Below are positions 1-64,000 of a stretch of DNA of 64,000 nt, one piece after another (the first letter of the stretch is position 1; every line of letters begins with the position of its first letter). Below the pieces are notes generated by a model. That model ran no database searches, had not been told where the DNA came from, and saw nothing but the letters and a program-made list of their open reading frames with translations. Source of the stretch: an uncultured bacterium. GTDB taxonomy: Bacteria > Bacillota > Clostridia > Oscillospirales > Oscillospiraceae. The DNA lies in assembly GCA_949293245.1 (NCBI GenBank), contig CASFCS010000013.1:1-64000 (forward strand). The letters run 5' to 3'. The position numbers were made by a program, and so were the translations under genes.

Positions 1-336
1 CTGTTTTCAGTTTAGCAAATCCTTCGGTTAACGCACAGACTATATTTTCATTCTCAGCTGTGATGGCATTTCATGAGGCGTTGAAAATTGGATATGGCAG
101 CCCTCAAAAAATATCTTGGTACACAACGTGATACCAACCGGTCTCTGAAACCGTTGCGGCCCAATGGGTTGCAGACCTGTCTTCTTATTAAAAAAATATA
201 TATATTATATATAGACTTGTCTTCTGGTAAGAAGACCATGGAAACACAGGTGAACACAGAAACAAACATTGACCACAAAATTTTTGGTGTACCAAAATTT
301 TGGTAATACCAGGAAACTATATGAAAGGAAGCGAAA
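1..336. other. AT-rich stretch without a convincing gene
   Basis: No reading frame here has a recognisable product. A 72-codon frame at 88-306 has no clear ribosome site and no family resemblance, so it is not called. A perfect 14-bp palindrome (ACCAAAATTTTGGT) lies at 291-304, with a degenerate copy just before it. It sits upstream of the ATPase remnant at 337 and could be an old operator, which is inference only. Confidence 0.4.
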
Positions 337-487
337 ATGATTGAAACATATAACCGTCGTGGATGCCAGGATGGGGCGTGGAAAGTCCTCCGCTGCCATT
401 GGCTACATGAAACAGTACATGGGCAAACGGTGCTTCCTGTACATCACCCCATACCTGTCTGAAGTCGATCGGGTGTGCAGTCTGTAA
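337..487 (+). pseudogene. Remnant of a mobile-element P-loop ATPase/helicase N-terminus
   Basis: A GAAAGGAAGCG ribosome site precedes ATG at 337 (Met-Ile-Glu-Thr-Tyr). After five codons the recognisable frame shifts by one base. From 356 it reads VVDARMGRGKSSAAIGYM and continues to TAA at 485-487. MGRGKSS is a Walker A loop like that at the start of helicase-type ATPases in phages and integrative elements, where the family usually runs for several hundred residues. Removing one A near 352 restores a single frame. Only about 50 codons survive, so this is debris of an earlier mobile element. The exact family is uncertain. Confidence 0.5.
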
Positions 488-943
488 GGCGGTATTCCCA
501 GTTTACCTAGCCGTACGGTAATCCGGTGTATATGGAGTACCTTCATCTTTTGCAAACAATAAGGCGGGAGAAATAATTCACTTCTCCCTCTATAAGGCCG
601 TTACAGTGTCCTCAGAGCCTTTTGTTTCTTCGGGAGTATCAGGATACTGGGAGAACCCTATTCGTTGTCCTGCGAGCTTCTACGGCCTTATAGGAAGCTT
701 TTAATCCATACGCAAAAGAACACCTCCGAATAATCAGAGGTATTCTCTTAATTTTCTATACCATGTTCCATTTTTCAAATGGTGTAAAAGTGGTGTAATT
801 CAGGCATAATCAAGCCTGGTGAATCTCACAATCTTTTTGTTTTCAAGCGTTTCCGGGGTTTGCATGTATCTCCAGTGCCTTATTGCAGCATGTCGTATTC
901 ATAATTGGTGAACGATTATGAATATATTCATCTATATGAGGTT
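488..943. other. Gene-free spacer downstream of the defence island
   Basis: No supportable gene is present. An 11-bp inverted repeat, TATAAGGCCGT with ACGGCCTTATA, flanks roughly 590-692 and could mark a small structured or mobile remnant. The rest is moderately AT-rich and unremarkable. Confidence 0.4.
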
Positions 944-975
944 GGGAGAACATCGCAAAGCTGCGATGTTCCCCC
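944..975 (-). terminator. Stem-loop downstream of res, likely terminator
   Basis: GGGAGAACATCGCA and its near-perfect complement form a hairpin 33 bases beyond the res stop codon. The T-run is weak, so termination is inferred from the stem and its position at the end of the operon. Confidence 0.5.
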
Positions 976-1007
976 AAGAAGTTTGCCACTCAAGCAAAAA
1001 CTGCATT

Positions 1008-4000
1008 TTATGAAACCAAACTAATTAGCTGTTCAAAATCCTTCACTACATCATAAGTAATGCTGCTGTTGCTGATTGCCGCAAAATGGGCTTTGGCGCA
1101 CTCAATCTTAGCCTCCTCCACACCGCGCAGCTCCATAGTGTCGTTGCTGCCCTTGGTTTCCGCTACGAAATAGATGTGTTTCACAGTGCCTTCATGGAAG
1201 GCAATGGCCCAGTCGGGGCTGTACTTGCCCACCGGTGTGGAGATGAAGAAGGATTTCGGCAGCTTTACATAGACGGCAACTTTTTCATTGATATCCAACT
1301 GCCCGGCGAACTTGCGCTCTCCATCCGAATCGTAAATCAGATAGTCGTAGATACTCCGGTCCACTGGCATGGCATTCTGCCCCAGCTTGCCCCGCAAGGT
1401 TGCCGCAGTAAAGATGTCAGTATCATAGACTGCATCCAGCTTATTGTAGGCGATGTGCTGGATGATGGCCGTAGCTTTCTCGTTGTTGATAATTTTCCCC
1501 GCCTTGAGGATAAACTCCTCCGGGTTGAGGCGGTACATGGCAAACTTGATTGGTGCCATTCCTGCCAAAATCGCAGCAATTGTGGCACGGGTCAGCCCGG
1601 TTTCCTCCACCAGCTTGCCCACCAGATCGTAGCGCACACTGCCCAGTACAGAACGGTCCGCCACCTCCTGGTCTCCCTTTTTCTGCCGGAAACCTTCTCC
1701 CTGGAGCAACTGGTCTTTAGATTGAATCCTTGATTCCTGCTCGCCGTACTCCTTTTTTACAAAGATACGGGACACCTCCAGATGACCGTTCAGCTTGTCA
1801 ATAGCCTTCTGGATGAGATCCTTGGTGTCAAAAGAGACCGTATAGAAGGATTTCTGGTTGATCTTCTCCCAGAGCGCCAGGAATTCCTTCTTTTTCAGTT
1901 TGTCGGGGTCCACCTTGGCCTCCACATTATTTCCGTGGGCGTCCTCAAACTCCACGGAGTGGCTGTCATAGATGGTGGACAGGATGGATACCACGGAGGC
2001 GGCGCAGTCCTTGACCTCTTCGGCCACCTGAACGGTGCCGCTGGCCTTGTCGGCGTAGTACTTGTCCGTCAACTCGCCCCGCTTCACATAGCCGTTGCCG
2101 ATCAAATCCTCGTAAATGGCCTCCGCCAAATCACGGGTCACTTTGACGGTTTCCCCGTTGGCGTTGGTGAGCACCTTGTCCATGAACAGCTGCACATCCA
2201 CCTTCTTGGGCCGGTCGGCCAGGGACTCGGCCAGGCCGGACTGGAGCGCCTCGGCAAACTTGCCGAAGGCCATATCGGTGACCAGAGTCAGCTTGTTCAG
2301 TTCCTGCACCTCGCTGCCCAGTACGCTCTCATCCATCCGCTCGCCCTGCTGGTTGACGCACAGGCGCAGGCCGCGCCCGATCTCCTGGCGGCTGCGGATC
2401 TCCGACTCGCTCTGAGGCTTCAGGGTGCAGATCTGGAACACATTGGGGTTGTCCCAGCCCTCCCGGAGGGCGGAGTGGGAGAAGATAAACCGCACCGGCT
2501 CGTCCAGGCTGAGTAGCCGCTCCTTGTCTTTCATGATGAGGTCATAGGCATCGGCGTCATCGGAGGTCCCGGTCTTGCGGTCCACCTTGCCCTCCACAAA
2601 TCGGGCCTTCTTGCCCTTCTTCTTGTCGATGGAGAAGTAGCCCTGATGGGTCTTGTGGGCGGAGATTTTGTCCAGATAGCTGAGATAGGCTTCGTCGCCG
2701 ATTTCCCGCTGGAGCTCGCCCACCACAGTTTCATACTCTTCCTCAAACATCCGGGTATACTCGCCGTTGCGTCCGTCGTCGTTGTCTCCGTCGTACAGGC
2801 GGTACTTGGCCACCTCGTCAATAAAGAACAGGCTGAGCACCTTGATGCCCTTGGGGTAGAGCTCCCGCTCCCGGCGGATGTGGGTGCGGATGGTTTCACG
2901 GATCTGGACACGCCGCTGGAGAGCGGTCATCTGCTCGTTGCCCTGGATCTGTCCGGCATAGAGTTTCAGACCATTGAGGAAAGTGACAGAGTTGTCCCGA
3001 CCGTCAATGCCGTCGGGCAGGATCACATAGCGGTCGGAGTATTCCTCCAGACCGTTGGACAGCGCAAAGAGGTCGTCCCCTCCGCTGACTTTTTTGACAA
3101 CAGTTTTGGTACCAGTTGCCCCCTTGACCTCGAACCCCAGGCGGGCGGTGGGGGCCTTGTTTTTGTAGAGGTCGATGCCCTCCAGATAGACATAGCTATT
3201 GGTAGCAGTGGAGCCGGTGAGGGTGACGCCCAGCGCGGCGATCTTCTTCACCAGATGCTGGTTGTAGGCGTCCATGGCGTCCAGCCGGTACACCATGTCG
3301 TACTTCTCCTTGTGGGTGGCGGAGTAGCGCAGGGTAAAGAGGGGGTTAAACTTCTTCAGGCTCTCTAAGGTCTGTTTACCCATGCTCTGGGGCTCGTCGA
3401 TGATAAGAATGGGATTGGTTTTTGCGATAATGTCGATGGGCTTACGGCTGCGGAAGGAGTCCAGTTTTTTATCAATAATTTTCTTGTTCTTGCTGGAGTT
3501 GAACGCCTGCATATTGATGATCATCACATTGATGGCGCTGTCCGAGGCGAAGCGGTCCACCTCGGTAAGCCGGTCGGAGGAGTAGATGAAGAACCGGATC
3601 TTCTTTCCGTACTCCCCAGCAAAATGCTCCTGGGTGGTCTGGAGGGACTTGTAAACGCCCTCCCGGATGGCCACCGACGGCACTACGATGATGAACTTGC
3701 TCCAGCCATAGCAGGCGTTGAGCTCGTACATGGTTTTTACATAAGTATAGGTCTTGCCGGTGCCCGTTTCCATCTCAATGGACAGGTTGATGCCCGGCCC
3801 GGCCAACGACTCCGAAGGCTTCAAGCCGTTCCTGCGCTGCACCGACTGCAAATTTTGCAAGATGTTCTGGTTGGTCAGCTCCGGCACCAGCGGGTGGTTC
3901 CGAAAGCCGGTATCCGTCATATCCATGCTCTGCTGGACATTGGTCATATCACCCAGGTCCAGGCGGTAGGTGGTGGTGCGCATGGGTTGGCCGTTGAACA

Positions 4001-4061
4001 CATCGCAGACCGCCGCAGCCGCCTCCGCCTGAAAAGGCTGGTGTTTGAATTGAAGTTTCAT
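1008..4061 (-). CDS. res: Type III restriction enzyme, Res subunit (DEAD-like helicase/endonuclease)
   Basis: The 1017-residue protein is the ATP-dependent translocating and cleaving subunit of a type III restriction-modification system and would work with Mod. Walker A is METGTGKT at residues 97-104 and motif II is DEPQ at about 222-225. A SHSALREGWDNPNVFQI segment and an EIGRGLRLCVNQ segment correspond to helicase motifs V and VI. The C-terminus has a PD-(D/E)XK nuclease core: PD with D950, then AETK with E968 and K970. Length and motif order are normal for the family, and the gene looks intact. It is the last gene of the minus-strand island and starts four bases after the RES-domain gene ends. 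Since its Mod partner is interrupted by a stop codon, activity is in doubt. Confidence 0.93.
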   Translation of the reverse strand: MKLQFKHQPFQAEAAAAVCDVFNGQPMRTTTYRLDLGDMTNVQQSMDMTDTGFRNHPLVPELTNQNILQNLQSVQRRNGLKPSESLAGPGINLSIEMETGTGKTYTYVKTMYELNACYGWSKFIIVVPSVAIREGVYKSLQTTQEHFAGEYGKKIRFFIYSSDRLTEVDRFASDSAINVMIINMQAFNSSKNKKIIDKKLDSFRSRKPIDIIAKTNPILIIDEPQSMGKQTLESLKKFNPLFTLRYSATHKEKYDMVYRLDAMDAYNQHLVKKIAALGVTLTGSTATNSYVYLEGIDLYKNKAPTARLGFEVKGATGTKTVVKKVSGGDDLFALSNGLEEYSDRYVILPDGIDGRDNSVTFLNGLKLYAGQIQGNEQMTALQRRVQIRETIRTHIRRERELYPKGIKVLSLFFIDEVAKYRLYDGDNDDGRNGEYTRMFEEEYETVVGELQREIGDEAYLSYLDKISAHKTHQGYFSIDKKKGKKARFVEGKVDRKTGTSDDADAYDLIMKDKERLLSLDEPVRFIFSHSALREGWDNPNVFQICTLKPQSESEIRSRQEIGRGLRLCVNQQGERMDESVLGSEVQELNKLTLVTDMAFGKFAEALQSGLAESLADRPKKVDVQLFMDKVLTNANGETVKVTRDLAEAIYEDLIGNGYVKRGELTDKYYADKASGTVQVAEEVKDCAASVVSILSTIYDSHSVEFEDAHGNNVEAKVDPDKLKKKEFLALWEKINQKSFYTVSFDTKDLIQKAIDKLNGHLEVSRIFVKKEYGEQESRIQSKDQLLQGEGFRQKKGDQEVADRSVLGSVRYDLVGKLVEETGLTRATIAAILAGMAPIKFAMYRLNPEEFILKAGKIINNEKATAIIQHIAYNKLDAVYDTDIFTAATLRGKLGQNAMPVDRSIYDYLIYDSDGERKFAGQLDINEKVAVYVKLPKSFFISTPVGKYSPDWAIAFHEGTVKHIYFVAETKGSNDTMELRGVEEAKIECAKAHFAAISNSSITYDVVKDFEQLISLVS

Positions 4062-4065
4062 CTAA

Positions 4066-4890
4066 TCATTCCTCAAATGCTTCAAAAACGCCACTTGCAT
4101 TTTGAACCCGTAATGTATATTGATGGTCATAAATAAAAAATAATTTAGACGACACAGGTTTGCATTTTTTATAATTGAAGATGGTATAGTTCCTGTCTCG
4201 CTTTAGAAATTTCCGATCCTCAATTACTTTTGATGATCGGAATGCAATCCCATCAAAACCAATATTCTTTACAAACTCACTGATATATTGACATAGAATA
4301 TAATCCCGGACATCTCCATAGTGTCGATTATACAATCGAGCAAGCGCAAGCACAAAATTGCGCTTCCACCCCAAAACTTTTGTATCTTCCCCCGTAGAGG
4401 TCGCACAATAAGAGCAAAAACTAAGTAATGTAAGTTGCTCTAATACTTCAATTTCAGCCACACTGACATCTGCTTTTAGCGGCGGGGATACTTCAGCGAT
4501 AGCCGTATTGATGCTGTGCGCAGCGTAGAGATAGACAATTCTGTCCGGATTTGCGCGACCATGAGGAACATACTTTCCATTTGGTGGAACAAAACTATCT
4601 TTTTCTCCGTAGCCTCGGAATGCAGGTAATTTTTCTTCAGATTCTTTTTCTCTATCATATAAGCGTGCGCGATATAGGATTTTTCCTGCAGGCAGGAAGA
4701 TAGAAGTATCACAATATCTGGCATACCAGTAAATGAGTTTGAGAAATCTAAAATCTGTAAAATAGCGGTTTTGCTCTTGAAGCCCCTTTGCCACCGTATC
4801 TAAATATTGATTTGGTGTTCCAAAAGAAAGAAAATACTGCCAATCATCCTCGGTCAGGGTTGAGAATTCTGGTAATTCAATTTGGCTCAT
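4066..4890 (-). CDS. RES-domain protein (possible NAD-degrading toxin-like enzyme)
   Basis: The 274-residue protein has the three landmarks of the RES fold: YRARLY with the Arg, a TAIAEV segment with the Glu, and FDGIAFRSS with the Ser. RES toxins (Xre-RES modules) degrade NAD+, which is known of the family. Here a long alpha-helical N-terminal extension precedes the domain, and no Xre antitoxin is adjacent. The start codon overlaps the mod stop by one base (TAATG), so translation is probably coupled to mod. The gene is clearly richer in A+T than res or the end of mod, suggesting later insertion into the operon. A role as an abortive-infection effector of the restriction system is inference. 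Confidence 0.75.
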   Translation of the reverse strand: MSQIELPEFSTLTEDDWQYFLSFGTPNQYLDTVAKGLQEQNRYFTDFRFLKLIYWYARYCDTSIFLPAGKILYRARLYDREKESEEKLPAFRGYGEKDSFVPPNGKYVPHGRANPDRIVYLYAAHSINTAIAEVSPPLKADVSVAEIEVLEQLTLLSFCSYCATSTGEDTKVLGWKRNFVLALARLYNRHYGDVRDYILCQYISEFVKNIGFDGIAFRSSKVIEDRKFLKRDRNYTIFNYKKCKPVSSKLFFIYDHQYTLRVQNASGVFEAFEE

Positions 4891-5924
4891 TAAATCACCT
4901 TCACCTTGGTATCCGGGGAGAGGTTTTTGAAAATCTCCGTCACATTGATTTTGGCGTCGTCGGAGGCGAAGGCGCTGTCGCGGAAGACGGCGCGGAGGGG
5001 CTGCTGCTTTGCCATGTACTCCACCACGGAGCGGGGTACATTGGGGCTGAAGCAGGCCATGAGAGCGCCGTTGTCCACATTGTGGACTGTGCAGCCGTCC
5101 AGGTCGGTGCTGGTGTGGGGCAGGTGGATTTCTACGCCCCAGTCCAGCAGGCAGGCATAGAGCAGATCCAGATCGGTGCGGTCATCCTTGATGTTGGACA
5201 CCAGATTGAAGATGGACTGCTGCTCCAGATCCTCCGGCTGGTAGTACACATCCTTCATGTTGCTGCTGTCCACCCGGAAGACCCGGAAACCAATATCCAG
5301 ATCCTGCGTGCCCAGGGGGTTGTCCGCTTTGATCTTATCCCCGGCCCGGCGGATACGCTCCTTGCCGATCTCGCAGATGTTCTTGTAGCCAGCCTTGAAT
5401 GCCTCAGTCTTTTCGCCGCAGAGTTCCGGCAGCTGTACCATGATAAATTTGCGGTGGCCGCCATCATCGGCGTTGAGCTGCATCACGGCGTGGGCGGTGG
5501 TGGCGGAGCCGGAAAAAAAGTCAAGAATTATTGAATTACTATCTCCCAATAGTTTAATTAGCTCCATCAGTAATTGTTTGCTTTTGGGATTATCAAAAGG
5601 AATGTCAATTTCCTTTCCGATTTGCGAGACCTCTATGTCTGTCCAATTGCTTGTTCGTAAAGATGTATCGGATGGTGCAACCCAGTGCTGTACTCCGCCG
5701 TTTTTACCTGTTCCATTAGGTATTCTACGTATAAAATCCTTGATACCAGTCATTTGAAAATACTCTTCCAAGGACATTTTGTCACTAAACTCATTCTCAT
5801 ATTTTTGATAATTTGCTACTGCTATATCAGCTTTTTCTTTTGAATTACGCCACTGTCCCGTTTCTGGGGTAAATCCTAAAAGATCATATCGCATAGTCGG
5901 CCTATCGGCATTACTCCAGAACAC
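4890..5924 (-). CDS. mod: Type III DNA methyltransferase Mod, C-terminal part after an in-frame stop
   Basis: These 344 codons follow TGA 5928-5930 in the same reading frame. One GAT codon separates the stop from a GTG that could restart translation at 5924. The segment carries the AdoMet-binding motif I, DFFSGSATTAHAV, at about residues 134-146 of this part. With the N-terminal part the two make a normal-length beta-class Mod of about 626 residues. Just after the break comes FWSNADRPTMRY, a stretch that follows the target-recognition region in Mod proteins. No ribosome site precedes the GTG, so separate expression is unlikely. This half either depends on stop readthrough or is dead. Confidence 0.8.
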   Translation of the reverse strand: MFWSNADRPTMRYDLLGFTPETGQWRNSKEKADIAVANYQKYENEFSDKMSLEEYFQMTGIKDFIRRIPNGTGKNGGVQHWVAPSDTSLRTSNWTDIEVSQIGKEIDIPFDNPKSKQLLMELIKLLGDSNSIILDFFSGSATTAHAVMQLNADDGGHRKFIMVQLPELCGEKTEAFKAGYKNICEIGKERIRRAGDKIKADNPLGTQDLDIGFRVFRVDSSNMKDVYYQPEDLEQQSIFNLVSNIKDDRTDLDLLYACLLDWGVEIHLPHTSTDLDGCTVHNVDNGALMACFSPNVPRSVVEYMAKQQPLRAVFRDSAFASDDAKINVTEIFKNLSPDTKVKVI

Positions 5925-5927
5925 ATC

Positions 5928-6770
5928 TCACCGCCCTTTAGTAGATGCATTTGCTTTCTTCATTTGCAACGCTTTCATCAAAAAGGCAGGACTTTTGGCG
6001 TATACAATGATATATTCAAAACCTACATTCATACTGTAAAGTCCATTCTCAGCAAATTGTGAATTGAGACTTTTAATTCGACGACGAGTTAAAATGGTAT
6101 TTCTAAAATTGCTTGCTCCAAAAATTTCATCACAGATTTTTTTGACATTTTCTAATTCTCCATCATCAATACTAATAAAGATGGCACCGTCATCAGCTAA
6201 TAAACTCTTTGCTACCTGTAAACGAGTAAAAAACATGGTGCACCAATCTGAGTGAAAACGTCCGTTACTCTCTGTGTTTTCAAACATCTGGTTTCCATCT
6301 TCATCGTACATTCCAAGCTGTTCATTTTCTTCTTGCTGAGACCGTTGACGTTTATCTCTGTAAATAAAGTCATGTCCGGTGTTGTAGGGCGGGTCGATGT
6401 AGATCATCTTCACCTTGCCCAGATAGCTCTCCTGGAGGATTTTCAGCACCTCCAGATTATCCCCCTCGATATAGAGGTTCTGGGTGGTGTCCCAGTCCCG
6501 GCTGTCCTCCTTCACCGGCCGCAGAGTCTTGGTGATGGGCCGGGCGGCTTCGGCCATGGCGGCCTTCTTGCCCACCCAGGTGAACTCGTAGCACTCGTCG
6601 CCGTCCACCACATCCCTGCTGAGCAGCTGCTTGAGCACCTCAAAATTGATGCCCTTCTTGATCTGCCCGTCCTCGCCCCGCATCTCCGTAATCGCAGCGG
6701 GGAACAGCGCCCCGATTTTCTCAATATTCCCGGCCACCATATCCGGGGTTTCAAATTTCATATGTTCCAT
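5928..6770 (-). CDS. mod: Type III DNA methyltransferase Mod, N-terminal part truncated by TGA
   Basis: These 280 codons hold the Mod N-terminus, including the catalytic motif IV DPPYNTG at residues 126-132 and the start of the target-recognition region. The frame ends at TGA in the context AAA GGG CGG TGA GAT, exactly in phase with the downstream part. A single TGG-to-TGA change (Trp to stop) would explain it. Motif I is missing from this fragment, so it cannot bind AdoMet alone. The start directly follows the stop of the membrane-protein gene. Base composition changes sharply inside the gene: about 5520-6360, covering target recognition, is AT-rich while both ends are GC-rich. This is typical of specificity-domain exchange. 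Confidence 0.85.
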   Translation of the reverse strand: MEHMKFETPDMVAGNIEKIGALFPAAITEMRGEDGQIKKGINFEVLKQLLSRDVVDGDECYEFTWVGKKAAMAEAARPITKTLRPVKEDSRDWDTTQNLYIEGDNLEVLKILQESYLGKVKMIYIDPPYNTGHDFIYRDKRQRSQQEENEQLGMYDEDGNQMFENTESNGRFHSDWCTMFFTRLQVAKSLLADDGAIFISIDDGELENVKKICDEIFGASNFRNTILTRRRIKSLNSQFAENGLYSMNVGFEYIIVYAKSPAFLMKALQMKKANASTKGR

Positions 6771-7340
6771 CTATTTCATGCCCTCTCCTAATTCTAAATA
6801 ATGGGATAACTCTCCGGTTTTAATATAAACGCTTTTTCCAATAGATAATATGATTGCATATTCGGTATCTGCAGCGTTATTTGTCTTAGAAACAGATTTA
6901 ATATATCTTTTCATTCGATCAACTGATATAAAAAATGCTTTGCATGATTTAGATTTTAGAATAAACGGTGCACAGTTTGAAATAGAAACATGGGACATCC
7001 GTTTTCTTTTATCACATAATTCAAAACCTTGAATTTCATAATCATGCGGACTGTTGTTATATAATTCAATAAAAACTGCAATACCTTCCTCGTTTTCTGA
7101 TATTGCGTGGCGAACTGAAAAATTTGGAATATATGCATCAACTGAAATATAAAGAGCAATTAAACTGATAATAAGACCGATGGAGGTAGTTGCATAGGAT
7201 AATATATCAGATTGCTCGTAATTTGTTATAATTATAGGGTGATTCTCACCTATATCATATAGAAATTCAATTAGAAATGGAAAGCAAACACAAAAGATAG
7301 CTGCACAAAAAAGCAAAATAGCTGTTCGTTTTCTATTCAT
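6771..7340 (-). CDS. Small two-helix membrane protein of the defence island, unknown function
   Basis: The 189-residue protein has a first hydrophobic helix at about residues 7-27 and a second at about 48-69 (YATTSIGLIISLIALYI). A soluble C-terminal half of about 120 residues follows. No known domain is recognised. The ATG overlaps the DUF4391 stop by four bases (ATGA) and its own stop abuts the mod start, so it belongs to the operon. It is strongly AT-rich compared with DUF4391 and the helicase gene. The layout of two helices plus a soluble domain could suit a membrane-associated defence accessory, but nothing in the sequence shows it. Confidence 0.65.
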   Translation of the reverse strand: MNRKRTAILLFCAAIFCVCFPFLIEFLYDIGENHPIIITNYEQSDILSYATTSIGLIISLIALYISVDAYIPNFSVRHAISENEEGIAVFIELYNNSPHDYEIQGFELCDKRKRMSHVSISNCAPFILKSKSCKAFFISVDRMKRYIKSVSKTNNAADTEYAIILSIGKSVYIKTGELSHYLELGEGMK

Positions 7341-7990
7341 AACTTCTCTAACATTCTAAGAATGTTATTCACCTCCCGCCTCAGTTCCATCTGCCGCCCC
7401 AGTTGCTTTTCCTTCTTCATCTTCGCTTTCAGCTGGGCGATCTGCTTTTCCAGCTTCTCCCGCTGCTGGGTCTGCTCCACTGCCTCTTTCAAGCTCTCGC
7501 CCTGGGGCGCATCGATGGCATCCCCGGCAATCTGGCGGACGATGCTCTCATAGAGAGCGTCCATATCCAGGGCGGTGAGGTTCAGGGACAAGTCCTCCGG
7601 CTTGCTCCACTCCGTGTGATAGCTCTGCCGGAGCTGAAAGGCGTTGCTGCCGCTCTGGCTGGCCTCCTTATAGGTCACATGGAGCCGGGCGCTGCCGTCG
7701 GGCCGCTCCAGCAGAAACAGAATGTGGTAAGGGATCTGCTTATCCATCAGCGACAGCACCCGCTCATCCAACTCCTGCCCCTGGAGCGTCAGGCGGAACA
7801 CCTCGATCTCCCGCACCATCTGGCCGGGGGCGATGTTCATGGTCTCGGGGGAGAGCTTGTTGGCCCAGGTGATCAGCTTCACCTGCTCCACAAAAAGCCG
7901 CTTGACCTCGGCGGACACATCTAAATTTTCATAGAATTTCTGCTTAGGAAACCGGCGGCCAAAAGCCGTTGATTTAGGAAAGTCCAGCAT
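7337..7990 (-). CDS. DUF4391 family protein
   Basis: The 217-residue protein matches the DUF4391 pattern: an N-terminal FPKSTAFGRRFPKQKFY segment, a central beta-rich domain including YHILFLLERPDG and HVTYKEAS, and a C-terminal Lys/Glu-rich coiled coil at about residues 170-217. DUF4391 genes are often found beside a type III Mod and a SNF2-like helicase, which fits this setting; the biochemical role is unknown. A GGAGG site lies six bases before the ATG. The gene starts 15 bases after the helicase stop and overlaps the next gene by four bases, so it is co-transcribed with both. Confidence 0.8.
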   Translation of the reverse strand: MLDFPKSTAFGRRFPKQKFYENLDVSAEVKRLFVEQVKLITWANKLSPETMNIAPGQMVREIEVFRLTLQGQELDERVLSLMDKQIPYHILFLLERPDGSARLHVTYKEASQSGSNAFQLRQSYHTEWSKPEDLSLNLTALDMDALYESIVRQIAGDAIDAPQGESLKEAVEQTQQREKLEKQIAQLKAKMKKEKQLGRQMELRREVNNILRMLEKL

Positions 7991-8005
7991 GGCACTACCT
8001 CCATT

Positions 8006-11000
8006 TTATCGGACAACGAGAAAGCAGACAAGTTGAAAATCATCCAGCCCGGACACCTGACTGAGCAGCGCAGAGGTGCCGCCCGCCCGGAACAGGCTGT
8101 CCAAGTCACTGTCCTCCTTGGCGTCCAGAATGGACAGAACCGCATCTTCCAGCAGACTGGAATAGACGGCCATATTCCGCCCGTCCTCGGTCTCCTGATT
8201 GAATGCCCGGTACAGTTCCTCAATGGGCTTGTCCTTGCCTTGGCACAGCTGCCGCATGGCATCCAGAGTGTCCTTGGGGGAGATGTGGTCGTGGATGGTG
8301 ACGCCGTCCTCGGTCAGATAGACCAGATAATAGGGGTGGAGCCGGTTACGGTTGTCGATGTTCACCTCGTTATGGACATTTTTCAGAATGAATACCACCC
8401 CTGCCGGAGCGTCCGGGGTGGCCGCCGCTACGGCGCTGATGCCGCCGGGGCAGGTCTCCAGCTCCGGGTGGCTCTTGGCGTACTCCATCAGCTCCATGCG
8501 GAACTCGTTGAGGCCCAGGTCGGTGATGGACACGCCGGTGCCCATGTCCTCCAGATCCACCACCTCGGTCTGGAGCCGCTGGAGCTGGGCCTTGCGGTAC
8601 TCCAGGTCACCCTGCTCCTCGGGGGAAAGCAGGTTGTCGTCGCCGGTGGAAGTCATGACCAGGGCCTTCATGCGGGTCTCCACCCGGGCCTTCAGGTTGA
8701 TATAGTCATCCAGCTGCATATCCGGCCAGAAGTTGATCAGCTGGATCTGCTCATTCCGGCTGCCGATACGGTCGATACGGCCAAAGCGCTGCACCAGCCG
8801 CACCGGGTTCCAGTGGATGTCGTAGTTGATGAGGCAGTCGCAGTCCTGCAGGTTCTGGCCTTCTGAAATACAGTCGGTGGCAATGAGCAGGTCGATATCC
8901 GGGCCGTCCGGCATCAGGGCTGCTTTATCCTTGGAGAGGGGAGAGAAGCAGGTCAGAACATTGTTGAGATCGGCCTTGAATTTCGGCACCGTGGTGCGCC
9001 CACTCACCGAACCAGTAATCAGAGCGGTATTCAGGCCATATTTGTTCTGGGCAAAGGCACTGACATGGTCGTAGAGATACTCCGCCGTGTCGGAGAAGGC
9101 GGTGAAGATGATTACCTTCCGGTTTCCGGGGTTGATGGGGTGGTCGATTTTCTCCGCGATGGTAGAGAGCAGCATTTGCAGCTTGCTGTCGTGCTCCGGG
9201 GTAATATCCGCCACCATGTTGACCAGCACATAGAGGGTGTTGAAGTCCTCCTCCAGATCGTGCTGCCAGGTCACATAGTCCATGTCCTCCAGAGCGATTT
9301 TTACCTTCTTGCCCACAGTGAACAGATCCATCTCCTGGTCATCGGCGTCAAAGTCCACCGTGCTGGTCAGGTCATTCAGCTCCAAAGTCAGGTTGGAATC
9401 GTAATGGGCGATGGTGTCCAGCGTCGTGCAGATCAAGTCCTGGATGCGCTTCAAGGTTAGCCGGAAGGAGTGGACGGAGCTCTCTAGGCGCTTGAGCAGA
9501 TTGATGCTCATCAGGCGGCGGATGCCCTGCTCACGACCCACCTGAGTCAGGCTGTTCTTCCCCTCATGGTTCAGGTCGGCGTACTTCTCCATACGGCTGG
9601 GCAGGATGTAGTTGGAAGGGGTGTAGATGCTCAGAGTCAGGCTGAGCAGCAGATCATAGATCTCATCGTATGTAATGGCATCGCTCAAATCGGTCAGCGG
9701 CGGGCGCTTGGAGATGGGCGGCAGACGGGTGGGGAATTGGCCGATCTCGCCCACATTGTAGTATTTTTCAATGTGCCGCCGGGAGCGGGCGATGGTGACA
9801 GCGTCCAGGATCTCGAAGAAGTCGAAGTCCAGCATCCGCATGAGCTTGTCGGTGGTGCGCAGCTCCACATCCCCCTCGCTCCAGGTATTAAACGCTTTCT
9901 GCGCATTGCGGAAGATCTCCTCCACCGAGCGGGTGGTGTCCAGCTTGTCCCGCCATGCCTCGCTGTTGCCCTCATAGGCCAGTGCCAGCTGGTTGCGCAG
10001 GTCATAGAAACGGTTATTGACGGGGGTGGCCGAGAGCATCAGTACGCGGGTGCGGGCACCGGGACGGATGACTTTCTCCATCAGGGCATCGTAGCGGTTA
10101 TATTTTCCCTCGTCGCTGTGGCTGCTTCCTCCGTTGCGGAAATTATGGGACTCGTCAATGACAACCAGGTCGTAGGCGCTCCAGTTAATCTTGGAGAGAT
10201 CCAGTTCGCCGGAAAAACCTTTGCTCCGGGACAGGTCAGTGTGGTAGAGAACATCGTACCGCAAACGGTCACCGGCGATGGGGTTATTCACATAGTTGGC
10301 CTTGTAGGTCATCCAGTTATCGCTGAGTTTTTTAGGGCAGAGTACCAGCACCCGCAAATTGCGGTTCTCATAATACTTGATAACAGCCAGAGCAGTGAAG
10401 GTTTTGCCCAAGCCCACGCTGTCGGCCAGGATGCAGCCGTTGTACTGCTCCAACTTGCTGATGATGGCCAGCACGGCGTCTTTCTGGAAGGTATAGAGTT
10501 TATTCCAGACCAAGCTGTCCTTGAAGCCGTTTGCCTCGTTGGGCAGATCATCCTCGCTGACATTCTCCAGAAAATCATTGAAGATGTTGTAAAGAGCAAA
10601 GAAGTAGAGAAACTCCGGGCTGTTTTCCTGATAGGCGGTGGTGATCCGTTCCAGCACCTGTTCCGTTACATCCTGCATACGGCGCTTATCGGCCCAGAGC
10701 TGGTTGAACAGCTGCAGATAGGCCCTGCTCTCTGGCGCGTCCAGTTGCTGGATCATGCTGAACATATTGCCACCCCGCTCACAGCCCAGATCCGCCCGGG
10801 TGAAGCCGTTGATGGGGGCATACGCTACCGGGTGTTCACTATCGACGGCAAGAAAACCCGGCATTGTCTCATCGGTGCGGTTGGATTTGAACTGTGCTTT
10901 GCGGCGTACCCAATCAGCGCATTCTCTGGAGATGGTTTTTTGCGTAAACTCGTTGCGCAGACGAATTTCGAACTCGCTGCCGTGCAGCGTTTTTTCACGT

Positions 11001-11230
11001 GCCTGTCGAGGAATATAGAATTCTCTTTTTTCTTTTGATGCAGGCTCTGAAAGGAATGTAGGAGACGTAAAAATAAAACGAAATGCGTCCACTTTCTCAA
11101 GCTGCTCTTTCAATTTCTCATACGCATATACGGAAAAGTAGGCAGCGGCAACGGATACTTTGCTATGGGAGGTAATTTCTACCCGCAGGTCATCGGATAG
11201 TTTGTCTGTGATATTGTTGATAATCTTCAT
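8006..11230 (-). CDS. SNF2/DEAD-type helicase with N-terminal PLD-like domain
   Basis: The 1074-residue protein begins with a phospholipase-D-like segment (about residues 1-150) and continues as a superfamily 2 helicase. Visible motifs are SVGLGKTFTA (Walker A, about 271-280), VVIDESHNFRN (motif II, about 356-366), LMLSATPVNN (motif III) and QRFGRIDRIGSRN (motif VI). Such proteins occur in bacterial defence islands and are thought to remodel or degrade foreign DNA. It is the first gene of the operon, with GAGGGA eight bases before the ATG. The window shows no separate promoter between it and res, so all downstream genes probably share its transcript. Whether it works with the type III enzyme or as a separate system is unclear. 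Confidence 0.88.
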   Translation of the reverse strand: MKIINNITDKLSDDLRVEITSHSKVSVAAAYFSVYAYEKLKEQLEKVDAFRFIFTSPTFLSEPASKEKREFYIPRQAREKTLHGSEFEIRLRNEFTQKTISRECADWVRRKAQFKSNRTDETMPGFLAVDSEHPVAYAPINGFTRADLGCERGGNMFSMIQQLDAPESRAYLQLFNQLWADKRRMQDVTEQVLERITTAYQENSPEFLYFFALYNIFNDFLENVSEDDLPNEANGFKDSLVWNKLYTFQKDAVLAIISKLEQYNGCILADSVGLGKTFTALAVIKYYENRNLRVLVLCPKKLSDNWMTYKANYVNNPIAGDRLRYDVLYHTDLSRSKGFSGELDLSKINWSAYDLVVIDESHNFRNGGSSHSDEGKYNRYDALMEKVIRPGARTRVLMLSATPVNNRFYDLRNQLALAYEGNSEAWRDKLDTTRSVEEIFRNAQKAFNTWSEGDVELRTTDKLMRMLDFDFFEILDAVTIARSRRHIEKYYNVGEIGQFPTRLPPISKRPPLTDLSDAITYDEIYDLLLSLTLSIYTPSNYILPSRMEKYADLNHEGKNSLTQVGREQGIRRLMSINLLKRLESSVHSFRLTLKRIQDLICTTLDTIAHYDSNLTLELNDLTSTVDFDADDQEMDLFTVGKKVKIALEDMDYVTWQHDLEEDFNTLYVLVNMVADITPEHDSKLQMLLSTIAEKIDHPINPGNRKVIIFTAFSDTAEYLYDHVSAFAQNKYGLNTALITGSVSGRTTVPKFKADLNNVLTCFSPLSKDKAALMPDGPDIDLLIATDCISEGQNLQDCDCLINYDIHWNPVRLVQRFGRIDRIGSRNEQIQLINFWPDMQLDDYINLKARVETRMKALVMTSTGDDNLLSPEEQGDLEYRKAQLQRLQTEVVDLEDMGTGVSITDLGLNEFRMELMEYAKSHPELETCPGGISAVAAATPDAPAGVVFILKNVHNEVNIDNRNRLHPYYLVYLTEDGVTIHDHISPKDTLDAMRQLCQGKDKPIEELYRAFNQETEDGRNMAVYSSLLEDAVLSILDAKEDSDLDSLFRAGGTSALLSQVSGLDDFQLVCFLVVR

Positions 11231-11388
11231 ATAACATTTCCCTCATTTTGTTGCCACTGTTCTTAGAAAGCTTTAGTTAACCAGCGATTGCAAGTACAGA
11301 TACAGAATACCACAAAAAAGCTGTAATCTCCATAAAATTCTATCTAAATACTTGTCCTATAATCAGGACTAAACCATATGCAACCCCC
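11231..11388. promoter_or_regulatory. Upstream region of the defence operon
   Basis: This AT-rich stretch must contain the promoter of the minus-strand operon, but no convincing -35/-10 pair could be fixed. An interrupted palindrome, GTCCT-ATAATC-AGGAC, lies at 11354-11369 and could be an operator. Confidence 0.3.
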
Positions 11389-11803
11389 TGTAAAGTAGAC
11401 AAAAATTTAGGACACCAGCTATGCTGCTCTCAAACGCATCTCCATAGGGGTCACTTTTGTAGCAAGCTGTATGCGCTCATGGTTGTAAAAGTAGATATAC
11501 TCGTCTATCAGTTCGGCTACAGCTTGAATGGTCTGGGGCTTAGCTCGGTAAATGCACTCGTTCCTCAGCAAGCCGAAAAAGCTTTCCACGCAGGCATTGT
11601 CATACGGGCAACCAATTGCTGACATGGATGGGGTAACCCCATAAGCCTTTGTTAGGTTGTAATAGGGTATAAGTTTATGTACCTTCTCCTGACACTGCAT
11701 GATCAGCTTGGCGCTCAACTCATCCTTGTCCGGTCGTCCTTGCCCGGACAGCCACTTGTAGTATCACTCCGGGACACGCTCACCAATTCACATAGGGTCT
11801 GTA
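11389..11803 (-). pseudogene. IS3-family (IS150-like) transposase remnant with its right end
   Basis: An open frame at 11419-11718 ends with LTKAYGVTPSMS, then GCPYDNACVESFFGLLRNE, the last catalytic Glu region of IS3-family OrfB. Just upstream, the pieces CELVSVSRS and YYKWLSGQG (11719-11803, frame-shifted) are the OrfB N-terminus. The two are fused without the central region, so the first two catalytic Asp residues are deleted. The terminal sequence TGTAAAGTAGACAAAAATTT at 11389-11408 resembles an IS150-type right end. No matching left end was found. The element cannot move on its own. Confidence 0.75.
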
Positions 11804-12700
11804 CCGTAGGTAAAAGAATTAAATACCCGTATATTATTTGGCCTTTTGGCCGCAATCGTCACAGTGAATATCCGCTCTGTCCTGGCCCGTGGTCACACAG
11901 GCAGCTTTTACAGCTTTTAAAGTTCGTGCCAGCCTGGACTCGACAGGCCTGTCAGGCCAGAAATGCTCTTGGCGGCACTTTTCTCCTAGCTTTCCGAACC
12001 TAGATGTTTCACGAATAGCATGGGGACCGATTGGACCGGTACACTTCGTTCTTTCACTGCCGTTTTTGCGGTGCTACCCATAGCCCGCTCGGAGGTCGCC
12101 GTATGAAACCGGGGCTACACACGAGAACCACTCATGCAGGTGAGTCCCGTTCCATTTTCCTGTTGCGCAGAGAGGTGCTCTGGCAATCCCGCGTAAGAGA
12201 TTTCTTTTTCTTCTGAAAAGCACTTGGCGGTGTGGCCGACTCGGAGTTGGCTTGAATCTTCAGATAAGCGTCCTTGATCTTGAAATTTCTTTTTGGAGTG
12301 CTATTATGCTATTATAAAAGAAGTTAAAAACAAGGCTTATCTGCAGAAAGCAGAAGGTTGGCCACAGCATCTAGCCATCCTCTGATCAAAGAACCCAAAA
12401 AACTCTTCCCTTTTTTCTTCCATTTTGCTCGCCTTCTATCCACTTCATGTTGATTGTATCGGTGAGGCCATCGAGCTGGCCAAGGAAAAGCTGGACCAGA
12501 AGAACATCTACCTCACCAACCCCGCCTTTGACCGCTGAGGGCATGTCACAGCGCCGCCGCGGAGTTTTTCACTGATGGTAAACGCCGTGGGCAAGAGGCA
12601 GGAATGCTAACTATAGCGCTAACGATACAGCGCCCTATTTTCCTCTTGCGGACACTTTGATACTCCCCCGCTTTCAGGGCAGCAGAAAACAGCCGCGCAA
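11804..12700. other. Long degraded spacer
   Basis: About 0.9 kb has no intact gene. One short coding-like piece, ending NIYLTNPAFDR and a stop near 12538, reads like the C-terminus of a lost gene, but its family is not recognised. The rest shows mixed composition and looks like leftover sequence between the defence island and the MATE gene. Confidence 0.35.
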
Positions 12701-12742
12701 AAGAGGGCCCGGAACGGTGTATTTGCCGTTCCGGGCCCTCTT
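12701..12742. terminator. Perfect 17-bp stem, bidirectional terminator-like
   Basis: AAGAGGGCCCGGAACGG pairs perfectly with its complement across an eight-base loop. It lies 118 bases beyond the MATE stop codon and probably ends that transcript. The A- and T-rich ends of the stem suit either direction. Confidence 0.65.
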
Positions 12743-12859
12743 GTCACGGGTGCTGCCCCTCTGATCCAAAAGGCGTTCATGGTGGGTCGCGGGGTTACGC
12801 CAAGGGGAAGGGCCTGTCCCGCCGGTCTGAATGGGCCCCTTCTTCCTTAACCGGAGGCC

Positions 12860-14161
12860 TCACGCCGGGCCCGGCCCCTTGTCTGTAGGCCTGTGAAAGA
12901 CCACGGAAATGAGCCATGTAACCCCCTCCGAGGCGGGAAAGGCAAGCCACACACCGGTCACCCCCAGCAGCCTGGACAACAAAAACGCCATGATGGAAAT
13001 GGTGAACACCCCCCGTGACAGAGCGATCACCGATGACTCCGCCGCCTGTCCGATGGCACTGTAAAAGCCGGATTTCACGATATTCACCGCCGCGATCAGA
13101 AAGCCCGCAAAATATATTCTCAGTCCCACCGCCGCATATTCCGCCAGCGCCGCAGAATTTTCACGATTAAAGGCCGAAATCATCTCATCCCCAAACACCA
13201 GCGCCGCGGCAACCGCCCCGGCGGCAATGCCGGCCCCGATGGTCCGCGCGCTCTTGTAGATGGCCTTCTCCGCCCCAAGGTCCCCCTGGGCGTGGGCCAG
13301 GCTGGCAACAGGCTGCAGGCCCAGTGCGATGCCGTTGAACAGCCCCGTGCCCACAAGGGCAATGTTGGCGATCACGCCATAGGCCGCAACCGCCACATTC
13401 CCTGCCAGGCCCAGCAGAATATAGTTGAACACCAGCGTGGTGATCCCGCTGGACAGTTCCCCCACAAAGGCCGCCACCCCCAGGCGGCACCCGGAGAGCA
13501 GTTTTTTCAGCGACGGGCGGGTTTTTGTCCATACAACGGTATTTTTCTTTGACAGGTAGTGGACCATACAGATGCCCATGCTGATGATGGGGGAAAAGGC
13601 CGTGGCCAGGGCCGCGCCCACCATTCCCATCTGCATGGGGAACATAAAAATATAATCAAATACAATATTGAAGATGCCGCTGAGCAGCGTGGCCAGCATG
13701 GCAAGCTTTGGCCCGTTGTCGTTGCGCGCAAAAGACGTAAAGGTATAATTCAGCATGAAAAAGGGCGTAAAACACAAAACAATGCGGATATACGGCAGAC
13801 CGATGGCCATAATTTCCCCGTCGGCCCCCAGGAGGGCCAGGAGCTGGCCGGGGAAAAAGATCCCGATCAGCACAAAAATGCCGCTGCACAGCAGTGTCCA
13901 CCAGATGGAGTTGGAAAAAAAGTCCTTGTCCCCGCTGCCGCTCCCCGCCTTGCTGAGAGAATATCGGGTGGCGCAGCCCACGCCGATCATGGAGCCCAGG
14001 GCGTAAATCAGACCATACACCGGCAAAACCAGGTTCAGGGCCGTAATTCCGTTGGAACCCTGGGCAATGGAAATAAAAAAGGTATCCGCCAGGACATAGC
14101 AGGATGTACCCGTCATAGCCAGAATATTCAGCGCAATATAGTTTCTCAGCTGCTTTTTCAC
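12860..14161 (-). CDS. MATE family efflux transporter
   Basis: The 433-residue protein is an inner-membrane multidrug or metabolite exporter of the MATE superfamily, normally driven by Na+ or H+. It has about twelve hydrophobic helices. Family landmarks include an N-terminal YVLADTFFIS segment, a SMIGVGCATRYS region in helix 2 and a repeat of this layout after residue 230. Length is normal. Translation starts at GTG 14161 behind GGGGGAT. It has no operon partner: a strong stem lies downstream and a tRNA fragment lies upstream. The substrate cannot be told from sequence. Confidence 0.88.
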   Translation of the reverse strand: MKKQLRNYIALNILAMTGTSCYVLADTFFISIAQGSNGITALNLVLPVYGLIYALGSMIGVGCATRYSLSKAGSGSGDKDFFSNSIWWTLLCSGIFVLIGIFFPGQLLALLGADGEIMAIGLPYIRIVLCFTPFFMLNYTFTSFARNDNGPKLAMLATLLSGIFNIVFDYIFMFPMQMGMVGAALATAFSPIISMGICMVHYLSKKNTVVWTKTRPSLKKLLSGCRLGVAAFVGELSSGITTLVFNYILLGLAGNVAVAAYGVIANIALVGTGLFNGIALGLQPVASLAHAQGDLGAEKAIYKSARTIGAGIAAGAVAAALVFGDEMISAFNRENSAALAEYAAVGLRIYFAGFLIAAVNIVKSGFYSAIGQAAESSVIALSRGVFTISIMAFLLSRLLGVTGVWLAFPASEGVTWLISVVFHRPTDKGPGPA

Positions 14162-14313
14162 TTCAATATCCCCCAGAAATACAGCATCTTATTTTACGGC
14201 TTCTAAGACCTAACGCCGCAAAAACAAGATGCTGATATCATCTCTCTACCCGGTGGCAGAACCGTATTTTCTTTTTGAGCCCCTCAGACCCGGCCGGCAC
14301 GGGCAGAGAAACG

Positions 14314-14360
14314 CAGGAACCGCAATCTTGATACCCTTCGTATCAACATTGCGGTTCCTG
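14314..14360 (-). terminator. Stem-loop beside the tRNA-Ser fragment
   Basis: CAGGAACCGCAAT pairs with ATTGCGGTTCCTG, and an inner pair GATAC/GTATC extends the stem. It immediately follows the 3' end of the tRNA fragment on the minus strand, just as a terminator follows the intact tRNA at 20398. This suggests that the fragment once ended a complete tRNA gene. Confidence 0.6.
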
Positions 14361-14407
14361 TTTGGCGGAGAAGGAGGGATTTGAACCCTGGCGCGGTTTA
14401 ACCCGCC
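14361..14407 (-). repeat. 3' fragment of tRNA-Ser(GCU): distal attachment-site copy
   Basis: These 47 bases match 20449-20495, the 3' part of the intact tRNA-Ser(GCU), with one mismatch at 14390, in the same orientation. They include the CCA end, T-arm and part of the long variable arm. The mismatch breaks a T-stem pair. Sequence similarity stops abruptly at 14407. This is the expected scar of an element integrated into the 3' end of a tRNA gene, where the far end keeps a duplicate of the tRNA tail. Confidence 0.8.
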
Positions 14408-14527
14408 CCCAATATTTCCACCAAAATTGAAAGCCGCAAGTTTTGATTCAGGGCTGGGTAACCGGCATGTTCACAGACAATAATATAATTTCATCCTCCC
14501 CCCTGTCAAGCTTTCCCGCGCAGCGCC

Positions 14528-14674
14528 TCAGCCTCCGCCGGGAAGAACAATACCAGCATGCGCTTTCCTTTTTGTGTGGAGGCGGCGGTGCTCCGGCCAG
14601 GGCCCCAGCATGGCCAGGGCCTCCTGCCGCAGCCGCTCCGCCCGCACCAGGGCCAGGGCTTGGGTTTTGGTCAT
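14528..14674 (-). CDS. Small basic protein downstream of the DnaB-like helicase
   Basis: A 48-residue frame starts at ATG 14674 behind GGAGGCGGGAGG, 20 bases after the helicase gene ends. It reads MTKTQALALVRAERLRQEAL, then a basic tail. It is rich in Arg and Leu and probably helical at the N-terminus. It matches no family recognised here. The good ribosome site and tight spacing argue that it is real. It was chosen over the longer overlapping frame because that frame lies within the helicase gene. Confidence 0.45.
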   Translation of the reverse strand: MTKTQALALVRAERLRQEALAMLGPWPEHRRLHTKRKAHAGIVLPGGG

Positions 14675-14693
14675 CCTCCCGCCTCCTCCCCCG

Positions 14694-16025
14694 TCAGAAG
14701 GGCATGTCCGATTCGTTGGCGTCCTCCAGGGGGCCGAAGGTGGGGGCGGCCTGCCCGCCGCCGGCGGGGGGCTCCACCGCCATCTCCCGGAAGGTCTGGG
14801 TGGCCCCGTCAAAGGCCAGGTACCGGGTAAACTTCTCCCCCTCCTTGTTCTTGCCCACCTTGAGGACACGGCGGGAGCGGTTGTTGTTGGGGTCCTCCGG
14901 CCACAGGAGGAAGGCCGCGTCCGCGTCCTGCTCCAGCTGGCCCGAGTCCCGGAAGGCCGCCATGGTGGGGGGCACCATCAGCTGCCGCCCCTTTACCACC
15001 ACCTTCTCCGGGCGGCTGAACTGGGCCAGGGCCACCACCGCCACCCGGGCGGACTGGGCGAACTCCTTGAGGGCCTGGGACACGGCGGACACCCGGGCGT
15101 AGGCGTCCCGCCCCGGCCCCCGGACCTGCTGGAGGTAGTCGATGTAGATGATCTGCTCCCGGTGGGCCACGGCGCTGGCGGCGATCTGCTCGGCAGACCA
15201 CTTGGATCCCTGGTAATAGGCCACCGGGGTCTCCGTCACAAAGGTATTGGCCGCCCGGACCAGCTCCCGCAGCTCCTCCTGGGAGCAGCTGCGCCTTTTG
15301 ATGACCTTCATGTCCACCCCCGCCATGTGGGCGAACATGCGGTCGGCCATCTTCTCCGGCTGGGTCTCCAGGGAGTAGTACCCCACCCGGTACTTTTTCG
15401 CCTGGGCGAGGGCCATATGGACCGACAGCATGGTCTTGCCCGCGGAGGGGTAGCCCCCCAGGAGGACCAGGTCCCCCGGCTGGGTGTAGAGCATCCTGTC
15501 CGCCGTGGGCAATCCCCAGGGGAGGTACTCCGGCCGCTCTTTGCTGGTCACCCGGGCGATGAAGTCCCGGGCCAGCTCCTCGGGGGACACCCGCCGGTCC
15601 CGGCCGTCGTCCGCCAGACAGCGGAAGAGCTGCCAGGCCAGGTCCTGGACCTCCTCCCGGGTGGGGCACTGCTGGATGCGCTGGGCCAGCTGGTGGGCCC
15701 GGTGGACCGCCGCCTTCTCCCGGACGATGTCGGCGTAGGTCTCCGCGTTGGCGGCGGTGGGGGTGAGGTCCATCAGGTCCATGGCCCACCTGAGCCAGCC
15801 CGCCCCGCCCCCCACGGCGTCCTGGACGGTGATGGGGTCCACGGGCCGCCCGGCGGTAAAGAGCCGCTTCACCGCAGCGAAGGCGTTGCGGCAGGCGCTG
15901 TCGGTGAAGTCCTCCTCCCGCAGCCGGGCCAGGACCGCCCCCACGCAGGCGTCGTCCACGAAGATGGAGCCCATCACCGCCTGTTGGGCGGCCACAAAGT
16001 CCATGGCCAGGAAGGTCTCGTCCAT
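14694..16025 (-). CDS. DnaB-like replicative helicase of a mobile element
   Basis: The 443-residue protein has the DnaB layout: an N-terminal helical domain (about residues 1-110, beginning AAQQAVMGSIFVD) and a RecA-like motor. Walker A is GGYPSAGKT and Walker B is IIYIDYLQQV. It would unwind DNA at the replication fork of the element. The start overlaps the stop of the initiator-like gene by one base, giving a classic initiator-helicase pair as in temperate phages and integrative elements of Clostridia. The gene is very GC-rich and intact. The Gly/Pro-rich C-terminal tail ending in DMPF is unusual for DnaB and recalls the acidic, hydrophobic tip by which SSB proteins recruit partners. That comparison is inference. 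Confidence 0.85.
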   Translation of the reverse strand: MDETFLAMDFVAAQQAVMGSIFVDDACVGAVLARLREEDFTDSACRNAFAAVKRLFTAGRPVDPITVQDAVGGGAGWLRWAMDLMDLTPTAANAETYADIVREKAAVHRAHQLAQRIQQCPTREEVQDLAWQLFRCLADDGRDRRVSPEELARDFIARVTSKERPEYLPWGLPTADRMLYTQPGDLVLLGGYPSAGKTMLSVHMALAQAKKYRVGYYSLETQPEKMADRMFAHMAGVDMKVIKRRSCSQEELRELVRAANTFVTETPVAYYQGSKWSAEQIAASAVAHREQIIYIDYLQQVRGPGRDAYARVSAVSQALKEFAQSARVAVVALAQFSRPEKVVVKGRQLMVPPTMAAFRDSGQLEQDADAAFLLWPEDPNNNRSRRVLKVGKNKEGEKFTRYLAFDGATQTFREMAVEPPAGGGQAAPTFGPLEDANESDMPF

Positions 16026-16906
16026 CAGCCCGTCACCTCCGGGTCAGGGGCCCAGGCGCTGCCCCCCGCCTGGGGCGGGGCGGCTGGCGCCCCGGCGGGC
16101 AGCACCACCCCCTGGTCCCGCCAGCGCCTGCCGTTGAGCCAGGTGGACAGCAGGGGGATGTACCGCCCCCCCTCCTCCTGCCACTTGGGGGAGGCCGCCT
16201 GCCGGGCCAGGCCCATGCTCATCTCCCGGCACAGCTCCCGGGAGGGGCGCAGCTTGTCCCACGCCCGCCGGGCGTCCTCCTTGGCGTCCTGCCGGGGGTA
16301 GAGCTGCCAAAGCCGTTCAAACCACTCGGGCTCGTAGGCCGTCCGCTTCCCCCGCCCCCGGGGCTTTTTGGCCGGAGGCTGCTTTCCCCCGCCCCCGTCC
16401 CCCTGGGGGACTATAGGGGGTATAAGTTTATTACATGGGTTAAGACATGGTAATGGTTCGCCCATTTGGGCAGATGCGTCTGCCCGTTCGGGCACATGCA
16501 TTTGCCCATTTGGGCAAATGCAATCGCCCGTTTGGGCACGCTGTTCGGAGGGCTCCCCGGGGTCCCCGGCGGGGACCTCCTCCCCGTAGAGGCGCAGCAG
16601 TTCATCCCCCGGGGAGTACCACACCGTCCGGTCCCGGCCGTCCTGGTTGTAGCTCCCCACCAGCAGGGCCCCCTGCTCCCGGCAGCTGTTGAGGATGCGC
16701 CGCAGCTGCTTGCCGCTCCACCAGGGGAAGATCTCCTCCAGACCCCGGATGGAGTTGTAGGTCCACCAGCGCCCGTCCCGGCGGTTCTCCCCCCGGGAGC
16801 GGTTCTCCCGGACCCAAAACATGATGGTGTCCAGCAGAATGGACTCCTCCAGGCCGTAGCGCACGGCCACTGCGCCGATCCCCCGTACAAATGACAGCGC
16901 CTGCAT
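16025..16906 (-). CDS. DnaD-like replication initiator of the cryptic element
   Basis: The 293-residue protein combines an N-terminal winged-helix-like region (about residues 1-110, including WWSGKQLRRILNSCREQGAL) with a proline- and glycine-rich linker. A helical C-terminal domain follows (about 200-270, including FERLWQLYPRQDAKEDARRA). This layout is common in phage replisome organisers that load DnaB. The ATG lies behind GGGGGGAG. The gene directly precedes the DnaB-like helicase and overlaps it by one base. Its linker region holds four evenly spaced palindromes (see 16460-16537), so the gene probably also contains the origin it acts on. No catalytic motif is expected in this family. Confidence 0.7.
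   Translation of the reverse strand: MQALSFVRGIGAVAVRYGLEESILLDTIMFWVRENRSRGENRRDGRWWTYNSIRGLEEIFPWWSGKQLRRILNSCREQGALLVGSYNQDGRDRTVWYSPGDELLRLYGEEVPAGDPGEPSEQRAQTGDCICPNGQMHVPERADASAQMGEPLPCLNPCNKLIPPIVPQGDGGGGKQPPAKKPRGRGKRTAYEPEWFERLWQLYPRQDAKEDARRAWDKLRPSRELCREMSMGLARQAASPKWQEEGGRYIPLLSTWLNGRRWRDQGVVLPAGAPAAPPQAGGSAWAPDPEVTG
16460..16537. repeat. Four palindromic iterons at exact 22-bp spacing, candidate replication origin
   Basis: The 12-bp palindrome GCCC-RTTY-GGGC occurs at 16460, 16482, 16504 and 16526. The period is 22 bp, about two helical turns. Twenty-two is not a multiple of three, so the repeats fall in shifting codon phase and cannot encode a protein repeat; selection must act on DNA. 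They lie inside the initiator gene, next to an AT-rich stretch at about 16411-16458. This mirrors the origin of phage lambda inside gene O, with four palindromic iterons beside an AT-rich unwinding region. Confidence 0.7.
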
Positions 16907-16971
16907 GGTTCTCCCCCCCTTTGCGCCTGCGGCGCGGATACAGTATCATAGCTTCCAGGATTTTTTGCCTC

Positions 16972-17065
16972 TCACACCACGGCGGCCAGGATCACCGCCG
17001 CCAAAAATACGGCCACCCAGCGCCCGGGTCATGCCCCCGGCCTCCCGCAGTTCCTTGATCCTCAA
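16972..17065 (-). pseudogene. Frame-shifted small ORF remnant
   Basis: Behind GGAGGGAAAAG a TTG at 17065 starts LRIKELREAGGMTRA. The frame that would continue it one base away reads WVAVFLAAVILAAVV and a stop, a clear transmembrane helix. A single-base shift therefore seems to have broken a small membrane-anchored peptide gene. Its family is not recognised. Confidence 0.3.
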
Positions 17066-17083
17066 CTTTTCCCTCCCCTCCGG

Positions 17084-17112
17084 TTGTCCTTTGGCCGGTT
17101 TTATGGTATAAT
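17084..17112 (+). promoter_or_regulatory. Sigma-A-type promoter ahead of the repressor remnant
   Basis: TTGTCC and TATAAT are separated by 17 bases. The promoter points right into the repressor remnant at 17166 and away from the initiator-helicase pair. This is the arrangement of a phage-type repressor switch. Confidence 0.55.
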
Positions 17113-17165
17113 TTACTAATAGCAAACACCAGCCGGGACAGCATACCGGGCAGATAGGGACTTAA

Positions 17166-17360
17166 GCCCACCGCTGCCTGCCGGCAAAGTACCTGGGCGT
17201 CACAGTCAGCGACCTTTTGGGGGAAGAAAGAATGCCCGCTGACCGACCGGCCAACGGGCATGAGGAGGAGTTTGTCCAGTTGTTTTCCAAGCTCACGCCC
17301 GAGCAGCAGGAGCTGGTGCTTGCCCAGTTGAAAGGGATCGTAGACGCGCAAGGAAAGTGA
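17166..17360 (+). pseudogene. 5'-truncated XRE-type repressor remnant
   Basis: The frame reads AKYLGVTVSDLLGEE, the usual end of a small XRE helix-turn-helix domain. It continues through an acidic linker to LTPEQQELVLAQLKGIVDAQGK and a stop. An in-frame TAA at 17163 cuts off the N-terminal half. Translation could still begin at ATG 17232, which has GGGGGAAG in front, giving a 42-residue peptide. It is probably the broken lysogeny-type regulator of the cryptic element. Confidence 0.5.
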
Positions 17361-17427
17361 GCTGCTGCGCCTCAGACAGCCGGCGAAACAGCGCCAGCGC
17401 CTGGATCGTGACGGCATTCTGTATCAT
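17293..17427 (-). CDS. Possible 44-residue small protein
   Basis: ATG 17427 follows GGGAGG at good spacing and starts MIQNAVTIQALALFRRLSEA. The short amphipathic helix that follows resembles the C-terminal helix of small regulators. Its end overlaps the repressor remnant on the opposite strand, so at most one of the two is fully real there. No family was recognised. Confidence 0.35.
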   Translation of the reverse strand: MIQNAVTIQALALFRRLSEAQQLTFLARLRSLSTGQAPAPAARA

Positions 17428-17533
17428 AGTCAGACCTCCCGGTTGAGTGTAGCTGTTACCTGTGGGAAAACTCCGGGGGTTTGTTGCACGTTTTCGTGCA
17501 TCCAGAAAAAAAGAAACAAGGGAGATGGGCCTC

Positions 17534-18448
17534 ATGCCTGTAAAAGAGCCTGAGCAGTACCGCCAGTTTACACAGCCCGCCGAGCTGCACAAAGCCGTCA
17601 ACACCCTGCGGGGCCTGGTGGCGGGCATCAATTCCGATTTGGATGTGACCACCAACGAGGTGACCGAACTGGTCCACTGGTGCCAGCTCCACGCCCATCT
17701 GCGCCACCGCCACCCCTTCTCCGAGATCCTCCCTGTGGTAGAGCAGGCCACGGAGGACGGGGTGGTCACGGAGGAGGAGGCCAAGGATATCCTGTGGCTG
17801 TGCAATAACTTCGTGGACACCAGCGTCTACTACGACGTGGTCACCTCGTCCATCCAGTTCCTGGCCGGTATGCTCCACGGCTTTCTGGCGGACGGCGAGC
17901 TGAGCGACCGGGAGATCATGGCCCTGCGCTCCTGGATGGACGCCAACCAGTTCCTGGCCGGTACATATCCCTTTGACGAAATCAACAGCCTGCTCTATGT
18001 GGTGCTGGAGGACAGGAGGATCACCCGGGAAGAGCGCGAGCAGCTCATGGCCTTCTTTGGCAATTCGGTTGACTTCACCGCATCCTACAACCTCTCCGAG
18101 GCAAGCTTCTCCAGGCTCCGGGAGCAGTACAGCATCGGGGGCATCTGCGCCGTCTGCCCGGAGATCACCTTTGAGGGAAAGGTCTTTTGCTTCACGGGGG
18201 AGTTCTACCGGGGCAAGCGGGCCGAGATCGCCCAGACTGTGGCCCAGCTGGGGGGCATTGCCCGCACCGCCGTGTCGGCAAAGACCCACTATCTGGTGGT
18301 GGGCAACGCCGGAAATCCCTGCTGGGCCTACGCCTGCTACGGGCGCAAGATCGAGCAGGCCGTCAGCCTGCGCAAAGAGGGCGCCGGCATCATCATCGTC
18401 AACGAGACCGATTTCTGGGACGCCGTGGACGATATGGAGCTTCTATAG
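17534..18448 (+). CDS. BRCT-domain protein
   Basis: The protein has about 304 residues. A helical N-terminal region (about 1-200) with paired acidic helices, including ILPVVEQATEDGVVTEEEA and LHGFLADGELSDREI, resembles TerB-like folds. The C-terminal BRCT domain (about 205-304) includes EGKVFCFTGEF, then AQLGGIARTAVSAKTHYLVV, close to the BRCT of bacterial NAD-dependent DNA ligase. BRCT domains bind DNA ends or phosphoproteins. The start at 17534 is preferred because AAGGGAG lies nine bases before it; a GTG at 17462 and an ATG at 17525 are also in frame. It probably works with the exonuclease gene 27 bases downstream. Function in the element is unknown. Confidence 0.75.
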   Translation: MPVKEPEQYRQFTQPAELHKAVNTLRGLVAGINSDLDVTTNEVTELVHWCQLHAHLRHRHPFSEILPVVEQATEDGVVTEEEAKDILWLCNNFVDTSVYYDVVTSSIQFLAGMLHGFLADGELSDREIMALRSWMDANQFLAGTYPFDEINSLLYVVLEDRRITREEREQLMAFFGNSVDFTASYNLSEASFSRLREQYSIGGICAVCPEITFEGKVFCFTGEFYRGKRAEIAQTVAQLGGIARTAVSAKTHYLVVGNAGNPCWAYACYGRKIEQAVSLRKEGAGIIIVNETDFWDAVDDMELL

Positions 18449-18475
18449 GAGATATCTGTCAATAGGAGGAATTTC

Positions 18476-19708
18476 ATGGGATTTCTCTCAAAACTTCTCG
18501 GTTGGGTAAAGAAAAAGAATCATACCCATCCCGTTTCAGCCCCTGTCCCCAGCACAACATCCTGCCCGCACAGCGCCCCATATGTGATTTTGGATACTGA
18601 GACAACCGGATTAAGCCCAAAAGATGATGCTATTTTGCAGTTAACAGCTATTAAGTACAACAAAGAAGGGGTTGCCGTTGCGTGCTATGATACTTATCTG
18701 AATCCCGGTTCCCCGATTCCTCCGCGCATCACAAAAATCAATGGGATTACAGATGCCATGGTGTGCAACGCTCCAACAGCGAGGGAGGTTGAAGAGGAGT
18801 TCCTCTCCTTTCTGGGCGACAGCCTGATCGTTGGCTACAATGTGCGCTTTGACCTGCGTTTTCTGCATGAAACATTTCCTGGTTCATTTGACGGACGGCG
18901 GTATGTGGATGTTTTAACCATCGTTCGGCAGATGGTTGCCATGCCTAGCTACAAGCTGAGCGATGTGTCCGGGCTGTTCGGCTTCCAGCCTGAAGGCCGT
19001 TATCATAACGCCAGAACCGACTGCGAAGCAGTGGCGGCTATTCTCCACCATATAGGTGATGATCTTGCATTTTGGGCAAGCGAATTTCATGGACCGGCCG
19101 AGCGTACCGAGGCCCCATACATTTCGCCCGTGCTGGAAGATGGCCACGAAGAATGGCGTCATGGGAATGATCTTAGGATTTCGGGGAAGATAGAGGAAGC
19201 CCTGCTCCAGTTTGACATCGCACGGGAGAAGGGATACCGCAAGCCCTGGCTGTATGAATCCTACGCCAAAGCCTTTCGGAAACTGCGGGCGTATGAGAAA
19301 GAGGCCGCCATTCTGCAAGAAGCCATGGCCCAATTTGAGAGCCCTATTGCAGAAGAGTTTCTTCCCAGGTTGCAGCGGGCACAGGAACTTCAACGGAAAA
19401 AAGAGCTGCGGGAAGCGGAAGAGCAAGAACGCGCCCAGCAGCGTCAGCTTCGGGCAGCAGCCAAGGCCGAAAAACTGGCAGCGGCTCAAGCCCGGACCAA
19501 ACCGATAAGGACCCGACATGTGATCCAGTCCCTGGATAATGGAGATGTCATAGCCGAATTTGACTCAGTGGCCGCAGCCTCACGAGAGACAGGGATAGGA
19601 GTAAAAAGCATCCGTGATGCAGCCACCGGAAGGCAGAAACATGCAGGCGGATACTGCTGGAAATATGCAGACAATCCCAAGGAGCCGGATTGTGAGCCAA
19701 TCGGTTAG
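18476..19708 (+). CDS. DEDDh exonuclease (DNA polymerase III epsilon-like) fused to a NUMOD1-like domain
   Basis: The 410-residue protein has an epsilon-type 3'-5' exonuclease at about residues 35-200: ILDTETTGLS (Exo I), NVRFDLRFLH (Exo II) and YHNARTDCEAV (Exo III, His and Asp). An Arg/Glu-rich coiled coil follows at about 285-345. The C-terminus reads VIQSLDNGDVIAEFDSVAAA, then a TGIGVKSIRDAATGRQ segment, the DNA-binding repeat (NUMOD1) usual in homing endonucleases. This combination is uncommon. AATAGGAGG lies seven bases before the ATG. Its base composition is lower in GC than the BRCT gene before it. A role in DNA repair or in processing element DNA is inference. Confidence 0.8.
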   Translation: MGFLSKLLGWVKKKNHTHPVSAPVPSTTSCPHSAPYVILDTETTGLSPKDDAILQLTAIKYNKEGVAVACYDTYLNPGSPIPPRITKINGITDAMVCNAPTAREVEEEFLSFLGDSLIVGYNVRFDLRFLHETFPGSFDGRRYVDVLTIVRQMVAMPSYKLSDVSGLFGFQPEGRYHNARTDCEAVAAILHHIGDDLAFWASEFHGPAERTEAPYISPVLEDGHEEWRHGNDLRISGKIEEALLQFDIAREKGYRKPWLYESYAKAFRKLRAYEKEAAILQEAMAQFESPIAEEFLPRLQRAQELQRKKELREAEEQERAQQRQLRAAAKAEKLAAAQARTKPIRTRHVIQSLDNGDVIAEFDSVAAASRETGIGVKSIRDAATGRQKHAGGYCWKYADNPKEPDCEPIG

Positions 19709-19749
19709 TGGATTGACGTGTCCAACTCGGACACGCCCCTCCTCTCATG

Positions 19750-19777
19750 TTGACAATGTGCGTACATATGCTATACT
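19750..19777 (+). promoter_or_regulatory. Promoter of the RelB/YoeB operon
   Basis: A consensus TTGACA and a TATACT are separated by 16 bases, 24 bases before the antitoxin start. Autoregulation by the antitoxin-toxin complex at this site is typical of the family. Confidence 0.7.
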
Positions 19778-19798
19778 ACAGGCAAAGGAGCTGATCGT

Positions 19799-20056
19799 AT
19801 GGCAAACATCAACATCCGCATTGACGACAATCTGAAAAAGGACGCGGAGGCGCTGTTCAGCGACCTGGGGCTCAACATGACTACCGCCACCACCATCTTC
19901 CTCAAGCAGTGCCTGCTGTGCCGCGGGCTGCCCTTCGAGGTGCGCATGGACCCCTTCTACTCCGCCGTCAACCAGGCCCACCTGCGCCGGGCCGTGGCCG
20001 ACCTGGACGCCGGACAGGGGACCGCCCACGAGCTGATCGAGGTGGAGGATGGTTAA
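19799..20056 (+). CDS. relB: RelB/DinJ family antitoxin
   Basis: The 85-residue protein begins ANINIRIDDNLKKDAEALF and has the ribbon-helix-helix DNA-binding fold of RelB/DinJ antitoxins (SDLGLNMTTATTIFLKQCL). The C-terminal half would wrap and neutralise the toxin. GGCAAAGGAG lies ahead of the start. The last eight bases overlap the toxin gene, which couples their translation. The pair sits at the tRNA-proximal edge of the cryptic element, where an addiction module would favour its retention. Confidence 0.88.
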   Translation: MANINIRIDDNLKKDAEALFSDLGLNMTTATTIFLKQCLLCRGLPFEVRMDPFYSAVNQAHLRRAVADLDAGQGTAHELIEVEDG

Positions 20057-20309
20057 GCTGTGGCACGACGAGGCCTGGGAGGATTACCTCTACTGGCAGC
20101 AGCAGGACCGGAAGGTGCTCAAGCGGATCAACCAGCTGCTGCAAGATGTGGACCGCGGGGGCTATGAGGGCATCGGCAAGCCGGAGCCCCTGAAGGGCGG
20201 CCTCTCCGGCTGGTGGAGCCGCCGCATCGACGGCACCCACCGCCTGGTCTACCGCATCCGGGACGGCCGGGTGGAGATCGCCCAGTGCCGCACCCACTAC
20301 GGCGATTGA
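20049..20309 (+). CDS. yoeB: Txe/YoeB family toxin
   Basis: The 86-residue protein is a ribosome-dependent mRNA interferase. The start VKLWHDEAWEDYLYW and the end GTHRLVYRIRDG with a CRTHYGD terminus match YoeB, including the conserved Arg, His and C-terminal Tyr. It follows and overlaps the antitoxin gene by eight bases. A hairpin terminator lies 17 bases after its stop. The gene looks complete. Confidence 0.9.
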   Translation: MVKLWHDEAWEDYLYWQQQDRKVLKRINQLLQDVDRGGYEGIGKPEPLKGGLSGWWSRRIDGTHRLVYRIRDGRVEIAQCRTHYGD

Positions 20310-20325
20310 TGGACGCAAAACAATT

Positions 20326-20351
20326 CCCGCGCCCCAAAACCGGGGCGCGGG
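20326..20351 (+). terminator. Terminator of the toxin-antitoxin operon
   Basis: CCCGCGCCCC pairs perfectly with GGGGCGCGGG across a six-base loop. A TTATTTTT run follows a few bases downstream. Confidence 0.7.
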
Positions 20352-20397
20352 GCGGGACGCTTATTTTTCGGGAAACACCATGGGCAAGGACGAAACA

Positions 20398-20448
20398 AAA
20401 AAGCAAAAAAGAGGACCTGAAACAGTGCTTTCACTGTTTCAGGTCCTC
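20398..20448 (-). terminator. Terminator of tRNA-Ser(GCU)
   Basis: A perfect 17-bp stem (GAGGACCTGAAACAGTG and its complement) directly follows the tRNA 3' end. It is followed on the minus strand by a T-rich run (TTTTTTGCTTTTTT). Confidence 0.8.
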
Positions 20449-20450
20449 TT

Positions 20451-20541
20451 TGGCGGAGAAGGAGGGATTTGAACCCTCGCGCGGTTTAACCCGCCTACTC
20501 CCTTAGCAGGGGAGCCCCTTCGGCCTCTTGGGTACTTCTCC
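20451..20541 (-). tRNA. tRNA-Ser(GCU)
   Basis: The sequence folds as a class II tRNA with acceptor GGAGAAG/CTTCTCC, an anticodon loop CTGCTAA with anticodon GCT, a long variable arm (AGGCGGGTTAAACCGCGC), a T-arm GAGGGTTCAAATCCCTC and an encoded CCA. It decodes AGC and AGU. Its 3' part is duplicated at 14361-14407, marking it as the integration site of the cryptic element. Confidence 0.97.
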
Positions 20542-20571
20542 ATGGGCAGAATCAAAATAGCTATAAAATTT

Positions 20572-20658
20572 TGGCGGAGAGGGTGGGATTCGAACCCACG
20601 GCTCTTGCGAGTCACCGGTTTTCAAGACCGGCTCCTTAAACCACTCGGACACCTCTCC
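20572..20658 (-). tRNA. tRNA-Ser(UGA)
   Basis: A class II tRNA with acceptor GGAGAGG/CCTCTCC, anticodon loop CTTGAAA (anticodon TGA), a variable arm GACTCGCAAGAGC, a T-arm GTGGGTTCGAATCCCAC and an encoded CCA. It decodes UCA and related UCN codons. It lies 30 bases upstream of tRNA-Ser(GCU) and is probably transcribed with it. Confidence 0.97.
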
Positions 20659-20766
20659 AAAACAGAGGCAAACTCAAGTGCGTTACCTATATTAACACAT
20701 ACTGGGTGCCTTGTCAACGACTTTTTTATCACCCGGAGGGGATATTTCCCTCCGGGTGATGCCGCT

Positions 20767-21651
20767 CTATTTTTCCTTCAGACTGCTGCCGAACACGTCG
20801 GACACCTCCGCGATGGTGACGAAGGCGGTGGGGTCGATGTCCCGCACGATGTCGGTCAACCGGCCGATCTGAAAGCGGTTGACCACGAAGTAGATCACGG
20901 TGCGCGCCTGGTTGGAGTAGTACCCCCTGGCGTCCATCTGGGTGATGCCGTGGCCGAAGGCGGCGGACAAGGCGTCGCACACCTCCTGGGGCCGCCCGGT
21001 GACGATCATGGCGGACTTGGCCTTGTCCAGGCCCTCCACGATGAAGTCCATGGTCTTGATGGCGGCGCAGTAGGTGAGGATGGAGTAGAGGGGCAGCACC
21101 CAGCTCCGGGTGATGACGCCAATGACGATGTACAGCAGCACGTTGTAGATCATCACGAAGGTGCCCACGGTGATGCCCATGCCCTTGGCAAAGATCACCG
21201 CCAGCACCTCCACCCCGTCGATGGCGCCGCCGCACCGGATGGTGAGGCCGCTGCCCACCCCGGAGATGAGCCCGCCGAATACGGCGCACAGCAGCAGGTC
21301 CTGCCCGGCGAAGGGGGAGGCGCTGGCCACCTCAATGGGCAGCACATCGGTGATGAGATAGGAGGCGGCGGAGTACACCACCACGGCGAACACCGCGTAC
21401 ACCGTGAACTGCACCCCCTGCCGCCTGAGGCCGAAGAGGAAGAAGGGCAGGTTGAGCACCAGCAGGAAGAATGCCAGGGAGAACTCATCCGGCGTGATCT
21501 GCCACAGCAGCATGGAGGTGCCGGAAAATCCGCTGTCGTAGAGGTTCACCGGGGCAAGGAACATGGTCACGCCCACGGCGTTGATACAGCCCGCCAGAAA
21601 CAGCAGGAGGAAATTTTTCCCTTTCAGCTTGCTCAGGATCTTGTTTCCCAT
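20767..21651 (-). CDS. YitT family membrane protein (DUF161/DUF2179)
   Basis: The 294-residue protein has five or six hydrophobic helices in the first 200 residues, with the family's GGAIDGVEVLAVIFAKGMGI segment. A soluble DUF2179 domain follows at the C-terminus (about 205-290, including YYSNQARTVIYFVVNRFQIGRL). YitT proteins sit in the cytoplasmic membrane; their function is not established. Start ATG 21651 is chosen for AAAGGAG seven bases ahead. The open frame runs about 200 bases further upstream without support. The gene is monocistronic, with tRNA genes on one side and a stem-loop on the other. Confidence 0.88.
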   Translation of the reverse strand: MGNKILSKLKGKNFLLLFLAGCINAVGVTMFLAPVNLYDSGFSGTSMLLWQITPDEFSLAFFLLVLNLPFFLFGLRRQGVQFTVYAVFAVVVYSAASYLITDVLPIEVASASPFAGQDLLLCAVFGGLISGVGSGLTIRCGGAIDGVEVLAVIFAKGMGITVGTFVMIYNVLLYIVIGVITRSWVLPLYSILTYCAAIKTMDFIVEGLDKAKSAMIVTGRPQEVCDALSAAFGHGITQMDARGYYSNQARTVIYFVVNRFQIGRLTDIVRDIDPTAFVTIAEVSDVFGSSLKEK

Positions 21652-21740
21652 GGCGTCTCCTTTCTGCACATTGTGGCCCATACATGATTTGTTAGTATAC
21701 CACAGCCCGCCCTCCCGGGGCAATCCCTCCCCGACGGAGA

Positions 21741-21772
21741 CAGGCGGGCGGAGCCTTCGCCCCGCCCGCCTG
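21741..21772 (-). terminator. Stem-loop after the flavodoxin gene
   Basis: CAGGCGGGCGG pairs with CCGCCCGCCTG across ten bases, 25 bases past the flavodoxin stop. There is no T-run, so it is only a probable terminator. Confidence 0.5.
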
Positions 21773-21796
21773 TTGTCTGTTGTGATGGGTCTGTGT

Positions 21797-22228
21797 TTAC
21801 ATGGCCGCCAGGGTCCGGCCCAGGGCCCGGCAGCTCTCCAGGGCCTCGTCATCGGGGCTCTCGTTGACCATCAGCCCCTCCTCCTCCGCCAGAAGGGCCC
21901 CGGCCCCCTGGCAGCGGTCTGTCCAATCCCGCATCCACTGGCCGTCTCCCCAGCCGTAGGAGCCGAAGAGGGCCACGGGCTTGCCGGAGAGCTGTCCCTC
22001 CAGGGCCGAGAAGAAGGGCTCGAACTCCCCCTCCTCCAGCACCTCCGCCCCCATGGCGGGGCAGCCCAGGGCCAGCAGGTCGTACCCTGCCGCCTCCTCC
22101 GCCGTGGTCTGGTCCACCGACAGGAGAACGGCCTGGGCCCCGGCGGCCTTCAGCCCCTCCAGCACGGCCTGGGCCATGGCCTGGGTGTTGCCTGTGCCGG
22201 ACCAATAAATCACTGCTGCTTGTTTCAT
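21797..22228 (-). CDS. Flavodoxin
   Basis: The 143-residue protein is a short-chain flavodoxin, a one-electron carrier with bound FMN. The phosphate-binding loop SGTGNTQAMA is at about residues 10-19. The FMN-shielding loops lie around ALGCPAMGAE and GSYGWGDGQW. Length is normal. AAGGAAG precedes the ATG. It lies 63 bases downstream of the DUF3793 gene, most likely in the same operon. The paired operators upstream suggest metal-responsive control, and flavodoxin commonly replaces ferredoxin when iron is short. Confidence 0.93.
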   Translation of the reverse strand: MKQAAVIYWSGTGNTQAMAQAVLEGLKAAGAQAVLLSVDQTTAEEAAGYDLLALGCPAMGAEVLEEGEFEPFFSALEGQLSGKPVALFGSYGWGDGQWMRDWTDRCQGAGALLAEEEGLMVNESPDDEALESCRALGRTLAAM

Positions 22229-22291
22229 GGGTTTTCTTCCTTTCTCAATATAATCAATGAAGTTGCGGGTACGGATATGCCCCTGCCGTCT

Positions 22292-22834
22292 TTAAGCCCC
22301 CATCGTCCGCAGGCCGTCCAGGTAGCGCTGGCGGCTGGCGCGATAGCGGGCGAAGCGGCGGCGGGCCCGGTCGGCGTTGGCGTACACCTTCCAGAAGCCG
22401 GTGAAGAGGCACTGCGCCTCTCCCCCGTCCATAAAGCCCCGGACGTCCGCCAGGGGGTAGCCCAAAAACAGGCCGATCTCATGGGGGAAGGCGCAGCCCC
22501 CCGCCCCTATGCGCCGCCCCAGCTCCTCCAGCAGGCCCTCCAGGTCCGCCCCGGGGGGATAGCCCAGCTGGTTGAGGAAGGCCCGCCGCCCCCGCACCTC
22601 CACCAGCCGCTCCAGCAGCCGGGGCCGGTAGAGCAGCACCACCAGGCGCTCCGGGCACTGGCACAGCACCCGGCAGGCCAGGCCCCGCTCCGCCGCCCAG
22701 GTCCCGCAGGCGGCCAGGTCCGCCGCCCAGGTGGGGAGGGCCCCCTTCCGGCAGGTGAAGAGGCTGGCGCACTTGATGCCGTCAATGGTGGGGGCGCAGT
22801 GGACATAGAGCAGCTGCTCAAACTGGTGTGACAT
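22292..22834 (-). CDS. DUF3793 family protein
   Basis: The 180-residue protein fits DUF3793: an N-terminal LYVHCAPTIDGIKCASLF segment, a central CRVLCQCPERLVVLLYR segment and a C-terminal EIGLFLGYPLADVRGFM with CLFTGFWKVYANAD. The family occurs mainly in anaerobic Firmicutes, often next to flavodoxin or iron-transport genes, and its activity is unknown. Several Cys and His residues could bind metal or haem, which is inference. GAGAGGAGG precedes the ATG. Two palindromes lie just upstream. Confidence 0.8.
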   Translation of the reverse strand: MSHQFEQLLYVHCAPTIDGIKCASLFTCRKGALPTWAADLAACGTWAAERGLACRVLCQCPERLVVLLYRPRLLERLVEVRGRRAFLNQLGYPPGADLEGLLEELGRRIGAGGCAFPHEIGLFLGYPLADVRGFMDGGEAQCLFTGFWKVYANADRARRRFARYRASRQRYLDGLRTMGA

Positions 22835-22850
22835 GGGTCCTCCTCTCTTA

Positions 22851-22901
22851 GTTAGTTTACGCTAACTACTTGGCAGGATTATTGGTTAGCTTTCGCTAAC
22901 C
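22851..22901 (-). promoter_or_regulatory. Two palindromic operator-like sites upstream of the DUF3793-flavodoxin operon
   Basis: GTTAG-six bases-CTAAC at 22851-22866 and GGTTAGC-TTTC-GCTAACC at 22884-22901 share a TTAG/CTAA core and lie 33 bases apart centre to centre. The core resembles DtxR/IdeR-type iron boxes. Control by iron is plausible given the flavodoxin gene. Confidence 0.5.
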
Positions 22902-22978
22902 ACTCACATCATACCAGACCCACCCGCCCCTGTCAAGGGCCATTTGAAAAAGATTCCCCACGGGCCGGGGCCCTGTCA

Positions 22979-23024
22979 TTCCCACGAAAAACGACCGCCC
23001 GGTGGCGGCCGTTTTTCGTGGGAA
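22979..23024. terminator. Long stem-loop between divergent and convergent units
   Basis: A 21-bp stem (TTCCCACGAAAAACG and onward) with one mismatch closes a four-base loop. It has T-runs on both strands and lies upstream of the DUF3793 promoter and downstream of the YerB-like gene. The adjoining 23041-23092, GGATTGCCGCGCCAGTG with a later GCTCGCAATGACAGG, looks like an intergenic repeat of the type scattered in clostridial genomes. Confidence 0.5.
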
Positions 23025-23137
23025 TCCCCCTTCCCTGCCGGAAATACGGATTGCCGCGCCAGTGTGCCCACTGGCTCGCAATGACAGGTTGGTGCAGCAT
23101 GTCAATCTTGCAGCAGACCCATGACCGCTTTCTATAT

Positions 23138-24232
23138 TTAAGACGCGGTCACCGTCTGGCTGGTGGGGATGATGCTCACATAGCTCTTCCCCGCCCCCAG
23201 CTCCAGGGGGTTGCCCTGGAGGTCGGTGTAGCGCAGGGGGCTGTTCCGGTCCCCCTTGCTCCACAAAATGGGGATCATGGACCCGCCGCAGGCGTACCAC
23301 CCCTCCCCCTGGGTGAGGTCCACCGACAGCCGCCCGGCGGAGTCCAGCACCCGGCAGGCGGTCTGGAGCACCAGCACGTTGGTCACCGCCACCTGGGCGC
23401 CGTCGTTGCCGTCCACATAGGCCTGGCCGTACTCCTCCACCAGGTAGACCCCCTGCTGGCTGTCGTAGCGGAACACCCCGGTCTTGTAGTCCGAGAAGGG
23501 CACCGTCACCACCGAGGCGGGGCTGCCCCCCTCCGGGGTGCCGTCCTCCCGGAAGGTGAGGCCGCAGTCGTACCCCGGGTGCTCCAGGGTGAAGCCGTCC
23601 CCCTCCAGCACCGCCGTGAGCTTCTCACCGGAGGTGAGCAGGCTGTGCTCATAGCCGTAGGAGTGGCCGCTGATCCGGTTGGCGTCCCGCCAGAACACCC
23701 CGCTGCCGCTGTAGCTGTAGGTGCCCCGCACCCCGTCGATGTGGTCCACATCCCAGGCGCTCAGGTCGCTGTAGGCGTCGGGGCTGCCCCCGGCGTGGAC
23801 GTACACGGCGTCGTGGCCCAGGGCCAGCTCGATGTAATAGGGCCGGGCGGAGCGGATAGAGGCCAGGTTCCCCACCTGGGAGATGTCCTGGTACACCGCC
23901 AGCATCCGGGTGATGCCCCCCTCCGCCAGCACCTCATAGATGATGTCCGCCTGGCCGTTGCCCTGCTGGGGCAGGGCGGTCTTTAAGTTGTTGAGCATCA
24001 CCGCCACAGGCCGCAGGTCCTCCGCCCCCTCCTCAATGGGCTCTCCGGTGAGGGGGTTGTAGGGCCCGGAGTAGACCTCCTCCGTCTCCTCCGGGGCGCT
24101 GGGGGTGGTGGTATTCTCCTCCACCGGCGGGGGGGTGAGGGTCTCGGTGGGGACCTCCTCCCCATTGCCGCACCCCACGCCCACCAAAAGCAGCGCCGCT
24201 GCCAGCATCATAATTCCCAATCGTTTCCTCAT
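23138..24232 (-). CDS. YerB-like DUF3048 lipoprotein
   Basis: The protein has about 364 residues. A lipoprotein signal, RKRLGIMMLAAALLLVGVGC, places it on the outer face of the membrane with lipid on the Cys. A Thr/Pro/Glu-rich linker follows, then the DUF3048 domain: NPLTGEPI, ADIIYEVLAEGGITRMLAVY, GNLASIRSARPYY and HAGGSPDAY. A C-terminal domain with GEGWYACGGSMIPILW follows. Members occur in sporulating Firmicutes and their activity is unknown. ATG 24232 is preferred because GGAGGG lies six bases ahead; an upstream ATG at 24259 is in frame. Confidence 0.88.
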   Translation of the reverse strand: MRKRLGIMMLAAALLLVGVGCGNGEEVPTETLTPPPVEENTTTPSAPEETEEVYSGPYNPLTGEPIEEGAEDLRPVAVMLNNLKTALPQQGNGQADIIYEVLAEGGITRMLAVYQDISQVGNLASIRSARPYYIELALGHDAVYVHAGGSPDAYSDLSAWDVDHIDGVRGTYSYSGSGVFWRDANRISGHSYGYEHSLLTSGEKLTAVLEGDGFTLEHPGYDCGLTFREDGTPEGGSPASVVTVPFSDYKTGVFRYDSQQGVYLVEEYGQAYVDGNDGAQVAVTNVLVLQTACRVLDSAGRLSVDLTQGEGWYACGGSMIPILWSKGDRNSPLRYTDLQGNPLELGAGKSYVSIIPTSQTVTAS

Positions 24233-24312
24233 AGACGACCCTCCGGGTTTTTTCTCCATATTACGCCCCTCTTCGACCCTGTGTCAACCCGGAAGGGGGC
24301 AGGATTTTTCCC

Positions 24313-24341
24313 TTGTCTCCCCCCGGATTTTGCTTTATAAT
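24313..24341 (+). promoter_or_regulatory. Promoter of the DUF4364 gene
   Basis: TTGTCT and TATAAT are separated by 17 bases. The leader of about 120 bases contains a GC-rich hairpin around 24355-24410. Confidence 0.6.
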
Positions 24342-24466
24342 GGACTGGGCGGAGCCGGGGCCTTTCCCGCCCCTTCCCGGGGGATTTGTGGGGCAGCGCC
24401 CCCTTTCTTCGGTTTTTCCGCACATTTTTCCACATAACCCTGTGTCTTGATTCAGGAGGTGTATCC

Positions 24467-25003
24467 GTGGCCCGCATGGGATTCATCCACGACAAGCTGG
24501 ATACCAAGCTGCTCATCCTATATATCATGTCCCGGGTGGCCGGCCCCATCGACTTCCCCACCCTTACCGATCTCACCTTGTGCGACGACGGGGTGGACTA
24601 CTTCGATTTTGCCGAGTCCGTGGCGGAGCTGGTAAACACCGGGCATCTTCTGCTGGAAAACGGGCTCTATTCCATCACGGAAAAGGGCAAACGCAACGGC
24701 GCCGACTGTGAGAGCAGCCTGTCCTCCGTGGTGCGGCGCAAGTGTGACCACAGCCTCACCCGGCTCAATGCCCAGCTGCGGCGCAACGCCTCGGTGCAGA
24801 CCGCCGTGACTCCCCTGGACGACGGCACCTGTACCCTGCGCCTGACGCAGCTGGACAACGCCGGGCCTCTTCTCACTGTGGAGATGGTCATCGGCTCCCA
24901 GGACCAGGCCCGGCAGATGGCCCGGCAGTTCCGGGCCCATCCGGACCGGCTCCTCCACGGCATCGTGGAGCTGCTGCTCCCCGCGGAGGAGGGTGAAACC
25001 TGA
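24467..25003 (+). CDS. DUF4364 family protein
   Basis: The protein has about 178 residues. The N-terminal half is a winged-helix domain: KLLILYIMSRVAGPIDFPTL, then YFDFAESVAELVNTGHLL and YSITEKG. The C-terminal half is alpha/beta. This is the DUF4364 pattern, presumed transcription regulators of Firmicutes. The GTG at 24467 has AGGAGG six bases upstream and is preferred to ATG 24476. The stop overlaps the start region of the CmpB-like gene, so the two are co-transcribed. Confidence 0.82.
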   Translation: MARMGFIHDKLDTKLLILYIMSRVAGPIDFPTLTDLTLCDDGVDYFDFAESVAELVNTGHLLLENGLYSITEKGKRNGADCESSLSSVVRRKCDHSLTRLNAQLRRNASVQTAVTPLDDGTCTLRLTQLDNAGPLLTVEMVIGSQDQARQMARQFRAHPDRLLHGIVELLLPAEEGET

Positions 25004-25007
25004 GCCT

Positions 25008-25823
25008 ATGGCAGAACCTATGATCCTCTCCGTGCCCATCACCCGGCTGATTTTGTATTTCGTGATCTACTCCTTTCTGGGCTGGGTGCTGGAGACCTGC
25101 TTTTGTTCCATCAAGGCCAGGCGGCTGGTGCCCCGGGGATTTCTCTATGGCCCGGTATGCCCCATCTACGGGGTGGGGGTGTGCATGATGATCCTGTTTT
25201 TCCGCCCCCTGGCCTTCTCCCCTGTTTTATTTTATTGCACGGCCGTTGTGGGTATGTCTGCCTGGGAGTGCCTGGTGGGCTGGGTGCTGGAGACCACCAC
25301 CCATGTGCGCTACTGGGACTACAGCGACAAACCCCTGAACTTCCACGGGTACATCTGCCTGCAGATCTCCCTGTGCTGGGGGGCGCTGTCCTATGTGGTG
25401 ATCTTCTGGCTCCACCCCCTGGTGGAGGGGCAGCTGGGCCGCCTGCCCGACTGGCTCGCCTACGTGCTGTGCGGGGTGCTGATGACCCTGATGGCGGTGG
25501 ACGCGGCCTTCACCATCCGCCAGCTGGCTCTGGTGTCCCGGCTGCTGCGCAGCCTGGAGCGGGCCACCGACGAGCTGCAGCTCCAGCTGGCCCTGGGCAA
25601 GGCGGAGCTGGCCACCCGGCTGGACGCCGCCCGGGAGGAGCGGCGGGAGGCCTATGCCCAGCAGATCGCCCGGCTGGAGCGGTACACCCGCCGCTTCCGC
25701 CGCCACTACAGCCACCTGCGCTTTACCGTGGCCAACTCCTCCATTGTGGAGGACGTGAAGGCCGCCGGGGCCAGGGCCCTGCGGGAGCTCCAGCGCCGGC
25801 GGGGCGCCGGGAGCAAGGGCTGA
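25008..25823 (+). CDS. CmpB-like membrane protein (putative ABC-transporter type IV family)
   Basis: The protein has about 271 residues. Four or five hydrophobic helices occur in the first 170 residues, with the hallmark motifs FVIYSFLGWVLETCFCSI, RGFLYGPVCPIYGVGVC and WDYSDKPLNFHGYICLQIS. A basic, Arg-rich coiled coil follows (about 175-265). The domain is annotated as CmpB-like but has no shown transport role. Two other starts are in frame, GTG 24993 and ATG 25020. The gene is the second of a two-gene operon ending at a strong stem-loop. Confidence 0.82.
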   Translation: MAEPMILSVPITRLILYFVIYSFLGWVLETCFCSIKARRLVPRGFLYGPVCPIYGVGVCMMILFFRPLAFSPVLFYCTAVVGMSAWECLVGWVLETTTHVRYWDYSDKPLNFHGYICLQISLCWGALSYVVIFWLHPLVEGQLGRLPDWLAYVLCGVLMTLMAVDAAFTIRQLALVSRLLRSLERATDELQLQLALGKAELATRLDAAREERREAYAQQIARLERYTRRFRRHYSHLRFTVANSSIVEDVKAAGARALRELQRRRGAGSKG

Positions 25824-25847
25824 AGGCAGCGGTCTGTCCAACCAGAC

Positions 25848-25893
25848 AAAACTCCGGCGGAATGGGGCGCGCCCCGTTCCGCCGGAGTTTTTA
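25848..25893. terminator. Bidirectional terminator between convergent operons
   Basis: AAAACTCCGGCGGAA pairs with TTCCGCCGGAGTTTTT through a GC-rich inner stem. It lies between the CmpB-like gene (plus strand) and cardiolipin synthase (minus strand) and suits both. Confidence 0.8.
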
Positions 25894-25919
25894 TGCTCTG
25901 GGTCCCCTCTCCCGGCCCC

Positions 25920-27449
25920 TTACAGCAGGGGCGCGAACACCCGCAGCACGTTGCGCAGCACCTGTTTATACCAGGGCACCGCCTTGCACACCGCCGGCGT
26001 GATGGGGATGCTGACGGCCTGGGTCTCCAGAAAGTCCCGCTTGATGTCCTGAATGGTGGGGGTGTCGTAGAGAAGGACGCTGTTTTCAAAGTGGAGGAAC
26101 ATGCTGCGGTAGTCCATATTGATGGAGCCCACCGTGGCGTACCGGTCGTCCACCACGAAGTTCTTGCCGTGGATGAACCCGGGCTCGTACTCGAAGATCT
26201 TCACCCCCGCCTCCACCAGCTCGGGGTAGCAGGAGCGGGTCACCTGAAAGACCGTCTTTTTGTCCGGGATGTGGGGGGTGATAATGCGCACGTCCACCCC
26301 GGACTTGGCGGCGCTGGCCAAAGCCAGGGTGGTGGAGTAGTCGATGACCAGATAGGGGGTGGTGATGTACACATACTCCCTGGCCCGGTTGATGAGCTTG
26401 AGGTACACCGTCTGCCCCACGGGCTCCTCGTCCCAGGGGCAGTCGGAATAGGGCTGCACATAGCCCCCCGCCGGGGTCAGGGGGGCGGGGTCCGCCCGGA
26501 AGGGGCTGTACTCCTCCACGCTGCCCTCGGTGAAGTCCCACATGGACAGAAAGCTCACCGTCATGCTCCATACCGCGTCCCCCTGGAGGCGGATGGCGCT
26601 GTCCTTCCAGTGGCCGAAGCGCTTTTTCACGTTGATATACTCATCGGCCATATTGATGCCCCCGGTGAAGGCGATCTTGCCGTCCACAATGAGGTACTTC
26701 CGGTGGTCCCGGTTGTTCTGCCGCAGGGACACCACCGGCACCAGGCGGTTGAACACCCGGCAGTGGATGCCCCGCTGCTCCAGGCGGCGGTTGTAGTCGG
26801 CGGGCAGGGTGAACAACGAGCCGATGTCATCGTAGATCACCCGCACCTCCACCCCCTGGGCGGCCTTGCGCTCCAGCACGTCCAGCACCGAGTTCCAGAA
26901 CATGCCCTCCTCAATGATGAAGTACTCCACAAAGATATAGCGCTCCGCCTGCTCCAGGGCCTGGAGGATGTCGTCGTAGCAGTCGTCCCCCAGGGGGTAA
27001 TATTTTGTCGCCGTGTTGCCGTACACCGGGCAGCAGGCCACCCGCTCCAGATAGCGGGCGATGTGCCCCGCCTCGGGGCCCGCCACCTGCTGGAACACGT
27101 CCGAGCGGCACTCCTCCCCCAGGTTCTGTTTGATTTTGTACTGCATCACCTTCAGCCGCTTCTGGTTGTAGCGGGACAGGCGGTTGCCGCCGAAGAGCAT
27201 GTAGGCGATGCCGCCGAACAGGGGGAACACCAGGATGAGGATGACCCACCCCAGCTTGTACCCCGGGTTGCTGCGGTTTCCGATGATCCACACCACCGCC
27301 AGCACCGTAATGGTGATGCACAGCCAGCTGACGTAGATATAGTACTGGCTGAACTGCTGGATGAGGATCACCGAAGAGATCAGCTGCAGCAGGATGAGCC
27401 CCCCCATCCAGGGGGCCCGGTGGGAGAGCAGTTTTCCAAGTTTTTTCAT
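25920..27449 (-). CDS. cls: Cardiolipin synthase
   Basis: The 509-residue membrane enzyme joins two phosphatidylglycerol molecules into cardiolipin and glycerol. Two N-terminal hydrophobic helices (about residues 14-32 and 37-56) and a third at 68-86 precede two HKD catalytic motifs: H249-x-K251-x4-D256 and H427-x-K429-x4-D434. Both motifs are complete. Length is typical for the Firmicute form. It lies 45 bases downstream of dnaE on the same strand, and no promoter was seen in the gap, so it may be transcribed from the dnaE side. Confidence 0.94.
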   Translation of the reverse strand: MKKLGKLLSHRAPWMGGLILLQLISSVILIQQFSQYYIYVSWLCITITVLAVVWIIGNRSNPGYKLGWVILILVFPLFGGIAYMLFGGNRLSRYNQKRLKVMQYKIKQNLGEECRSDVFQQVAGPEAGHIARYLERVACCPVYGNTATKYYPLGDDCYDDILQALEQAERYIFVEYFIIEEGMFWNSVLDVLERKAAQGVEVRVIYDDIGSLFTLPADYNRRLEQRGIHCRVFNRLVPVVSLRQNNRDHRKYLIVDGKIAFTGGINMADEYINVKKRFGHWKDSAIRLQGDAVWSMTVSFLSMWDFTEGSVEEYSPFRADPAPLTPAGGYVQPYSDCPWDEEPVGQTVYLKLINRAREYVYITTPYLVIDYSTTLALASAAKSGVDVRIITPHIPDKKTVFQVTRSCYPELVEAGVKIFEYEPGFIHGKNFVVDDRYATVGSINMDYRSMFLHFENSVLLYDTPTIQDIKRDFLETQAVSIPITPAVCKAVPWYKQVLRNVLRVFAPLL

Positions 27450-27494
27450 GTGCCTTTGTTTTTTCTCCTTCGTGTGGCGCGGATATGGGGGGGG

Positions 27495-30400
27495 CTATCT
27501 GAGCACCACGCTCTCCTCCCCCAGCACCCGCCGCAGCTCCTGGAGCAGGGCGTTGTGGATGAGGCAGCGGGCGGCGCATTTCTTCTTCACGTCCGCAAAG
27601 TAGATCACCGCCGAGCCCTCCCCGGGGAACATGGCAAAGAGCTTTTTCAGCCAGGGGAACTGCCCCTCCCGGCTGGTGAGGCGGACGTAGAGGGTCTGGT
27701 GGGGGGCGGGGGGCCTCTCCTCCTCCCCCTCCCCGCCCTCCAGGGGGAACACCTGGTCGCACAGGAGCTGGGGCTCCTTCTCGTCCCGCACGGAGATGCG
27801 GCCCTTCACCGCCACAGGGGTGTTGGCCTTCAGGTAGGGGCCGCACTGGGAGAGCACCTTGGAGAAGACCAGCAGCTCCATGGAGCCGGTGTCGTCCTCC
27901 AGCGTCACATAGGCCATGAGGGTGTTGCCCCGGGTGGTCTTGGTCTTGGCCGCGGCAATCACCCCGGCGATGGTCACCAGCTGGTTGTCCTGGAACTGCT
28001 CGGGCCCCTCCTCCCGGTCGAAGTCGGCCAGGATGGCCCCGATGCGCACCGCCCCCAGGCCCTGGGCCTCCCGGCGGTACTCGTCCATGGGGTGGCCCGA
28101 CAGGTAGAGCCCCGTGGTCTCCTTCTCCATGGCCATGCGCTCCCGGGGGGAGAACTCCGGCAGGGGGGGCAGCTTCACCTGGGGCACGAAGAGGGCCTCC
28201 CCCCCGCCCCCGCCGAACAGGTCGAACTGCCCCTCCAGGTTCTGGCGGCGGTTGAGGGCGATGGCGTCGATGACCTGCTGGCACACCTCCAGCAGCTGGG
28301 AGCGGCGGCAGCCCATGCTGTCGAAGGCCCCCGCCTTGATGAGGCTGTCCAGCACCCGGCGGTTGAGGTCCTTGTCGAACATGCGGGCGCAGAACTCCTC
28401 AAAGGACCGGTAGGGTCCCCCCCGCTCCCGCTCGGCCAGCAGGGCCTGGGTGAACCCCCGGCCCACCCCCCGCAGGGCCACCAGGCCGAAGCGGATGTTC
28501 TCCCCGCTGACGGTGAAGTCCGCCCCGGACTCGTTGATGTCGGGGGGCAGGAGGGCGATGCCGCTCTGGCGGCACTCGGCGATGTACTCGGCCACCTTGT
28601 CCTGGGAGTCCAGCACCGAGGTGAGAAGGGCGGCCATGTACTCCCGGGTGTGGTGGTACTTGAACCAGGCGGTCTGGTAGGCCACGATGGCGTAGCTCAC
28701 GGCGTGGGCCTTGTTGAAGGCGTAGTTGGCAAAGTCGTAGATCTCGTCGTAGATGGCCTGGGCCACGTGGGCGCTCACCCCGTTGGCCACCGCCCCGGGG
28801 ATGCCCCGGGCGGGGTCCCCGTGGACGAAGGTCTTCTGCTCCTTCTCGATCTGGGCCTTCTTCTTCTTGGAGATGGCCCGGCGCACCATGTCCGCCTGGC
28901 CCAGGGAGTAGCCCGCCAGCTGCTGGAAGATCTGGATGACCTGCTCCTGGTAGACGATGCACCCGTAGGTCACGGACAAAATGGGCTCCAGGCTGGGGTG
29001 GAGGTAGCGGATCTTCTCGGGGTGCTGCTTGCACTCGATAAACCGGGGAATGGACTCCATGGGCCCCGGGCGGTAGAGGGCGATGATGGCGGTGATGTCC
29101 TCGATATTCTGGGGGTGCAGCCGGGTGCACACGCTGGTCATACCGGCGCTCTCCATCTGGAACACGCCGGAGGTGCGCCCCTCAGAGAGCATGGCGAACA
29201 CCGCCGGGTCGTCCTCCGGGATCTGGGAGAGCCGGAAGTCGGGCTGGCGGCGGCGCACCAGCTTCACCGCGTCGTCCAGGATGGTCAGGTTGCGCAGGCC
29301 CAGAAAGTCCATCTTCAGAAGGCCCAGCTCCTCCAGGGTGGTCATGGTGTACTGGGTCACCGCCAGGCCGTCGTTGGTGGCCAGGGGGACGTACTCGTAC
29401 ACCGGCCGCCGGGTGATCACCACCCCGGCGGCGTGGGTGGAGGCGTTGCGGGGCATCCCCTCCAGGCTGCGGGCCATGTCCACCAGCCGGCGGACCTGGT
29501 CGCTGCCCTCGTAGAGGTCCTTGAACCCCTTGGACAGGGTGAGGGCCTTGTCCAGGGTCATGTCCAGGGAGAAGGGCACCTGCTTGGCGATGGCGTCCAC
29601 CTCGGCGTAGGGCATGTTCATCACCCGGCCCACGTCCCGGATGGCCGCCTTGGCCTTCATGGTGCCGAAGGTGACGATCTGGGCCACGTGATCCGCCCCG
29701 TACTTCCGGGAGACGTAGTCGATGACCTCCTGGCGGCGGCGGATGCAGAAGTCGATGTCGATATCCGGCATGGTCACCCGCTCCGGGTTCAAAAACCGCT
29801 CGAAGTACAAGGAGTACTGCATGGGGTCCACGTCGGTGATATACAGGCAGTAGGACACCATGGACCCGGCGGCGGAGCCCCGCCCCGGGCCCACAGGGAT
29901 GCCCTGCTCCTTGGCGTAGTGGATAAAGTCGGAGACGATGAGGAAGTAGTCCACAAAGCCCATGCGGCGGATCATGGCCATCTCCATCTCCAGCCGCTGG
30001 CGGTACTCCTGGCTGCCCGCCCCGTAGCGCTCGTCAAACCCCTGCCGGCAGAGCTTTTCAAAGTAGGCGTCCCCGTCGCTCTCCCCCGGGGGCAGCTTGA
30101 ACTCGGGCAGGTGGTGCACGCCGAAGGTGAAGTCCAGCTGGCACAGCCCGGCGATCTTCTCCGTGTTCTCCAGGGCCTCGGGCCACTGGGGGAAGAGGGC
30201 GGCCATCTCCGCCTCGCTTTTGAGATAGAACTCCGGCTCCTCAAAGCGCAGCCGCTCCGGGTCGTCCAGGGTGCGCCCCATCTGGATGCACATGAGGGTG
30301 TCCTGCAGCGCGGCGGCCTCCCGGGTGAGGTAGTGGGCGTCGTTGGTAGCCACCAGGGGGATCCCCGTGTCCTGGTGGAGGCGGATGAGCCCGGCGATCA

Positions 30401-30959
30401 CCTTCTGCTGGGCGGGGATGGCGTGGTCCTGGAGCTCCAGGTAGTACCCGTCGGGGCCGAAGAGCGCCGCCATCTCCAGGGCGTGGGCACGGGCGGCCTC
30501 GTAGTCGTCGGCCAGCAGCAGCCGGGGCAGCTCCCCCGCCAGGCAGGCCGACAGGGCGATGAGCCCATCGGCGTGGGAGCGCAGCAGCTCCAGGTCGATG
30601 CGGGGCTTGATATAAAATCCCTCGGTGAAGGCCTTGGACACCATGTAGCTCAGGTTGCGGTACCCCGTCTCGTTGCGGCAGAGCAGGATCAGGTGGCGGG
30701 CCTCGGCGTCGTACTCGTGGACCTTGTCAAAGCGGGTGCGGCCCCTGGGGGCCACGTACACCTCGCAGCCGATGATGGGCTTGATCCCCTCCGCCAGGCA
30801 GGCCCGGTAGAAGTCGATGACGCCGTACATCACCCCGTGGTCCGTGATGGCCACGGCGCTCTGGCCCAGGGCCTTCACCCGGGCGGCCAGCTCCCGGATG
30901 CGGCAGGCCCCGTCCAGCAGGGAGTATTCCGTATGGACGTGCAGATGAACAAAGGACAT
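27495..30959 (-). CDS. dnaE: DNA polymerase III alpha subunit (DnaE)
   Basis: The 1154-residue protein is a replicative or lesion-tolerant polymerase. The PHP domain starts at residue 4 (HLHVHTEYSLLDG). The catalytic palm has PGRGSAAGS and PDIDIDFCIRRR, and the fingers region follows. A tandem helix-hairpin-helix region and an OB-fold (VTIAGVIAAAKTKTTRGNT) lie near the C-terminus. All key acidic residues are present. Length matches DnaE, not the Gram-positive PolC. AAGGAGAAG precedes the ATG. It follows whiA by about 40 bases, so it may share the whiA transcript. Confidence 0.96.
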   Translation of the reverse strand: MSFVHLHVHTEYSLLDGACRIRELAARVKALGQSAVAITDHGVMYGVIDFYRACLAEGIKPIIGCEVYVAPRGRTRFDKVHEYDAEARHLILLCRNETGYRNLSYMVSKAFTEGFYIKPRIDLELLRSHADGLIALSACLAGELPRLLLADDYEAARAHALEMAALFGPDGYYLELQDHAIPAQQKVIAGLIRLHQDTGIPLVATNDAHYLTREAAALQDTLMCIQMGRTLDDPERLRFEEPEFYLKSEAEMAALFPQWPEALENTEKIAGLCQLDFTFGVHHLPEFKLPPGESDGDAYFEKLCRQGFDERYGAGSQEYRQRLEMEMAMIRRMGFVDYFLIVSDFIHYAKEQGIPVGPGRGSAAGSMVSYCLYITDVDPMQYSLYFERFLNPERVTMPDIDIDFCIRRRQEVIDYVSRKYGADHVAQIVTFGTMKAKAAIRDVGRVMNMPYAEVDAIAKQVPFSLDMTLDKALTLSKGFKDLYEGSDQVRRLVDMARSLEGMPRNASTHAAGVVITRRPVYEYVPLATNDGLAVTQYTMTTLEELGLLKMDFLGLRNLTILDDAVKLVRRRQPDFRLSQIPEDDPAVFAMLSEGRTSGVFQMESAGMTSVCTRLHPQNIEDITAIIALYRPGPMESIPRFIECKQHPEKIRYLHPSLEPILSVTYGCIVYQEQVIQIFQQLAGYSLGQADMVRRAISKKKKAQIEKEQKTFVHGDPARGIPGAVANGVSAHVAQAIYDEIYDFANYAFNKAHAVSYAIVAYQTAWFKYHHTREYMAALLTSVLDSQDKVAEYIAECRQSGIALLPPDINESGADFTVSGENIRFGLVALRGVGRGFTQALLAERERGGPYRSFEEFCARMFDKDLNRRVLDSLIKAGAFDSMGCRRSQLLEVCQQVIDAIALNRRQNLEGQFDLFGGGGGEALFVPQVKLPPLPEFSPRERMAMEKETTGLYLSGHPMDEYRREAQGLGAVRIGAILADFDREEGPEQFQDNQLVTIAGVIAAAKTKTTRGNTLMAYVTLEDDTGSMELLVFSKVLSQCGPYLKANTPVAVKGRISVRDEKEPQLLCDQVFPLEGGEGEEERPPAPHQTLYVRLTSREGQFPWLKKLFAMFPGEGSAVIYFADVKKKCAARCLIHNALLQELRRVLGEESVVLR

Positions 30960-30999
30960 GGATCTTCTCCTTGTGTGAATATACTTGCCCCTTCCCCCG

Positions 31000-31899
31000 T
31001 CAGCTCTCCCCCCGGGAGAGCTCCATGAGCTTGCGCAGCCGGTGGTTCAGGCAGGACTTGGTCACCGGCGGGGCGCACAGCTCCGCCAGCTGGGTGAGGG
31101 TGAGCTCCGGGTGGCCGGTGCGCAGCTCCGCCGCCTCCCGCAGCTTGGGGGACAGGCCCTCCAGCATCCCCCGCTCCCGCAGGCGGCCGATGGCCTCGAT
31201 CTGCTCCTGGGCGGCGGAGACCACCTTATCCAGGTTGGCCGCGTCGCAGTTCACCCGGCGGTTCACGCTGCCCCGCAGGGTCTTTTCCGCCCGGGCGTTC
31301 ATCACCCGCATGGCGGACACCCCGGCGCCGATGGTGGTGAGGAAGTCCTCGATGCGGTCGCTCTGCTTGAAGTAGAGCACATAGTTGGCGCTGCGGGTGG
31401 TGTCCTTGGGCTGGAGGCCCATCTCCCCCATAAGGGCCAGGGTCTCCCGGCTCACCGCCCCGTGGGAGGTGGCCAGCTCCAGGTGGTACCCCTTCTCCGG
31501 GTCGGTCACCGACCCCCCCGCCAGAAAGGCCCCCCGCAGGAAGGCGGCGCGGCAGTGGTCCTCCTCCAGCACGGCGAAGTTCAGGTGGAGGGACACGGCG
31601 CTGTCCCAGGCGATGCCGAACACCTCGCAGATGCGGGCGATCTTCTCCCGGTCCCGGATGAGGAAGCTCCCCTTCCCCCCCTCGTCGGCGGGGGTCACGT
31701 CAAAGCTCACCCGGAAGGCCCGGCGGAAGAGGGCGGGCAGCCGCTCCTTCAGGGGGTCGCACTCGGTGGTGATGCGGATCTCCCCGGGCTGGAAGGTATT
31801 GCAGAACAGGAGCACGCCGTAGGCCTCCGCCTGGGCGCAGCAGCGCCGGGACAGCCCCTCCCGGCACAGCTCCCCCTTGGTATCTCCGGAAAAGGACAT
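31000..31899 (-). CDS. whiA: Sporulation/cell-division regulator WhiA
   Basis: The 299-residue protein pairs an N-terminal LAGLIDADG-like domain (about 1-200, including FLRGAFLAGGSVTDPEKGYHLE) with a C-terminal helix-turn-helix (about 225-295, including LTLTQLAELCAPPVTKSCLN). WhiA is a DNA-binding protein linked to cell division and chromosome segregation in Firmicutes. ATG 31899 is chosen for GAGGGGAAG seven bases ahead; the longer open frame upstream is unsupported. It forms a conserved cluster with yvcK, rapZ and murB, 14 bases from yvcK. Confidence 0.95.
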   Translation of the reverse strand: MSFSGDTKGELCREGLSRRCCAQAEAYGVLLFCNTFQPGEIRITTECDPLKERLPALFRRAFRVSFDVTPADEGGKGSFLIRDREKIARICEVFGIAWDSAVSLHLNFAVLEEDHCRAAFLRGAFLAGGSVTDPEKGYHLELATSHGAVSRETLALMGEMGLQPKDTTRSANYVLYFKQSDRIEDFLTTIGAGVSAMRVMNARAEKTLRGSVNRRVNCDAANLDKVVSAAQEQIEAIGRLRERGMLEGLSPKLREAAELRTGHPELTLTQLAELCAPPVTKSCLNHRLRKLMELSRGES

Positions 31900-31913
31900 C
31901 TCTTCCCCTCCGC

Positions 31914-32927
31914 TCAGAATATCTTGGTGTGGGCCCGGTCGTGGTAGAGCTCCATAATGGCCCGGGCCAGCTTCTCCGGGGAGTGGCGGGCAAAGGAGGT
32001 GTCCTCGCTGGTGAGGTCCCGCTCCACCAACACCACCCCCAGCCCCTCCAGCTCCTTCTGGGTGGCGAAGATGGGCGCGGCGTTCTCCTGGCGGTAGCGC
32101 GCCAGCAGGTCCTCCCCCACCGGGGCGCTGTTGCACAGGCACACGTCCAGCAGTCTGGGGCCGCTGTGCTCCAGTAGGGCGGTGACGTGGTCCGCGGCGG
32201 AGTACCCCTCGGTCTCCCCCTCCTGGGTCATGATGTTGCACACGTACACCTTCAGGGCCTTGGAGCGGCAGATGGCGTCCGCCACCCCGTCCACCAGCAG
32301 GTTGGGGATCACACTGGTATAGAGGCTCCCGGGGCCCAGCAAAATCATCTCCGCCTGGTCGATGGCCTCCAGGGTCTCGGGCAGGGCGGGGGGATGGGCG
32401 GGCAGCAGGCGCACATAGTCGATGCGGCAGTCCTGCTCCTTTTTAAAGGCAAAGATCTTGGACTCCCCCAGCACATGGGTGCCGTTTTCAAACACCGCCT
32501 CCAGCTGCACGTCGGAGTTGGTCACCGGCAGGATGCGCCCGGTGATGGCCATGACCTGGCTCATGCGGGTCACCGCCTGGTCGAAGGAGTCGGACACCCC
32601 GTTCAGGGCGGCCAGCAGCAGGTTGCCGAAGGCCTGCCCCGCCAGGGACCCCTCGGTAAAGCGGTACCCCAGCAGCTGCTGCATCAGGGATTCGGTGTCC
32701 GCCAGGGCCTCCATGCAGTTGCGGATGTCCCCCGGCGGGGGCATCCCCATCTCCTGGCGCAGCACGCCGGAGCCCCCCCCGTCGTCCGCCACCGTCACCA
32801 CGGCGGTCAGGTTCTGGGTGTGGTGCTTCAGGCCCCGCAGCATGGTGGACAGGCCGTGTCCCCCGCCGATGGCCACAATCCTGGGCCCCTGGGGGATGGA
32901 AATGGTGCGATTCTTTTTATGTCTCAT
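31914..32927 (-). CDS. yvcK: YvcK family protein (gluconeogenesis factor)
   Basis: The 337-residue protein is a CofD-like fold member that in Bacillus supports growth on gluconeogenic carbon and cell-wall morphogenesis and binds UDP-sugars. Landmarks are IVAIGGGHGLSTMLRGLK, VTVADDGGGSGVLR, PPGDIRNC and LLGPGSLYTSVIPNLLVDG. It starts one base from the end of rapZ, indicating a single transcript. Confidence 0.95.
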   Translation of the reverse strand: MRHKKNRTISIPQGPRIVAIGGGHGLSTMLRGLKHHTQNLTAVVTVADDGGGSGVLRQEMGMPPPGDIRNCMEALADTESLMQQLLGYRFTEGSLAGQAFGNLLLAALNGVSDSFDQAVTRMSQVMAITGRILPVTNSDVQLEAVFENGTHVLGESKIFAFKKEQDCRIDYVRLLPAHPPALPETLEAIDQAEMILLGPGSLYTSVIPNLLVDGVADAICRSKALKVYVCNIMTQEGETEGYSAADHVTALLEHSGPRLLDVCLCNSAPVGEDLLARYRQENAAPIFATQKELEGLGVVLVERDLTSEDTSFARHSPEKLARAIMELYHDRAHTKIF

Positions 32928-32928
32928 G

Positions 32929-33789
32929 TTATGCCCTCGTCATATCCCGGTGGTTTTCACTGACATGGTAGCCCTTCTGGCGGATATAGTCCGCCAGGGC
33001 CCGGGTCATGGCCACGGAGCGGTGCTGTCCCCCGGTGCAGCCGATGGCAATCACCAGGGCGCTCTTCCCCTCCTCCCGGAACTGGGGCAGCAGGAAGGCC
33101 ACCATGTCCTCCAGATGGCGCAGGAAGTCCTGGGACTGCTGATAGCCGAACACGAAGGAGCGCACCCCCTCGTCCAGGCCGGTCTGGCGGCGCAGCTCCT
33201 GGATGTAAAAGGGGTTGGGCAGGAAGCGCACATCAAAGACCATGTCCGCCTCCAGGGGGATGCCGTATTTGAAGCCGAAGGAGAGCACGCTGATGCTCAT
33301 CTCGCTGCCCCCGGTGGCCAGGCCGAAGATGCGCCGCACCTCGTCCCGCAGCTTCTTAGTGGGCAGGGCGGTGGTGTCGATGATATACTCCGCCCGGGAG
33401 CGCACCGGCTCCAGGGCGGCCCGCTCCCGGTCCACCGCCATGGACAGGGACCGGCCGTTCTCCGCCAGAGGGTGGCCCCGGCGGGTCTCCTTGTACCGGC
33501 GGATGATCACCGGCTTGGAGGCCTCCACAAAGAGGATCTTGTAGGCGCAGCCCATGGCCGTCAGCTGGTCCAGGGCCTCGAAGAGGCTGTCGAAGGTCTG
33601 GCCCCCCCGGATGTCGCACACCACCGCCACCCGGTCGTACTTGGTGACGTTGGCCATGCACAGCTCGGCAAATTTGGGGATCAGGGCCGGGGGCAGGTTA
33701 TCCACGCAGTAAAATCCCGTGTCCTCCATGATGGACACCACGCTGCTCTTCCCCGCCCCGGACATCCCCGAGACAATGACAAATTCCAT
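32929..33789 (-). CDS. rapZ: RNase adapter RapZ (YvcJ)
   Basis: The 286-residue nucleotide-binding protein has Walker A GMSGAGKSS at about residues 8-16. The C-terminal domain has SVLSFGFKYGIPLEADMVFD, DVRFLPNPF and IGCTGGQHRSV. In Bacillus YvcJ hydrolyses GTP and affects competence; in E. coli RapZ targets small RNAs for decay. Length and motifs are complete. It lies three bases downstream of murB and one base before yvcK. Confidence 0.95.
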   Translation of the reverse strand: MEFVIVSGMSGAGKSSVVSIMEDTGFYCVDNLPPALIPKFAELCMANVTKYDRVAVVCDIRGGQTFDSLFEALDQLTAMGCAYKILFVEASKPVIIRRYKETRRGHPLAENGRSLSMAVDRERAALEPVRSRAEYIIDTTALPTKKLRDEVRRIFGLATGGSEMSISVLSFGFKYGIPLEADMVFDVRFLPNPFYIQELRRQTGLDEGVRSFVFGYQQSQDFLRHLEDMVAFLLPQFREEGKSALVIAIGCTGGQHRSVAMTRALADYIRQKGYHVSENHRDMTRA

Positions 33790-33792
33790 CTC

Positions 33793-34719
33793 TTACTCCT
33801 CCATGGGCCCCAGGGTGCGGATCTCCATCTCCAGCTCCACCCCGGTCTGCTCCAGCACCCGGGCCTTCACCAGCCCGGCCAGGTTCCACACGTCGGCACA
33901 GGTGGCCCCGCCGGTGTTGATGAGAAAGCCGCTGTGCTTCTCCGACACCTGGGCGCCCCCCACGGTGAGGCCCTTCAGGCCGCACTCCTCGATGAGGGCG
34001 GCGGCAAAGTGCCCCTCCGGCCGCTTGAAGGTGCTCCCCCCGCTGGGGTACTCCAGGGGCTGCTTCTCCCGGCGGCGGCGGGCCAGATCCTCCATCTTGG
34101 CCCGGATGTCCGCCGCGTCCCCATGCCCCAGGGCCATCTCCGCTTCCAGGATGAGCCAGTCCGGCCGGCCGGAGAAGATGCTGCGGCGGTAGGCAAGGCC
34201 GCACTCCGCCGCCGGCAGGGTCACCACCCGGCCCGTCTCGTCGAGAAAGGTGACGGCGGTGAGCACCTGGACCATCTCCCCGCCGTAGGCCCCCGCGTTC
34301 ATCACCACCGCGCCCCCCAGGGTGCCGGGGATGCCGTGGGCGAACTCCAGCCCCGTGAGGCTCATGCCCAGGGCGGCGTTGGCCAGCCGGGCAAGGGGGA
34401 TGCCGCTCTCCGCCCGCAGGCGGCCCTTCACCACCCGCACCTGGTCCAGGCCGCTGGTCTTGAGCACAAAACCGTCATACCCCTTGTCGGACACCAGCAG
34501 GTTGCTGCCGTTGCCCAGGTAGAAGGGCCGCACCCCCAGCTCCAGGGCCAGGCGCACCGCGGCGGCGGCCTCCTTCCGGTCCCGGGGGATGGCCATCAGG
34601 GCGGCGGGGCCCCCCACCCGGAAGGTGGTGTGGCGGCTCATGGGCTCCTCCTGCCGCAGCTCCAGCTCCGGCAGGGCGGCGGTCAGGGCCGCTTTGAGTG
34701 TTTCCATCGTGGCGTTCAT
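33793..34719 (-). CDS. murB: UDP-N-acetylenolpyruvoylglucosamine reductase
   Basis: The 308-residue FAD enzyme reduces UDP-GlcNAc-enolpyruvate to UDP-MurNAc in peptidoglycan synthesis. FAD-binding segments are FYLGNGSNLLVSDKGYDGF and HGIPGTLGGAVVMNAGAYGG. Active-site segments are YRRSIF and YPSGGSTFKRPEG with the catalytic Ser, and the C-terminus has EIRTLGPMEE. ATG 34719 is chosen for AGAGGA close upstream and because homologues start here; the frame upstream to 34833 has no support. It heads the murB-rapZ-yvcK-whiA cluster. Confidence 0.94.
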   Translation of the reverse strand: MNATMETLKAALTAALPELELRQEEPMSRHTTFRVGGPAALMAIPRDRKEAAAAVRLALELGVRPFYLGNGSNLLVSDKGYDGFVLKTSGLDQVRVVKGRLRAESGIPLARLANAALGMSLTGLEFAHGIPGTLGGAVVMNAGAYGGEMVQVLTAVTFLDETGRVVTLPAAECGLAYRRSIFSGRPDWLILEAEMALGHGDAADIRAKMEDLARRRREKQPLEYPSGGSTFKRPEGHFAAALIEECGLKGLTVGGAQVSEKHSGFLINTGGATCADVWNLAGLVKARVLEQTGVELEMEIRTLGPMEE

Positions 34720-34818
34720 AGCTGTCCTCTCTGCCCGGGCCCCGGGGGCCCGGGCGGTCCATATGATAAAAGGGGCCGGGGCCCCGGCTGATTTGCCAGG
34801 TATTATTATAATGCGTAC

Positions 34819-35058
34819 TGAACAAAGCCACAAGCCTTGAAAGCCAAAGCGTTCAAGGCCAACTGGCTTTGTTCATGTGCAAGGTTTTTTGGGGTCATTT
34901 TGTCCAAAAACCTTGCACCTTCCACTGGCGCGTATCAACGTGCCAGTGGAAATACGCATTGTAACAATGGCTGAATTCCATAAAAGCGGCTCCTTTGAGC
35001 CGTTTTTATGGAATTGCGCGGCTGCCGCCGCGTGAATAAACCGATGTTCGGTTTATTC
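34819..35058. repeat. Chain of six hairpins upstream of murB
   Basis: No gene lies between murB and gltD. Consecutive stem-loops fill this part: 34819-34875 (long, two-tier), 34877-34918, 34921-34950, 34976-35014, 35017-35032 and the perfect 35034-35058. A short CATTG/CAATG pair lies between. The segment is AT-rich and bordered by ATTATTATA motifs at about 34803 and 35066. It precedes murB on its sense strand and may be a structured leader or an inserted structured element. Confidence 0.55.
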
Positions 35059-35135
35059 AGCAGACATTATTATAGCAAATCCCGCGGGAGATTAGAATAC
35101 CCCCGGGGCAAGATTCTTTCTCCCCCAAAAGCCCA

Positions 35136-35446
35136 GGGAGCGCCCTCTGGCGGGGCGCTCCCTGCAGTCTATCGAAAAAGCCAAAGCCTGTGCAAGAACA
35201 GAACGTGTCTTGCAAGGCAAAAAAGCCCTCGGCAGAGTTTTGCCGCCCGGGGGCGGCAAAATAAGATCAAATCCGTTTTTTCCGGGGACATGTGCCTCGG
35301 AAAAAACACTTCTCAGCCCGCAAGCGTGCGAGCAACGCGAGTGCGACGAAGCGGGCCGCATCCCTTCAAAAAAATGCTTGCATTTTTTTGAAGCGTGTCG
35401 ACTTGTTCGACACGCTTCAGGGAGCGCCCCGGTGAAGGGGCGCCCC
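35136..35446. repeat. Second hairpin cluster downstream of gltD
   Basis: Further stem-loops occur at 35136-35162, 35238-35261 (perfect), 35275-35307, 35364-35393 (perfect 14-bp stem ending in seven T/A), 35392-35416 and 35420-35446. The sequence CAGGGAGCGCCC is repeated at about 35134 and 35418. Those nearest 35446 probably terminate the gltB-gltD transcript; the others are unexplained. Confidence 0.55.
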
Positions 35447-35476
35447 CGGCGCTCCGGGCCGGGCATTGCCGGTCCG

Positions 35477-36955
<1,479 letters not shown>

Positions 36956-36957
36956 GG

Positions 36958-39900
36958 TTATTCCCCCTTCCGGCGGGTGTTGACGTAAAAGGCCTCCACC
37001 TGGGCCTCTTCCCGGCTCATACCCTTCTCCTCATACTGGGCGATGGTGCGCAGCATCCGGTCGTAGTCATGGGGCAGGATCTTCTTGAAGAGAGGCAGGT
37101 AGTCCTGGAAGTGGTCCAGGATGTGCCTGGCCTTGACCGAGCCGGTGGCGTCGGCGTGGGCCTGGATAAGGCCCCGCAGCTCGGCGATGTCGTGCTTCTC
37201 GGTGACCAGGTCCATGGACACCAGGGCCTTGTTCAGCCGCAGGTAGAGGTCCCGGTCCTCGTCCAGCACATAGGCCACGCCGCCCGACATGCCGGCGGCA
37301 AAGTTCTTGCCGGTACGGCCCAGCACCACCACCCGGCCGCCGGTCATATACTCGCAGCCGTGGTCGCCTACTCCCTCCACCACGGCGGCAGCGCCGGAGT
37401 TGCGCACACAGAAGCGCTCTCCCGCCACGCCGTTGAGATAGGCGGAGCCGCTGGTGGCGCCGTACAGGGCCACGTTGCCCACCAGGATGTTCTCCGACGA
37501 TACAAAGGTGCTGTTTCTGGGGGGATAGACCACCAGCTTGCCCCCGGAGAGGCCCTTGCCCAGGTAGTCGTTGGCGTCCCCCTCCAGCTCCAGGGTGAGG
37601 CCCTTGGGCAGGAAGGCCCCGAAGGACTGGCCGCCTCCGCCGGTACATTTCACCACAAAGGTGTCCTCCGGCAGGGCGCTGCCGTGGATGCGGGTGATGT
37701 CCGAGCCCAGGATGGTGCCCACCGCCCGGTCGGTGGAGGACACCGCCGTCTCCAGCCGTCTTGGGGTCCCCTGGGCCAGAGCCTCGCCCAGATCCCGCTC
37801 CAGCACCTTCAGGTCAACCGTATCCTCCAGATGGAAGTCATAGGCGTCCGCCGGGTCGAAGTGGGTCTTGGCCGCCCCGGCGTAGGGGTTATCCAGCACG
37901 GCGGACAGGTCAACCATAGAAGCTCTGTAGTTGACAGCAGGGCTGCGGACCTGAAGCAGGTCCGTGCGGCCCACCAGCTCCTCCACGGTGCGCACCCCCA
38001 GACGTGCCATGTGCTCCCGCAGCTCCTGGGCGATGAAGCGCATGAAGTTGACCACATACTCCGGTTTGCCGGCGAAGCGCTTTCTCAGCTCCGGGTTCTG
38101 GGTGGCCACCCCCACGGGGCAGGTGTCCAGATTGCACACCCGCATCATCACGCACCCCATGGTCACCAGGGGCGCGGTGGCAAAGCCGAACTCCTCCGCC
38201 CCCAGCATACAGGCGATGGCCACGTCCCGGCCGCTCATGAGCTTGCCGTCGGTCTCCACCACCACCCGGGAGCGCAGCCCGTTTTCAATGAGGGTCTGGT
38301 GGGTCTCCGCCAACCCCAGCTCCCAGGGCAGGCCGGCGTTGTGGATGGAGGTGCGGGGGGCGGCGCCGGTGCCTCCGTCATAGCCCGAGATGAGGACCAC
38401 CTGGGCCCCGGCCTTGGCCACGCCGGCGGCGATGGTGCCCACTCCCGCCTCGCTCACCAGCTTCACCGAGATGCGGGCGCGGCGGTTGGCGTTTTTCAGG
38501 TCGTAGATCAGCTGGGAGAGGTCCTCGATGGAATAGATATCGTGGTGGGGCGGCGGGGAGATCAGGGTGACGCCGGGGGTAGAGTGGCGGCACTTGGCGA
38601 TCCAGGGGTAGATCTTTCCGCCGGGCAGCTGGCCCCCCTCCCCGGGCTTGGCCCCCTGGGCCATCTTGATCTGGAGCTCCTGGGCGCTCACCAGGTACTC
38701 ACTGGTGACACCGAAGCGGCCGGAGGCCACCTGCTTGATGGCCGAGCAGCGCGCGGGATCGTGGAGCCGGTCGGGCTCCTCGCCCCCCTCGCCCGAGTTG
38801 GACTTGCCTCCCAGCAGGTTCATGGCCTGGGCCAGACACTCGTGGGCCTCCCGGGAGATGGAGCCGTAGCTCATGGCCCCGGTCTTGAAGCGCCTGACAA
38901 TGGAGTCCACGCTCTCCACCTCCTCCAAGGGGAGGGGCGTGTCGGCGTACTTCATGTCCAGCAGCCCTCTGAGGGTGTGGGGCTGGGTCTCGTCGTCCAC
39001 CAGGGCGGTGTACTCCTTGAACAGGCCGTAATCCCCCTTCCGGGTGGCCTGCTGGAGCAGGTGGATGGTGCGGGGGTTGTACATGTGGTCCTCGCCGCCG
39101 GAACGGGCCTTGTGGAAGCCCAGGGAGTCCAGGGTGGGATCAGTCTCCAGACCCAGGGGATCAAAGGCCCGGGAGTGGTTGCGGTCCACCATCTGGGCGA
39201 TCTCGGCCAGGCCGATGCCTCCCACCCGGGAGACCGTGTTGGTAAAGTATTTGTCAATGACCGCCCTGCTGATGCCGATGGCCTCAAAGATCTGGGCGGA
39301 CTGGTAGGACTGGAGGGTGGAGATGCCCATCTTGGAGGCGATCTTCACGATGCCGTGGAGAATGGCGGAGTTGTAATCCGCCACGGCGGTGTGGTAGTCC
39401 TTGTCCAGCAGCCCCTCCTCGATGAGGTCCACAATGGTCTCCTCCGCCAGGTAGGGGTTGATGGCCCGGGCGCCGTACCCCAGCAGGGTGGCGAAGTGGT
39501 GCACGTCCCGGGGCTCGGCGGACTCCAGCAGGATGGACACGGCGGTACGCTTTTTGGTGCGGATCAGGTGCTGCTCCACGGCGGACACCGCCAGCAGGGA
39601 CGGGATGGCCACGTGGTTCTCATCCACCCCCCGGTCGGACAGGATCACCACATTGGCCCCGTTCCGCCAGGCCCGGTCCACCGCCAGGGCCAGCTGGTCC
39701 AGGGCCCGGTCCAGGGGGGTGTTCTTGTAGGTGAGGATGGACACGGTGGCCACCTGGAAGCCGGGCTGGTCCATGGCCTTGATTTTCATCAGGTCCGTGG
39801 AGGTGAGGATGGGGTTGTGGATCTGGAGCACCCGGCAGTTGTCCGCCTTCTCCTGGAGCAGGTTGCCGTCATCCCCCACATACACCGTGGTGTCGGTGAC

Positions 39901-41505
39901 GATCTCCTCCCGGATGGCGTCGATGGGGGGGTTGGTCACCTGGGCAAAGAGCTGCTTGAAGTACTGGAACAGGGGCTGGTCCCGGTGGTCCAGCACCGCC
40001 AGGGGGATGTCGGTCCCCATGGCGGCGGTGGGCTCCACCCCGGTGCGGGCCATGGGCAAAATGGTGTTGCGCACATCCTCGTAGGTGTAGCCGAAGGCCT
40101 TCTGCAGGCGGCGCAGCTCCTGGCTGGAGCGGCGCTCCACCCGGCGGTTGGGGATGGGCAGGCCGGCCAGGTGCAGGAGGTTGGCGTCCAGCCACTCCCC
40201 ATAGGGCTGCCGGGCGGCGTAGCCCTCCTTGAGCTCCTCATCGCCCATGACACGGCCCGCCTTCAGGTCCACCAGCAGCATCCGCCCGGGCTGGAGGCGG
40301 GACTTCTCCACGATGTGCTCCGGCTCCACCTCCAGCACCCCCACCTCGGAGGAGAGGATGAGGCGGTCATCATCGGTGATATAGTAGCGGGAGGGGCGCA
40401 GGCCGTTGCGGTCCAGCACCGCCCCCACCATGTCCCCGTCGGAGAAGAGGATGGCCGCCGGGCCGTCCCAGGGCTCCATCAGGGTGGCGTAATACTGGTA
40501 CAGGTCCCGCCGGGCCCGGGAGAGGGCCTTGTCCCCCTTCCAGGGCTCGGGAATGCAGGCCATCACCGCCAGGGGCAGGTCCATCCCCGCCATCATGAGG
40601 AATTCCAGGGTGTTGTCCAGCATGGCCGAGTCGGAGCCCGCCACGTTCACCACCGGCAGCACCTTGTCCATGTCCTCCGAGAGCAGCGGAGAGGACATGG
40701 TCTCCTCCCGGGCCAGCATCCGGTCCACGTTGCCCCGGATGGTGTTGATCTCCCCGTTGTGGGCCAGGATGCGGTTGGGGTGGGCCCGCTCCCAGGAGGG
40801 GTTGGTGTTGGTGGAAAACCGGGAGTGGACCAGGGCAATGGCGGAGGCGTAGTCCTCGTCCTGCAGGTCGGGGTAGAACCTGCGCAGCTGCCCCACCAGG
40901 AACATGCCCTTGTAGACGATGGTGCGGCTGGAGAGGGACACCACATAGGTGTTGTCGTTGGACTGCTCGAACACCCGCCGGGCTACATAGAGCTTCCGGT
41001 CAAAGGCCAGGCCCCGCTCGGTCTCCGCCGGGCGGGCCACAAAAGCCTGCTCAATGTAGGGCATTTTGTCCAGGGCCTTTTGCCCCAGCACCTGGGGACA
41101 CACGGGCACCTCCCGCCAGCCCAGAAACTCCATGCCCTCCTTGGCCACAATGACCTCAAACATTTTCTTGGCCTGGCTGCGCTTGAGCGGGTCACCGGGG
41201 AAGAAGAACATGCCCACGCCATAGTCCCGCTCATCCCCGATGGACAGCCCCAGGCGCTCCGCCTCCCGGGAGAAGAACCGGTGGGAGATCTGGACCAGAA
41301 TGCCCACGCCGTCTCCGGTCTCCCCCCGGGCGTCCTTCCCCGCCCGGTGCTCCAGCTTCTCCACGATCTTCAGCGCGTCGTCCACCGCCTGGTGGGTGGG
41401 GACGCCCTTGATGCTCACCACGGCGCCGATGCCGCAGGCGTCGTGCTCAAACCGGGGGTGGTAGAGCCCCCGGGGTTGGTATCCTTCCCTTCTTTGCTCC
41501 TGCAT
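36958..41505 (-). CDS. gltB: Glutamate synthase, large subunit
   Basis: The 1515-residue enzyme makes two glutamates from glutamine and 2-oxoglutarate. A propeptide of about 22 residues ends at HDA before the catalytic Cys of CGIGAVVSIKG, the glutaminase domain. A central domain follows, then the FMN-binding synthase domain (ISPPPHHDIYSIEDLSQLI, EGGQLPGGKIYPWIAK) and the 3Fe-4S cysteines in GCVMMRVCNLDTCPVG. The C-terminus has a GXGXG beta-helix. ATG 41505 sits nine bases after AAGGGG; ATG 41511 is an alternative. The open frame upstream to 41925 overlaps dapL and is not used. It lies 35 bases after dapL. Confidence 0.96.
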   Translation of the reverse strand: MQEQRREGYQPRGLYHPRFEHDACGIGAVVSIKGVPTHQAVDDALKIVEKLEHRAGKDARGETGDGVGILVQISHRFFSREAERLGLSIGDERDYGVGMFFFPGDPLKRSQAKKMFEVIVAKEGMEFLGWREVPVCPQVLGQKALDKMPYIEQAFVARPAETERGLAFDRKLYVARRVFEQSNDNTYVVSLSSRTIVYKGMFLVGQLRRFYPDLQDEDYASAIALVHSRFSTNTNPSWERAHPNRILAHNGEINTIRGNVDRMLAREETMSSPLLSEDMDKVLPVVNVAGSDSAMLDNTLEFLMMAGMDLPLAVMACIPEPWKGDKALSRARRDLYQYYATLMEPWDGPAAILFSDGDMVGAVLDRNGLRPSRYYITDDDRLILSSEVGVLEVEPEHIVEKSRLQPGRMLLVDLKAGRVMGDEELKEGYAARQPYGEWLDANLLHLAGLPIPNRRVERRSSQELRRLQKAFGYTYEDVRNTILPMARTGVEPTAAMGTDIPLAVLDHRDQPLFQYFKQLFAQVTNPPIDAIREEIVTDTTVYVGDDGNLLQEKADNCRVLQIHNPILTSTDLMKIKAMDQPGFQVATVSILTYKNTPLDRALDQLALAVDRAWRNGANVVILSDRGVDENHVAIPSLLAVSAVEQHLIRTKKRTAVSILLESAEPRDVHHFATLLGYGARAINPYLAEETIVDLIEEGLLDKDYHTAVADYNSAILHGIVKIASKMGISTLQSYQSAQIFEAIGISRAVIDKYFTNTVSRVGGIGLAEIAQMVDRNHSRAFDPLGLETDPTLDSLGFHKARSGGEDHMYNPRTIHLLQQATRKGDYGLFKEYTALVDDETQPHTLRGLLDMKYADTPLPLEEVESVDSIVRRFKTGAMSYGSISREAHECLAQAMNLLGGKSNSGEGGEEPDRLHDPARCSAIKQVASGRFGVTSEYLVSAQELQIKMAQGAKPGEGGQLPGGKIYPWIAKCRHSTPGVTLISPPPHHDIYSIEDLSQLIYDLKNANRRARISVKLVSEAGVGTIAAGVAKAGAQVVLISGYDGGTGAAPRTSIHNAGLPWELGLAETHQTLIENGLRSRVVVETDGKLMSGRDVAIACMLGAEEFGFATAPLVTMGCVMMRVCNLDTCPVGVATQNPELRKRFAGKPEYVVNFMRFIAQELREHMARLGVRTVEELVGRTDLLQVRSPAVNYRASMVDLSAVLDNPYAGAAKTHFDPADAYDFHLEDTVDLKVLERDLGEALAQGTPRRLETAVSSTDRAVGTILGSDITRIHGSALPEDTFVVKCTGGGGQSFGAFLPKGLTLELEGDANDYLGKGLSGGKLVVYPPRNSTFVSSENILVGNVALYGATSGSAYLNGVAGERFCVRNSGAAAVVEGVGDHGCEYMTGGRVVVLGRTGKNFAAGMSGGVAYVLDEDRDLYLRLNKALVSMDLVTEKHDIAELRGLIQAHADATGSVKARHILDHFQDYLPLFKKILPHDYDRMLRTIAQYEEKGMSREEAQVEAFYVNTRRKGE

Positions 41506-41540
41506 GTGCATTATCCCCTTCCCAGCCCTGCGGGCAGCTG

Positions 41541-42758
41541 TTACAAAATGGCTTTGATGCGCTCCACCGCCCGGGTGGTGTCCTCCCGGCTGCCGAAGGC
41601 GGTGAGCCGGATGTACCCCTCGCCGGAGGGGCCGAAGCCCGCGCCGGGGGTGGTGACCACACAGGCCTGGTGGAGGAGCTTGTCGAAGAACCCCCAGGAG
41701 TCCATGCCCTGGGGCACGGCGCACCAAATGTAGGGGGCGTTGATGCCGCCGTATACCTGGAGTCCCGCGGCGGTGAGGCCCACCTTGATGATGGCGGCGT
41801 TCTCCATATAGTAGTCGATGGTGGCCTTCACCTGGGCCTGGCCCTCCGGGGTGAACACCGCCGCCGCCCCCCGCTGGACCACATAGGGCACGCCGTTGAA
41901 CTTGGTGCCCTGGCGGCGGTTCCACAGGGCGTGGAGGCTGACCCCCTCCCGCTCCAGCTCCTTGGGGATCACCGTGTAGGCGCAGCGGGTGCCGGTGAAG
42001 CCGGCGGTCTTGGAGAAGGAGCGGAACTCGATGGCGCAGGTGCGGGCCCCCTCCACCTCAAAGATGCTGTGGGGGATGCCCGGCTGGGTGATATAGGCCT
42101 CGTAGGCGCTGTCGTACAGGATCACGCTGGAGTTGGCGTTGGCGTAGTCCACCCAGGTCTTGAGCTGGTCATAGGTGGCCGCCGCCCCGGTGGGGTTGTT
42201 GGGGGAGCAGATATAGATGAGGTCGGGGGCCTTCCCTGCGGGCAGGGCGGGGAAAAATCCGTTTTCCGCCGTGCAGGGCAGGTACACCAGGCCGGTCCAC
42301 TTCTCCCCGTCAAACTCCCCCGCCCGGCCGGCCATGGCGTTGGTGTCCACATACACGGGATACACCGGGTCGCACACCGCCACCAGGTTGTTTCCCGAGA
42401 AGATGTCCCCGATGTTGCCGCAGTCGCTCTTGGCCCCGTCGGAGACGAAGATCTCGTCGTCGGCGATGTCCACCCCGGCGGCCTTGTAGGAGTCCCGGAT
42501 GGCAAAGCGCAGGAAGTCGTAGGCGCAGCCCGTCTCCTCGCAGTAGCCCCGGAAGGTCTCCTTGTGTCCCATCTCCCGGGCGGCCTCCACCATGGCCTCC
42601 ACCACTGCGGGGGCCAGGGGCTGGGTCACATCCCCGATGCCCAGGCGGATGAGGGGCCTGGGGGGGTCCTGGGCCTCAAAGGCCCGCACCCGCCGGCCGA
42701 TCTCCGGGAAGAGGTATCCCCCCGGCAGCTTCAAAAAATTCTGATTGATATGGGCCAT
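41541..42758 (-). CDS. dapL: LL-diaminopimelate aminotransferase
   Basis: The 405-residue PLP enzyme converts tetrahydrodipicolinate directly to LL-diaminopimelate, a short route to lysine and cell wall used by many Clostridia. The N-terminus [17 protein letters not shown], the segment [15 protein letters not shown] and the PLP-Lys motif [10 protein letters not shown] are all typical. AAAGGAGG lies seven bases before the start. It follows dapF by 18 bases, and the dapF-dapL-gltB-gltD order suggests one transcript linking glutamate supply to a glutamate-dependent transamination. Confidence 0.95.
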
Positions 42759-42776
42759 GTGTGGGTCCTCCTTTTG

Positions 42777-43574
42777 TCAGTGGGGGAGCTCCCCCTCAAA
42801 TACGGTGACGGCGGGGCCGGTCATATAGACGTGGCCGTCCTCCTCCGACCAGCGGATGGACAGCTCCCCGCCCAGGAGACACACCGTCACCTCCCGCTCC
42901 GTCAGGCCGTCCAGAATGGCGGCCACGGCGGTGGCGCAGGCTCCGGTGCCGCAGGCCAGGGTCTCCCCGCTGCCCCGCTCCCACACCCGCATGCGCAGGG
43001 TGCGCCGGTCCGCCACCTCCACGAACTCCGTGTTGGTGCGGTTGGGGAAGTGGGGGTGGTTCTCGAAGGCGGGGCCGATGGCCTCCAGGTTCAGGCCGTC
43101 AATCCCCTCCTGCCAGATCACCAGGTGGGGGTTGCCCATGGACACCGGGCGGCCCGTCTTGGCCTCCCCCTCCACCGTTACGGGGATGGGCTCCTCCCAG
43201 GTGGGGACCCCCATGTCCACCGTCACGGCAGACACGGCGCCATCCTCCACCGTCAGCTTCAGGTACTTGATCCCCGCCAGGGTCTCCACCGCCAGGGGGT
43301 CGGTCTTGGCGCTCAGGCCCTTGTCGTAGATGAATTTCCCCACGCAGCGGATGCCGTTGCCGCACATCTCCCCCTCGGAGCCGTCGGCGTTGAACATCCG
43401 CATGCGGAAATCCGCCTTGTCCGAGGGACAGATGCAGATCAGGCCGTCCCCGCCCACGCCGAAGTGGCGGTCGGACAGGCGGCGGGCCAGCCCCGGCAGG
43501 TCCGCCGGCTCCCCGGCGGTGCAGTCCAGGTAGATATAGTCATTCCCCAAACCCTGCATTTTTGTAAATTTCAT
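42777..43574 (-). CDS. dapF: Diaminopimelate epimerase
   Basis: The 265-residue enzyme interconverts LL- and meso-diaminopimelate. The two catalytic cysteines are in MCGNGIRC (about residues 70-77) and ACGTGACATAV (about 208-218). The start MKFTKMQGLGNDYIYLD is diagnostic. AGGTGATGG precedes the ATG. It is immediately upstream of dapL. Confidence 0.96.
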   Translation of the reverse strand: MKFTKMQGLGNDYIYLDCTAGEPADLPGLARRLSDRHFGVGGDGLICICPSDKADFRMRMFNADGSEGEMCGNGIRCVGKFIYDKGLSAKTDPLAVETLAGIKYLKLTVEDGAVSAVTVDMGVPTWEEPIPVTVEGEAKTGRPVSMGNPHLVIWQEGIDGLNLEAIGPAFENHPHFPNRTNTEFVEVADRRTLRMRVWERGSGETLACGTGACATAVAAILDGLTEREVTVCLLGGELSIRWSEEDGHVYMTGPAVTVFEGELPH

Positions 43575-43641
43575 TCCATCACCTCATGGAGCGGGCAGCC
43601 CGCTCTTTTACGCATTGCAGTCGAAAAGTAAAAAGTATGAA

Positions 43642-43678
43642 AGATGGGCGGCAGTCCAAACCCGGCTGCCGCCCATCT
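43642..43678 (-). terminator. Terminator after the ANTAR regulator gene
   Basis: A 13-bp perfect stem AGATGGGCGGCAG with its complement is followed on the minus strand by TTCATACTTTTTAC. It separates the glnA-ANTAR unit from dapF. Confidence 0.7.
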
Positions 43679-43713
43679 CAATCCGACATCCTCGTCAAAC
43701 CGTGCCACGCGAT

Positions 43714-44256
43714 TTAATTGTATTCCTCTTCCAGCACCAGGCGGGCCATATCCGCCAGCCTGCGGCCGGAATCCATGCTGCGCTTCTGGAGAAAGCGGTG
43801 GGCCTGGGCCTCGGTCATGCCATGGCGGTCCATCAGCAGGGCCTTGGCCTGGGCCACCAGGGCGGCCTCCGCCTGGCTGCGCTGGGGCTGGCGGGACACC
43901 CGCACGAAGCTGCCGCACATCTGGAGCAGCATCCGCACCGAGGAGACCAGGGCCTCCTTCCGCACGGGGGCGGGCAGCTTGAAGATCTCGTCGCTGCCGC
44001 ACATCTCCAGGCGGCTTTGCACCGCCACCATCATCATAAAGCAGTGGGGGGGCAGGTCGGCGTACAGGTTCTCGCAGCTGTCGTCGGCCAGCTTGTAGCC
44101 GCACACCACCACGGAGATGCCCAGGGTCCGGACCGCCCGGCGAACCTGGTCGGCCGTGCGGCAGAGGGTACACTCGGCAACGGCGTTTGACTCCAGGATC
44201 TCCTTCAGGCGGAGGGCGTTTGCCTCGTTCTCAAAGGCAAGAATGATTTTTTCCAT
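43714..44256 (-). CDS. ANTAR-domain response regulator (RNA-binding antiterminator)
   Basis: The 180-residue protein has a receiver-like N-terminal domain (about 1-115) and a C-terminal ANTAR domain (about 125-180): EAALVAQAKALLMDRHGMTE, then AHRFLQKRSMDSGRRLADMA. ANTAR proteins bind paired RNA hairpins and block intrinsic terminators; family members control nitrogen genes. The receiver looks degenerate: its phospho-acceptor Asp position is unclear (SVVVCGYKLADDSC). The gene follows glnA by 54 bases. A terminator stands in the glnA leader, a natural target. Confidence 0.85.
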   Translation of the reverse strand: MEKIILAFENEANALRLKEILESNAVAECTLCRTADQVRRAVRTLGISVVVCGYKLADDSCENLYADLPPHCFMMMVAVQSRLEMCGSDEIFKLPAPVRKEALVSSVRMLLQMCGSFVRVSRQPQRSQAEAALVAQAKALLMDRHGMTEAQAHRFLQKRSMDSGRRLADMARLVLEEEYN

Positions 44257-44310
44257 GGGCCGTCACTCCCGGGTCCTGATCTCCGGCACCGGCAAAACAG
44301 CTCCAGAAGA

Positions 44311-45642
44311 TCAGTAGTTGATCATATACTTATCAATTTCCCAGCTGGAGACACGGGTACGGTACTCGTCGCACTCGGCCTCCTTGCCGGCGATATACTG
44401 GGAGGCGATATGCTCACCCAGAGTATCCATGATCAGCTGATCCTTCTTCATCTCGGCCAGAGCCTCATGCAGGGCGCCGGGCAGAGAGTCGATGCCCTTG
44501 CTCTTGCGGGTGGCGGCATCCATAGCAAAGATGTTGTCGGTGATCTCGGGGGGCGGGGTCATGCCCTTCTCGATGCCGTCCAGGCCGGCGGCCAGACACA
44601 CTGCCAGCTCCAGATAGGGGTTGCAGGAGGGGTCGGGAGAGCGGAGCTCCACCCGGGTGGACTGGCCCCGGGCCGCGGGAATACGGATGAGGGCGGAGCG
44701 GTTGGAGGCGGACCAGGCCATGTAGCAGGGGGCCTCGTAGCCGGGCACCAGACGCTTGTAGGAGTTGACCAGGGGGTTGGTGATGGCCGCCATGCCCTTC
44801 ATGTGGTAGAGCAGACCGGCGATAAAGGAGTAGGCCTCCTTGGACAGGCCCTTCTCCCCGTCGGGATCGTAGAATACGTTCTTGCCGTTGCGGAAGAGGG
44901 ACATGTTGGTGTGCATGCCCGAGCCGTTGATGCCGAAGATGGGCTTGGGCATAAAGGTGGCATGGAGACCGTTCTTCTGGGCCAGGATCTTCACCGCCAG
45001 CTTGAAGGTCATGATCTTGTCGGCACACTCCAGAGCGGGGGCATACTTGAAGTCGATCTCGTGCTGGCCCTGGGCCACCTCGTGGTGGCTGGCCTCGATC
45101 TCAAAGCCCATGTCCTCCAGGGCCAGACAGATCTCACGCCGGGTGGACTCGCCGTGGTCCAGGGGGCCCAGGTCGAAGTAGCCCGCCTCGTCGTTGGTCT
45201 TGGTGGTGGGCTTGCCCTCCTCGTCGGTCTGGAAGAGGAAGAACTCCGCCTCGGGACCCACATTGAAGGCATCATAGCCCATGGACTTGGCCTTCTCCAG
45301 CACCCGCTGGAGCACGCCTCTGGGGTCGCCCACGAAGGGGGTGCCGTCGGGGTTGTGCACGTCGCAGATCAGCCGGGCCACCTTGCCGTGGGAGGGCCGC
45401 CAGGGGAAGACCACGAAGCTGTCCAGATCGGGGTAGAGATACTGGTCGGACTCGTGGATACGGGTGAAGCCCTCGATGGAGGAGCCGTCAAACATGATCT
45501 GGTTGTTCACGGCCTTCTCGATCTGGGAGGCGGTGATGGCCACATTTTTCAGCTGGCCGAAAATATCCGTAAACTGCATCCGGATAAACTTGATGTCCTG
45601 CTCCCGCACCATGCGGATGATGTCTTCCTTGGTGTACGCCAT
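44311..45642 (-). CDS. glnA: Glutamine synthetase, type I
   Basis: The 443-residue enzyme makes glutamine from glutamate, ammonia and ATP. Visible segments are [10 protein letters not shown] near residue 50, GPEAEFFLF with metal-binding Glu residues, [26 protein letters not shown] and [13 protein letters not shown]. The length and the lack of the adenylylation-site Tyr loop fit the GSI-alpha form of Firmicutes, which is feedback-regulated instead of adenylylated. AAAGGGGAC precedes the start. Confidence 0.96.
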
Positions 45643-45681
45643 GGTAGGTGTCCCCTTTCATCACGTTATGCGCTGGAATAA

Positions 45682-45721
45682 GAAAAGACGTTCCCACCCC
45701 CGGGGGGCTCGGAACGTCTTT
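45682..45721 (-). terminator. Intrinsic terminator inside the glnA leader (attenuator)
   Basis: AAAGACGTTCC pairs with GGAACGTCTTT and is followed on the minus strand by TTCTTATT. It lies between the glnA promoter and the glnA start, so it must be bypassed for expression. Confidence 0.7.
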
Positions 45722-45739
45722 GTCCTTCACTATGGTGCG

Positions 45740-45769
45740 ATTATAATCCCCGCTCCGCCGCATTGTCAA
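45740..45769 (-). promoter_or_regulatory. glnA: glnA promoter
   Basis: Perfect TTGACA (45764-45769) and TATAAT (45740-45745) boxes with an 18-base spacer. The transcript would begin near 45733 and run about 12 bases before the leader terminator, leaving a leader of about 90 bases. Confidence 0.75.
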
Positions 45770-45872
45770 GGATTTCTTGCAAACTTCACGGTTTTTATTG
45801 CAATTATCAACCTGCACCCCGGACGTTTCCCGTTATTTATGCAATTTGAACGATTGCTTCATGCAAAAATAT

Positions 45873-45898
45873 GGGGGAGGGCCTGCACGCCCTCCCCC
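45873..45898 (-). terminator. Terminator after the Cys-rich small protein
   Basis: GGGGGAGGGC pairs with GCCCTCCCCC-type sequence, followed on the minus strand by ATATTTTT. Confidence 0.7.
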
Positions 45899-45905
45899 GC
45901 TCCCC

Positions 45906-46070
45906 TCAGCAGCAGCCCGTGCCGCACCCGCAGCCGCTCTTCCCGCCGCCGCAGCAGCAGCACAGCACCAGCAGCAAGATCACGATCCACCAGCAGCCGC
46001 CGCACCCTCCTGTGCTGCCGCAGTTGCTGTTGCAGTTGCAGCCGCAGTTGTTGCCGCACTCCATCATCAT
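45906..46070 (-). CDS. Very Cys-rich small membrane protein
   Basis: A 54-residue protein with 15 cysteines. An N-terminal Cys/Asn/Gly-rich segment (ECGNNCGCNCNSNCG) leads into one hydrophobic helix (WWIVILLLVLCCCC) and a Gly/Cys tail (KSGCGCGTGCC). AAGGAGGA lies seven bases before the first of three ATG codons at 46070, and a terminator follows the stop, so it is a complete transcription unit. The design recalls small spore-associated proteins of Firmicutes, but none is clearly matched. Metal binding or disulfide cross-linking is inference. Confidence 0.65.
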   Translation of the reverse strand: MMMECGNNCGCNCNSNCGSTGGCGGCWWIVILLLVLCCCCGGGKSGCGCGTGCC

Positions 46071-46191
46071 ACCAGTGTCCTCCTTGTATGGATTGGGCGG
46101 CGGCCGCCGCCGCCTGCCCACCCCATACTATGGCCACCGGCAAAAAGGGTTCCCCCTCCCCCCTTCTTTTATACAGGCGGGCAAGTTTTCA

Positions 46192-46220
46192 TTGACTTTC
46201 CCTGAAAGTGTGAGTATAAT
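46192..46220 (+). promoter_or_regulatory. Promoter of tRNA-Pro
   Basis: TTGACT and TATAAT are separated by 17 bases and lie about 50 bases before the tRNA. Confidence 0.7.
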
Positions 46221-46268
46221 GGTTCATGCTGAATCCGCGCCGGTCCTCCGGCCCGGCGGGAAAGGCAT

Positions 46269-46345
46269 CCGGGTGTGGCGAAGTTTGGTATCGCGCTTGG
46301 TTCGGGTCCAAGAGACCGTGGGTTCGAATCCCGCCACTCGGACCA
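46269..46345 (+). tRNA. tRNA-Pro(CGG)
   Basis: Acceptor CCGGGTG pairs with CACTCGG (one G-U). The anticodon stem-loop CTTGG-TTCGGGT-CCAAG gives anticodon CGG, reading CCG. The T-arm is GTGGGTTCGAATCCCGC and CCA is encoded. It lies at the left border of the MobV element, but no second copy of its 3' end is seen in the window. Confidence 0.96.
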
Positions 46346-46354
46346 AAAGAGGAT

Positions 46355-46405
46355 AATCCGAACTGCATCTTCCCTGTGGGGGATGCGTTCGGATTTCTTC
46401 TTTTT
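46355..46405 (+). terminator. Terminator of tRNA-Pro
   Basis: AATCCGAACTGCATC pairs with GATGCGTTCGGATT, followed by TTCTTCTTTTT. Confidence 0.75.
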
Positions 46406-46435
46406 ACTGAAAACTTAAATTTGACCCGATAAACA

Positions 46436-46481
46436 AAAAAGGGCGAACTTTCCTTCTAGCCGAGGAAAGTTCGCCCTTTTT
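46436..46481. terminator. Second strong stem-loop, likely end of the MobV operon
   Basis: AAAAAGGGCGAACTTTCCT pairs with its complement across a nine-base loop, with A and T tracts on both sides. It can stop leftward transcription from the mobilization genes. Confidence 0.75.
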
Positions 46482-46585
46482 CGATTTATTTTTGTCGAAT
46501 TCCTGTGTATGATAGGAACCATAGCAGTTCTTTTGCAGACCTCCTTGTCTTTTCGTTTTTGATGTAGATCACAGCTTACAGGCCA

Positions 46586-46765
46586 TCACTTCGCTTTTTG
46601 ACTCTTAGCCTGCTGGGCCTGCCACTGAGCAAATCGGCGCTGCCCTTCTTCGCTGGCGTAAAACTTTTCGATTTCCGGCAGCAGCACACGGGCCAGCGCC
46701 TCCATCTCATGCTGCGGGATGCCGGTACCATAATCGCTCGGCTTTTTCTTCTTACCGTTCTTCAA
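46586..46765 (-). CDS. Small basic accessory protein of the mobilizable element
   Basis: A 59-residue protein starting at TTG 46765 with GAGGAG seven bases upstream, inside the end of mobV. It reads MKNGKKKKPSDYGTGIPQHE, then a helical acidic/basic region (EALARVLLPEIEKFYASEEG) and an AQQAK tail. Similar short proteins accompany MobV relaxases in clostridial elements, but no function is assigned. The tight overlap with mobV argues for co-expression. Confidence 0.6.
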   Translation of the reverse strand: MKNGKKKKPSDYGTGIPQHEMEALARVLLPEIEKFYASEEGQRRFAQWQAQQAKSQKAK

Positions 46766-47735
46766 TAGGCCGCTCCTCTCTCCCGTGGTCGCCACGGGCA
46801 TACACATCTAACACTTCCTTGGGGATACTATCCAGCACAGCGACGGCATCCGCATAGTCTCGCCGCAGTTTGGCGTCGGCCAGCTGCTTCAATGTACTTT
46901 CTTTGGTAGCCTTGTCCAGAGACTGCTCCAGCTGTGCGTTTTCCTGTTTCAGCTTTTTGTTCTCGGCGGTAGTGGTTGTGAACGCCACCTGATACTTCTT
47001 CATCGTGGTGTGCATCTGCTCCACCGCCGGAATATACTTGTCCAGCAGCGCTGCAATCTCAGTAGCTCTGCTTTTGGCGTTAAATGCTCCAATACCGGCC
47101 AGCAGTTCCTCCAGCTTGGCTTTCTGCTTGGTCAAGCGGGTCATCTCCTTGAATACCCTGGGCGGAATGTGGTCACGCCCAGTCTGGCTGGCACTCTCGC
47201 CACGCTCCAGCTCCGGGTATGTTCGGACCATGTGGGACCAGAAGTTGTCCTGCCACTGGGTCAGCTTTTTCTTATTGCCCACGATCTCCTTGGCGCTAAG
47301 CCTGCCGTCCGCAGTCAGCGGGACAAAAGAAAGGTGCATATGGGGCGTTTTCTCGTCCATATGCACCACGGCGGATATGATATTGGCCTTATTCTGATAT
47401 TGCTCAAAGAATCGCAGGGCCTCCTCAAAGTAGGCTCGAACCTCTGCCCGTTTTTTACCTTTGAAAAACTCCGGGCTGGCCGTGAACAGCACCTCCACAA
47501 CCCGCACACTGTCTTTTCGGGTGCGACAGCCAGCGGCGGCAATTTGTTTTTCTGCCTCTGCACGGTATCTCTGCACCGGCTCCACCAGATGAAAATTGTA
47601 CTTGCTTCTGCTGACGTCCACATCGGGGTTGCTGGCGTATTTTTCCTTGGTGCGCTCATTGTGGGCTTCAATGTTCCCGATTTCCGGCCCCTTGTACTTG
47701 GCAAACCGCATAATCCCATATTGTGCCTGATCCAC
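46752..47735 (-). CDS. mobV: MobV family relaxase (Pre/Mob plasmid mobilization protein)
   Basis: The 327-residue protein nicks the element's oriT and pilots the strand during conjugal transfer using another element's channel. The three-His metal motif HMDEKTPHMH is at residues 125-134. The N-terminus YGIMRFAKYKG is the family start, and residues 220-300 form a coiled coil. Start GTG 47735 is chosen for CAGGAGGGA six bases ahead; the open frame upstream overlaps the primase gene. It follows the primase gene by about 80 bases that hold a perfect inverted repeat, a candidate oriT. Confidence 0.88.
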   Translation of the reverse strand: MDQAQYGIMRFAKYKGPEIGNIEAHNERTKEKYASNPDVDVSRSKYNFHLVEPVQRYRAEAEKQIAAAGCRTRKDSVRVVEVLFTASPEFFKGKKRAEVRAYFEEALRFFEQYQNKANIISAVVHMDEKTPHMHLSFVPLTADGRLSAKEIVGNKKKLTQWQDNFWSHMVRTYPELERGESASQTGRDHIPPRVFKEMTRLTKQKAKLEELLAGIGAFNAKSRATEIAALLDKYIPAVEQMHTTMKKYQVAFTTTTAENKKLKQENAQLEQSLDKATKESTLKQLADAKLRRDYADAVAVLDSIPKEVLDVYARGDHGREERPIEER

Positions 47736-47794
47736 GTTTGATCCCTCCTGTTTGATAGGCAAATTGCTGTAAAAGAGCAAACAGCGGTCAATCA

Positions 47795-47862
47795 CTGCGT
47801 ACGTGCGTACATGGTCAGCGTCGCCACTCCTCCGGCACATCTTCCGGTACGCACGTACGCAG
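47795..47862. repeat. Perfect 16-bp inverted repeat, candidate oriT
   Basis: CTGCGTACGTGCGTAC (47795-47810) and its exact complement (47847-47862) enclose 36 bases, 60 bases upstream of the mobV start. oriT sites of MobV elements commonly lie just upstream of the relaxase gene and contain an inverted repeat. The right arm overlaps the last codons of the primase gene. Confidence 0.5.
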
Positions 47863-49197
47863 CGAATCACCGGAAAACACCGACATATTACTTCTCACCA
47901 ATACCTCAATGCCCAGGAATCCACGCACACGCCGACCGGCGGCATTGGTAATATTGTTGCAGTATTCCAGATGGTAGCGGTTCTGGTTGGCGATGAGAGC
48001 ATCGCTGAAGCTGCGGGGTTTTAGAGAAAGCAGGCTGTTTTCGGTGCAGAAAATCTGATATGCCTCGTACAGCTCCTTGGAGCTGGCGGAAGCATCGGCT
48101 TTTAGCCGGATATATCCATCCGAATCCAGAAAATCGAACACATTGTTGTTGTCCCTCTTAACGGCCTCCCGGTTTTCTTTGGTGCGCTCACTTTCGGTAA
48201 ACTTGAAGTTGTTGGCAACCAGACTTTGCAAACCCTCAAAGGCCCACAGCAGGATGCCCTCCACCTCGGCCTTCATCTTTTCGGCCAGGTCTGGGTCATC
48301 CACACGGTTAGCAGGCTTGTCCTTTGTGGTCAGCACCAGCTGGCGGCGATAAAATCCATCGCTCCGGTCAAACAGTGCCTGCAAATCTCCGTTGGAGAAG
48401 GCCAGCAGCCGGGCGCACATCCATCCCTGATAGCTCTGCTTGCCCTTGCGCTCCAAATCCATCTTGCCCTGGGCGGCGGTAACAATGGATTTTACATAGT
48501 TGGTCTGGCGCAGGGCCTCCATCCGCATATCGTCGTCCACGCACAGGAGGATATGCTCCAGGTCCGCACGGGCAAATCGGTTCACCGATACCTTTCCTAT
48601 ACTGCCGTCCTTCATATTCACACCGAACAAATGCCCCAGCACAGCGCCGATCTGGCTCTTGCCTTCACCACCGTTTCCCTTGAGAATCATCATCCGCTGC
48701 CCCTTGTTGCTGGGGATCAGGCAGTAGCCGATATACTCCTGCAAGGTTGGAATGTCCTCCATGTGAAGCAGGCCATCCAGAAATTGCAGCCAGAGGGCGG
48801 GCTTTGGAGCGTTGGGATGGTAGGCCACGGGGAAGCGATTGCGGACAATCTTAGGCTTGCCTTCCTCAAAGGTGCCGTCCAGGAACAAGGTGCCGTTCGC
48901 CAGATGAATCCGATCCGGTTCCGGTGGAAAATCCTCGACCAGTGCCGCCAGTTTCATCAGCTCCACAATGTTGCTGATTTTGCGGGGGACGTTGCTGACG
49001 GCGCAGCACTTCAATTCCTCAAAGATTTCTCCCCGCAAGGGCAGTTCATCGGTGACACGGCCTTCTGGTGTGAAAAAGGTCCCGTTCGTGAAGATGACCT
49101 TGTGCGTCTGCAAGAACTCCTCACAAAACAGGGCTTCGTTGATGCTTTTGCCATCGAACCAGATGGGCATCCCGTCAGGCTGCTGTTTGTTTTTCAT
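47815..49197 (-). CDS. P4/D5-type primase-helicase of the mobilizable element
   Basis: The 460-residue protein is an SF3-type helicase with Walker A GNGGEGKS at residues 174-181 and a Walker B-like ILLCVDDDM at about 216-224. An N-terminal D5-like domain includes IHLANGTLFLDGTF. The C-terminus is a winged-helix-like region including YEAYQIFCTENSLLSLKPRS. Proteins of this type start replication of phages and satellite elements. AAGGAGGGA lies seven bases before ATG 49197; the frame upstream is unsupported. Confidence 0.85.
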   Translation of the reverse strand: MKNKQQPDGMPIWFDGKSINEALFCEEFLQTHKVIFTNGTFFTPEGRVTDELPLRGEIFEELKCCAVSNVPRKISNIVELMKLAALVEDFPPEPDRIHLANGTLFLDGTFEEGKPKIVRNRFPVAYHPNAPKPALWLQFLDGLLHMEDIPTLQEYIGYCLIPSNKGQRMMILKGNGGEGKSQIGAVLGHLFGVNMKDGSIGKVSVNRFARADLEHILLCVDDDMRMEALRQTNYVKSIVTAAQGKMDLERKGKQSYQGWMCARLLAFSNGDLQALFDRSDGFYRRQLVLTTKDKPANRVDDPDLAEKMKAEVEGILLWAFEGLQSLVANNFKFTESERTKENREAVKRDNNNVFDFLDSDGYIRLKADASASSKELYEAYQIFCTENSLLSLKPRSFSDALIANQNRYHLEYCNNITNAAGRRVRGFLGIEVLVRSNMSVFSGDSLRTCVPEDVPEEWRR

Positions 49198-49426
49198 GGG
49201 TCTATCCCTCCTTAAAATGTGGTAGGTCTCTGCCTGTCTGCCTGAATATACGGAGAAAAAGGCTATAGACCTAAAAAACAGGCAAAAGTGCAGGAAATAA
49301 AAAAATCCGCCCTGCCATCTTGCAGAAATGCAAGACCACAGGGCTGTGCAGCATAGAAAATTGTTTGATCTTTCCCGTGCTCTCCGATACAATGGAGACA
49401 AGCTGGTTGGGAGAGGAGGAGTGTTT

Positions 49427-50266
49427 ATGGAACCAGTTTTTCTGCCGGGAGACCTGCGGACCCGAATCGTGGATTTAATGAAATACCACAAGATTTCTCA
49501 GGCGGATCTGGCCGTGAAAATCGGCATAACCGAGAGTACCTTAAACCGTTTTCTGACTGGAAAGGTGGAAAAGCTGGGCCACGAGCAAGTCCTCCGCCTG
49601 GCCCGGACCTTTCAGGTATCCACCGACTTTTTGCTGGGGCTGACGGAGATCTCAGACCGCAAAAACTATGAGATTTCCGAACTGGGATTATCCGTGGAGG
49701 CGGCTAAAAATTTATATCTGGGCAAGGTGCAGCCAGATGTGGTAAACCGGCTTTTGGAAAGCCCCCGCTTTGCAGAAGTGACCTATTTGATCGGCCAATA
49801 TCTGGACGATACGCTGGCAGAGGGATATGCGCTTCAAAACCAGATGATGACCACCCTCCGCTCCATGTTGATGGGAGCTGTGCGGACCGACGCCACCGTG
49901 CAAGCGGCTAGAGAGGTAAACCGCCTGAAAGTGCCGCCCTATCAGGCCGACTTGACCACCATTCAAAACCAGTTTATGGCGGCGGTGCGGGAAGTCAAGC
50001 AAGAGGTGGGAAACGATCTGGATGCCGCCAAAAGCCTCTCCAAAGCCGTCACCCAGAAGATGTTTACAGAGCTGACCAAGGGCCAGGATATGCAAAGCCC
50101 ATCCGTCACACCGAAGCAGATTGCACAAGCGGTGACAAGCAGCGTGTCCGGTATGGATGGCGTCAATTTGGATGCCCTAAATCAGTTCGGGCAGGCAATC
50201 CAGACATTCTTGGAAAGCACCTTAGCACCGCCAGCGTCACATATAGATGAAGAACCGGACCAATGA
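49427..50266 (+). CDS. XRE family transcriptional regulator with extended helical C-terminus
   Basis: The 279-residue protein has an N-terminal helix-turn-helix (about 10-70: LMKYHKISQADLAVKIGITE, then STDFLLGLTE). A helical C-terminal region of about 200 residues has no recognised domain. GAGAGGAGGAG precedes the start. It is divergent from the primase-mobV operon and so probably controls it. Its stop overlaps the sigma factor start by 20 bases. Confidence 0.8.
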   Translation: MEPVFLPGDLRTRIVDLMKYHKISQADLAVKIGITESTLNRFLTGKVEKLGHEQVLRLARTFQVSTDFLLGLTEISDRKNYEISELGLSVEAAKNLYLGKVQPDVVNRLLESPRFAEVTYLIGQYLDDTLAEGYALQNQMMTTLRSMLMGAVRTDATVQAAREVNRLKVPPYQADLTTIQNQFMAAVREVKQEVGNDLDAAKSLSKAVTQKMFTELTKGQDMQSPSVTPKQIAQAVTSSVSGMDGVNLDALNQFGQAIQTFLESTLAPPASHIDEEPDQ

Positions 50267-50909
50267 ACAGCTGTGCGCCCTGGCTCAAAAGGGGGACGCC
50301 GCAGCCCGCAGCCTGCTGCTGGAGCAAAACATGGGGTTTCTCCGCAAGACCGCCGGAGAACTGTACCGAAGCATGAACCTTGCCCAGAGTGATCTCTGTG
50401 TGGACTGCGAAGATTTGGTCCAAGAGGGCAGCGTTGGCCTGTTGAGCGCCGCTGAGGGGTTTGATGCTGCACGTGGTATCAAGTTTCTGACCTATGCGGC
50501 CCCTGCCATCCGCAACGCCATGACCGATTTGATCCGGGCGGAATTTGCCCAGTTTGAGCAAAAAGTGGTGCATGGTGAAAACGAACTGGGCATTCAGATC
50601 ATCCGTCTGGAAGATGTGCGGAGCGAGGAAGAACAGGCCCAGCGCATCGAGGCCATCTCCCATCCTCTGGCACGTTCTCCAGAGGAAATTTACATCAAGC
50701 AAGAAGAACTTTCCGAGCTGTATCAGGCCCTTGGGATGCTGTCTGCCAGAGAGCAGACTTATCTTCTGTATCGGTTTGGGTTTACAGATGATACAGCCCA
50801 CCCCCTGATCGGGACGGCGCTTCATTTTCACCTCAGTGAGAGCCGGGCAAAGCGCACTGAGGAACAAGCACTGGACAATCTATGGCTGGAGCTGCCCTGG
50901 TGGTTTTAG
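50247..50909 (+). CDS. Sigma-70 family RNA polymerase sigma factor of the element
   Basis: The 220-residue protein has a clear sigma region 2 (DCEDLVQEGSVGLLSAAEGF, then GIKFLTYAAPAIRNAMTDLI). Its region 4 is short and unusual (LSAREQTYLLYRFGFTDDTA). Such small sigma factors are frequent on clostridial mobilizable elements and may switch on transfer or excision genes. Co-translation with the XRE regulator (overlap of 20 bases) suggests they act together. Confidence 0.8.
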   Translation: MKNRTNEQLCALAQKGDAAARSLLLEQNMGFLRKTAGELYRSMNLAQSDLCVDCEDLVQEGSVGLLSAAEGFDAARGIKFLTYAAPAIRNAMTDLIRAEFAQFEQKVVHGENELGIQIIRLEDVRSEEEQAQRIEAISHPLARSPEEIYIKQEELSELYQALGMLSAREQTYLLYRFGFTDDTAHPLIGTALHFHLSESRAKRTEEQALDNLWLELPWWF

Positions 50910-51612
50910 TGCGTTTCGCTGCGGCGGGACGGGAGCTTATATACCTCTGCTTCCTTTTCCGGTCAGGCGGATTTTGCCCTCTGTGCAAATCCTGATTTCG
51001 TCTGTGGCCGTACAAAATCCGCCTGTCCTACTGCCGCCGAAAAGTGTCTGCCCGCTGTCCATCTGCCCAAGTCGCAGATGCCACAGTCAGCCCCTTCCCG
51101 GCGTCAGCGGTCAGCAAAGGTATAACACACTAGACTTTCCTACGGAAAATCGTGTGCCAACAGGGATGCTGCTCGCCCCTATTGGAAACCCAGAGCCAAA
51201 GGGGCTATGCCCCTCTGGACACCCCGTCTGTTCATGCAGTGGCTATCCATCCTGCTCCCGCACGTTGGATACGCTCCTGCCCGAACAGGTAAAACAGGCA
51301 CAGAGATTCGCCCGGATGGCGGGCAAATTTCTGTGCCTGCGTTTGTTCAGCGGCTGCTGGGCAAAGATGGTCTGAAAGCGTTGCTGACTAATAAACTGGA
51401 ATCTTCTGTATGATAGTAAAACGAAATCGCGATGAAGCAGTGGACATAAAAATGTCGGGGAAAATTTGTACTATATCATGTATCAACATTTGGCAATATT
51501 GTAAATTTACTCTCCTGAGTATATAAACACCTAAAAAACGATATATAGAATGCTTTTATGAATATCTACTTTATATTATACGGGCCGGCCGCTTTTTTGG
51601 ACTGCTTAACCT
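50910..51612. other. Spacer after the sigma factor gene
   Basis: No gene is supported. A 68-codon frame at 51207-51413 has no ribosome site. Structured parts are present: a hairpin in the GCCAAAGGGGCTATGCCCCT region at about 51195-51217 and a 19-bp stem with a few mismatches at 51295-51339 (CAGGCACAGA and complement). From about 51420 the sequence becomes strongly AT-rich. This probably holds the right part of the mobilizable element, but no end could be fixed. Confidence 0.4.
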
Positions 51613-52800
51613 TTAGGATTGCTCACTTATCCCAAGGGACCGGAACTCATCTGCCAAAGGGTCCTCCGAAGGAACCAACCAGACCGTCCGGTTCGCAGAC
51701 TGATCTATATGGTCTCGCACCGTGGTCTTTGCCTGACCCAAGCCGATACACTCAAGCTGGTCTGCGGGAACCCCCATCTCACACAAAAGGTCGCGCACAG
51801 AGTTAGCGCGTTCTAATCCGAAATTTTGGGCGTACTCCATAGTCACGCCATCCACATCGGCCGTTGAACCGGCCAAAACATATTTGGTCTCTGGGACCCT
51901 CTTTATTGCTTCCACAATCTGGGTAAGCTGCTGGCGCGCAGCCTCTTTATTTGCAATTTCGGTGCTGTCGGGTTCAAAAAAGATGATATCACTATCCAAA
52001 GAAACGGGCTCGACTGGTTCCGGTTTTGCCGCTGTTACCTCGATTGTCGAAACCTCTGGCGCGTCTTCTACTTCAGAGGTGGCAGGAAGATCAGAATGGA
52101 AGGTGACTGAGGAGGCTCCGGATTCCTCCAAATAAGAGTCCCAAAACAGCCGCAGCATCTCTATCTGGTCTGCTGCCAAAGCAGGTTGCTCCCCATCTAC
52201 GTCTCCTAAAAAATACCAGTGAATATCAACTCCATTTAACGAGGACAGGTAATTTTGCTCTCTTAGCTGGTTGATTATGTCATCCACATCAAGCGCACCC
52301 AGCGCATAGTTTTGCATCTCAAACGGGAGACAGGTATTTATGCCGCTGTGAAATATTACCATTTCCTTCTTCTCCGAAGTACCGGCCTGGAGTTGGCGGG
52401 CGCCCAGCTGGATCGCGCCAATTAAATCGGTCTCTTTGGCTTTCGCACGGCTCTCTTCCAGACTCTGTGCTACTTGCTCACAGCGCTCTGAGAGTTCTTT
52501 CTGCCAATGATATTCATTCTTACTTCTTCGCTCCCCAAACTCTATCGGTGCGCCGCAGAGCCAAGGGTCGCCGTCGGCGCAGAGGATGGAAACGGAGCTT
52601 CCGTCCACGGAGGCGGTGTCCAGGATCAAGTCCTCGGTTCTATCAGGGGCCGAGGCGGGCATATTTTGTCCGTTGAGAGTAATGATAACCAGGTCGGTGG
52701 CAGCAACGGTCTCTTTTTCACAGCCAGCCAGAAGCAGAACGGACGAAAGAAGCAGCAGGACGGCGGCGATGGAGCGCAAATAGCTGGTAAAAGTTTTCAT
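51613..52800 (-). CDS. OmpA-domain lipoprotein with possible VWA-like N-terminal domain
   Basis: The 395-residue protein has a lipoprotein signal (AAVLLLLSSVLLLAGC) and an extracytoplasmic region. Residues about 35-240 alternate beta strands and helices like a degenerate VWA fold: TDLVIITLNGQNMPASAP, LIGAIQLGARQL, MVIFHSGINTC and VDIHWYFLGDV. After a Pro/Glu linker comes an OmpA-like peptidoglycan-binding domain (about 270-380: IIFFEPDSTEIANKEAARQQ, then GLERANSVRDLLCEMGV). It is the last gene of a four-gene minus-strand operon of unknown role. OmpA domains are uncommon in Firmicutes. Confidence 0.75.
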   Translation of the reverse strand: MKTFTSYLRSIAAVLLLLSSVLLLAGCEKETVAATDLVIITLNGQNMPASAPDRTEDLILDTASVDGSSVSILCADGDPWLCGAPIEFGERRSKNEYHWQKELSERCEQVAQSLEESRAKAKETDLIGAIQLGARQLQAGTSEKKEMVIFHSGINTCLPFEMQNYALGALDVDDIINQLREQNYLSSLNGVDIHWYFLGDVDGEQPALAADQIEMLRLFWDSYLEESGASSVTFHSDLPATSEVEDAPEVSTIEVTAAKPEPVEPVSLDSDIIFFEPDSTEIANKEAARQQLTQIVEAIKRVPETKYVLAGSTADVDGVTMEYAQNFGLERANSVRDLLCEMGVPADQLECIGLGQAKTTVRDHIDQSANRTVWLVPSEDPLADEFRSLGISEQS

Positions 52801-52871
52801 GATGATTCCTCCTTTTTTCTCTATATTAAGATTCTCGACCGTTTCTCTGTCAATGTCAGGGGAAGAAAATT

Positions 52872-53639
52872 TTATGGCACTCTGCCGGAACGGTATTTCT
52901 CTGTGGGCGCTATACTCACATCTTCGCCAAATTGTTCTAAATTTTTTATCATCTCGCCTGCATCAAGCAATAAGTCATGATCTTTCAGCATATTAGCCGC
53001 TTCGGTCGTCCCAAGTTCTTCGGCCAGTGCGATTCGGAGCTTGTACTGTGCTTGGGTGAGTGCGGCTTTCAAGCGGGACATGGACAAGCGGAACATTTGT
53101 ACATCATAGGCCTCGGGATCCATTTTTTGAAAGACGGCGTGAAGCCGCTGACACGTGGCTTTTTCTTCCAAAAGTTCCATCTGGATGTTTGACCTCTGTC
53201 TTTTCAGTTCCTCAAGCCTCGTTTTGTTGGGATCAAGGTCCCACCCCAATACAAAGGAGAGAATCGATGTAGCGATTGGGATGATGAGCCTGGCAATGGT
53301 ACCATTTTGGAAGAGATCCGTGCTTTCGCTTTGATAGGAAGCCGCCACAGCGATCAAGACAAGACTTATAAATGCCAGGAAAAATACGAGGAGCATTGCT
53401 GCAGCGGCCAGCTTTTCTTTGCTGCCAATTCTCTTCTGACTCTGGGAAACAATAGAAGCCGCATATGCCAGACTGGCATTCAGGCAAACAGCCAACACGC
53501 CGGATACAAACCCACTAATCAACGGGGTCTCATTGTATATTTTTGCGGAAAACTCCAAAATGCAGATGAGATCGGACACGATGCACAGAAGCACGACAGG
53601 CGTGGGGCTCCACTTCGTATTTTTGATTTTTTCCTTCAT
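52872..53639 (-). CDS. Four-helix membrane protein with coiled-coil tail
   Basis: The 255-residue protein has hydrophobic helices at about residues 14-30, 39-62, 78-101 and 117-135. A long amphipathic coiled coil follows (about 140-230: LEELKRQRSNIQMELLEEKA). No known domain is recognised. Its place between the soluble coiled-coil genes and the OmpA lipoprotein suggests a membrane complex; any motor or channel role is inference. The stop lies about 70 bases before the lipoprotein start. Confidence 0.65.
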   Translation of the reverse strand: MKEKIKNTKWSPTPVVLLCIVSDLICILEFSAKIYNETPLISGFVSGVLAVCLNASLAYAASIVSQSQKRIGSKEKLAAAAMLLVFFLAFISLVLIAVAASYQSESTDLFQNGTIARLIIPIATSILSFVLGWDLDPNKTRLEELKRQRSNIQMELLEEKATCQRLHAVFQKMDPEAYDVQMFRLSMSRLKAALTQAQYKLRIALAEELGTTEAANMLKDHDLLLDAGEMIKNLEQFGEDVSIAPTEKYRSGRVP

Positions 53640-53648
53640 AATAACCCC

Positions 53649-54074
53649 CTATTTCTTTCCATCCTGTTGTTCTAACGCACGGATTTCTGCTTCCAATTCG
53701 GCCAGACGCTCTTCCATAAGGCGGATACGGGCACAGCTCCGGTCATAGTCGGCTTCCACGTCAGTGCGCATCCCGATGCACTCGCGCTGGTGCATGATCC
53801 GGGTCTCGGCCAGTTCGACGGCCTTTTGGACCCCGTGCAAGTCAATCAGCGTTTCCAAAATCCCCTTCTGTTCAACGCTGACGTCGAGTTTCGAGAGGCT
53901 GGCGCATGCCTCCTTCAGGCAGGCCTCAAAATCCTCGGTAGAGTGGGTTTGGTATGCGCCAGGGGTGGTAGTGGCACTGGGGCGGGCATAGTCGATTTTC
54001 TTAACGACATAGCGGTGGGGCCAGTCTACGGTAACCTCGCTGACCGCGTCTTTTTTCTTCGATTTTCGTTTCAT
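53649..54074 (-). CDS. Small coiled-coil protein of the unknown operon
   Basis: The 141-residue protein has a basic start (MKRKSKKKDAVSEV), a middle helical region and a C-terminal coiled coil (MEERLAELEAEIRALEQQDG). It overlaps the upstream gene by four bases (ATGA) and precedes the membrane protein gene by nine bases. No family is recognised. Confidence 0.6.
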   Translation of the reverse strand: MKRKSKKKDAVSEVTVDWPHRYVVKKIDYARPSATTTPGAYQTHSTEDFEACLKEACASLSKLDVSVEQKGILETLIDLHGVQKAVELAETRIMHQRECIGMRTDVEADYDRSCARIRLMEERLAELEAEIRALEQQDGKK

Positions 54075-54679
54075 TCCGACGCCTCCTTGCTGCGCTCTTG
54101 TCCCGTCTGCCGGTTAATCTTATCCAGAAAATGCCGATCCAGGACAGAACGGGCGAAAAAAGTTCGATTCAACGTGGGAATTTCCCGGTCTACCACATGA
54201 AAGCGGGTCGCTTTGGAGTAGAGGGCCAGTTCGACCTCAGACGCGCTCTTGGCCTGCTCGATGCGGCTGTCCGTCAGTTGGCAGAGAAACTCCATCTCGT
54301 TGGAAATCTGCACCAGTCTCTGACGATCTTCTTTCAGACGGGCCAATTGCTCGGCCCTCTTCGCCTCGGCAAGCCTGGCCTCCCTGATGGCGCCGGAGGT
54401 GGCGGCGGCAGACGGTTTTTGCACAAGGTGCAGCGCTTCGCAGGCTAAGACCAACTGCGCGGCCTCCAAGTTTAAGGGGTGAAGCTGCTCCAGCAGCCAC
54501 TCCTCCACCTGACGCTGGTAACGGTCAAAGCGGCGCTGGACACGCACCACCCGGCCGCTGTGGAGCAGAGGCCCGCCGGGGTCCTGGCGGATGGCGGCCT
54601 TATGGAAAAGCCGGTCCAAGAGCCCCGCCAGTCTGGGGAATCCTTCGTTTTTCCATTTGGGAAACCCTTTTTCTTTCAT
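54071..54679 (-). CDS. Helical protein heading the unknown operon
   Basis: The 202-residue protein is helical and basic, with a strong coiled coil at about residues 105-150 (AKRAEQLARLKEDRQRLVQI). The C-terminal part reads TRFHVVDREIPTLNRTFFAR. ATG 54679 is chosen for GGAAGGTGAT just upstream. It heads the four-gene operon, 194 bases from the degenerate end of the CRISPR array. No family is recognised. Confidence 0.6.
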   Translation of the reverse strand: MKEKGFPKWKNEGFPRLAGLLDRLFHKAAIRQDPGGPLLHSGRVVRVQRRFDRYQRQVEEWLLEQLHPLNLEAAQLVLACEALHLVQKPSAAATSGAIREARLAEAKRAEQLARLKEDRQRLVQISNEMEFLCQLTDSRIEQAKSASEVELALYSKATRFHVVDREIPTLNRTFFARSVLDRHFLDKINRQTGQERSKEASE

Positions 54680-54840
54680 GTCGATCACCTTCCTACTAAG
54701 AGATCGACAGAGAACAGGCAAAATTCAGGGTTATCTCCAAAATTTTTAAAATGATTTGAAAAAAGAAAGCCGAAGGCATTTTCATTGCCCGCGGCTTAAC
54801 AGAATATAGAGTGCAAAATTTGTTATATAGGCGAAAAAAG

Positions 54841-54878
54841 AAAAGGATTCTCCGAACGATTATTCGGAGAATCCTTTT
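54841..54878. terminator. Terminator at the trailer end of the CRISPR array
   Basis: A perfect 16-bp stem AAAAGGATTCTCCGAA with its complement, flanked by A and T tracts, lies at the far end of the array. It would stop the leftward precursor crRNA transcript. Confidence 0.7.
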
Positions 54879-55816
54879 GTTTCTGTCCCCGAGAGGGGTG
54901 ATTCAGCGGCCTCCTTGGGAGACAGATTGTAGAGCACGTTGCCGTTGCTGTCCCCGTGAGGGGTGATTTCACGTCAATTTCTATTATTTTGGATGTCTGG
55001 TTGCCGTTGCTGTCCCCGTGAGGGGTGATGATGATATTGATTTTATCATTAACAGAGCAAGCAATGTTACTGTTGCTGTCCCCGTGAGGGGTGATCGGCC
55101 GAGATCGTCGATGCGGCGTACAATGCCACTCGTTACTGTTGCTGTCCCCGTGAGGGGTGATCCGCAGGGACGCAGCTGCATATTATAGCGGCTCAAGCGT
55201 TACTGTTGCTGTCCCCGTGAGGGGTGATCGCTGGCGCGGCAATCCGGGCATGATCCCCCTGGATAGGTTACTGTTGCTGTCCCCGTGAGGGGTGATTAGG
55301 GCATGAGAGTATCGACATCACCTACCGCTAGTCACTGTTGCTGTCCCCGTGAGGGGTGATTGGGCGACTCACCGTCTTACGCCCGGCGGAGCTGGTTACT
55401 GTTGCTGTCCCCGTGAGGGGTGATGCTGACCTGGAGGCCACTTACCTGGATGAAGCGACGTTACTGTTGCTGTCCCCGTGAGGGGTGATGATCTGCGGCC
55501 ACCGGTTTTCCCGTGCCCGAGCGTTACTGTTGCTGTCCCCGTGAGGGGTGATCCAGAGCGTCCCGCCCGATAGGGCGGGGGTGGTGTTACTGTTGCTGTC
55601 CCCGTGAGGGGTGATGCTGAGTGGGGGGTACTCCAGCCCGCTCGGTAATGTTACTGTTGCTGTCCCCGTGAGGGGTGATTTAACGGCCTCCAGGGCCTTG
55701 AATGGGACGCCGCAGTAATGTTACTGTTGCTGTCCCCGTGAGGGGTGATCCTGGAAGGGGATACTGTGATCCTGCAAAAAGAAAATGTTACTGTTGCTGT
55801 CCCCGTGAGGGGTGAT
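54873..55816 (-). CRISPR. CRISPR array, 14 full repeats plus one degenerate, 14 spacers
   Basis: The 30-bp repeat carries the palindrome CCCCTCACGGGG (minus strand). Full repeats start at 54938, 55000, 55066, 55132, 55199, 55267, 55331, 55395, 55460, 55523, 55586, 55650, 55720 and 55787; a decayed copy is at 54873-54902. Spacers are 32-40 bases, a spread usual in type III. Variation at the left (54938 and 55000 read GTTGCC for GTTACT) and the decayed copy mark the left as the trailer. The leader is on the right. Read leftward, each repeat ends in ACAGTAAC, a plausible eight-base 5' tag of type III crRNAs. Confidence 0.97.
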
Positions 55817-55877
55817 AGCAAATTCGCACAAAGCGCAGCGGTAAAAAAATCCATACCATCTGCACTTTGTATAGATA

Positions 55878-55907
55878 AGTATAGCACAGGTCACAGGAGT
55901 AATGCAA
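55878..55907 (-). promoter_or_regulatory. CRISPR array promoter in the leader
   Basis: TTGCAT (55902-55907) and TATACT (55878-55883), 18 bases apart on the minus strand, point into the array. This supports leftward transcription. Confidence 0.6.
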
Positions 55908-55954
55908 GTAAAAAGCAAATAAAGTATAAAATCACCGGTTTCGGTTCCAGCGGC

Positions 55955-56012
55955 GGTGCGAACCTGCCGGAAGGGCGCAAGCATCCGGCCTGTTTACAGC
56001 CCGGTTCGCACC
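55955..56012. other. Two-tier stem-loop in the leader region
   Basis: GGTGCGAACC pairs exactly with GGTTCGCACC, and inside it GCCGGA pairs with TCCGGC. It lies between the array promoter and the cas promoter and is followed by a weak AT run. It could insulate the divergent transcripts or be a small structured RNA. Confidence 0.5.
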
Positions 56013-56122
56013 GGTAAAATAATTTGACATATCCCTGAATTTCTTCCTCGATATAGGCGAGGAGTAGTTAGACGGCCAGTAGGGAAATATTTTCAAACAT
56101 GAGAAAAATGTCGAAGACAGGA

Positions 56123-56150
56123 TTGTAAATTTGCACCAATATGCTATACT
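56123..56150 (+). promoter_or_regulatory. cas operon promoter
   Basis: TTGTAA and TATACT are separated by 16 bases. Transcription would start near 56157. That rules out the ATG at 56141 and favours the TTG at 56186 as the cas10 start. Confidence 0.6.
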
Positions 56151-56185
56151 TAAAACTGTTATACCATCCAATGGAGGCGAGTGTT

Positions 56186-57688
56186 TTGGGGCGAACTTTA
56201 GTTATTCTGGAGGTGTCCAGGAAACAGGATTATATTTTTTCCAGCAAAAAGCTGCGGGAGAACGCCCAGCGCTCCGCGCAGATCAGCTATGTCACCAGCA
56301 GCGGCTTTTTCCGCCGCGCCGCCGGGGAGCTGTATTGTGAAGGAGACAATCTGGTCTATGCCGGCGGCGGACATACCGTGCTCCAGTTTGGCAGCCCCGA
56401 CCAGGCTCGGACCTTTGCCCGGCAGGTCACCGGTGCGGCCATGGAGGAGTTTCGGGGGCTGGAGTTCTTTGTGAAGCAGATCCCCTATGACAGCGCCAAG
56501 ACGCCGGGAGACAACCTGATGGAGCTCTCCCGGCGTCTGGAGGAGAAGAAAGCCCTGCGCCGGGGTTCCTTCCGCTGCACCGCCCTGGGGGTGGAGGCGC
56601 TGGACCCGGAGACCTTCCGGCCCAGGGGATTCAATCACGCACTGCCCCTTGCGTCCCACGATGTGCTGTCGCCGCCGGAGGGGTACCAGTTCCCCCGGGA
56701 TTTCTCACAGCTGACCGGGAAGGACAATTTTCTGGCTGTGGTCCACATCGACGGCAACGCCATGGGCAAGCGGGTGGACGGCATCTACCAATCCGCCGGA
56801 GGCGACTGGACGGCGTGCTGCGAAAAGCTGCGCCGGTTCAGCTCCGGCATCCAGCGGGACTTTGAGACGGCCTTTCAGCAGACGGTGGAGGAACTCATCC
56901 GGCAGGGGCGCTGCGGGGACCATGTGCTGCCCATCCGCCCGGTGATCCTGGCGGGAGACGACGTGTGTTTCGTCACCGCCGGAGACTTGGGGCTGGAGTG
57001 CGCCCGGGTCTTTCTGGAAAAGCTCACCGCCCGCTCCAATGAGGAGGACAAGCTCCCCTACGCCGCCTGCGCGGGGGTGGCCCTGGTTCACCAGAAGTAT
57101 CCCTTCCACCAGGCCTACCAGCTCTCCGAAGAGCTGTGTTCCAGCGCCAAGAAGTTTGGGGCCAAGCTGAACGGCGAGGGGAAGGTCTCCGCCCTGGATT
57201 GGCACATCGAGTTCGGCCAGCTCAAGGAAAATCTGACCCAGATCCGTGCGGACTACCGCACTGAGGACGGCGGGGTCCTCTCGTTGCGCCCGGTGGCGGT
57301 GGTGCTGCCGGCAGGGTGCGGCGATCCGGACCTGCGGACCTACGATTTTTTCCGAGGCCTATGCAAAGCCATGCAGGGTGAGTACGGCAAGACCGCCCGG
57401 GGCAAGATCAAGGATCTGCGCACCGCCTTCAAGCAGGGCGAGCTGGAGAGTCGCTTTTTCCTCCAGGAGAAGGGGGTACAGGACCTCCTCTACCACGGCT
57501 TTGAGGCGGCCTATCGGGGCGGCGCACGCTGGGAACAGTACCGCCGGCTCCTGATCCAGGGCGGCGGGCTGGACAAGGAGCCCTTCCGCACCATCGCCCT
57601 GGGGGAGAAAAGCGCGCGGCACTGTCTGTTCTTTGACGCCGTTGAGATGATCGATCACTGCGACTTTCTGGAGGAGGTGGAGACATGA
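56186..57688 (+). CDS. cas10: Type III CRISPR Cas10, small form without HD domain
   Basis: The 500-residue protein is the large signalling subunit of a type III effector. It begins directly with the family's LEVSRKQDYIFSSKKLRENA segment, so no N-terminal HD nuclease exists. The palm has HIDGNAMGKR at about 187-196 and LAGDDVCFVTAGD at about 255-267. The catalytic motif reads AGDD where the usual form is GGDD, with both Asp residues kept. The TTG start lies six bases after GGAGGCG. It heads the operon and overlaps the next gene by four bases. Cyclic oligoadenylate synthesis is likely, since a CARF gene follows. DNA cleavage by an HD site is excluded. Confidence 0.9.
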   Translation: MGRTLVILEVSRKQDYIFSSKKLRENAQRSAQISYVTSSGFFRRAAGELYCEGDNLVYAGGGHTVLQFGSPDQARTFARQVTGAAMEEFRGLEFFVKQIPYDSAKTPGDNLMELSRRLEEKKALRRGSFRCTALGVEALDPETFRPRGFNHALPLASHDVLSPPEGYQFPRDFSQLTGKDNFLAVVHIDGNAMGKRVDGIYQSAGGDWTACCEKLRRFSSGIQRDFETAFQQTVEELIRQGRCGDHVLPIRPVILAGDDVCFVTAGDLGLECARVFLEKLTARSNEEDKLPYAACAGVALVHQKYPFHQAYQLSEELCSSAKKFGAKLNGEGKVSALDWHIEFGQLKENLTQIRADYRTEDGGVLSLRPVAVVLPAGCGDPDLRTYDFFRGLCKAMQGEYGKTARGKIKDLRTAFKQGELESRFFLQEKGVQDLLYHGFEAAYRGGARWEQYRRLLIQGGGLDKEPFRTIALGEKSARHCLFFDAVEMIDHCDFLEEVET

Positions 57689-59655
57689 GCGACCGTGTGA
57701 CCCTGGGCATGACGCTGGAACTCTGCTCCGACGCCATCTTCGGCTCGGGCTTCAGCATCCCCGGCGGCGAGGACATCGCCGTGTGTCAGGACGGGGAGGG
57801 CTACCCCTATCTGAAGGGCTCCACCTTCAAGGGCCTGCTGCGGGAGAGTTTGGAGAACCTGCTGGCTTGGACCGGCGGGGACAACGGCACAGCCGGGGAG
57901 CTCTGCGGGGCATCCGGCTGGGAGGGCGCCGCCGACGGCCGACGCCTCCAGCTCACCGCCCTGTTCCCCGATCCCCGGCCGGAGACGCCGGATGGCTGCT
58001 ACTCCACCCGGTTCTTTACCGGTTTGGAGGGGGGCGTGGTGAAGAGCGCGACCCTCCGGGCCGCCTCCTGCATCCGCCGGGGGCTGCGTTTTACCGGCGA
58101 GGTCACCTGCGACGCAGGGGACGTGGAGCTCCTGCGGCAGGCGGTGCAGGGCATCAAATGGGCGGGCACCCTCCGCAGCCGGGGTTTTGGCCGGGTGAGG
58201 TGTACCCTGGATGATCCGGTGTGCGAGGTGGAGCGCCCGCCGCTGACGGCCATCCACTGCATCCGCTACCGCCTGGAGACCGTGCTACCGGTCCTTGTCA
58301 CTGACCCGGGCCGCAGCCGGGATAACAGCTACGCCACCCGGGGCTATCTCCCCGGCTCGGCCATCCGAGGCATGGTGGTGAGCACCCTGGCCCAGCAGGA
58401 CCCAGCGTGGTTGGAGGCCCATCGGGCCGCCCTCCTGGGGGAAGGAACTCGCTTCCTGGATGCCCTGCCCGTCGAAGGGGAGGGGGCCTGCCTCCCCGGG
58501 ATTATGGGATTTTACGGCGAAAAGGGCAGCGACCAGGTGGTGAGCGTCCTCAATCAGGATGTAGCCGGCATGAAGCGGGCCAATCTGGGGACCTGCTGCG
58601 CCCTGGAGGGGAACACCGTCCGGGGCTGGAGCGCCTCCACCGGCGGCAACCTGCGCATCCAGCGCCAGGTGGGGAAGGACGAGGACACCCGCCCCTTCCA
58701 GACCCGCCACATCGACGCCGGGCAGATCTTTGAGGGGTACATTTTGCTGGACGACCCCACCCTGGCTGAGGCCATCGGCGGGGCGTTCGGGAAGCAGGTC
58801 TGGCTGGGGGCTGACCGCTATGAGGGGTTCGGCCAGTGCTCCGTCACTACTCCGGAGGGAGTGGAGGCCCCCAGTTGGCAGGCTTACGGCTATGCCCCCG
58901 GGGTACAGACCGACTCCACCCTTTATCTGCTTGCCCTCTCGCCGCTGACCATGCTGGACGACTACGGAGAGCCCTGTGGGCTGGATCTGAACGCTCTGGC
59001 CGGACGGCTGGGCGTGGAACGGGTGCAGATCGCCGCGTGCAGCACCGCTATGGCGGAGTTCGGCGGCTACAACCGCACCTGGAAGTGCCGCGTCCCCACC
59101 CTGCGGATGTACGACCGGGGGAGCATTTTCAAGCTCCGCTGTTCCGCCGCCCCCAAGGCGGAGGCGCTGCTGGACGTGCAGCGCACCGGCCTGGGTGCCC
59201 GCCGGGCAGAGGGCTTTGGACAGGTTCTCTTCCTGCGGCGGGAGCTGCTGGAGGGGGTCCGGTGCAAGGACGATGGAGGGGAAAAGACGGCTCCCGTCGT
59301 GGAGACCCCCGCGGTCCGGCTGCGCCGGGCCAGATACCGCTGGGTTATGGACCGCAGCGGGGAGCTCTACCGGGACGGCCTGTCCCGGAGCCAGCTAGGG
59401 ACCATCCAGGCCCTGTGCGAAAAGGCCATGGCCAGCGGGAATACGGAGGAGCTGCTGGCCCATCTGGAGAAAAACACCGGGGACCGGGGGGCCAAGCACG
59501 CCGCCCGCTTCCGGGGGATCGACCGGCTGATCCGGCAGGTGCTGAACGCTCCGTTGGAACAGACCCTGGGTACGCCCGGACCGGACGGCACCGCGCAGCG
59601 GCTGGAGCTGCTGTGTCTGCTCTTTGACCACAGCCGGAAGGAGGGAATGGCATGA
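57685..59655 (+). CDS. Fused RAMP protein, Cas7-Cas5-Cas11-like
   Basis: The 656-residue protein contains at least two RAMP units and a helical tail. The first (about 1-190) has YPYLKGSTFKGLLRESL and the Gly-rich SRGFGRVRCTL. The second (about 195-530) has YLPGSAIRGMVVSTL, RYEGFGQCSV and RAEGFGQVLFLRREL. Residues about 540-656 are helical (WVMDRSGELYRDGLSRSQLG, then IDRLIRQVLN) like Cas11. The order matches Cas7-Cas5-Cas11 of the III-D variant in Synechocystis. Both neighbours overlap it by four bases. Which Asp cuts target RNA cannot be fixed by eye. Confidence 0.8.
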   Translation: MSDRVTLGMTLELCSDAIFGSGFSIPGGEDIAVCQDGEGYPYLKGSTFKGLLRESLENLLAWTGGDNGTAGELCGASGWEGAADGRRLQLTALFPDPRPETPDGCYSTRFFTGLEGGVVKSATLRAASCIRRGLRFTGEVTCDAGDVELLRQAVQGIKWAGTLRSRGFGRVRCTLDDPVCEVERPPLTAIHCIRYRLETVLPVLVTDPGRSRDNSYATRGYLPGSAIRGMVVSTLAQQDPAWLEAHRAALLGEGTRFLDALPVEGEGACLPGIMGFYGEKGSDQVVSVLNQDVAGMKRANLGTCCALEGNTVRGWSASTGGNLRIQRQVGKDEDTRPFQTRHIDAGQIFEGYILLDDPTLAEAIGGAFGKQVWLGADRYEGFGQCSVTTPEGVEAPSWQAYGYAPGVQTDSTLYLLALSPLTMLDDYGEPCGLDLNALAGRLGVERVQIAACSTAMAEFGGYNRTWKCRVPTLRMYDRGSIFKLRCSAAPKAEALLDVQRTGLGARRAEGFGQVLFLRRELLEGVRCKDDGGEKTAPVVETPAVRLRRARYRWVMDRSGELYRDGLSRSQLGTIQALCEKAMASGNTEELLAHLEKNTGDRGAKHAARFRGIDRLIRQVLNAPLEQTLGTPGPDGTAQRLELLCLLFDHSRKEGMA

Positions 59656-60947
59656 GCGCGACCTTTACGAGAGCGGTACGCTACCGGGTAGAGGCGGTCT
59701 GCCGTACCCCCCTGCGCGCCGGCGGAGCCGACGGCGCGGTGGAGACCGTGCTGCGGGACTGGGCGGGCAGACCCTTCGTACAGGGGACCTCGCTGGCGGG
59801 GGCCATCCGGAACTGGCTGGAGGACCGGGACCCCTGCCAGGTGGAATCCCTCTTCGGCAGCCAGCAGCAGAGCGGCAGCCTGATGGTGTCCGACGGCCTT
59901 TTTGAGGCGGCGGCGGAACAGCAGACCCGTCCCCGGCTGCGCATCGACGGGGCCACCGGAGCCGCCGATGACGGCGGAAAGTTCGACGTGGCCCACATCG
60001 CCGCCGGGACCAGGCTGACCTTCACCCTCACCTGGCTGGGGAGCGAGGAAATGCTGGAGCAGACCGGCGCGGTGGAGCAGATGCTCGCCGCCCTCCACGC
60101 CGGGGAGATCCGGCTGGGGGCGCAAAAGACCAACGGCTTTGGTCGGGTGTCCCTCACTGTGCAGAAGCGGAGCTACCGCATGGAGGACGCGGGGGACCGC
60201 GCGGCCTGGCTGAAGGACCGGGAGGACGGAACGTCCCTCACCCTGCCTGAACTGACCCTAGGCGGCCAAGTGGTCTTTACCCTCACCGGTCGCGCGGACA
60301 GTATTCTGGTGAAGGCGGGAGCCCGGGAGATGCGGAGCAGCCCCAAGGGCGGTAATCGCAATGTGATGGTTCCCCTCCGGGAGAATGGCCGGGCGATCCT
60401 GCCTGGCTCCTCAGTGAAGGGGGCCGTGCGGGCCCGGGTGACAGCCATCGCGGAGATTCTAGGGCTGGAGGACGCCGTGACGGAGGAACTCTTCGGCCGT
60501 ATGAGCCGGAGAAACGCAGACGGCGAAAACCAGGACAACGGCCTTCCGGGCAAGGTACGGTTTGAGGACGCGGTGCTCTCTGGCCAAAGCCAGGAGATTA
60601 GCCGCATCCGCATCAACCGTTTCACCGGCGGCGTCATCCGGCAGGGCCTCTTTGTGGAGGAGCCCATCCGGAGCGAAATTACCCTGCGCATCACCCTGTC
60701 GGAGAAGGAGTCCCGGGGCTGCGGACTATTGCTCTATGCCCTGCGGGACCTGGGGCTGGGACTCTACAACCTGGGCAGCGGCGGCGCGGTGGGCCGGGGC
60801 TACCTGGCGGTGGACACCATCCGGGCACAGGCACCCGACGGCGCCGAGGCCTGCCTGCGCTTTGGTCAAGACCGGTGCTGCACTATGGATGATCCCGCAG
60901 GGCTCTTCGCCCGATGGCTGGACGCGATAAGGAGGGATGAGGCGTGA
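59652..60947 (+). CDS. Double Cas7 RAMP protein (Cas7-2x-like)
   Basis: The 431-residue protein repeats the Cas7 layout twice. Unit one has PFVQGTSLAGAIRNWL (about 42-57) and TNGFGRVSLTV (about 160). Unit two has ILPGSSVKGAVRARV (about 250-264) and SGGAVGRGYLAV near the end. Two fused Cas7 units form two backbone positions, as in Cas7-2x of the III-D variant. It overlaps both neighbours by four bases, showing translational coupling. Confidence 0.82.
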   Translation: MSATFTRAVRYRVEAVCRTPLRAGGADGAVETVLRDWAGRPFVQGTSLAGAIRNWLEDRDPCQVESLFGSQQQSGSLMVSDGLFEAAAEQQTRPRLRIDGATGAADDGGKFDVAHIAAGTRLTFTLTWLGSEEMLEQTGAVEQMLAALHAGEIRLGAQKTNGFGRVSLTVQKRSYRMEDAGDRAAWLKDREDGTSLTLPELTLGGQVVFTLTGRADSILVKAGAREMRSSPKGGNRNVMVPLRENGRAILPGSSVKGAVRARVTAIAEILGLEDAVTEELFGRMSRRNADGENQDNGLPGKVRFEDAVLSGQSQEISRIRINRFTGGVIRQGLFVEEPIRSEITLRITLSEKESRGCGLLLYALRDLGLGLYNLGSGGAVGRGYLAVDTIRAQAPDGAEACLRFGQDRCCTMDDPAGLFARWLDAIRRDEA

Positions 60948-61321
60948 AACGGGAAAAATTGGACGTGCAGGAGGCGCTGCGCCGGGGAAGCACCCTCCCC
61001 TATGGCTGGATTTGCAATCTGAGCGGCGTGTCGCTGGGTCCGGTCCCGGAAGAGCTTCCGCTGGAGGAGTTGGTGGAGGCCCGGTTGTTCGGCCCCACGG
61101 AGGAGGTGCGCCTCTTCCGCCGGGAGGGGACGCTCCAGGCCGCCGCACTCACCGAAGAGCCAGAGGACCGGGTCCTAGCTGAGACTTACTCCATTCAAAA
61201 TAAAGCCCTCTTTGGGACGGAGCTTACGGTACATCAGATTCTGGATGCCGACGAGGACGGCCAATGTTATGTAGCCGCCGTACGCTTGGCGGGCTGGAGA
61301 GGAGTAGCAGACCATGGCTGA
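60944..61321 (+). CDS. csx19: Csx19-like small subunit
   Basis: The 125-residue protein has LVEARLFGPTEEVRLFRREG in the middle and DADEDGQCYVAAVRLAGW near the end, a pattern like the Csx19 family of III-D loci. It is shorter than many Csx19 proteins and the match is by eye. Its position between the double Cas7 and the Cas7 with insertion is the same as in the Synechocystis III-D variant operon. GTG is the start codon; it overlaps the next gene by eight bases. Confidence 0.6.
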   Translation: MKREKLDVQEALRRGSTLPYGWICNLSGVSLGPVPEELPLEELVEARLFGPTEEVRLFRREGTLQAAALTEEPEDRVLAETYSIQNKALFGTELTVHQILDADEDGQCYVAAVRLAGWRGVADHG

Positions 61322-63131
61322 GAATAGCGTACATGCTCCCTATAACTTTGTGCCTTTTTCGGAAAAGCTCCTCATCCGGTACGAGAACCTTGCAGAGCTG
61401 CCCCGCCACGACCGCATCGACCCGGCGCTGCACAGCGGCGAGATTCAGGTGGAGCTGAAGGCCGAGACGCCGGCCTTTGTATCGGATGGGCAGCCGGACC
61501 CCCGCTTTTTCCGGGGAGCGGACGGGACCTACCAGATCCCGGGCTCCACGGTACGGGGTATGGTGCGGGAAAATATGCAGATCCTGAGCTTTGGCCTGGT
61601 GCGCCCGGGCGAGGACCTGGACGACGTGCAGATCTATTTCCGGGAGATGGCAGCCGCCCGTGAGAGTGCCGGTAATGCACTGAAGAAGTACTACCAGGGG
61701 GCGCTGGATATCAAAATTGGATACACTACATCTGGTAAGAGATTTTCTATTCCGCAAAATGTACAAGCAGGATATTTACACCGAAAAAATGGGGCGTACT
61801 GGATACAACCAGTTCAAGGGAGCGTTCTGCAGGTATCCCGCAACCATCCGGATGTGGGACAATTCGGAACGGGAGACGCCAGAACGGTACCGGTATCTTA
61901 TCAGACGGCGGACGGGGCGGTGAAAAGGTTGGCCCCAGCCGGAAGGTCCGGCATGGCGCAGGGAGAGCTCCTTTTCACCGGTCGGCCAGTTGGAAAAGCC
62001 CCCAACCACCTCTATCTTTTCCCCGTGGAGACTGAGGATGCGGAGCCAATTCCCGTGTCGGACAGTGACGTGCTCTCTTACCAGATGGACCTGGAGGGAC
62101 GGAGCAATTCCCTGAAGGCCTATTATGACGTGAACTTCTGGGCTCTCCCGAAAGAAGGGGAGCGCAAGGCCGTCTTTTACATCCGGTATGAGGGACACAC
62201 CTACTTTGGCCGCTCCCGCTTCCTGCGCATCGGCTACCGCTATCCCCTCTCTAAAGGACTGCCCCAGCACCACCGGGAACGGCTGGAGCAGGACGAGCTG
62301 GTGCTGGACTACCCCTCCGCCGTTCTGGGTTTTGCCTGGGGCCAGGCGGCCTACCGCTCCCGGGTGTCCTTCGGGGACTTCCGGCTGGAGGGAAAGGCCA
62401 GGGAACTGCCGCCGGTCAAGACCGTTCTGGGTGAGCCCAAGCCCAGCTATTACCCCGGCTATGTGGAGGAGGGCAAGCACTACAACGAGGAGGACTTCCG
62501 CCTGCGGGGCTACAAGCAGTACTGGCTCAAGGAAGCGGACGCCGCGCCTCTGCCGGAGGGCAAGGACAAGGTGGGTTCCACCCTGCGCCCCCTGGACCGG
62601 GGGAGCGTGTTCCGGGGCACCATCCGCTACAAAAACCTGACGGCGGACGAGCTTGGCCTGCTGCTGTGGGCCATCCGGCTGGACGAGGGCTGCTTCCAGA
62701 CCCTCGGTATGGGCAAGCCCTACGGCTACGGCCGGATGCAGGCGACCATTTCCGCACTGCGGGAGGTGGAGCCGGAGAAACTCTACACCCCGGACGGGCT
62801 GTGCGGATCCCCCAAAGAGGGCGGCGCGGACGCGGTGGAACAGTACATCCGCGCTTATGACGCCTATGCCGCTGACGCGCTGCGGGTGAAAAAGCCCAAG
62901 AAGCGCCCGTCCCTCCGCAGCCGGAATGAGATCCAGGACTTTTTCTTCCTGAAGCAAACCGTCCGCCCGGCGGAAGAGGTCTCCTATATGGAGCTGGGAG
63001 CGTATAAAAATATCCGCAGTCCGTTGGAGACGGTCCAGACGGTACGTGAGCAGGCGGAACAGGAAGCGGAGCGGGGCGAGCCGGAGGACCCTTGGGCGGC
63101 TCTGAAGGCGAAATTCGGGCCGAAATTCTGA
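61314..63131 (+). CDS. RAMP protein of the TIGR03986 type (Cas7 with insertion)
   Basis: The 605-residue protein has one RAMP core split by a long insertion. The N-terminal part has ELKAETPAFVSDGQ and YQIPGSTVRGMVRENMQILS (about 73-92). The C-terminal part has RGSVFRGTIRYKNLTADELG and LGMGKPYGYGRMQATI (about 463-478). The region between, about 130-400, is much longer than in a plain Cas7. A patch at 61695-61850 is visibly AT-rich against GC-rich flanks, suggesting local recombination. It would be a backbone subunit of the effector. Confidence 0.8.
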   Translation: MAENSVHAPYNFVPFSEKLLIRYENLAELPRHDRIDPALHSGEIQVELKAETPAFVSDGQPDPRFFRGADGTYQIPGSTVRGMVRENMQILSFGLVRPGEDLDDVQIYFREMAAARESAGNALKKYYQGALDIKIGYTTSGKRFSIPQNVQAGYLHRKNGAYWIQPVQGSVLQVSRNHPDVGQFGTGDARTVPVSYQTADGAVKRLAPAGRSGMAQGELLFTGRPVGKAPNHLYLFPVETEDAEPIPVSDSDVLSYQMDLEGRSNSLKAYYDVNFWALPKEGERKAVFYIRYEGHTYFGRSRFLRIGYRYPLSKGLPQHHRERLEQDELVLDYPSAVLGFAWGQAAYRSRVSFGDFRLEGKARELPPVKTVLGEPKPSYYPGYVEEGKHYNEEDFRLRGYKQYWLKEADAAPLPEGKDKVGSTLRPLDRGSVFRGTIRYKNLTADELGLLLWAIRLDEGCFQTLGMGKPYGYGRMQATISALREVEPEKLYTPDGLCGSPKEGGADAVEQYIRAYDAYAADALRVKKPKKRPSLRSRNEIQDFFFLKQTVRPAEEVSYMELGAYKNIRSPLETVQTVREQAEQEAERGEPEDPWAALKAKFGPKF

Positions 63132-63146
63132 GAGCGGAGGGACGAC

Positions 63147-64000
63147 ATGGCCACCAAGATCATTCTGTTTGTGAGCAGCCTGCCCCGGACGCTGGAACGG
63201 GCGGCCTACCTCTGCCCGGACGGCAGCACGGTGGAGGGCGCCCAGACCAATGAGGCGCCGGTGTGCTGCCTGCTGGAGCGCTATCCCCAGGTCTCGGAGA
63301 TTCTGTGCATCGTCACGCCCGAGGCAGAGCCGGCCTATCGCTACCTCTGCGATATGCTGCAGCCGGCGTGGCCGAGGCTGGCGCTCCGGCGCATCCCCTA
63401 TCGGGAGGGGGAGGACTTCAACGGCGCACCGCTGAGCGCCATCCTGAGCGCGGTGCGGGCGGGGGACGAGATCCTGCTGGAGACCACCGGCGGCTTCCGC
63501 AACGCCGTGATGTACCTGCTGCTCCTGAGCCGGGTGCTGTCCTATGTGGGGGTGCGCACGGTGTACGCGGTGTACAGTAACTTCCCCCAGAAGCGGATCG
63601 AGGACATCTCCCACCTCATCGGCCTCTTTGACCTGGTGGGCGGGATGCAGGAGCTCTCTTCCTTCGGAAGCGCCCGCACTCTGCGGACCTACTATGGGCA
63701 AACTCCCGCGGACCCGGCGGTGAGCAGTCTGCTCACCGCCCTGGAACAGCTGAGCGAGACCATCACCCTCTGCCGGACCAACCAACTGGGGGAGCGGATG
63801 AAGGCCTTCAATCAGGCGCTGGAGATGGCGAGGGACTGCGCCGACCCGCTGATGCGGGAGCTGATCCCCGCCTTCCGGGAGAAATTCGGCAAAAAGCTCA
63901 ACACGGTGAGCCTTATCAAGTGGTGCGTGGAGAGCGAGATGCTCCAGCAGGCCCTGACGGTGTACACCGAGCGCATCCCCAGGCTCATCATGACCCGGGG
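63147..64000 (+). CDS. CARF-domain CRISPR ancillary protein (TM1812/Csx1-Csm6-like), cut by the window end
   Basis: The first 284 residues are present. The start ATKIILFVSSLPRTLERAAY and the loop ILLETTGGFRNAVMYLLLLS at about 107-126 form a Rossmann-like CARF domain that senses cyclic oligoadenylates. A helical region follows from about residue 190. The C-terminal effector domain, possibly HEPN, lies beyond the window, so the activity is not visible. GGAGGGACGAC precedes the ATG, 15 bases after the previous stop. It fits as the effector activated by Cas10. Confidence 0.8.
   Translation, partial: MATKIILFVSSLPRTLERAAYLCPDGSTVEGAQTNEAPVCCLLERYPQVSEILCIVTPEAEPAYRYLCDMLQPAWPRLALRRIPYREGEDFNGAPLSAILSAVRAGDEILLETTGGFRNAVMYLLLLSRVLSYVGVRTVYAVYSNFPQKRIEDISHLIGLFDLVGGMQELSSFGSARTLRTYYGQTPADPAVSSLLTALEQLSETITLCRTNQLGERMKAFNQALEMARDCADPLMRELIPAFREKFGKKLNTVSLIKWCVESEMLQQALTVYTERIPRLIMTR

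Follow-up and report, generated by a model that had tools for sequence, protein, structure and literature searches.

The window analysed here comprises 64,000 nucleotides of contig CASFCS010000013.1 (GCA_949293245.1), from an uncultured Oscillospiraceae bacterium of the Clostridia. Positions 51613-54679 hold four uninterrupted open reading frames, A, B, C and D, which run in one direction on the minus strand. The sequence-only reading had described them as an operon of overlapping or closely spaced genes, and the frames are indeed open over these coordinates, with a 4-nt overlap between A and B and gaps of 9 nt between B and C and 71 nt between C and D. The locus contains the following features.

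46752..49491, minus strand: mobilizable element with a Mob_Pre relaxase and a DUF5906 primase (Pfam), downstream of D
51613..52800, minus strand: gene D, 395 aa, predicted VWA-OmpA lipoprotein
51664..52020, minus strand: OmpA/Pal-type peptidoglycan-binding domain of D, residues 261-379 (PF00691, 4.7e-11; TIGR02802 Pal, 3.3e-11; VIA-align)
52075..52710, minus strand: predicted extracellular VWA-fold domain of D, residues 31-242 (VIA-align, Foldseek and the alignment of D homologues)
52720..52800, minus strand: lipoprotein signal peptide of D with lipobox LAGC; Cys27 is invariant in 14 homologues
52872..53639, minus strand: gene C, 255 aa, predicted four-helix membrane protein whose helical tail is cytoplasmic
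52920..53231, minus strand: predicted cytoplasmic helical tail of C, residues 137-240 (AF2 model), resembling generic helical bundles only
53238..53606, minus strand: four predicted transmembrane (TM) helices of C, residues 12-134 (AF2 model and positive-inside count), with the N terminus, loop 2 and the tail predicted to face the cytoplasm
53649..54074, minus strand: gene B, 141 aa, predicted soluble protein with a C-terminal coiled coil
54071..54679, minus strand: gene A, 202 aa, predicted soluble protein rich in coiled coil
54768..54796, minus strand: second, weaker hairpin followed by a T-rich tract, immediately upstream of A (fold z -1.2, weak alone)
54841..54878, no strand assigned: strong hairpin of 17 pairs at the array/operon junction, resembling a terminator in both directions, with a T-run on the minus strand
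54879..55816, no strand assigned: CRISPR array of 15 repeats, the left-most degenerate
56141..57688, plus strand: type III Cas10, 515 aa, palm motif AGDD (PF22335, 1.4e-12)
57685..63131, plus strand: type III-D genes, namely Csx10-like (TIGR02674, 2.5e-19), Csx7/Cas7-like (TIGR02581, 2.4e-22), Csx19-like (TIGR03984, 6.7e-8) and the TIGR03986 RAMP (2.6e-96)

All four starts are preceded by a Shine-Dalgarno-like sequence, read from the sequence as GGAAGGTG, AAGGAGG, AGGGGG and AAAGGAGG. Transcription of the CRISPR array and the operon as a single unit is unlikely, because the two terminator hairpins separate them. The operon had been placed between a mobilizable element and the CRISPR array; this needs correcting in that the hairpins split the array off, and that the Mob_Pre/DUF5906 element was not observed beside the operon at the related loci examined. 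In the Cas10 of the window, the second palm domain is the sole domain detected by Pfam.

The lipobox of D is present in all 14 homologues, with no TM helix after it. The VWA domain aligns with ITIH1 (VIA-align Z of 11.7 with 6fpz) and with 4fx5 (Z of 11.6), and its metal site (MIDAS) is degenerate, neither the DxSxS motif nor the loop-3 aspartate being conserved in the alignment of 14 D sequences. The C-terminal domain matches Pal/OmpA/MotB-type folds with VIA-align Z of 11-13.6, so that D combines the lipobox and the OmpA fold of an OmpA/Pal-domain lipoprotein. The domain shares the fold of the Pal, OmpA and MotB peptidoglycan-binding domains, but it is fused to a VWA domain and has G(S/T)TA in place of the usual GHTD motif. 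Among the 14 homologues, the motif-mapped peptidoglycan-binding positions are T313 (13 of 14) and the invariant R331 and R371. By our motif-based mapping on the D alignment, these correspond to T187, R203 and R254 of ZorB, which are equivalents of the Pal residues reported to be critical for peptidoglycan binding (PMC11890865). Sequence and a model of middling confidence (pLDDT 76) give good support to the prediction that D is exported, is held by a lipid anchor at the external side of the membrane, and carries a VWA fold and an OmpA-type peptidoglycan-binding domain.

The model of C (AF2, pLDDT 73) is likewise of middling confidence. The four-helix topology with positive-inside charge holds for most C homologues, and invariant residues are D23 and a PxxTS motif in TM4 (P121, T124 and S125); the prediction that C crosses the membrane four times, with the helical tail inside, is thus well supported by sequence and model. 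No good PDB match was found for the predicted fold; the fold searches returned helical bundles only, an outcome that does not by itself point to a novel fold. A Pfam match of C to Branch_AA_trans (1.6e-4, under the curated cut-off, in one member of 35) was set aside as a composition effect. The features that the sequence-only reading had assigned to C (four helices and a coiled-coil tail) and to D (a lipoprotein with a possible VWA-like and an OmpA domain) are borne out by the model of C and by the lipobox and domains of D. Proteins A and B are predicted, with good support from sequence and models, to be cytoplasmic coiled coils. Both fall outside any known family in Pfam, PADLOC and NCBIfam; B gave weak coiled-coil-type matches only, which were dismissed as composition effects.

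Homologues were detected at 14 loci, comprising the window and 13 further Clostridia genomes, and their detection required D profiles and whole-genome searches. The carriers include cultured bacteria, Frisingicoccus caecimuris DSM 28559 and Lachnoclostridium sp. An118. The order A-B-C-D is complete at 13 of these loci, with protein identities of about 15-30% (only ~15-20% between distant members for A, B and C), and a homologue of A is likewise present at 13. Since gene order is kept at such low identity, the operon exceeds chance; the four genes are conserved together, and the view that they evolve as a unit is well supported by these sequence comparisons. Of 300 genomes in the family, 5 carry the module. 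This rarity is a point against the immune reading favoured below, and the rare, patchy distribution also argues against a housekeeping role. As single queries, C had no match in the 300 family genomes or in plasmids, and D had none in phages, viral contigs or the species collection; viral contigs searched by profile were likewise negative. Every match to B was a frame containing stops. L007-L011 were dropped because their alignment was limited to the common OmpA domain, and L046 was not counted because it has no operon, although a VWA fragment precedes a Cmr2-like gene there.

The neighbourhood of the module is rich in immune-type genes. Type III-D genes (TIGR03986) lie within 15 kb at 3 of the 14 loci, the background frequency being 15 in 351 genomes. 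The lineages concerned (the window, L037 and L041/G225) occupy three separate positions in the D tree, a separation that its supported branches require; the other 11 loci show no type III cas adjacency. In all eight TIR-bearing carrier genomes at least one TIR gene lies within 15 kb of the module, and 14 of 29 TIR matches fall within that distance where 0.3 would be expected. Further neighbours include a Card1-like PD-(D/E)XK nuclease, PP2C and CARF proteins, a tubulin-like-TIR protein, and kinases that come with TIR or NB-ARC/Sel1; the identity of the immune neighbour varies from locus to locus, which counts against the immune reading. The co-occurrence with defence genes that had been proposed as a check is thus seen for type III-D, TIR, kinase, PP2C, CARF and nuclease genes. 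Context statistics support the assignment of the module to the immune gene pool and, as the set repeatedly adjoins CRISPR and virus-defence genes across species, it is a good candidate for a new immune part. Divergent proteins in L032-L036 have a RyR/TrkA-like look by eye only, a reading that profile searches of Pfam, PADLOC and PDB left unconfirmed.

The proposed absence of a match to any known system held: this make-up is absent from PADLOC, Pfam and NCBIfam, and it does not appear under OmpA or VWA in the type III CRISPR surveys searched. Among the closest known systems is Zorya, whose ZorA-ZorB motor acts against phages together with interchangeable effectors in the cytoplasm (PMC11890865). 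Both pair a membrane protein bearing a cytoplasmic helical tail with a partner bearing an OmpA/Pal-type peptidoglycan domain; varying cytoplasmic immune proteins are encoded alongside, and the T/R/R peptidoglycan-binding positions are apparently retained in D. The resemblance to ZorAB-type stators raised by the sequence-only reading finds no support as kinship. D has the peptidoglycan domain of ZorB but, as a lipoprotein in 14 of 14 cases with a VWA domain, it lacks the N-terminal TM helix and therefore the MotB/ZorB-type membrane aspartate. C has no match to MotA, ExbB or ZorA in Pfam (C and its scanned relatives) or in PADLOC (C of the window), nor to MotA or ZorA in a PDB profile search. 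Two additional coiled-coil proteins, and the occurrence of the module here in Clostridia, also set it apart from Zorya. OmpA domains are common to many unrelated proteins. The weak PADLOC ZorB matches of D (10 of 14, best 7e-4) are attributable to that domain alone, and ZorC, ZorD and ZorE are not among the PADLOC matches listed for selected neighbours, other neighbours having been scanned against Pfam only. The module is not Zorya, and may work like Zorya without being a member.

We regard A-B-C-D as, most likely, an undescribed envelope-anchored module of Clostridial defence islands; that it is a defence system is a hypothesis. An immune role is reasonably probable, and, if it holds, the balance tips slightly towards a sensor/transducer direction. 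The full reading, in which a conserved module assembles a trans-envelope complex and acts in Clostridia defence islands as a sensor or transducer, stands at an even chance. No catalytic domain is present in the operon, nor any known nucleotide-sensing domain; therefore a sensor/transducer with neighbouring effectors is favoured. In such a complex, D would grip the cell wall and contact the outer loops of C, and A and B would bind the tail of C inside the cell. An envelope disturbance, for example phage entry, or a signal from adjacent immune machinery would be passed across the membrane, in a role comparable to that of ZorAB, with exchangeable effectors encoded next door. It is a tentative and somewhat unlikely extension that one motor-less, peptidoglycan-anchored sensor or gate is common to type III-D CRISPR, TIR, kinase/PP2C and nuclease systems in Clostridia. 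If true, one envelope-anchored module would serve several immune systems in gut Clostridia that rely on signalling, linking intracellular alarms (CRISPR type III, TIR and kinases) to the cell wall as a non-motor counterpart of Zorya. Three orphan protein families gain a testable context.

The strong association with signalling-type sensors would also fit a membrane effector, which on a type III-D, TIR or kinase signal would open or disrupt the membrane and halt the infected cell. C is small, with several TM helices and a cytoplasmic tail, and the membrane effectors Cam1, Csx23 and CorA are known precedents, encoded in or beside type III loci as the module is beside type III-D (PMC11229360, PMC12669027). 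Set against this, A-D lack CARF, SAVED, a CorA-type sensor or another known cOA/SAM-AMP ligand domain in Pfam, NCBIfam and PADLOC (a sensor fold of a new kind could escape), and the module also occurs away from CRISPR. Two type III-D loci already encode separate CARF proteins (CARF-HEPN-TIR at L037 and TIGR02221 at L050), and a pore has no need of a large peptidoglycan-anchored extracellular part; we consider this reading unlikely. Far less probable is a role in envelope maintenance or membrane remodelling akin to FtsZ-like-1 operons and free of immune function. Those operons associate with VWA, OmpA and kinase genes, the majority of their VWA proteins having an intact MIDAS (Makarova and Koonin 2010, PMC2875224), and they resemble our loci in VWA, OmpA and kinase/PP2C/TIR neighbours, as do the GTPase/tubulin/vWA conflict systems (PMC7159879). 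Near L036 there is a tubulin-like-TIR fusion, and L045 has a tubulin-like protein nearby, but a tubulin-like motif was found near no other locus. The A-B-C-D core differs in lacking tubulin, GTPase and MoxR and in fusing VWA to OmpA in D with a degenerate MIDAS, and no described counterpart of A, B or C was found among these systems. The rare distribution tells against maintenance, and Kaur et al. 2020 (PMC7159879) describe systems with tubulin, vWA and OmpA parts as conflict systems.

The immune reading must further be weighed against a module of conjugative elements, serving for example surface or entry exclusion or mating-pair control, with the immune neighbours as fellow cargo. An exported lipoprotein with a membrane protein suits such a role. 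Conjugation coupling-protein (T4CP) genes occur near 9-10 of the 14 loci (L031-L038 and L040 have them within ~15 kb, the association being weaker for the window), so hitchhiking as element cargo stays a rival, and clustering in islands that may be such cargo need not mean common function. In L032-L036 and L038, the operon lies near ClpP-like as well as T4CP genes. Yet T4CP is absent from the operon contig in G225, G227 (an incomplete genome), G435 and G520, and from G225 altogether. Three of these four carriers still have immune neighbours. The operon lies in a chromosomal setting in G225, G435 and G520, where type III-D, TIR or kinase/PP2C genes accompany it. We rate this account a shade below the membrane effector. 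If the immune reading is wrong, these genes stand as a conserved cargo module of conjugative elements in Clostridia, blank in annotation pipelines.

The operon is as the sequence-only reading described it, with all four genes open, co-directional and on the minus strand. The features of the region are as follows.

54679-54071, minus strand: gene A, open reading frame
54074-53649, minus strand: gene B, open reading frame
53639-52872, minus strand: gene C, open reading frame
52800-51613, minus strand: gene D, open reading frame
54768-54796, right of the operon: weaker hairpin with a T-rich tract
54841-54878, right of the operon: 17-pair hairpin with a T-rich tract, terminator-like in both directions
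right of the operon, past both hairpins: CRISPR array, 15 repeats
beyond the hairpins: type III-D cas operon (Cas10, Csx10, Csx7-like, Csx19 and TIGR03986 RAMPs)
left of the operon, past D: mobilizable element (Mob_Pre relaxase and DUF5906 primase)

Genes A and B share 4 nt, 9 nt separate B from C and 71 nt separate C from D, and a Shine-Dalgarno-like sequence can be read ahead of each gene. Because the two hairpins with their T-rich tracts intervene, the array and the operon are probably separate transcripts. The window Cas10 comprises 515 aa with the palm motif AGDD. The type III-D cas genes are followed by a 536-aa protein (window 63147-64000, on to contig position 64757; L024:3148-4758), CARF-like by eye (ETTGGFRNAVMY) and with no Pfam match, and then by a second CARF-like ORF, a Cas6-like ORF and a second CRISPR array. 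Past this array, outside the window, lies a TraG-like coupling protein (contig position 69716-71056, L024; weak PF02534 match of 7.6e-4, under the cut-off), so the region as a whole may be part of a conjugative element.

Searching 300 family genomes with D returned four further full-length genes, a profile of its N terminus added two in the order and one in the class, and the GTDB species collection, also scanned, yielded more in named Lachnospiraceae and relatives (Frisingicoccus caecimuris, Lachnoclostridium sp. An118, Candidatus Mediterraneibacter vanvlietii, Candidatus Blautia faecipullorum, Pseudoflavonifractor phocaeensis and others). HMMs of A-D, built from the first five loci and later refined, recover all of A-B-C-D, with order and strand unchanged, at 13 of 14 loci; in the exception, L036, B-C-D are present and A is undetectable. 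Compared with the window proteins, D is 22-30% identical, C 15-22%, A 13-23% and B 11-19%. That the order is kept despite such low identities (11-30%) points to selection, not recent descent, behind the joint retention, and the comparison supports A-D as a single conserved unit. A fifteenth genome, G895, carries a lone D (L045) beside TIR, PP2C-like, kinase-type and tubulin-like genes, the PP2C-like and kinase-type assignments being by eye. The N terminus of D also has a relative in a VWA fragment at L046:846-1181, flanked by an IS110-like transposase on one side and a Cmr2-like Cas10 on the other (both assigned by eye); it may be what remains of a D relative at a further type III locus.

Alignment and modelling support D as a predicted exported, wall-binding VWA lipoprotein. 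The lipobox Cys is invariant in 14 of 14 homologues, with no transmembrane helix after it. In the AF2 model (mean pLDDT 76), residues 31-242 resemble VWA domains (VIA-align Z of 11.7 to ITIH1 6fpz and 11.6 to 4fx5; also Foldseek), with no conservation of the MIDAS (metal-site) residues in the D alignment. Residues 261-379 resemble OmpA/Pal/MotB domains (Z up to 13.6; Foldseek; Pfam OmpA 4.7e-11). The Pal positions reported to be critical for peptidoglycan binding are equivalent to ZorB T187, R203 and R254 (PMC11890865); in our own mapping, by motif, D appears to keep them as T313, R331 and R371. C is supported as a predicted four-helix membrane protein with a cytoplasmic tail: by hydropathy and positive-inside counts, the N terminus, loop 2 and helical tail are cytoplasmic and loop 3, longer in most relatives, is outside. 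Simple hydropathy finds all four helices in 12 of 14 members and three in the other two; no variation is seen at D23 or in a PxxTS motif of TM4. A and B, soluble and rich in coiled coil, matched no curated family and are supported as two putative cytoplasmic coiled coils.

The likeness to ZorAB-type complexes drawn in the sequence-only reading is one of layout, not descent. ZorB has a transmembrane helix and an Asp, both absent from D, and no MotA/ZorA relationship was detected for C; A-D was accordingly rejected as a Zorya relative. The weak ZorB matches of D are best explained by its OmpA domain. Type III membrane ancillaries have ligand-binding domains, which A-D lacks, and OmpA or VWA partners go unmentioned in two type III CRISPR surveys. 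Among described systems, A-D comes closest to the FtsZ-like-1/vWA/OmpA/kinase systems reported by Makarova and Koonin (PMC2875224) and to the conflict systems that Kaur et al. described (PMC7159879); tubulin-like genes occur near two loci here, but none in the A-D core. No description of the four-gene set was found among the open-access papers searched, absence from which is no proof of novelty.

TIGR03986 (type III-D) is present in 4 of 15 genomes tested, three times on the operon contig within ~15 kb, against a base rate of 15 in 351 genomes of the class. Well-supported branches force the type III-D-linked loci (window, L037 and L041) into three separate places of the D tree, in which long branches leave the exact positions of the window and L041 unsure. 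All eight TIR-bearing carriers have at least one TIR gene within 15 kb of the operon (in G895, of D alone). The 14 such genes observed, versus 0.3 expected under a uniform model that ignores island clustering, therefore place the operon in defence islands and do not show joint action with TIR. Further neighbours include Card1-like PD-(D/E)XK proteins (L034, L036, L031), TIR-kinase and TIR-Sel1 (L016/L031), kinase-NB-ARC-Sel1 and PP2C (L029), CARF-HEPN-TIR and MYG1 (L037), TIR-LRR (L038), ParA-like plus TIR (L030) and, by eye only, a large NACHT-like protein (L040).

T4SS coupling-protein genes lie near nine loci, with a weaker case 15 kb from the window operon; the window's Mob_Pre/DUF5906 element was not seen at other loci. 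The operon contig lacks a coupling-protein gene in four carriers (G225, G227, G435 and G520), three of which still have immune neighbours; the module is thus not tied to one element, conjugative cargo being its commonest home.

A-D is a real, conserved and apparently undescribed module of Clostridial defence islands; this much of the proposed undescribed defence system holds, without the Zorya kinship, and we consider an immune role somewhat probable. The four proteins would assemble as one trans-envelope complex, in which D would bind the outer loops of C as well as the wall, and the cytoplasmic tail of C would bind A and B. A membrane effector is possible; a sensor or transducer is favoured because A-D has neither an enzyme domain nor a known domain for nucleotide sensing, while the neighbours provide such parts.

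In Candidatus Blautia faecipullorum, a type III-D locus encodes a 782-aa CARF-HEPN-TIR-like protein (L037:12593-14941) with a Csx1-type CARF-HEPN region (PADLOC 6e-30) and, at its C terminus, a TIR-like stretch (Pfam TIR_2 4e-5, under the cut-off); this may be a new architecture among type III effectors. A 361-aa fusion (L036:13497-14579) combines an N-terminal half of weak tubulin/FtsZ likeness with a TIR domain at the C terminus (TIR_2 2.8e-19). Directly upstream of the operon and divergently oriented to it, a protein family of ~930-1190 aa (L032:4113-7676, L033:1744-4518, L034:4792-7680 and L036:5554-8358 (minus strand)) has no Pfam, PADLOC or PDB match and, by eye, a WEHxRW...GW motif reminiscent of RyR domains. 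Large proteins near the operon (L031:680-4918) and near D (L045:2654-7177) end in a Card1/NERD-like nuclease stretch, the former with an additional N-terminal protein-kinase domain. The CRISPR locus that houses the L041 operon copy also encodes, by eye only, Cas2, Cas1 and a reverse-transcriptase-like ORF in a row (L050:5515-7827).
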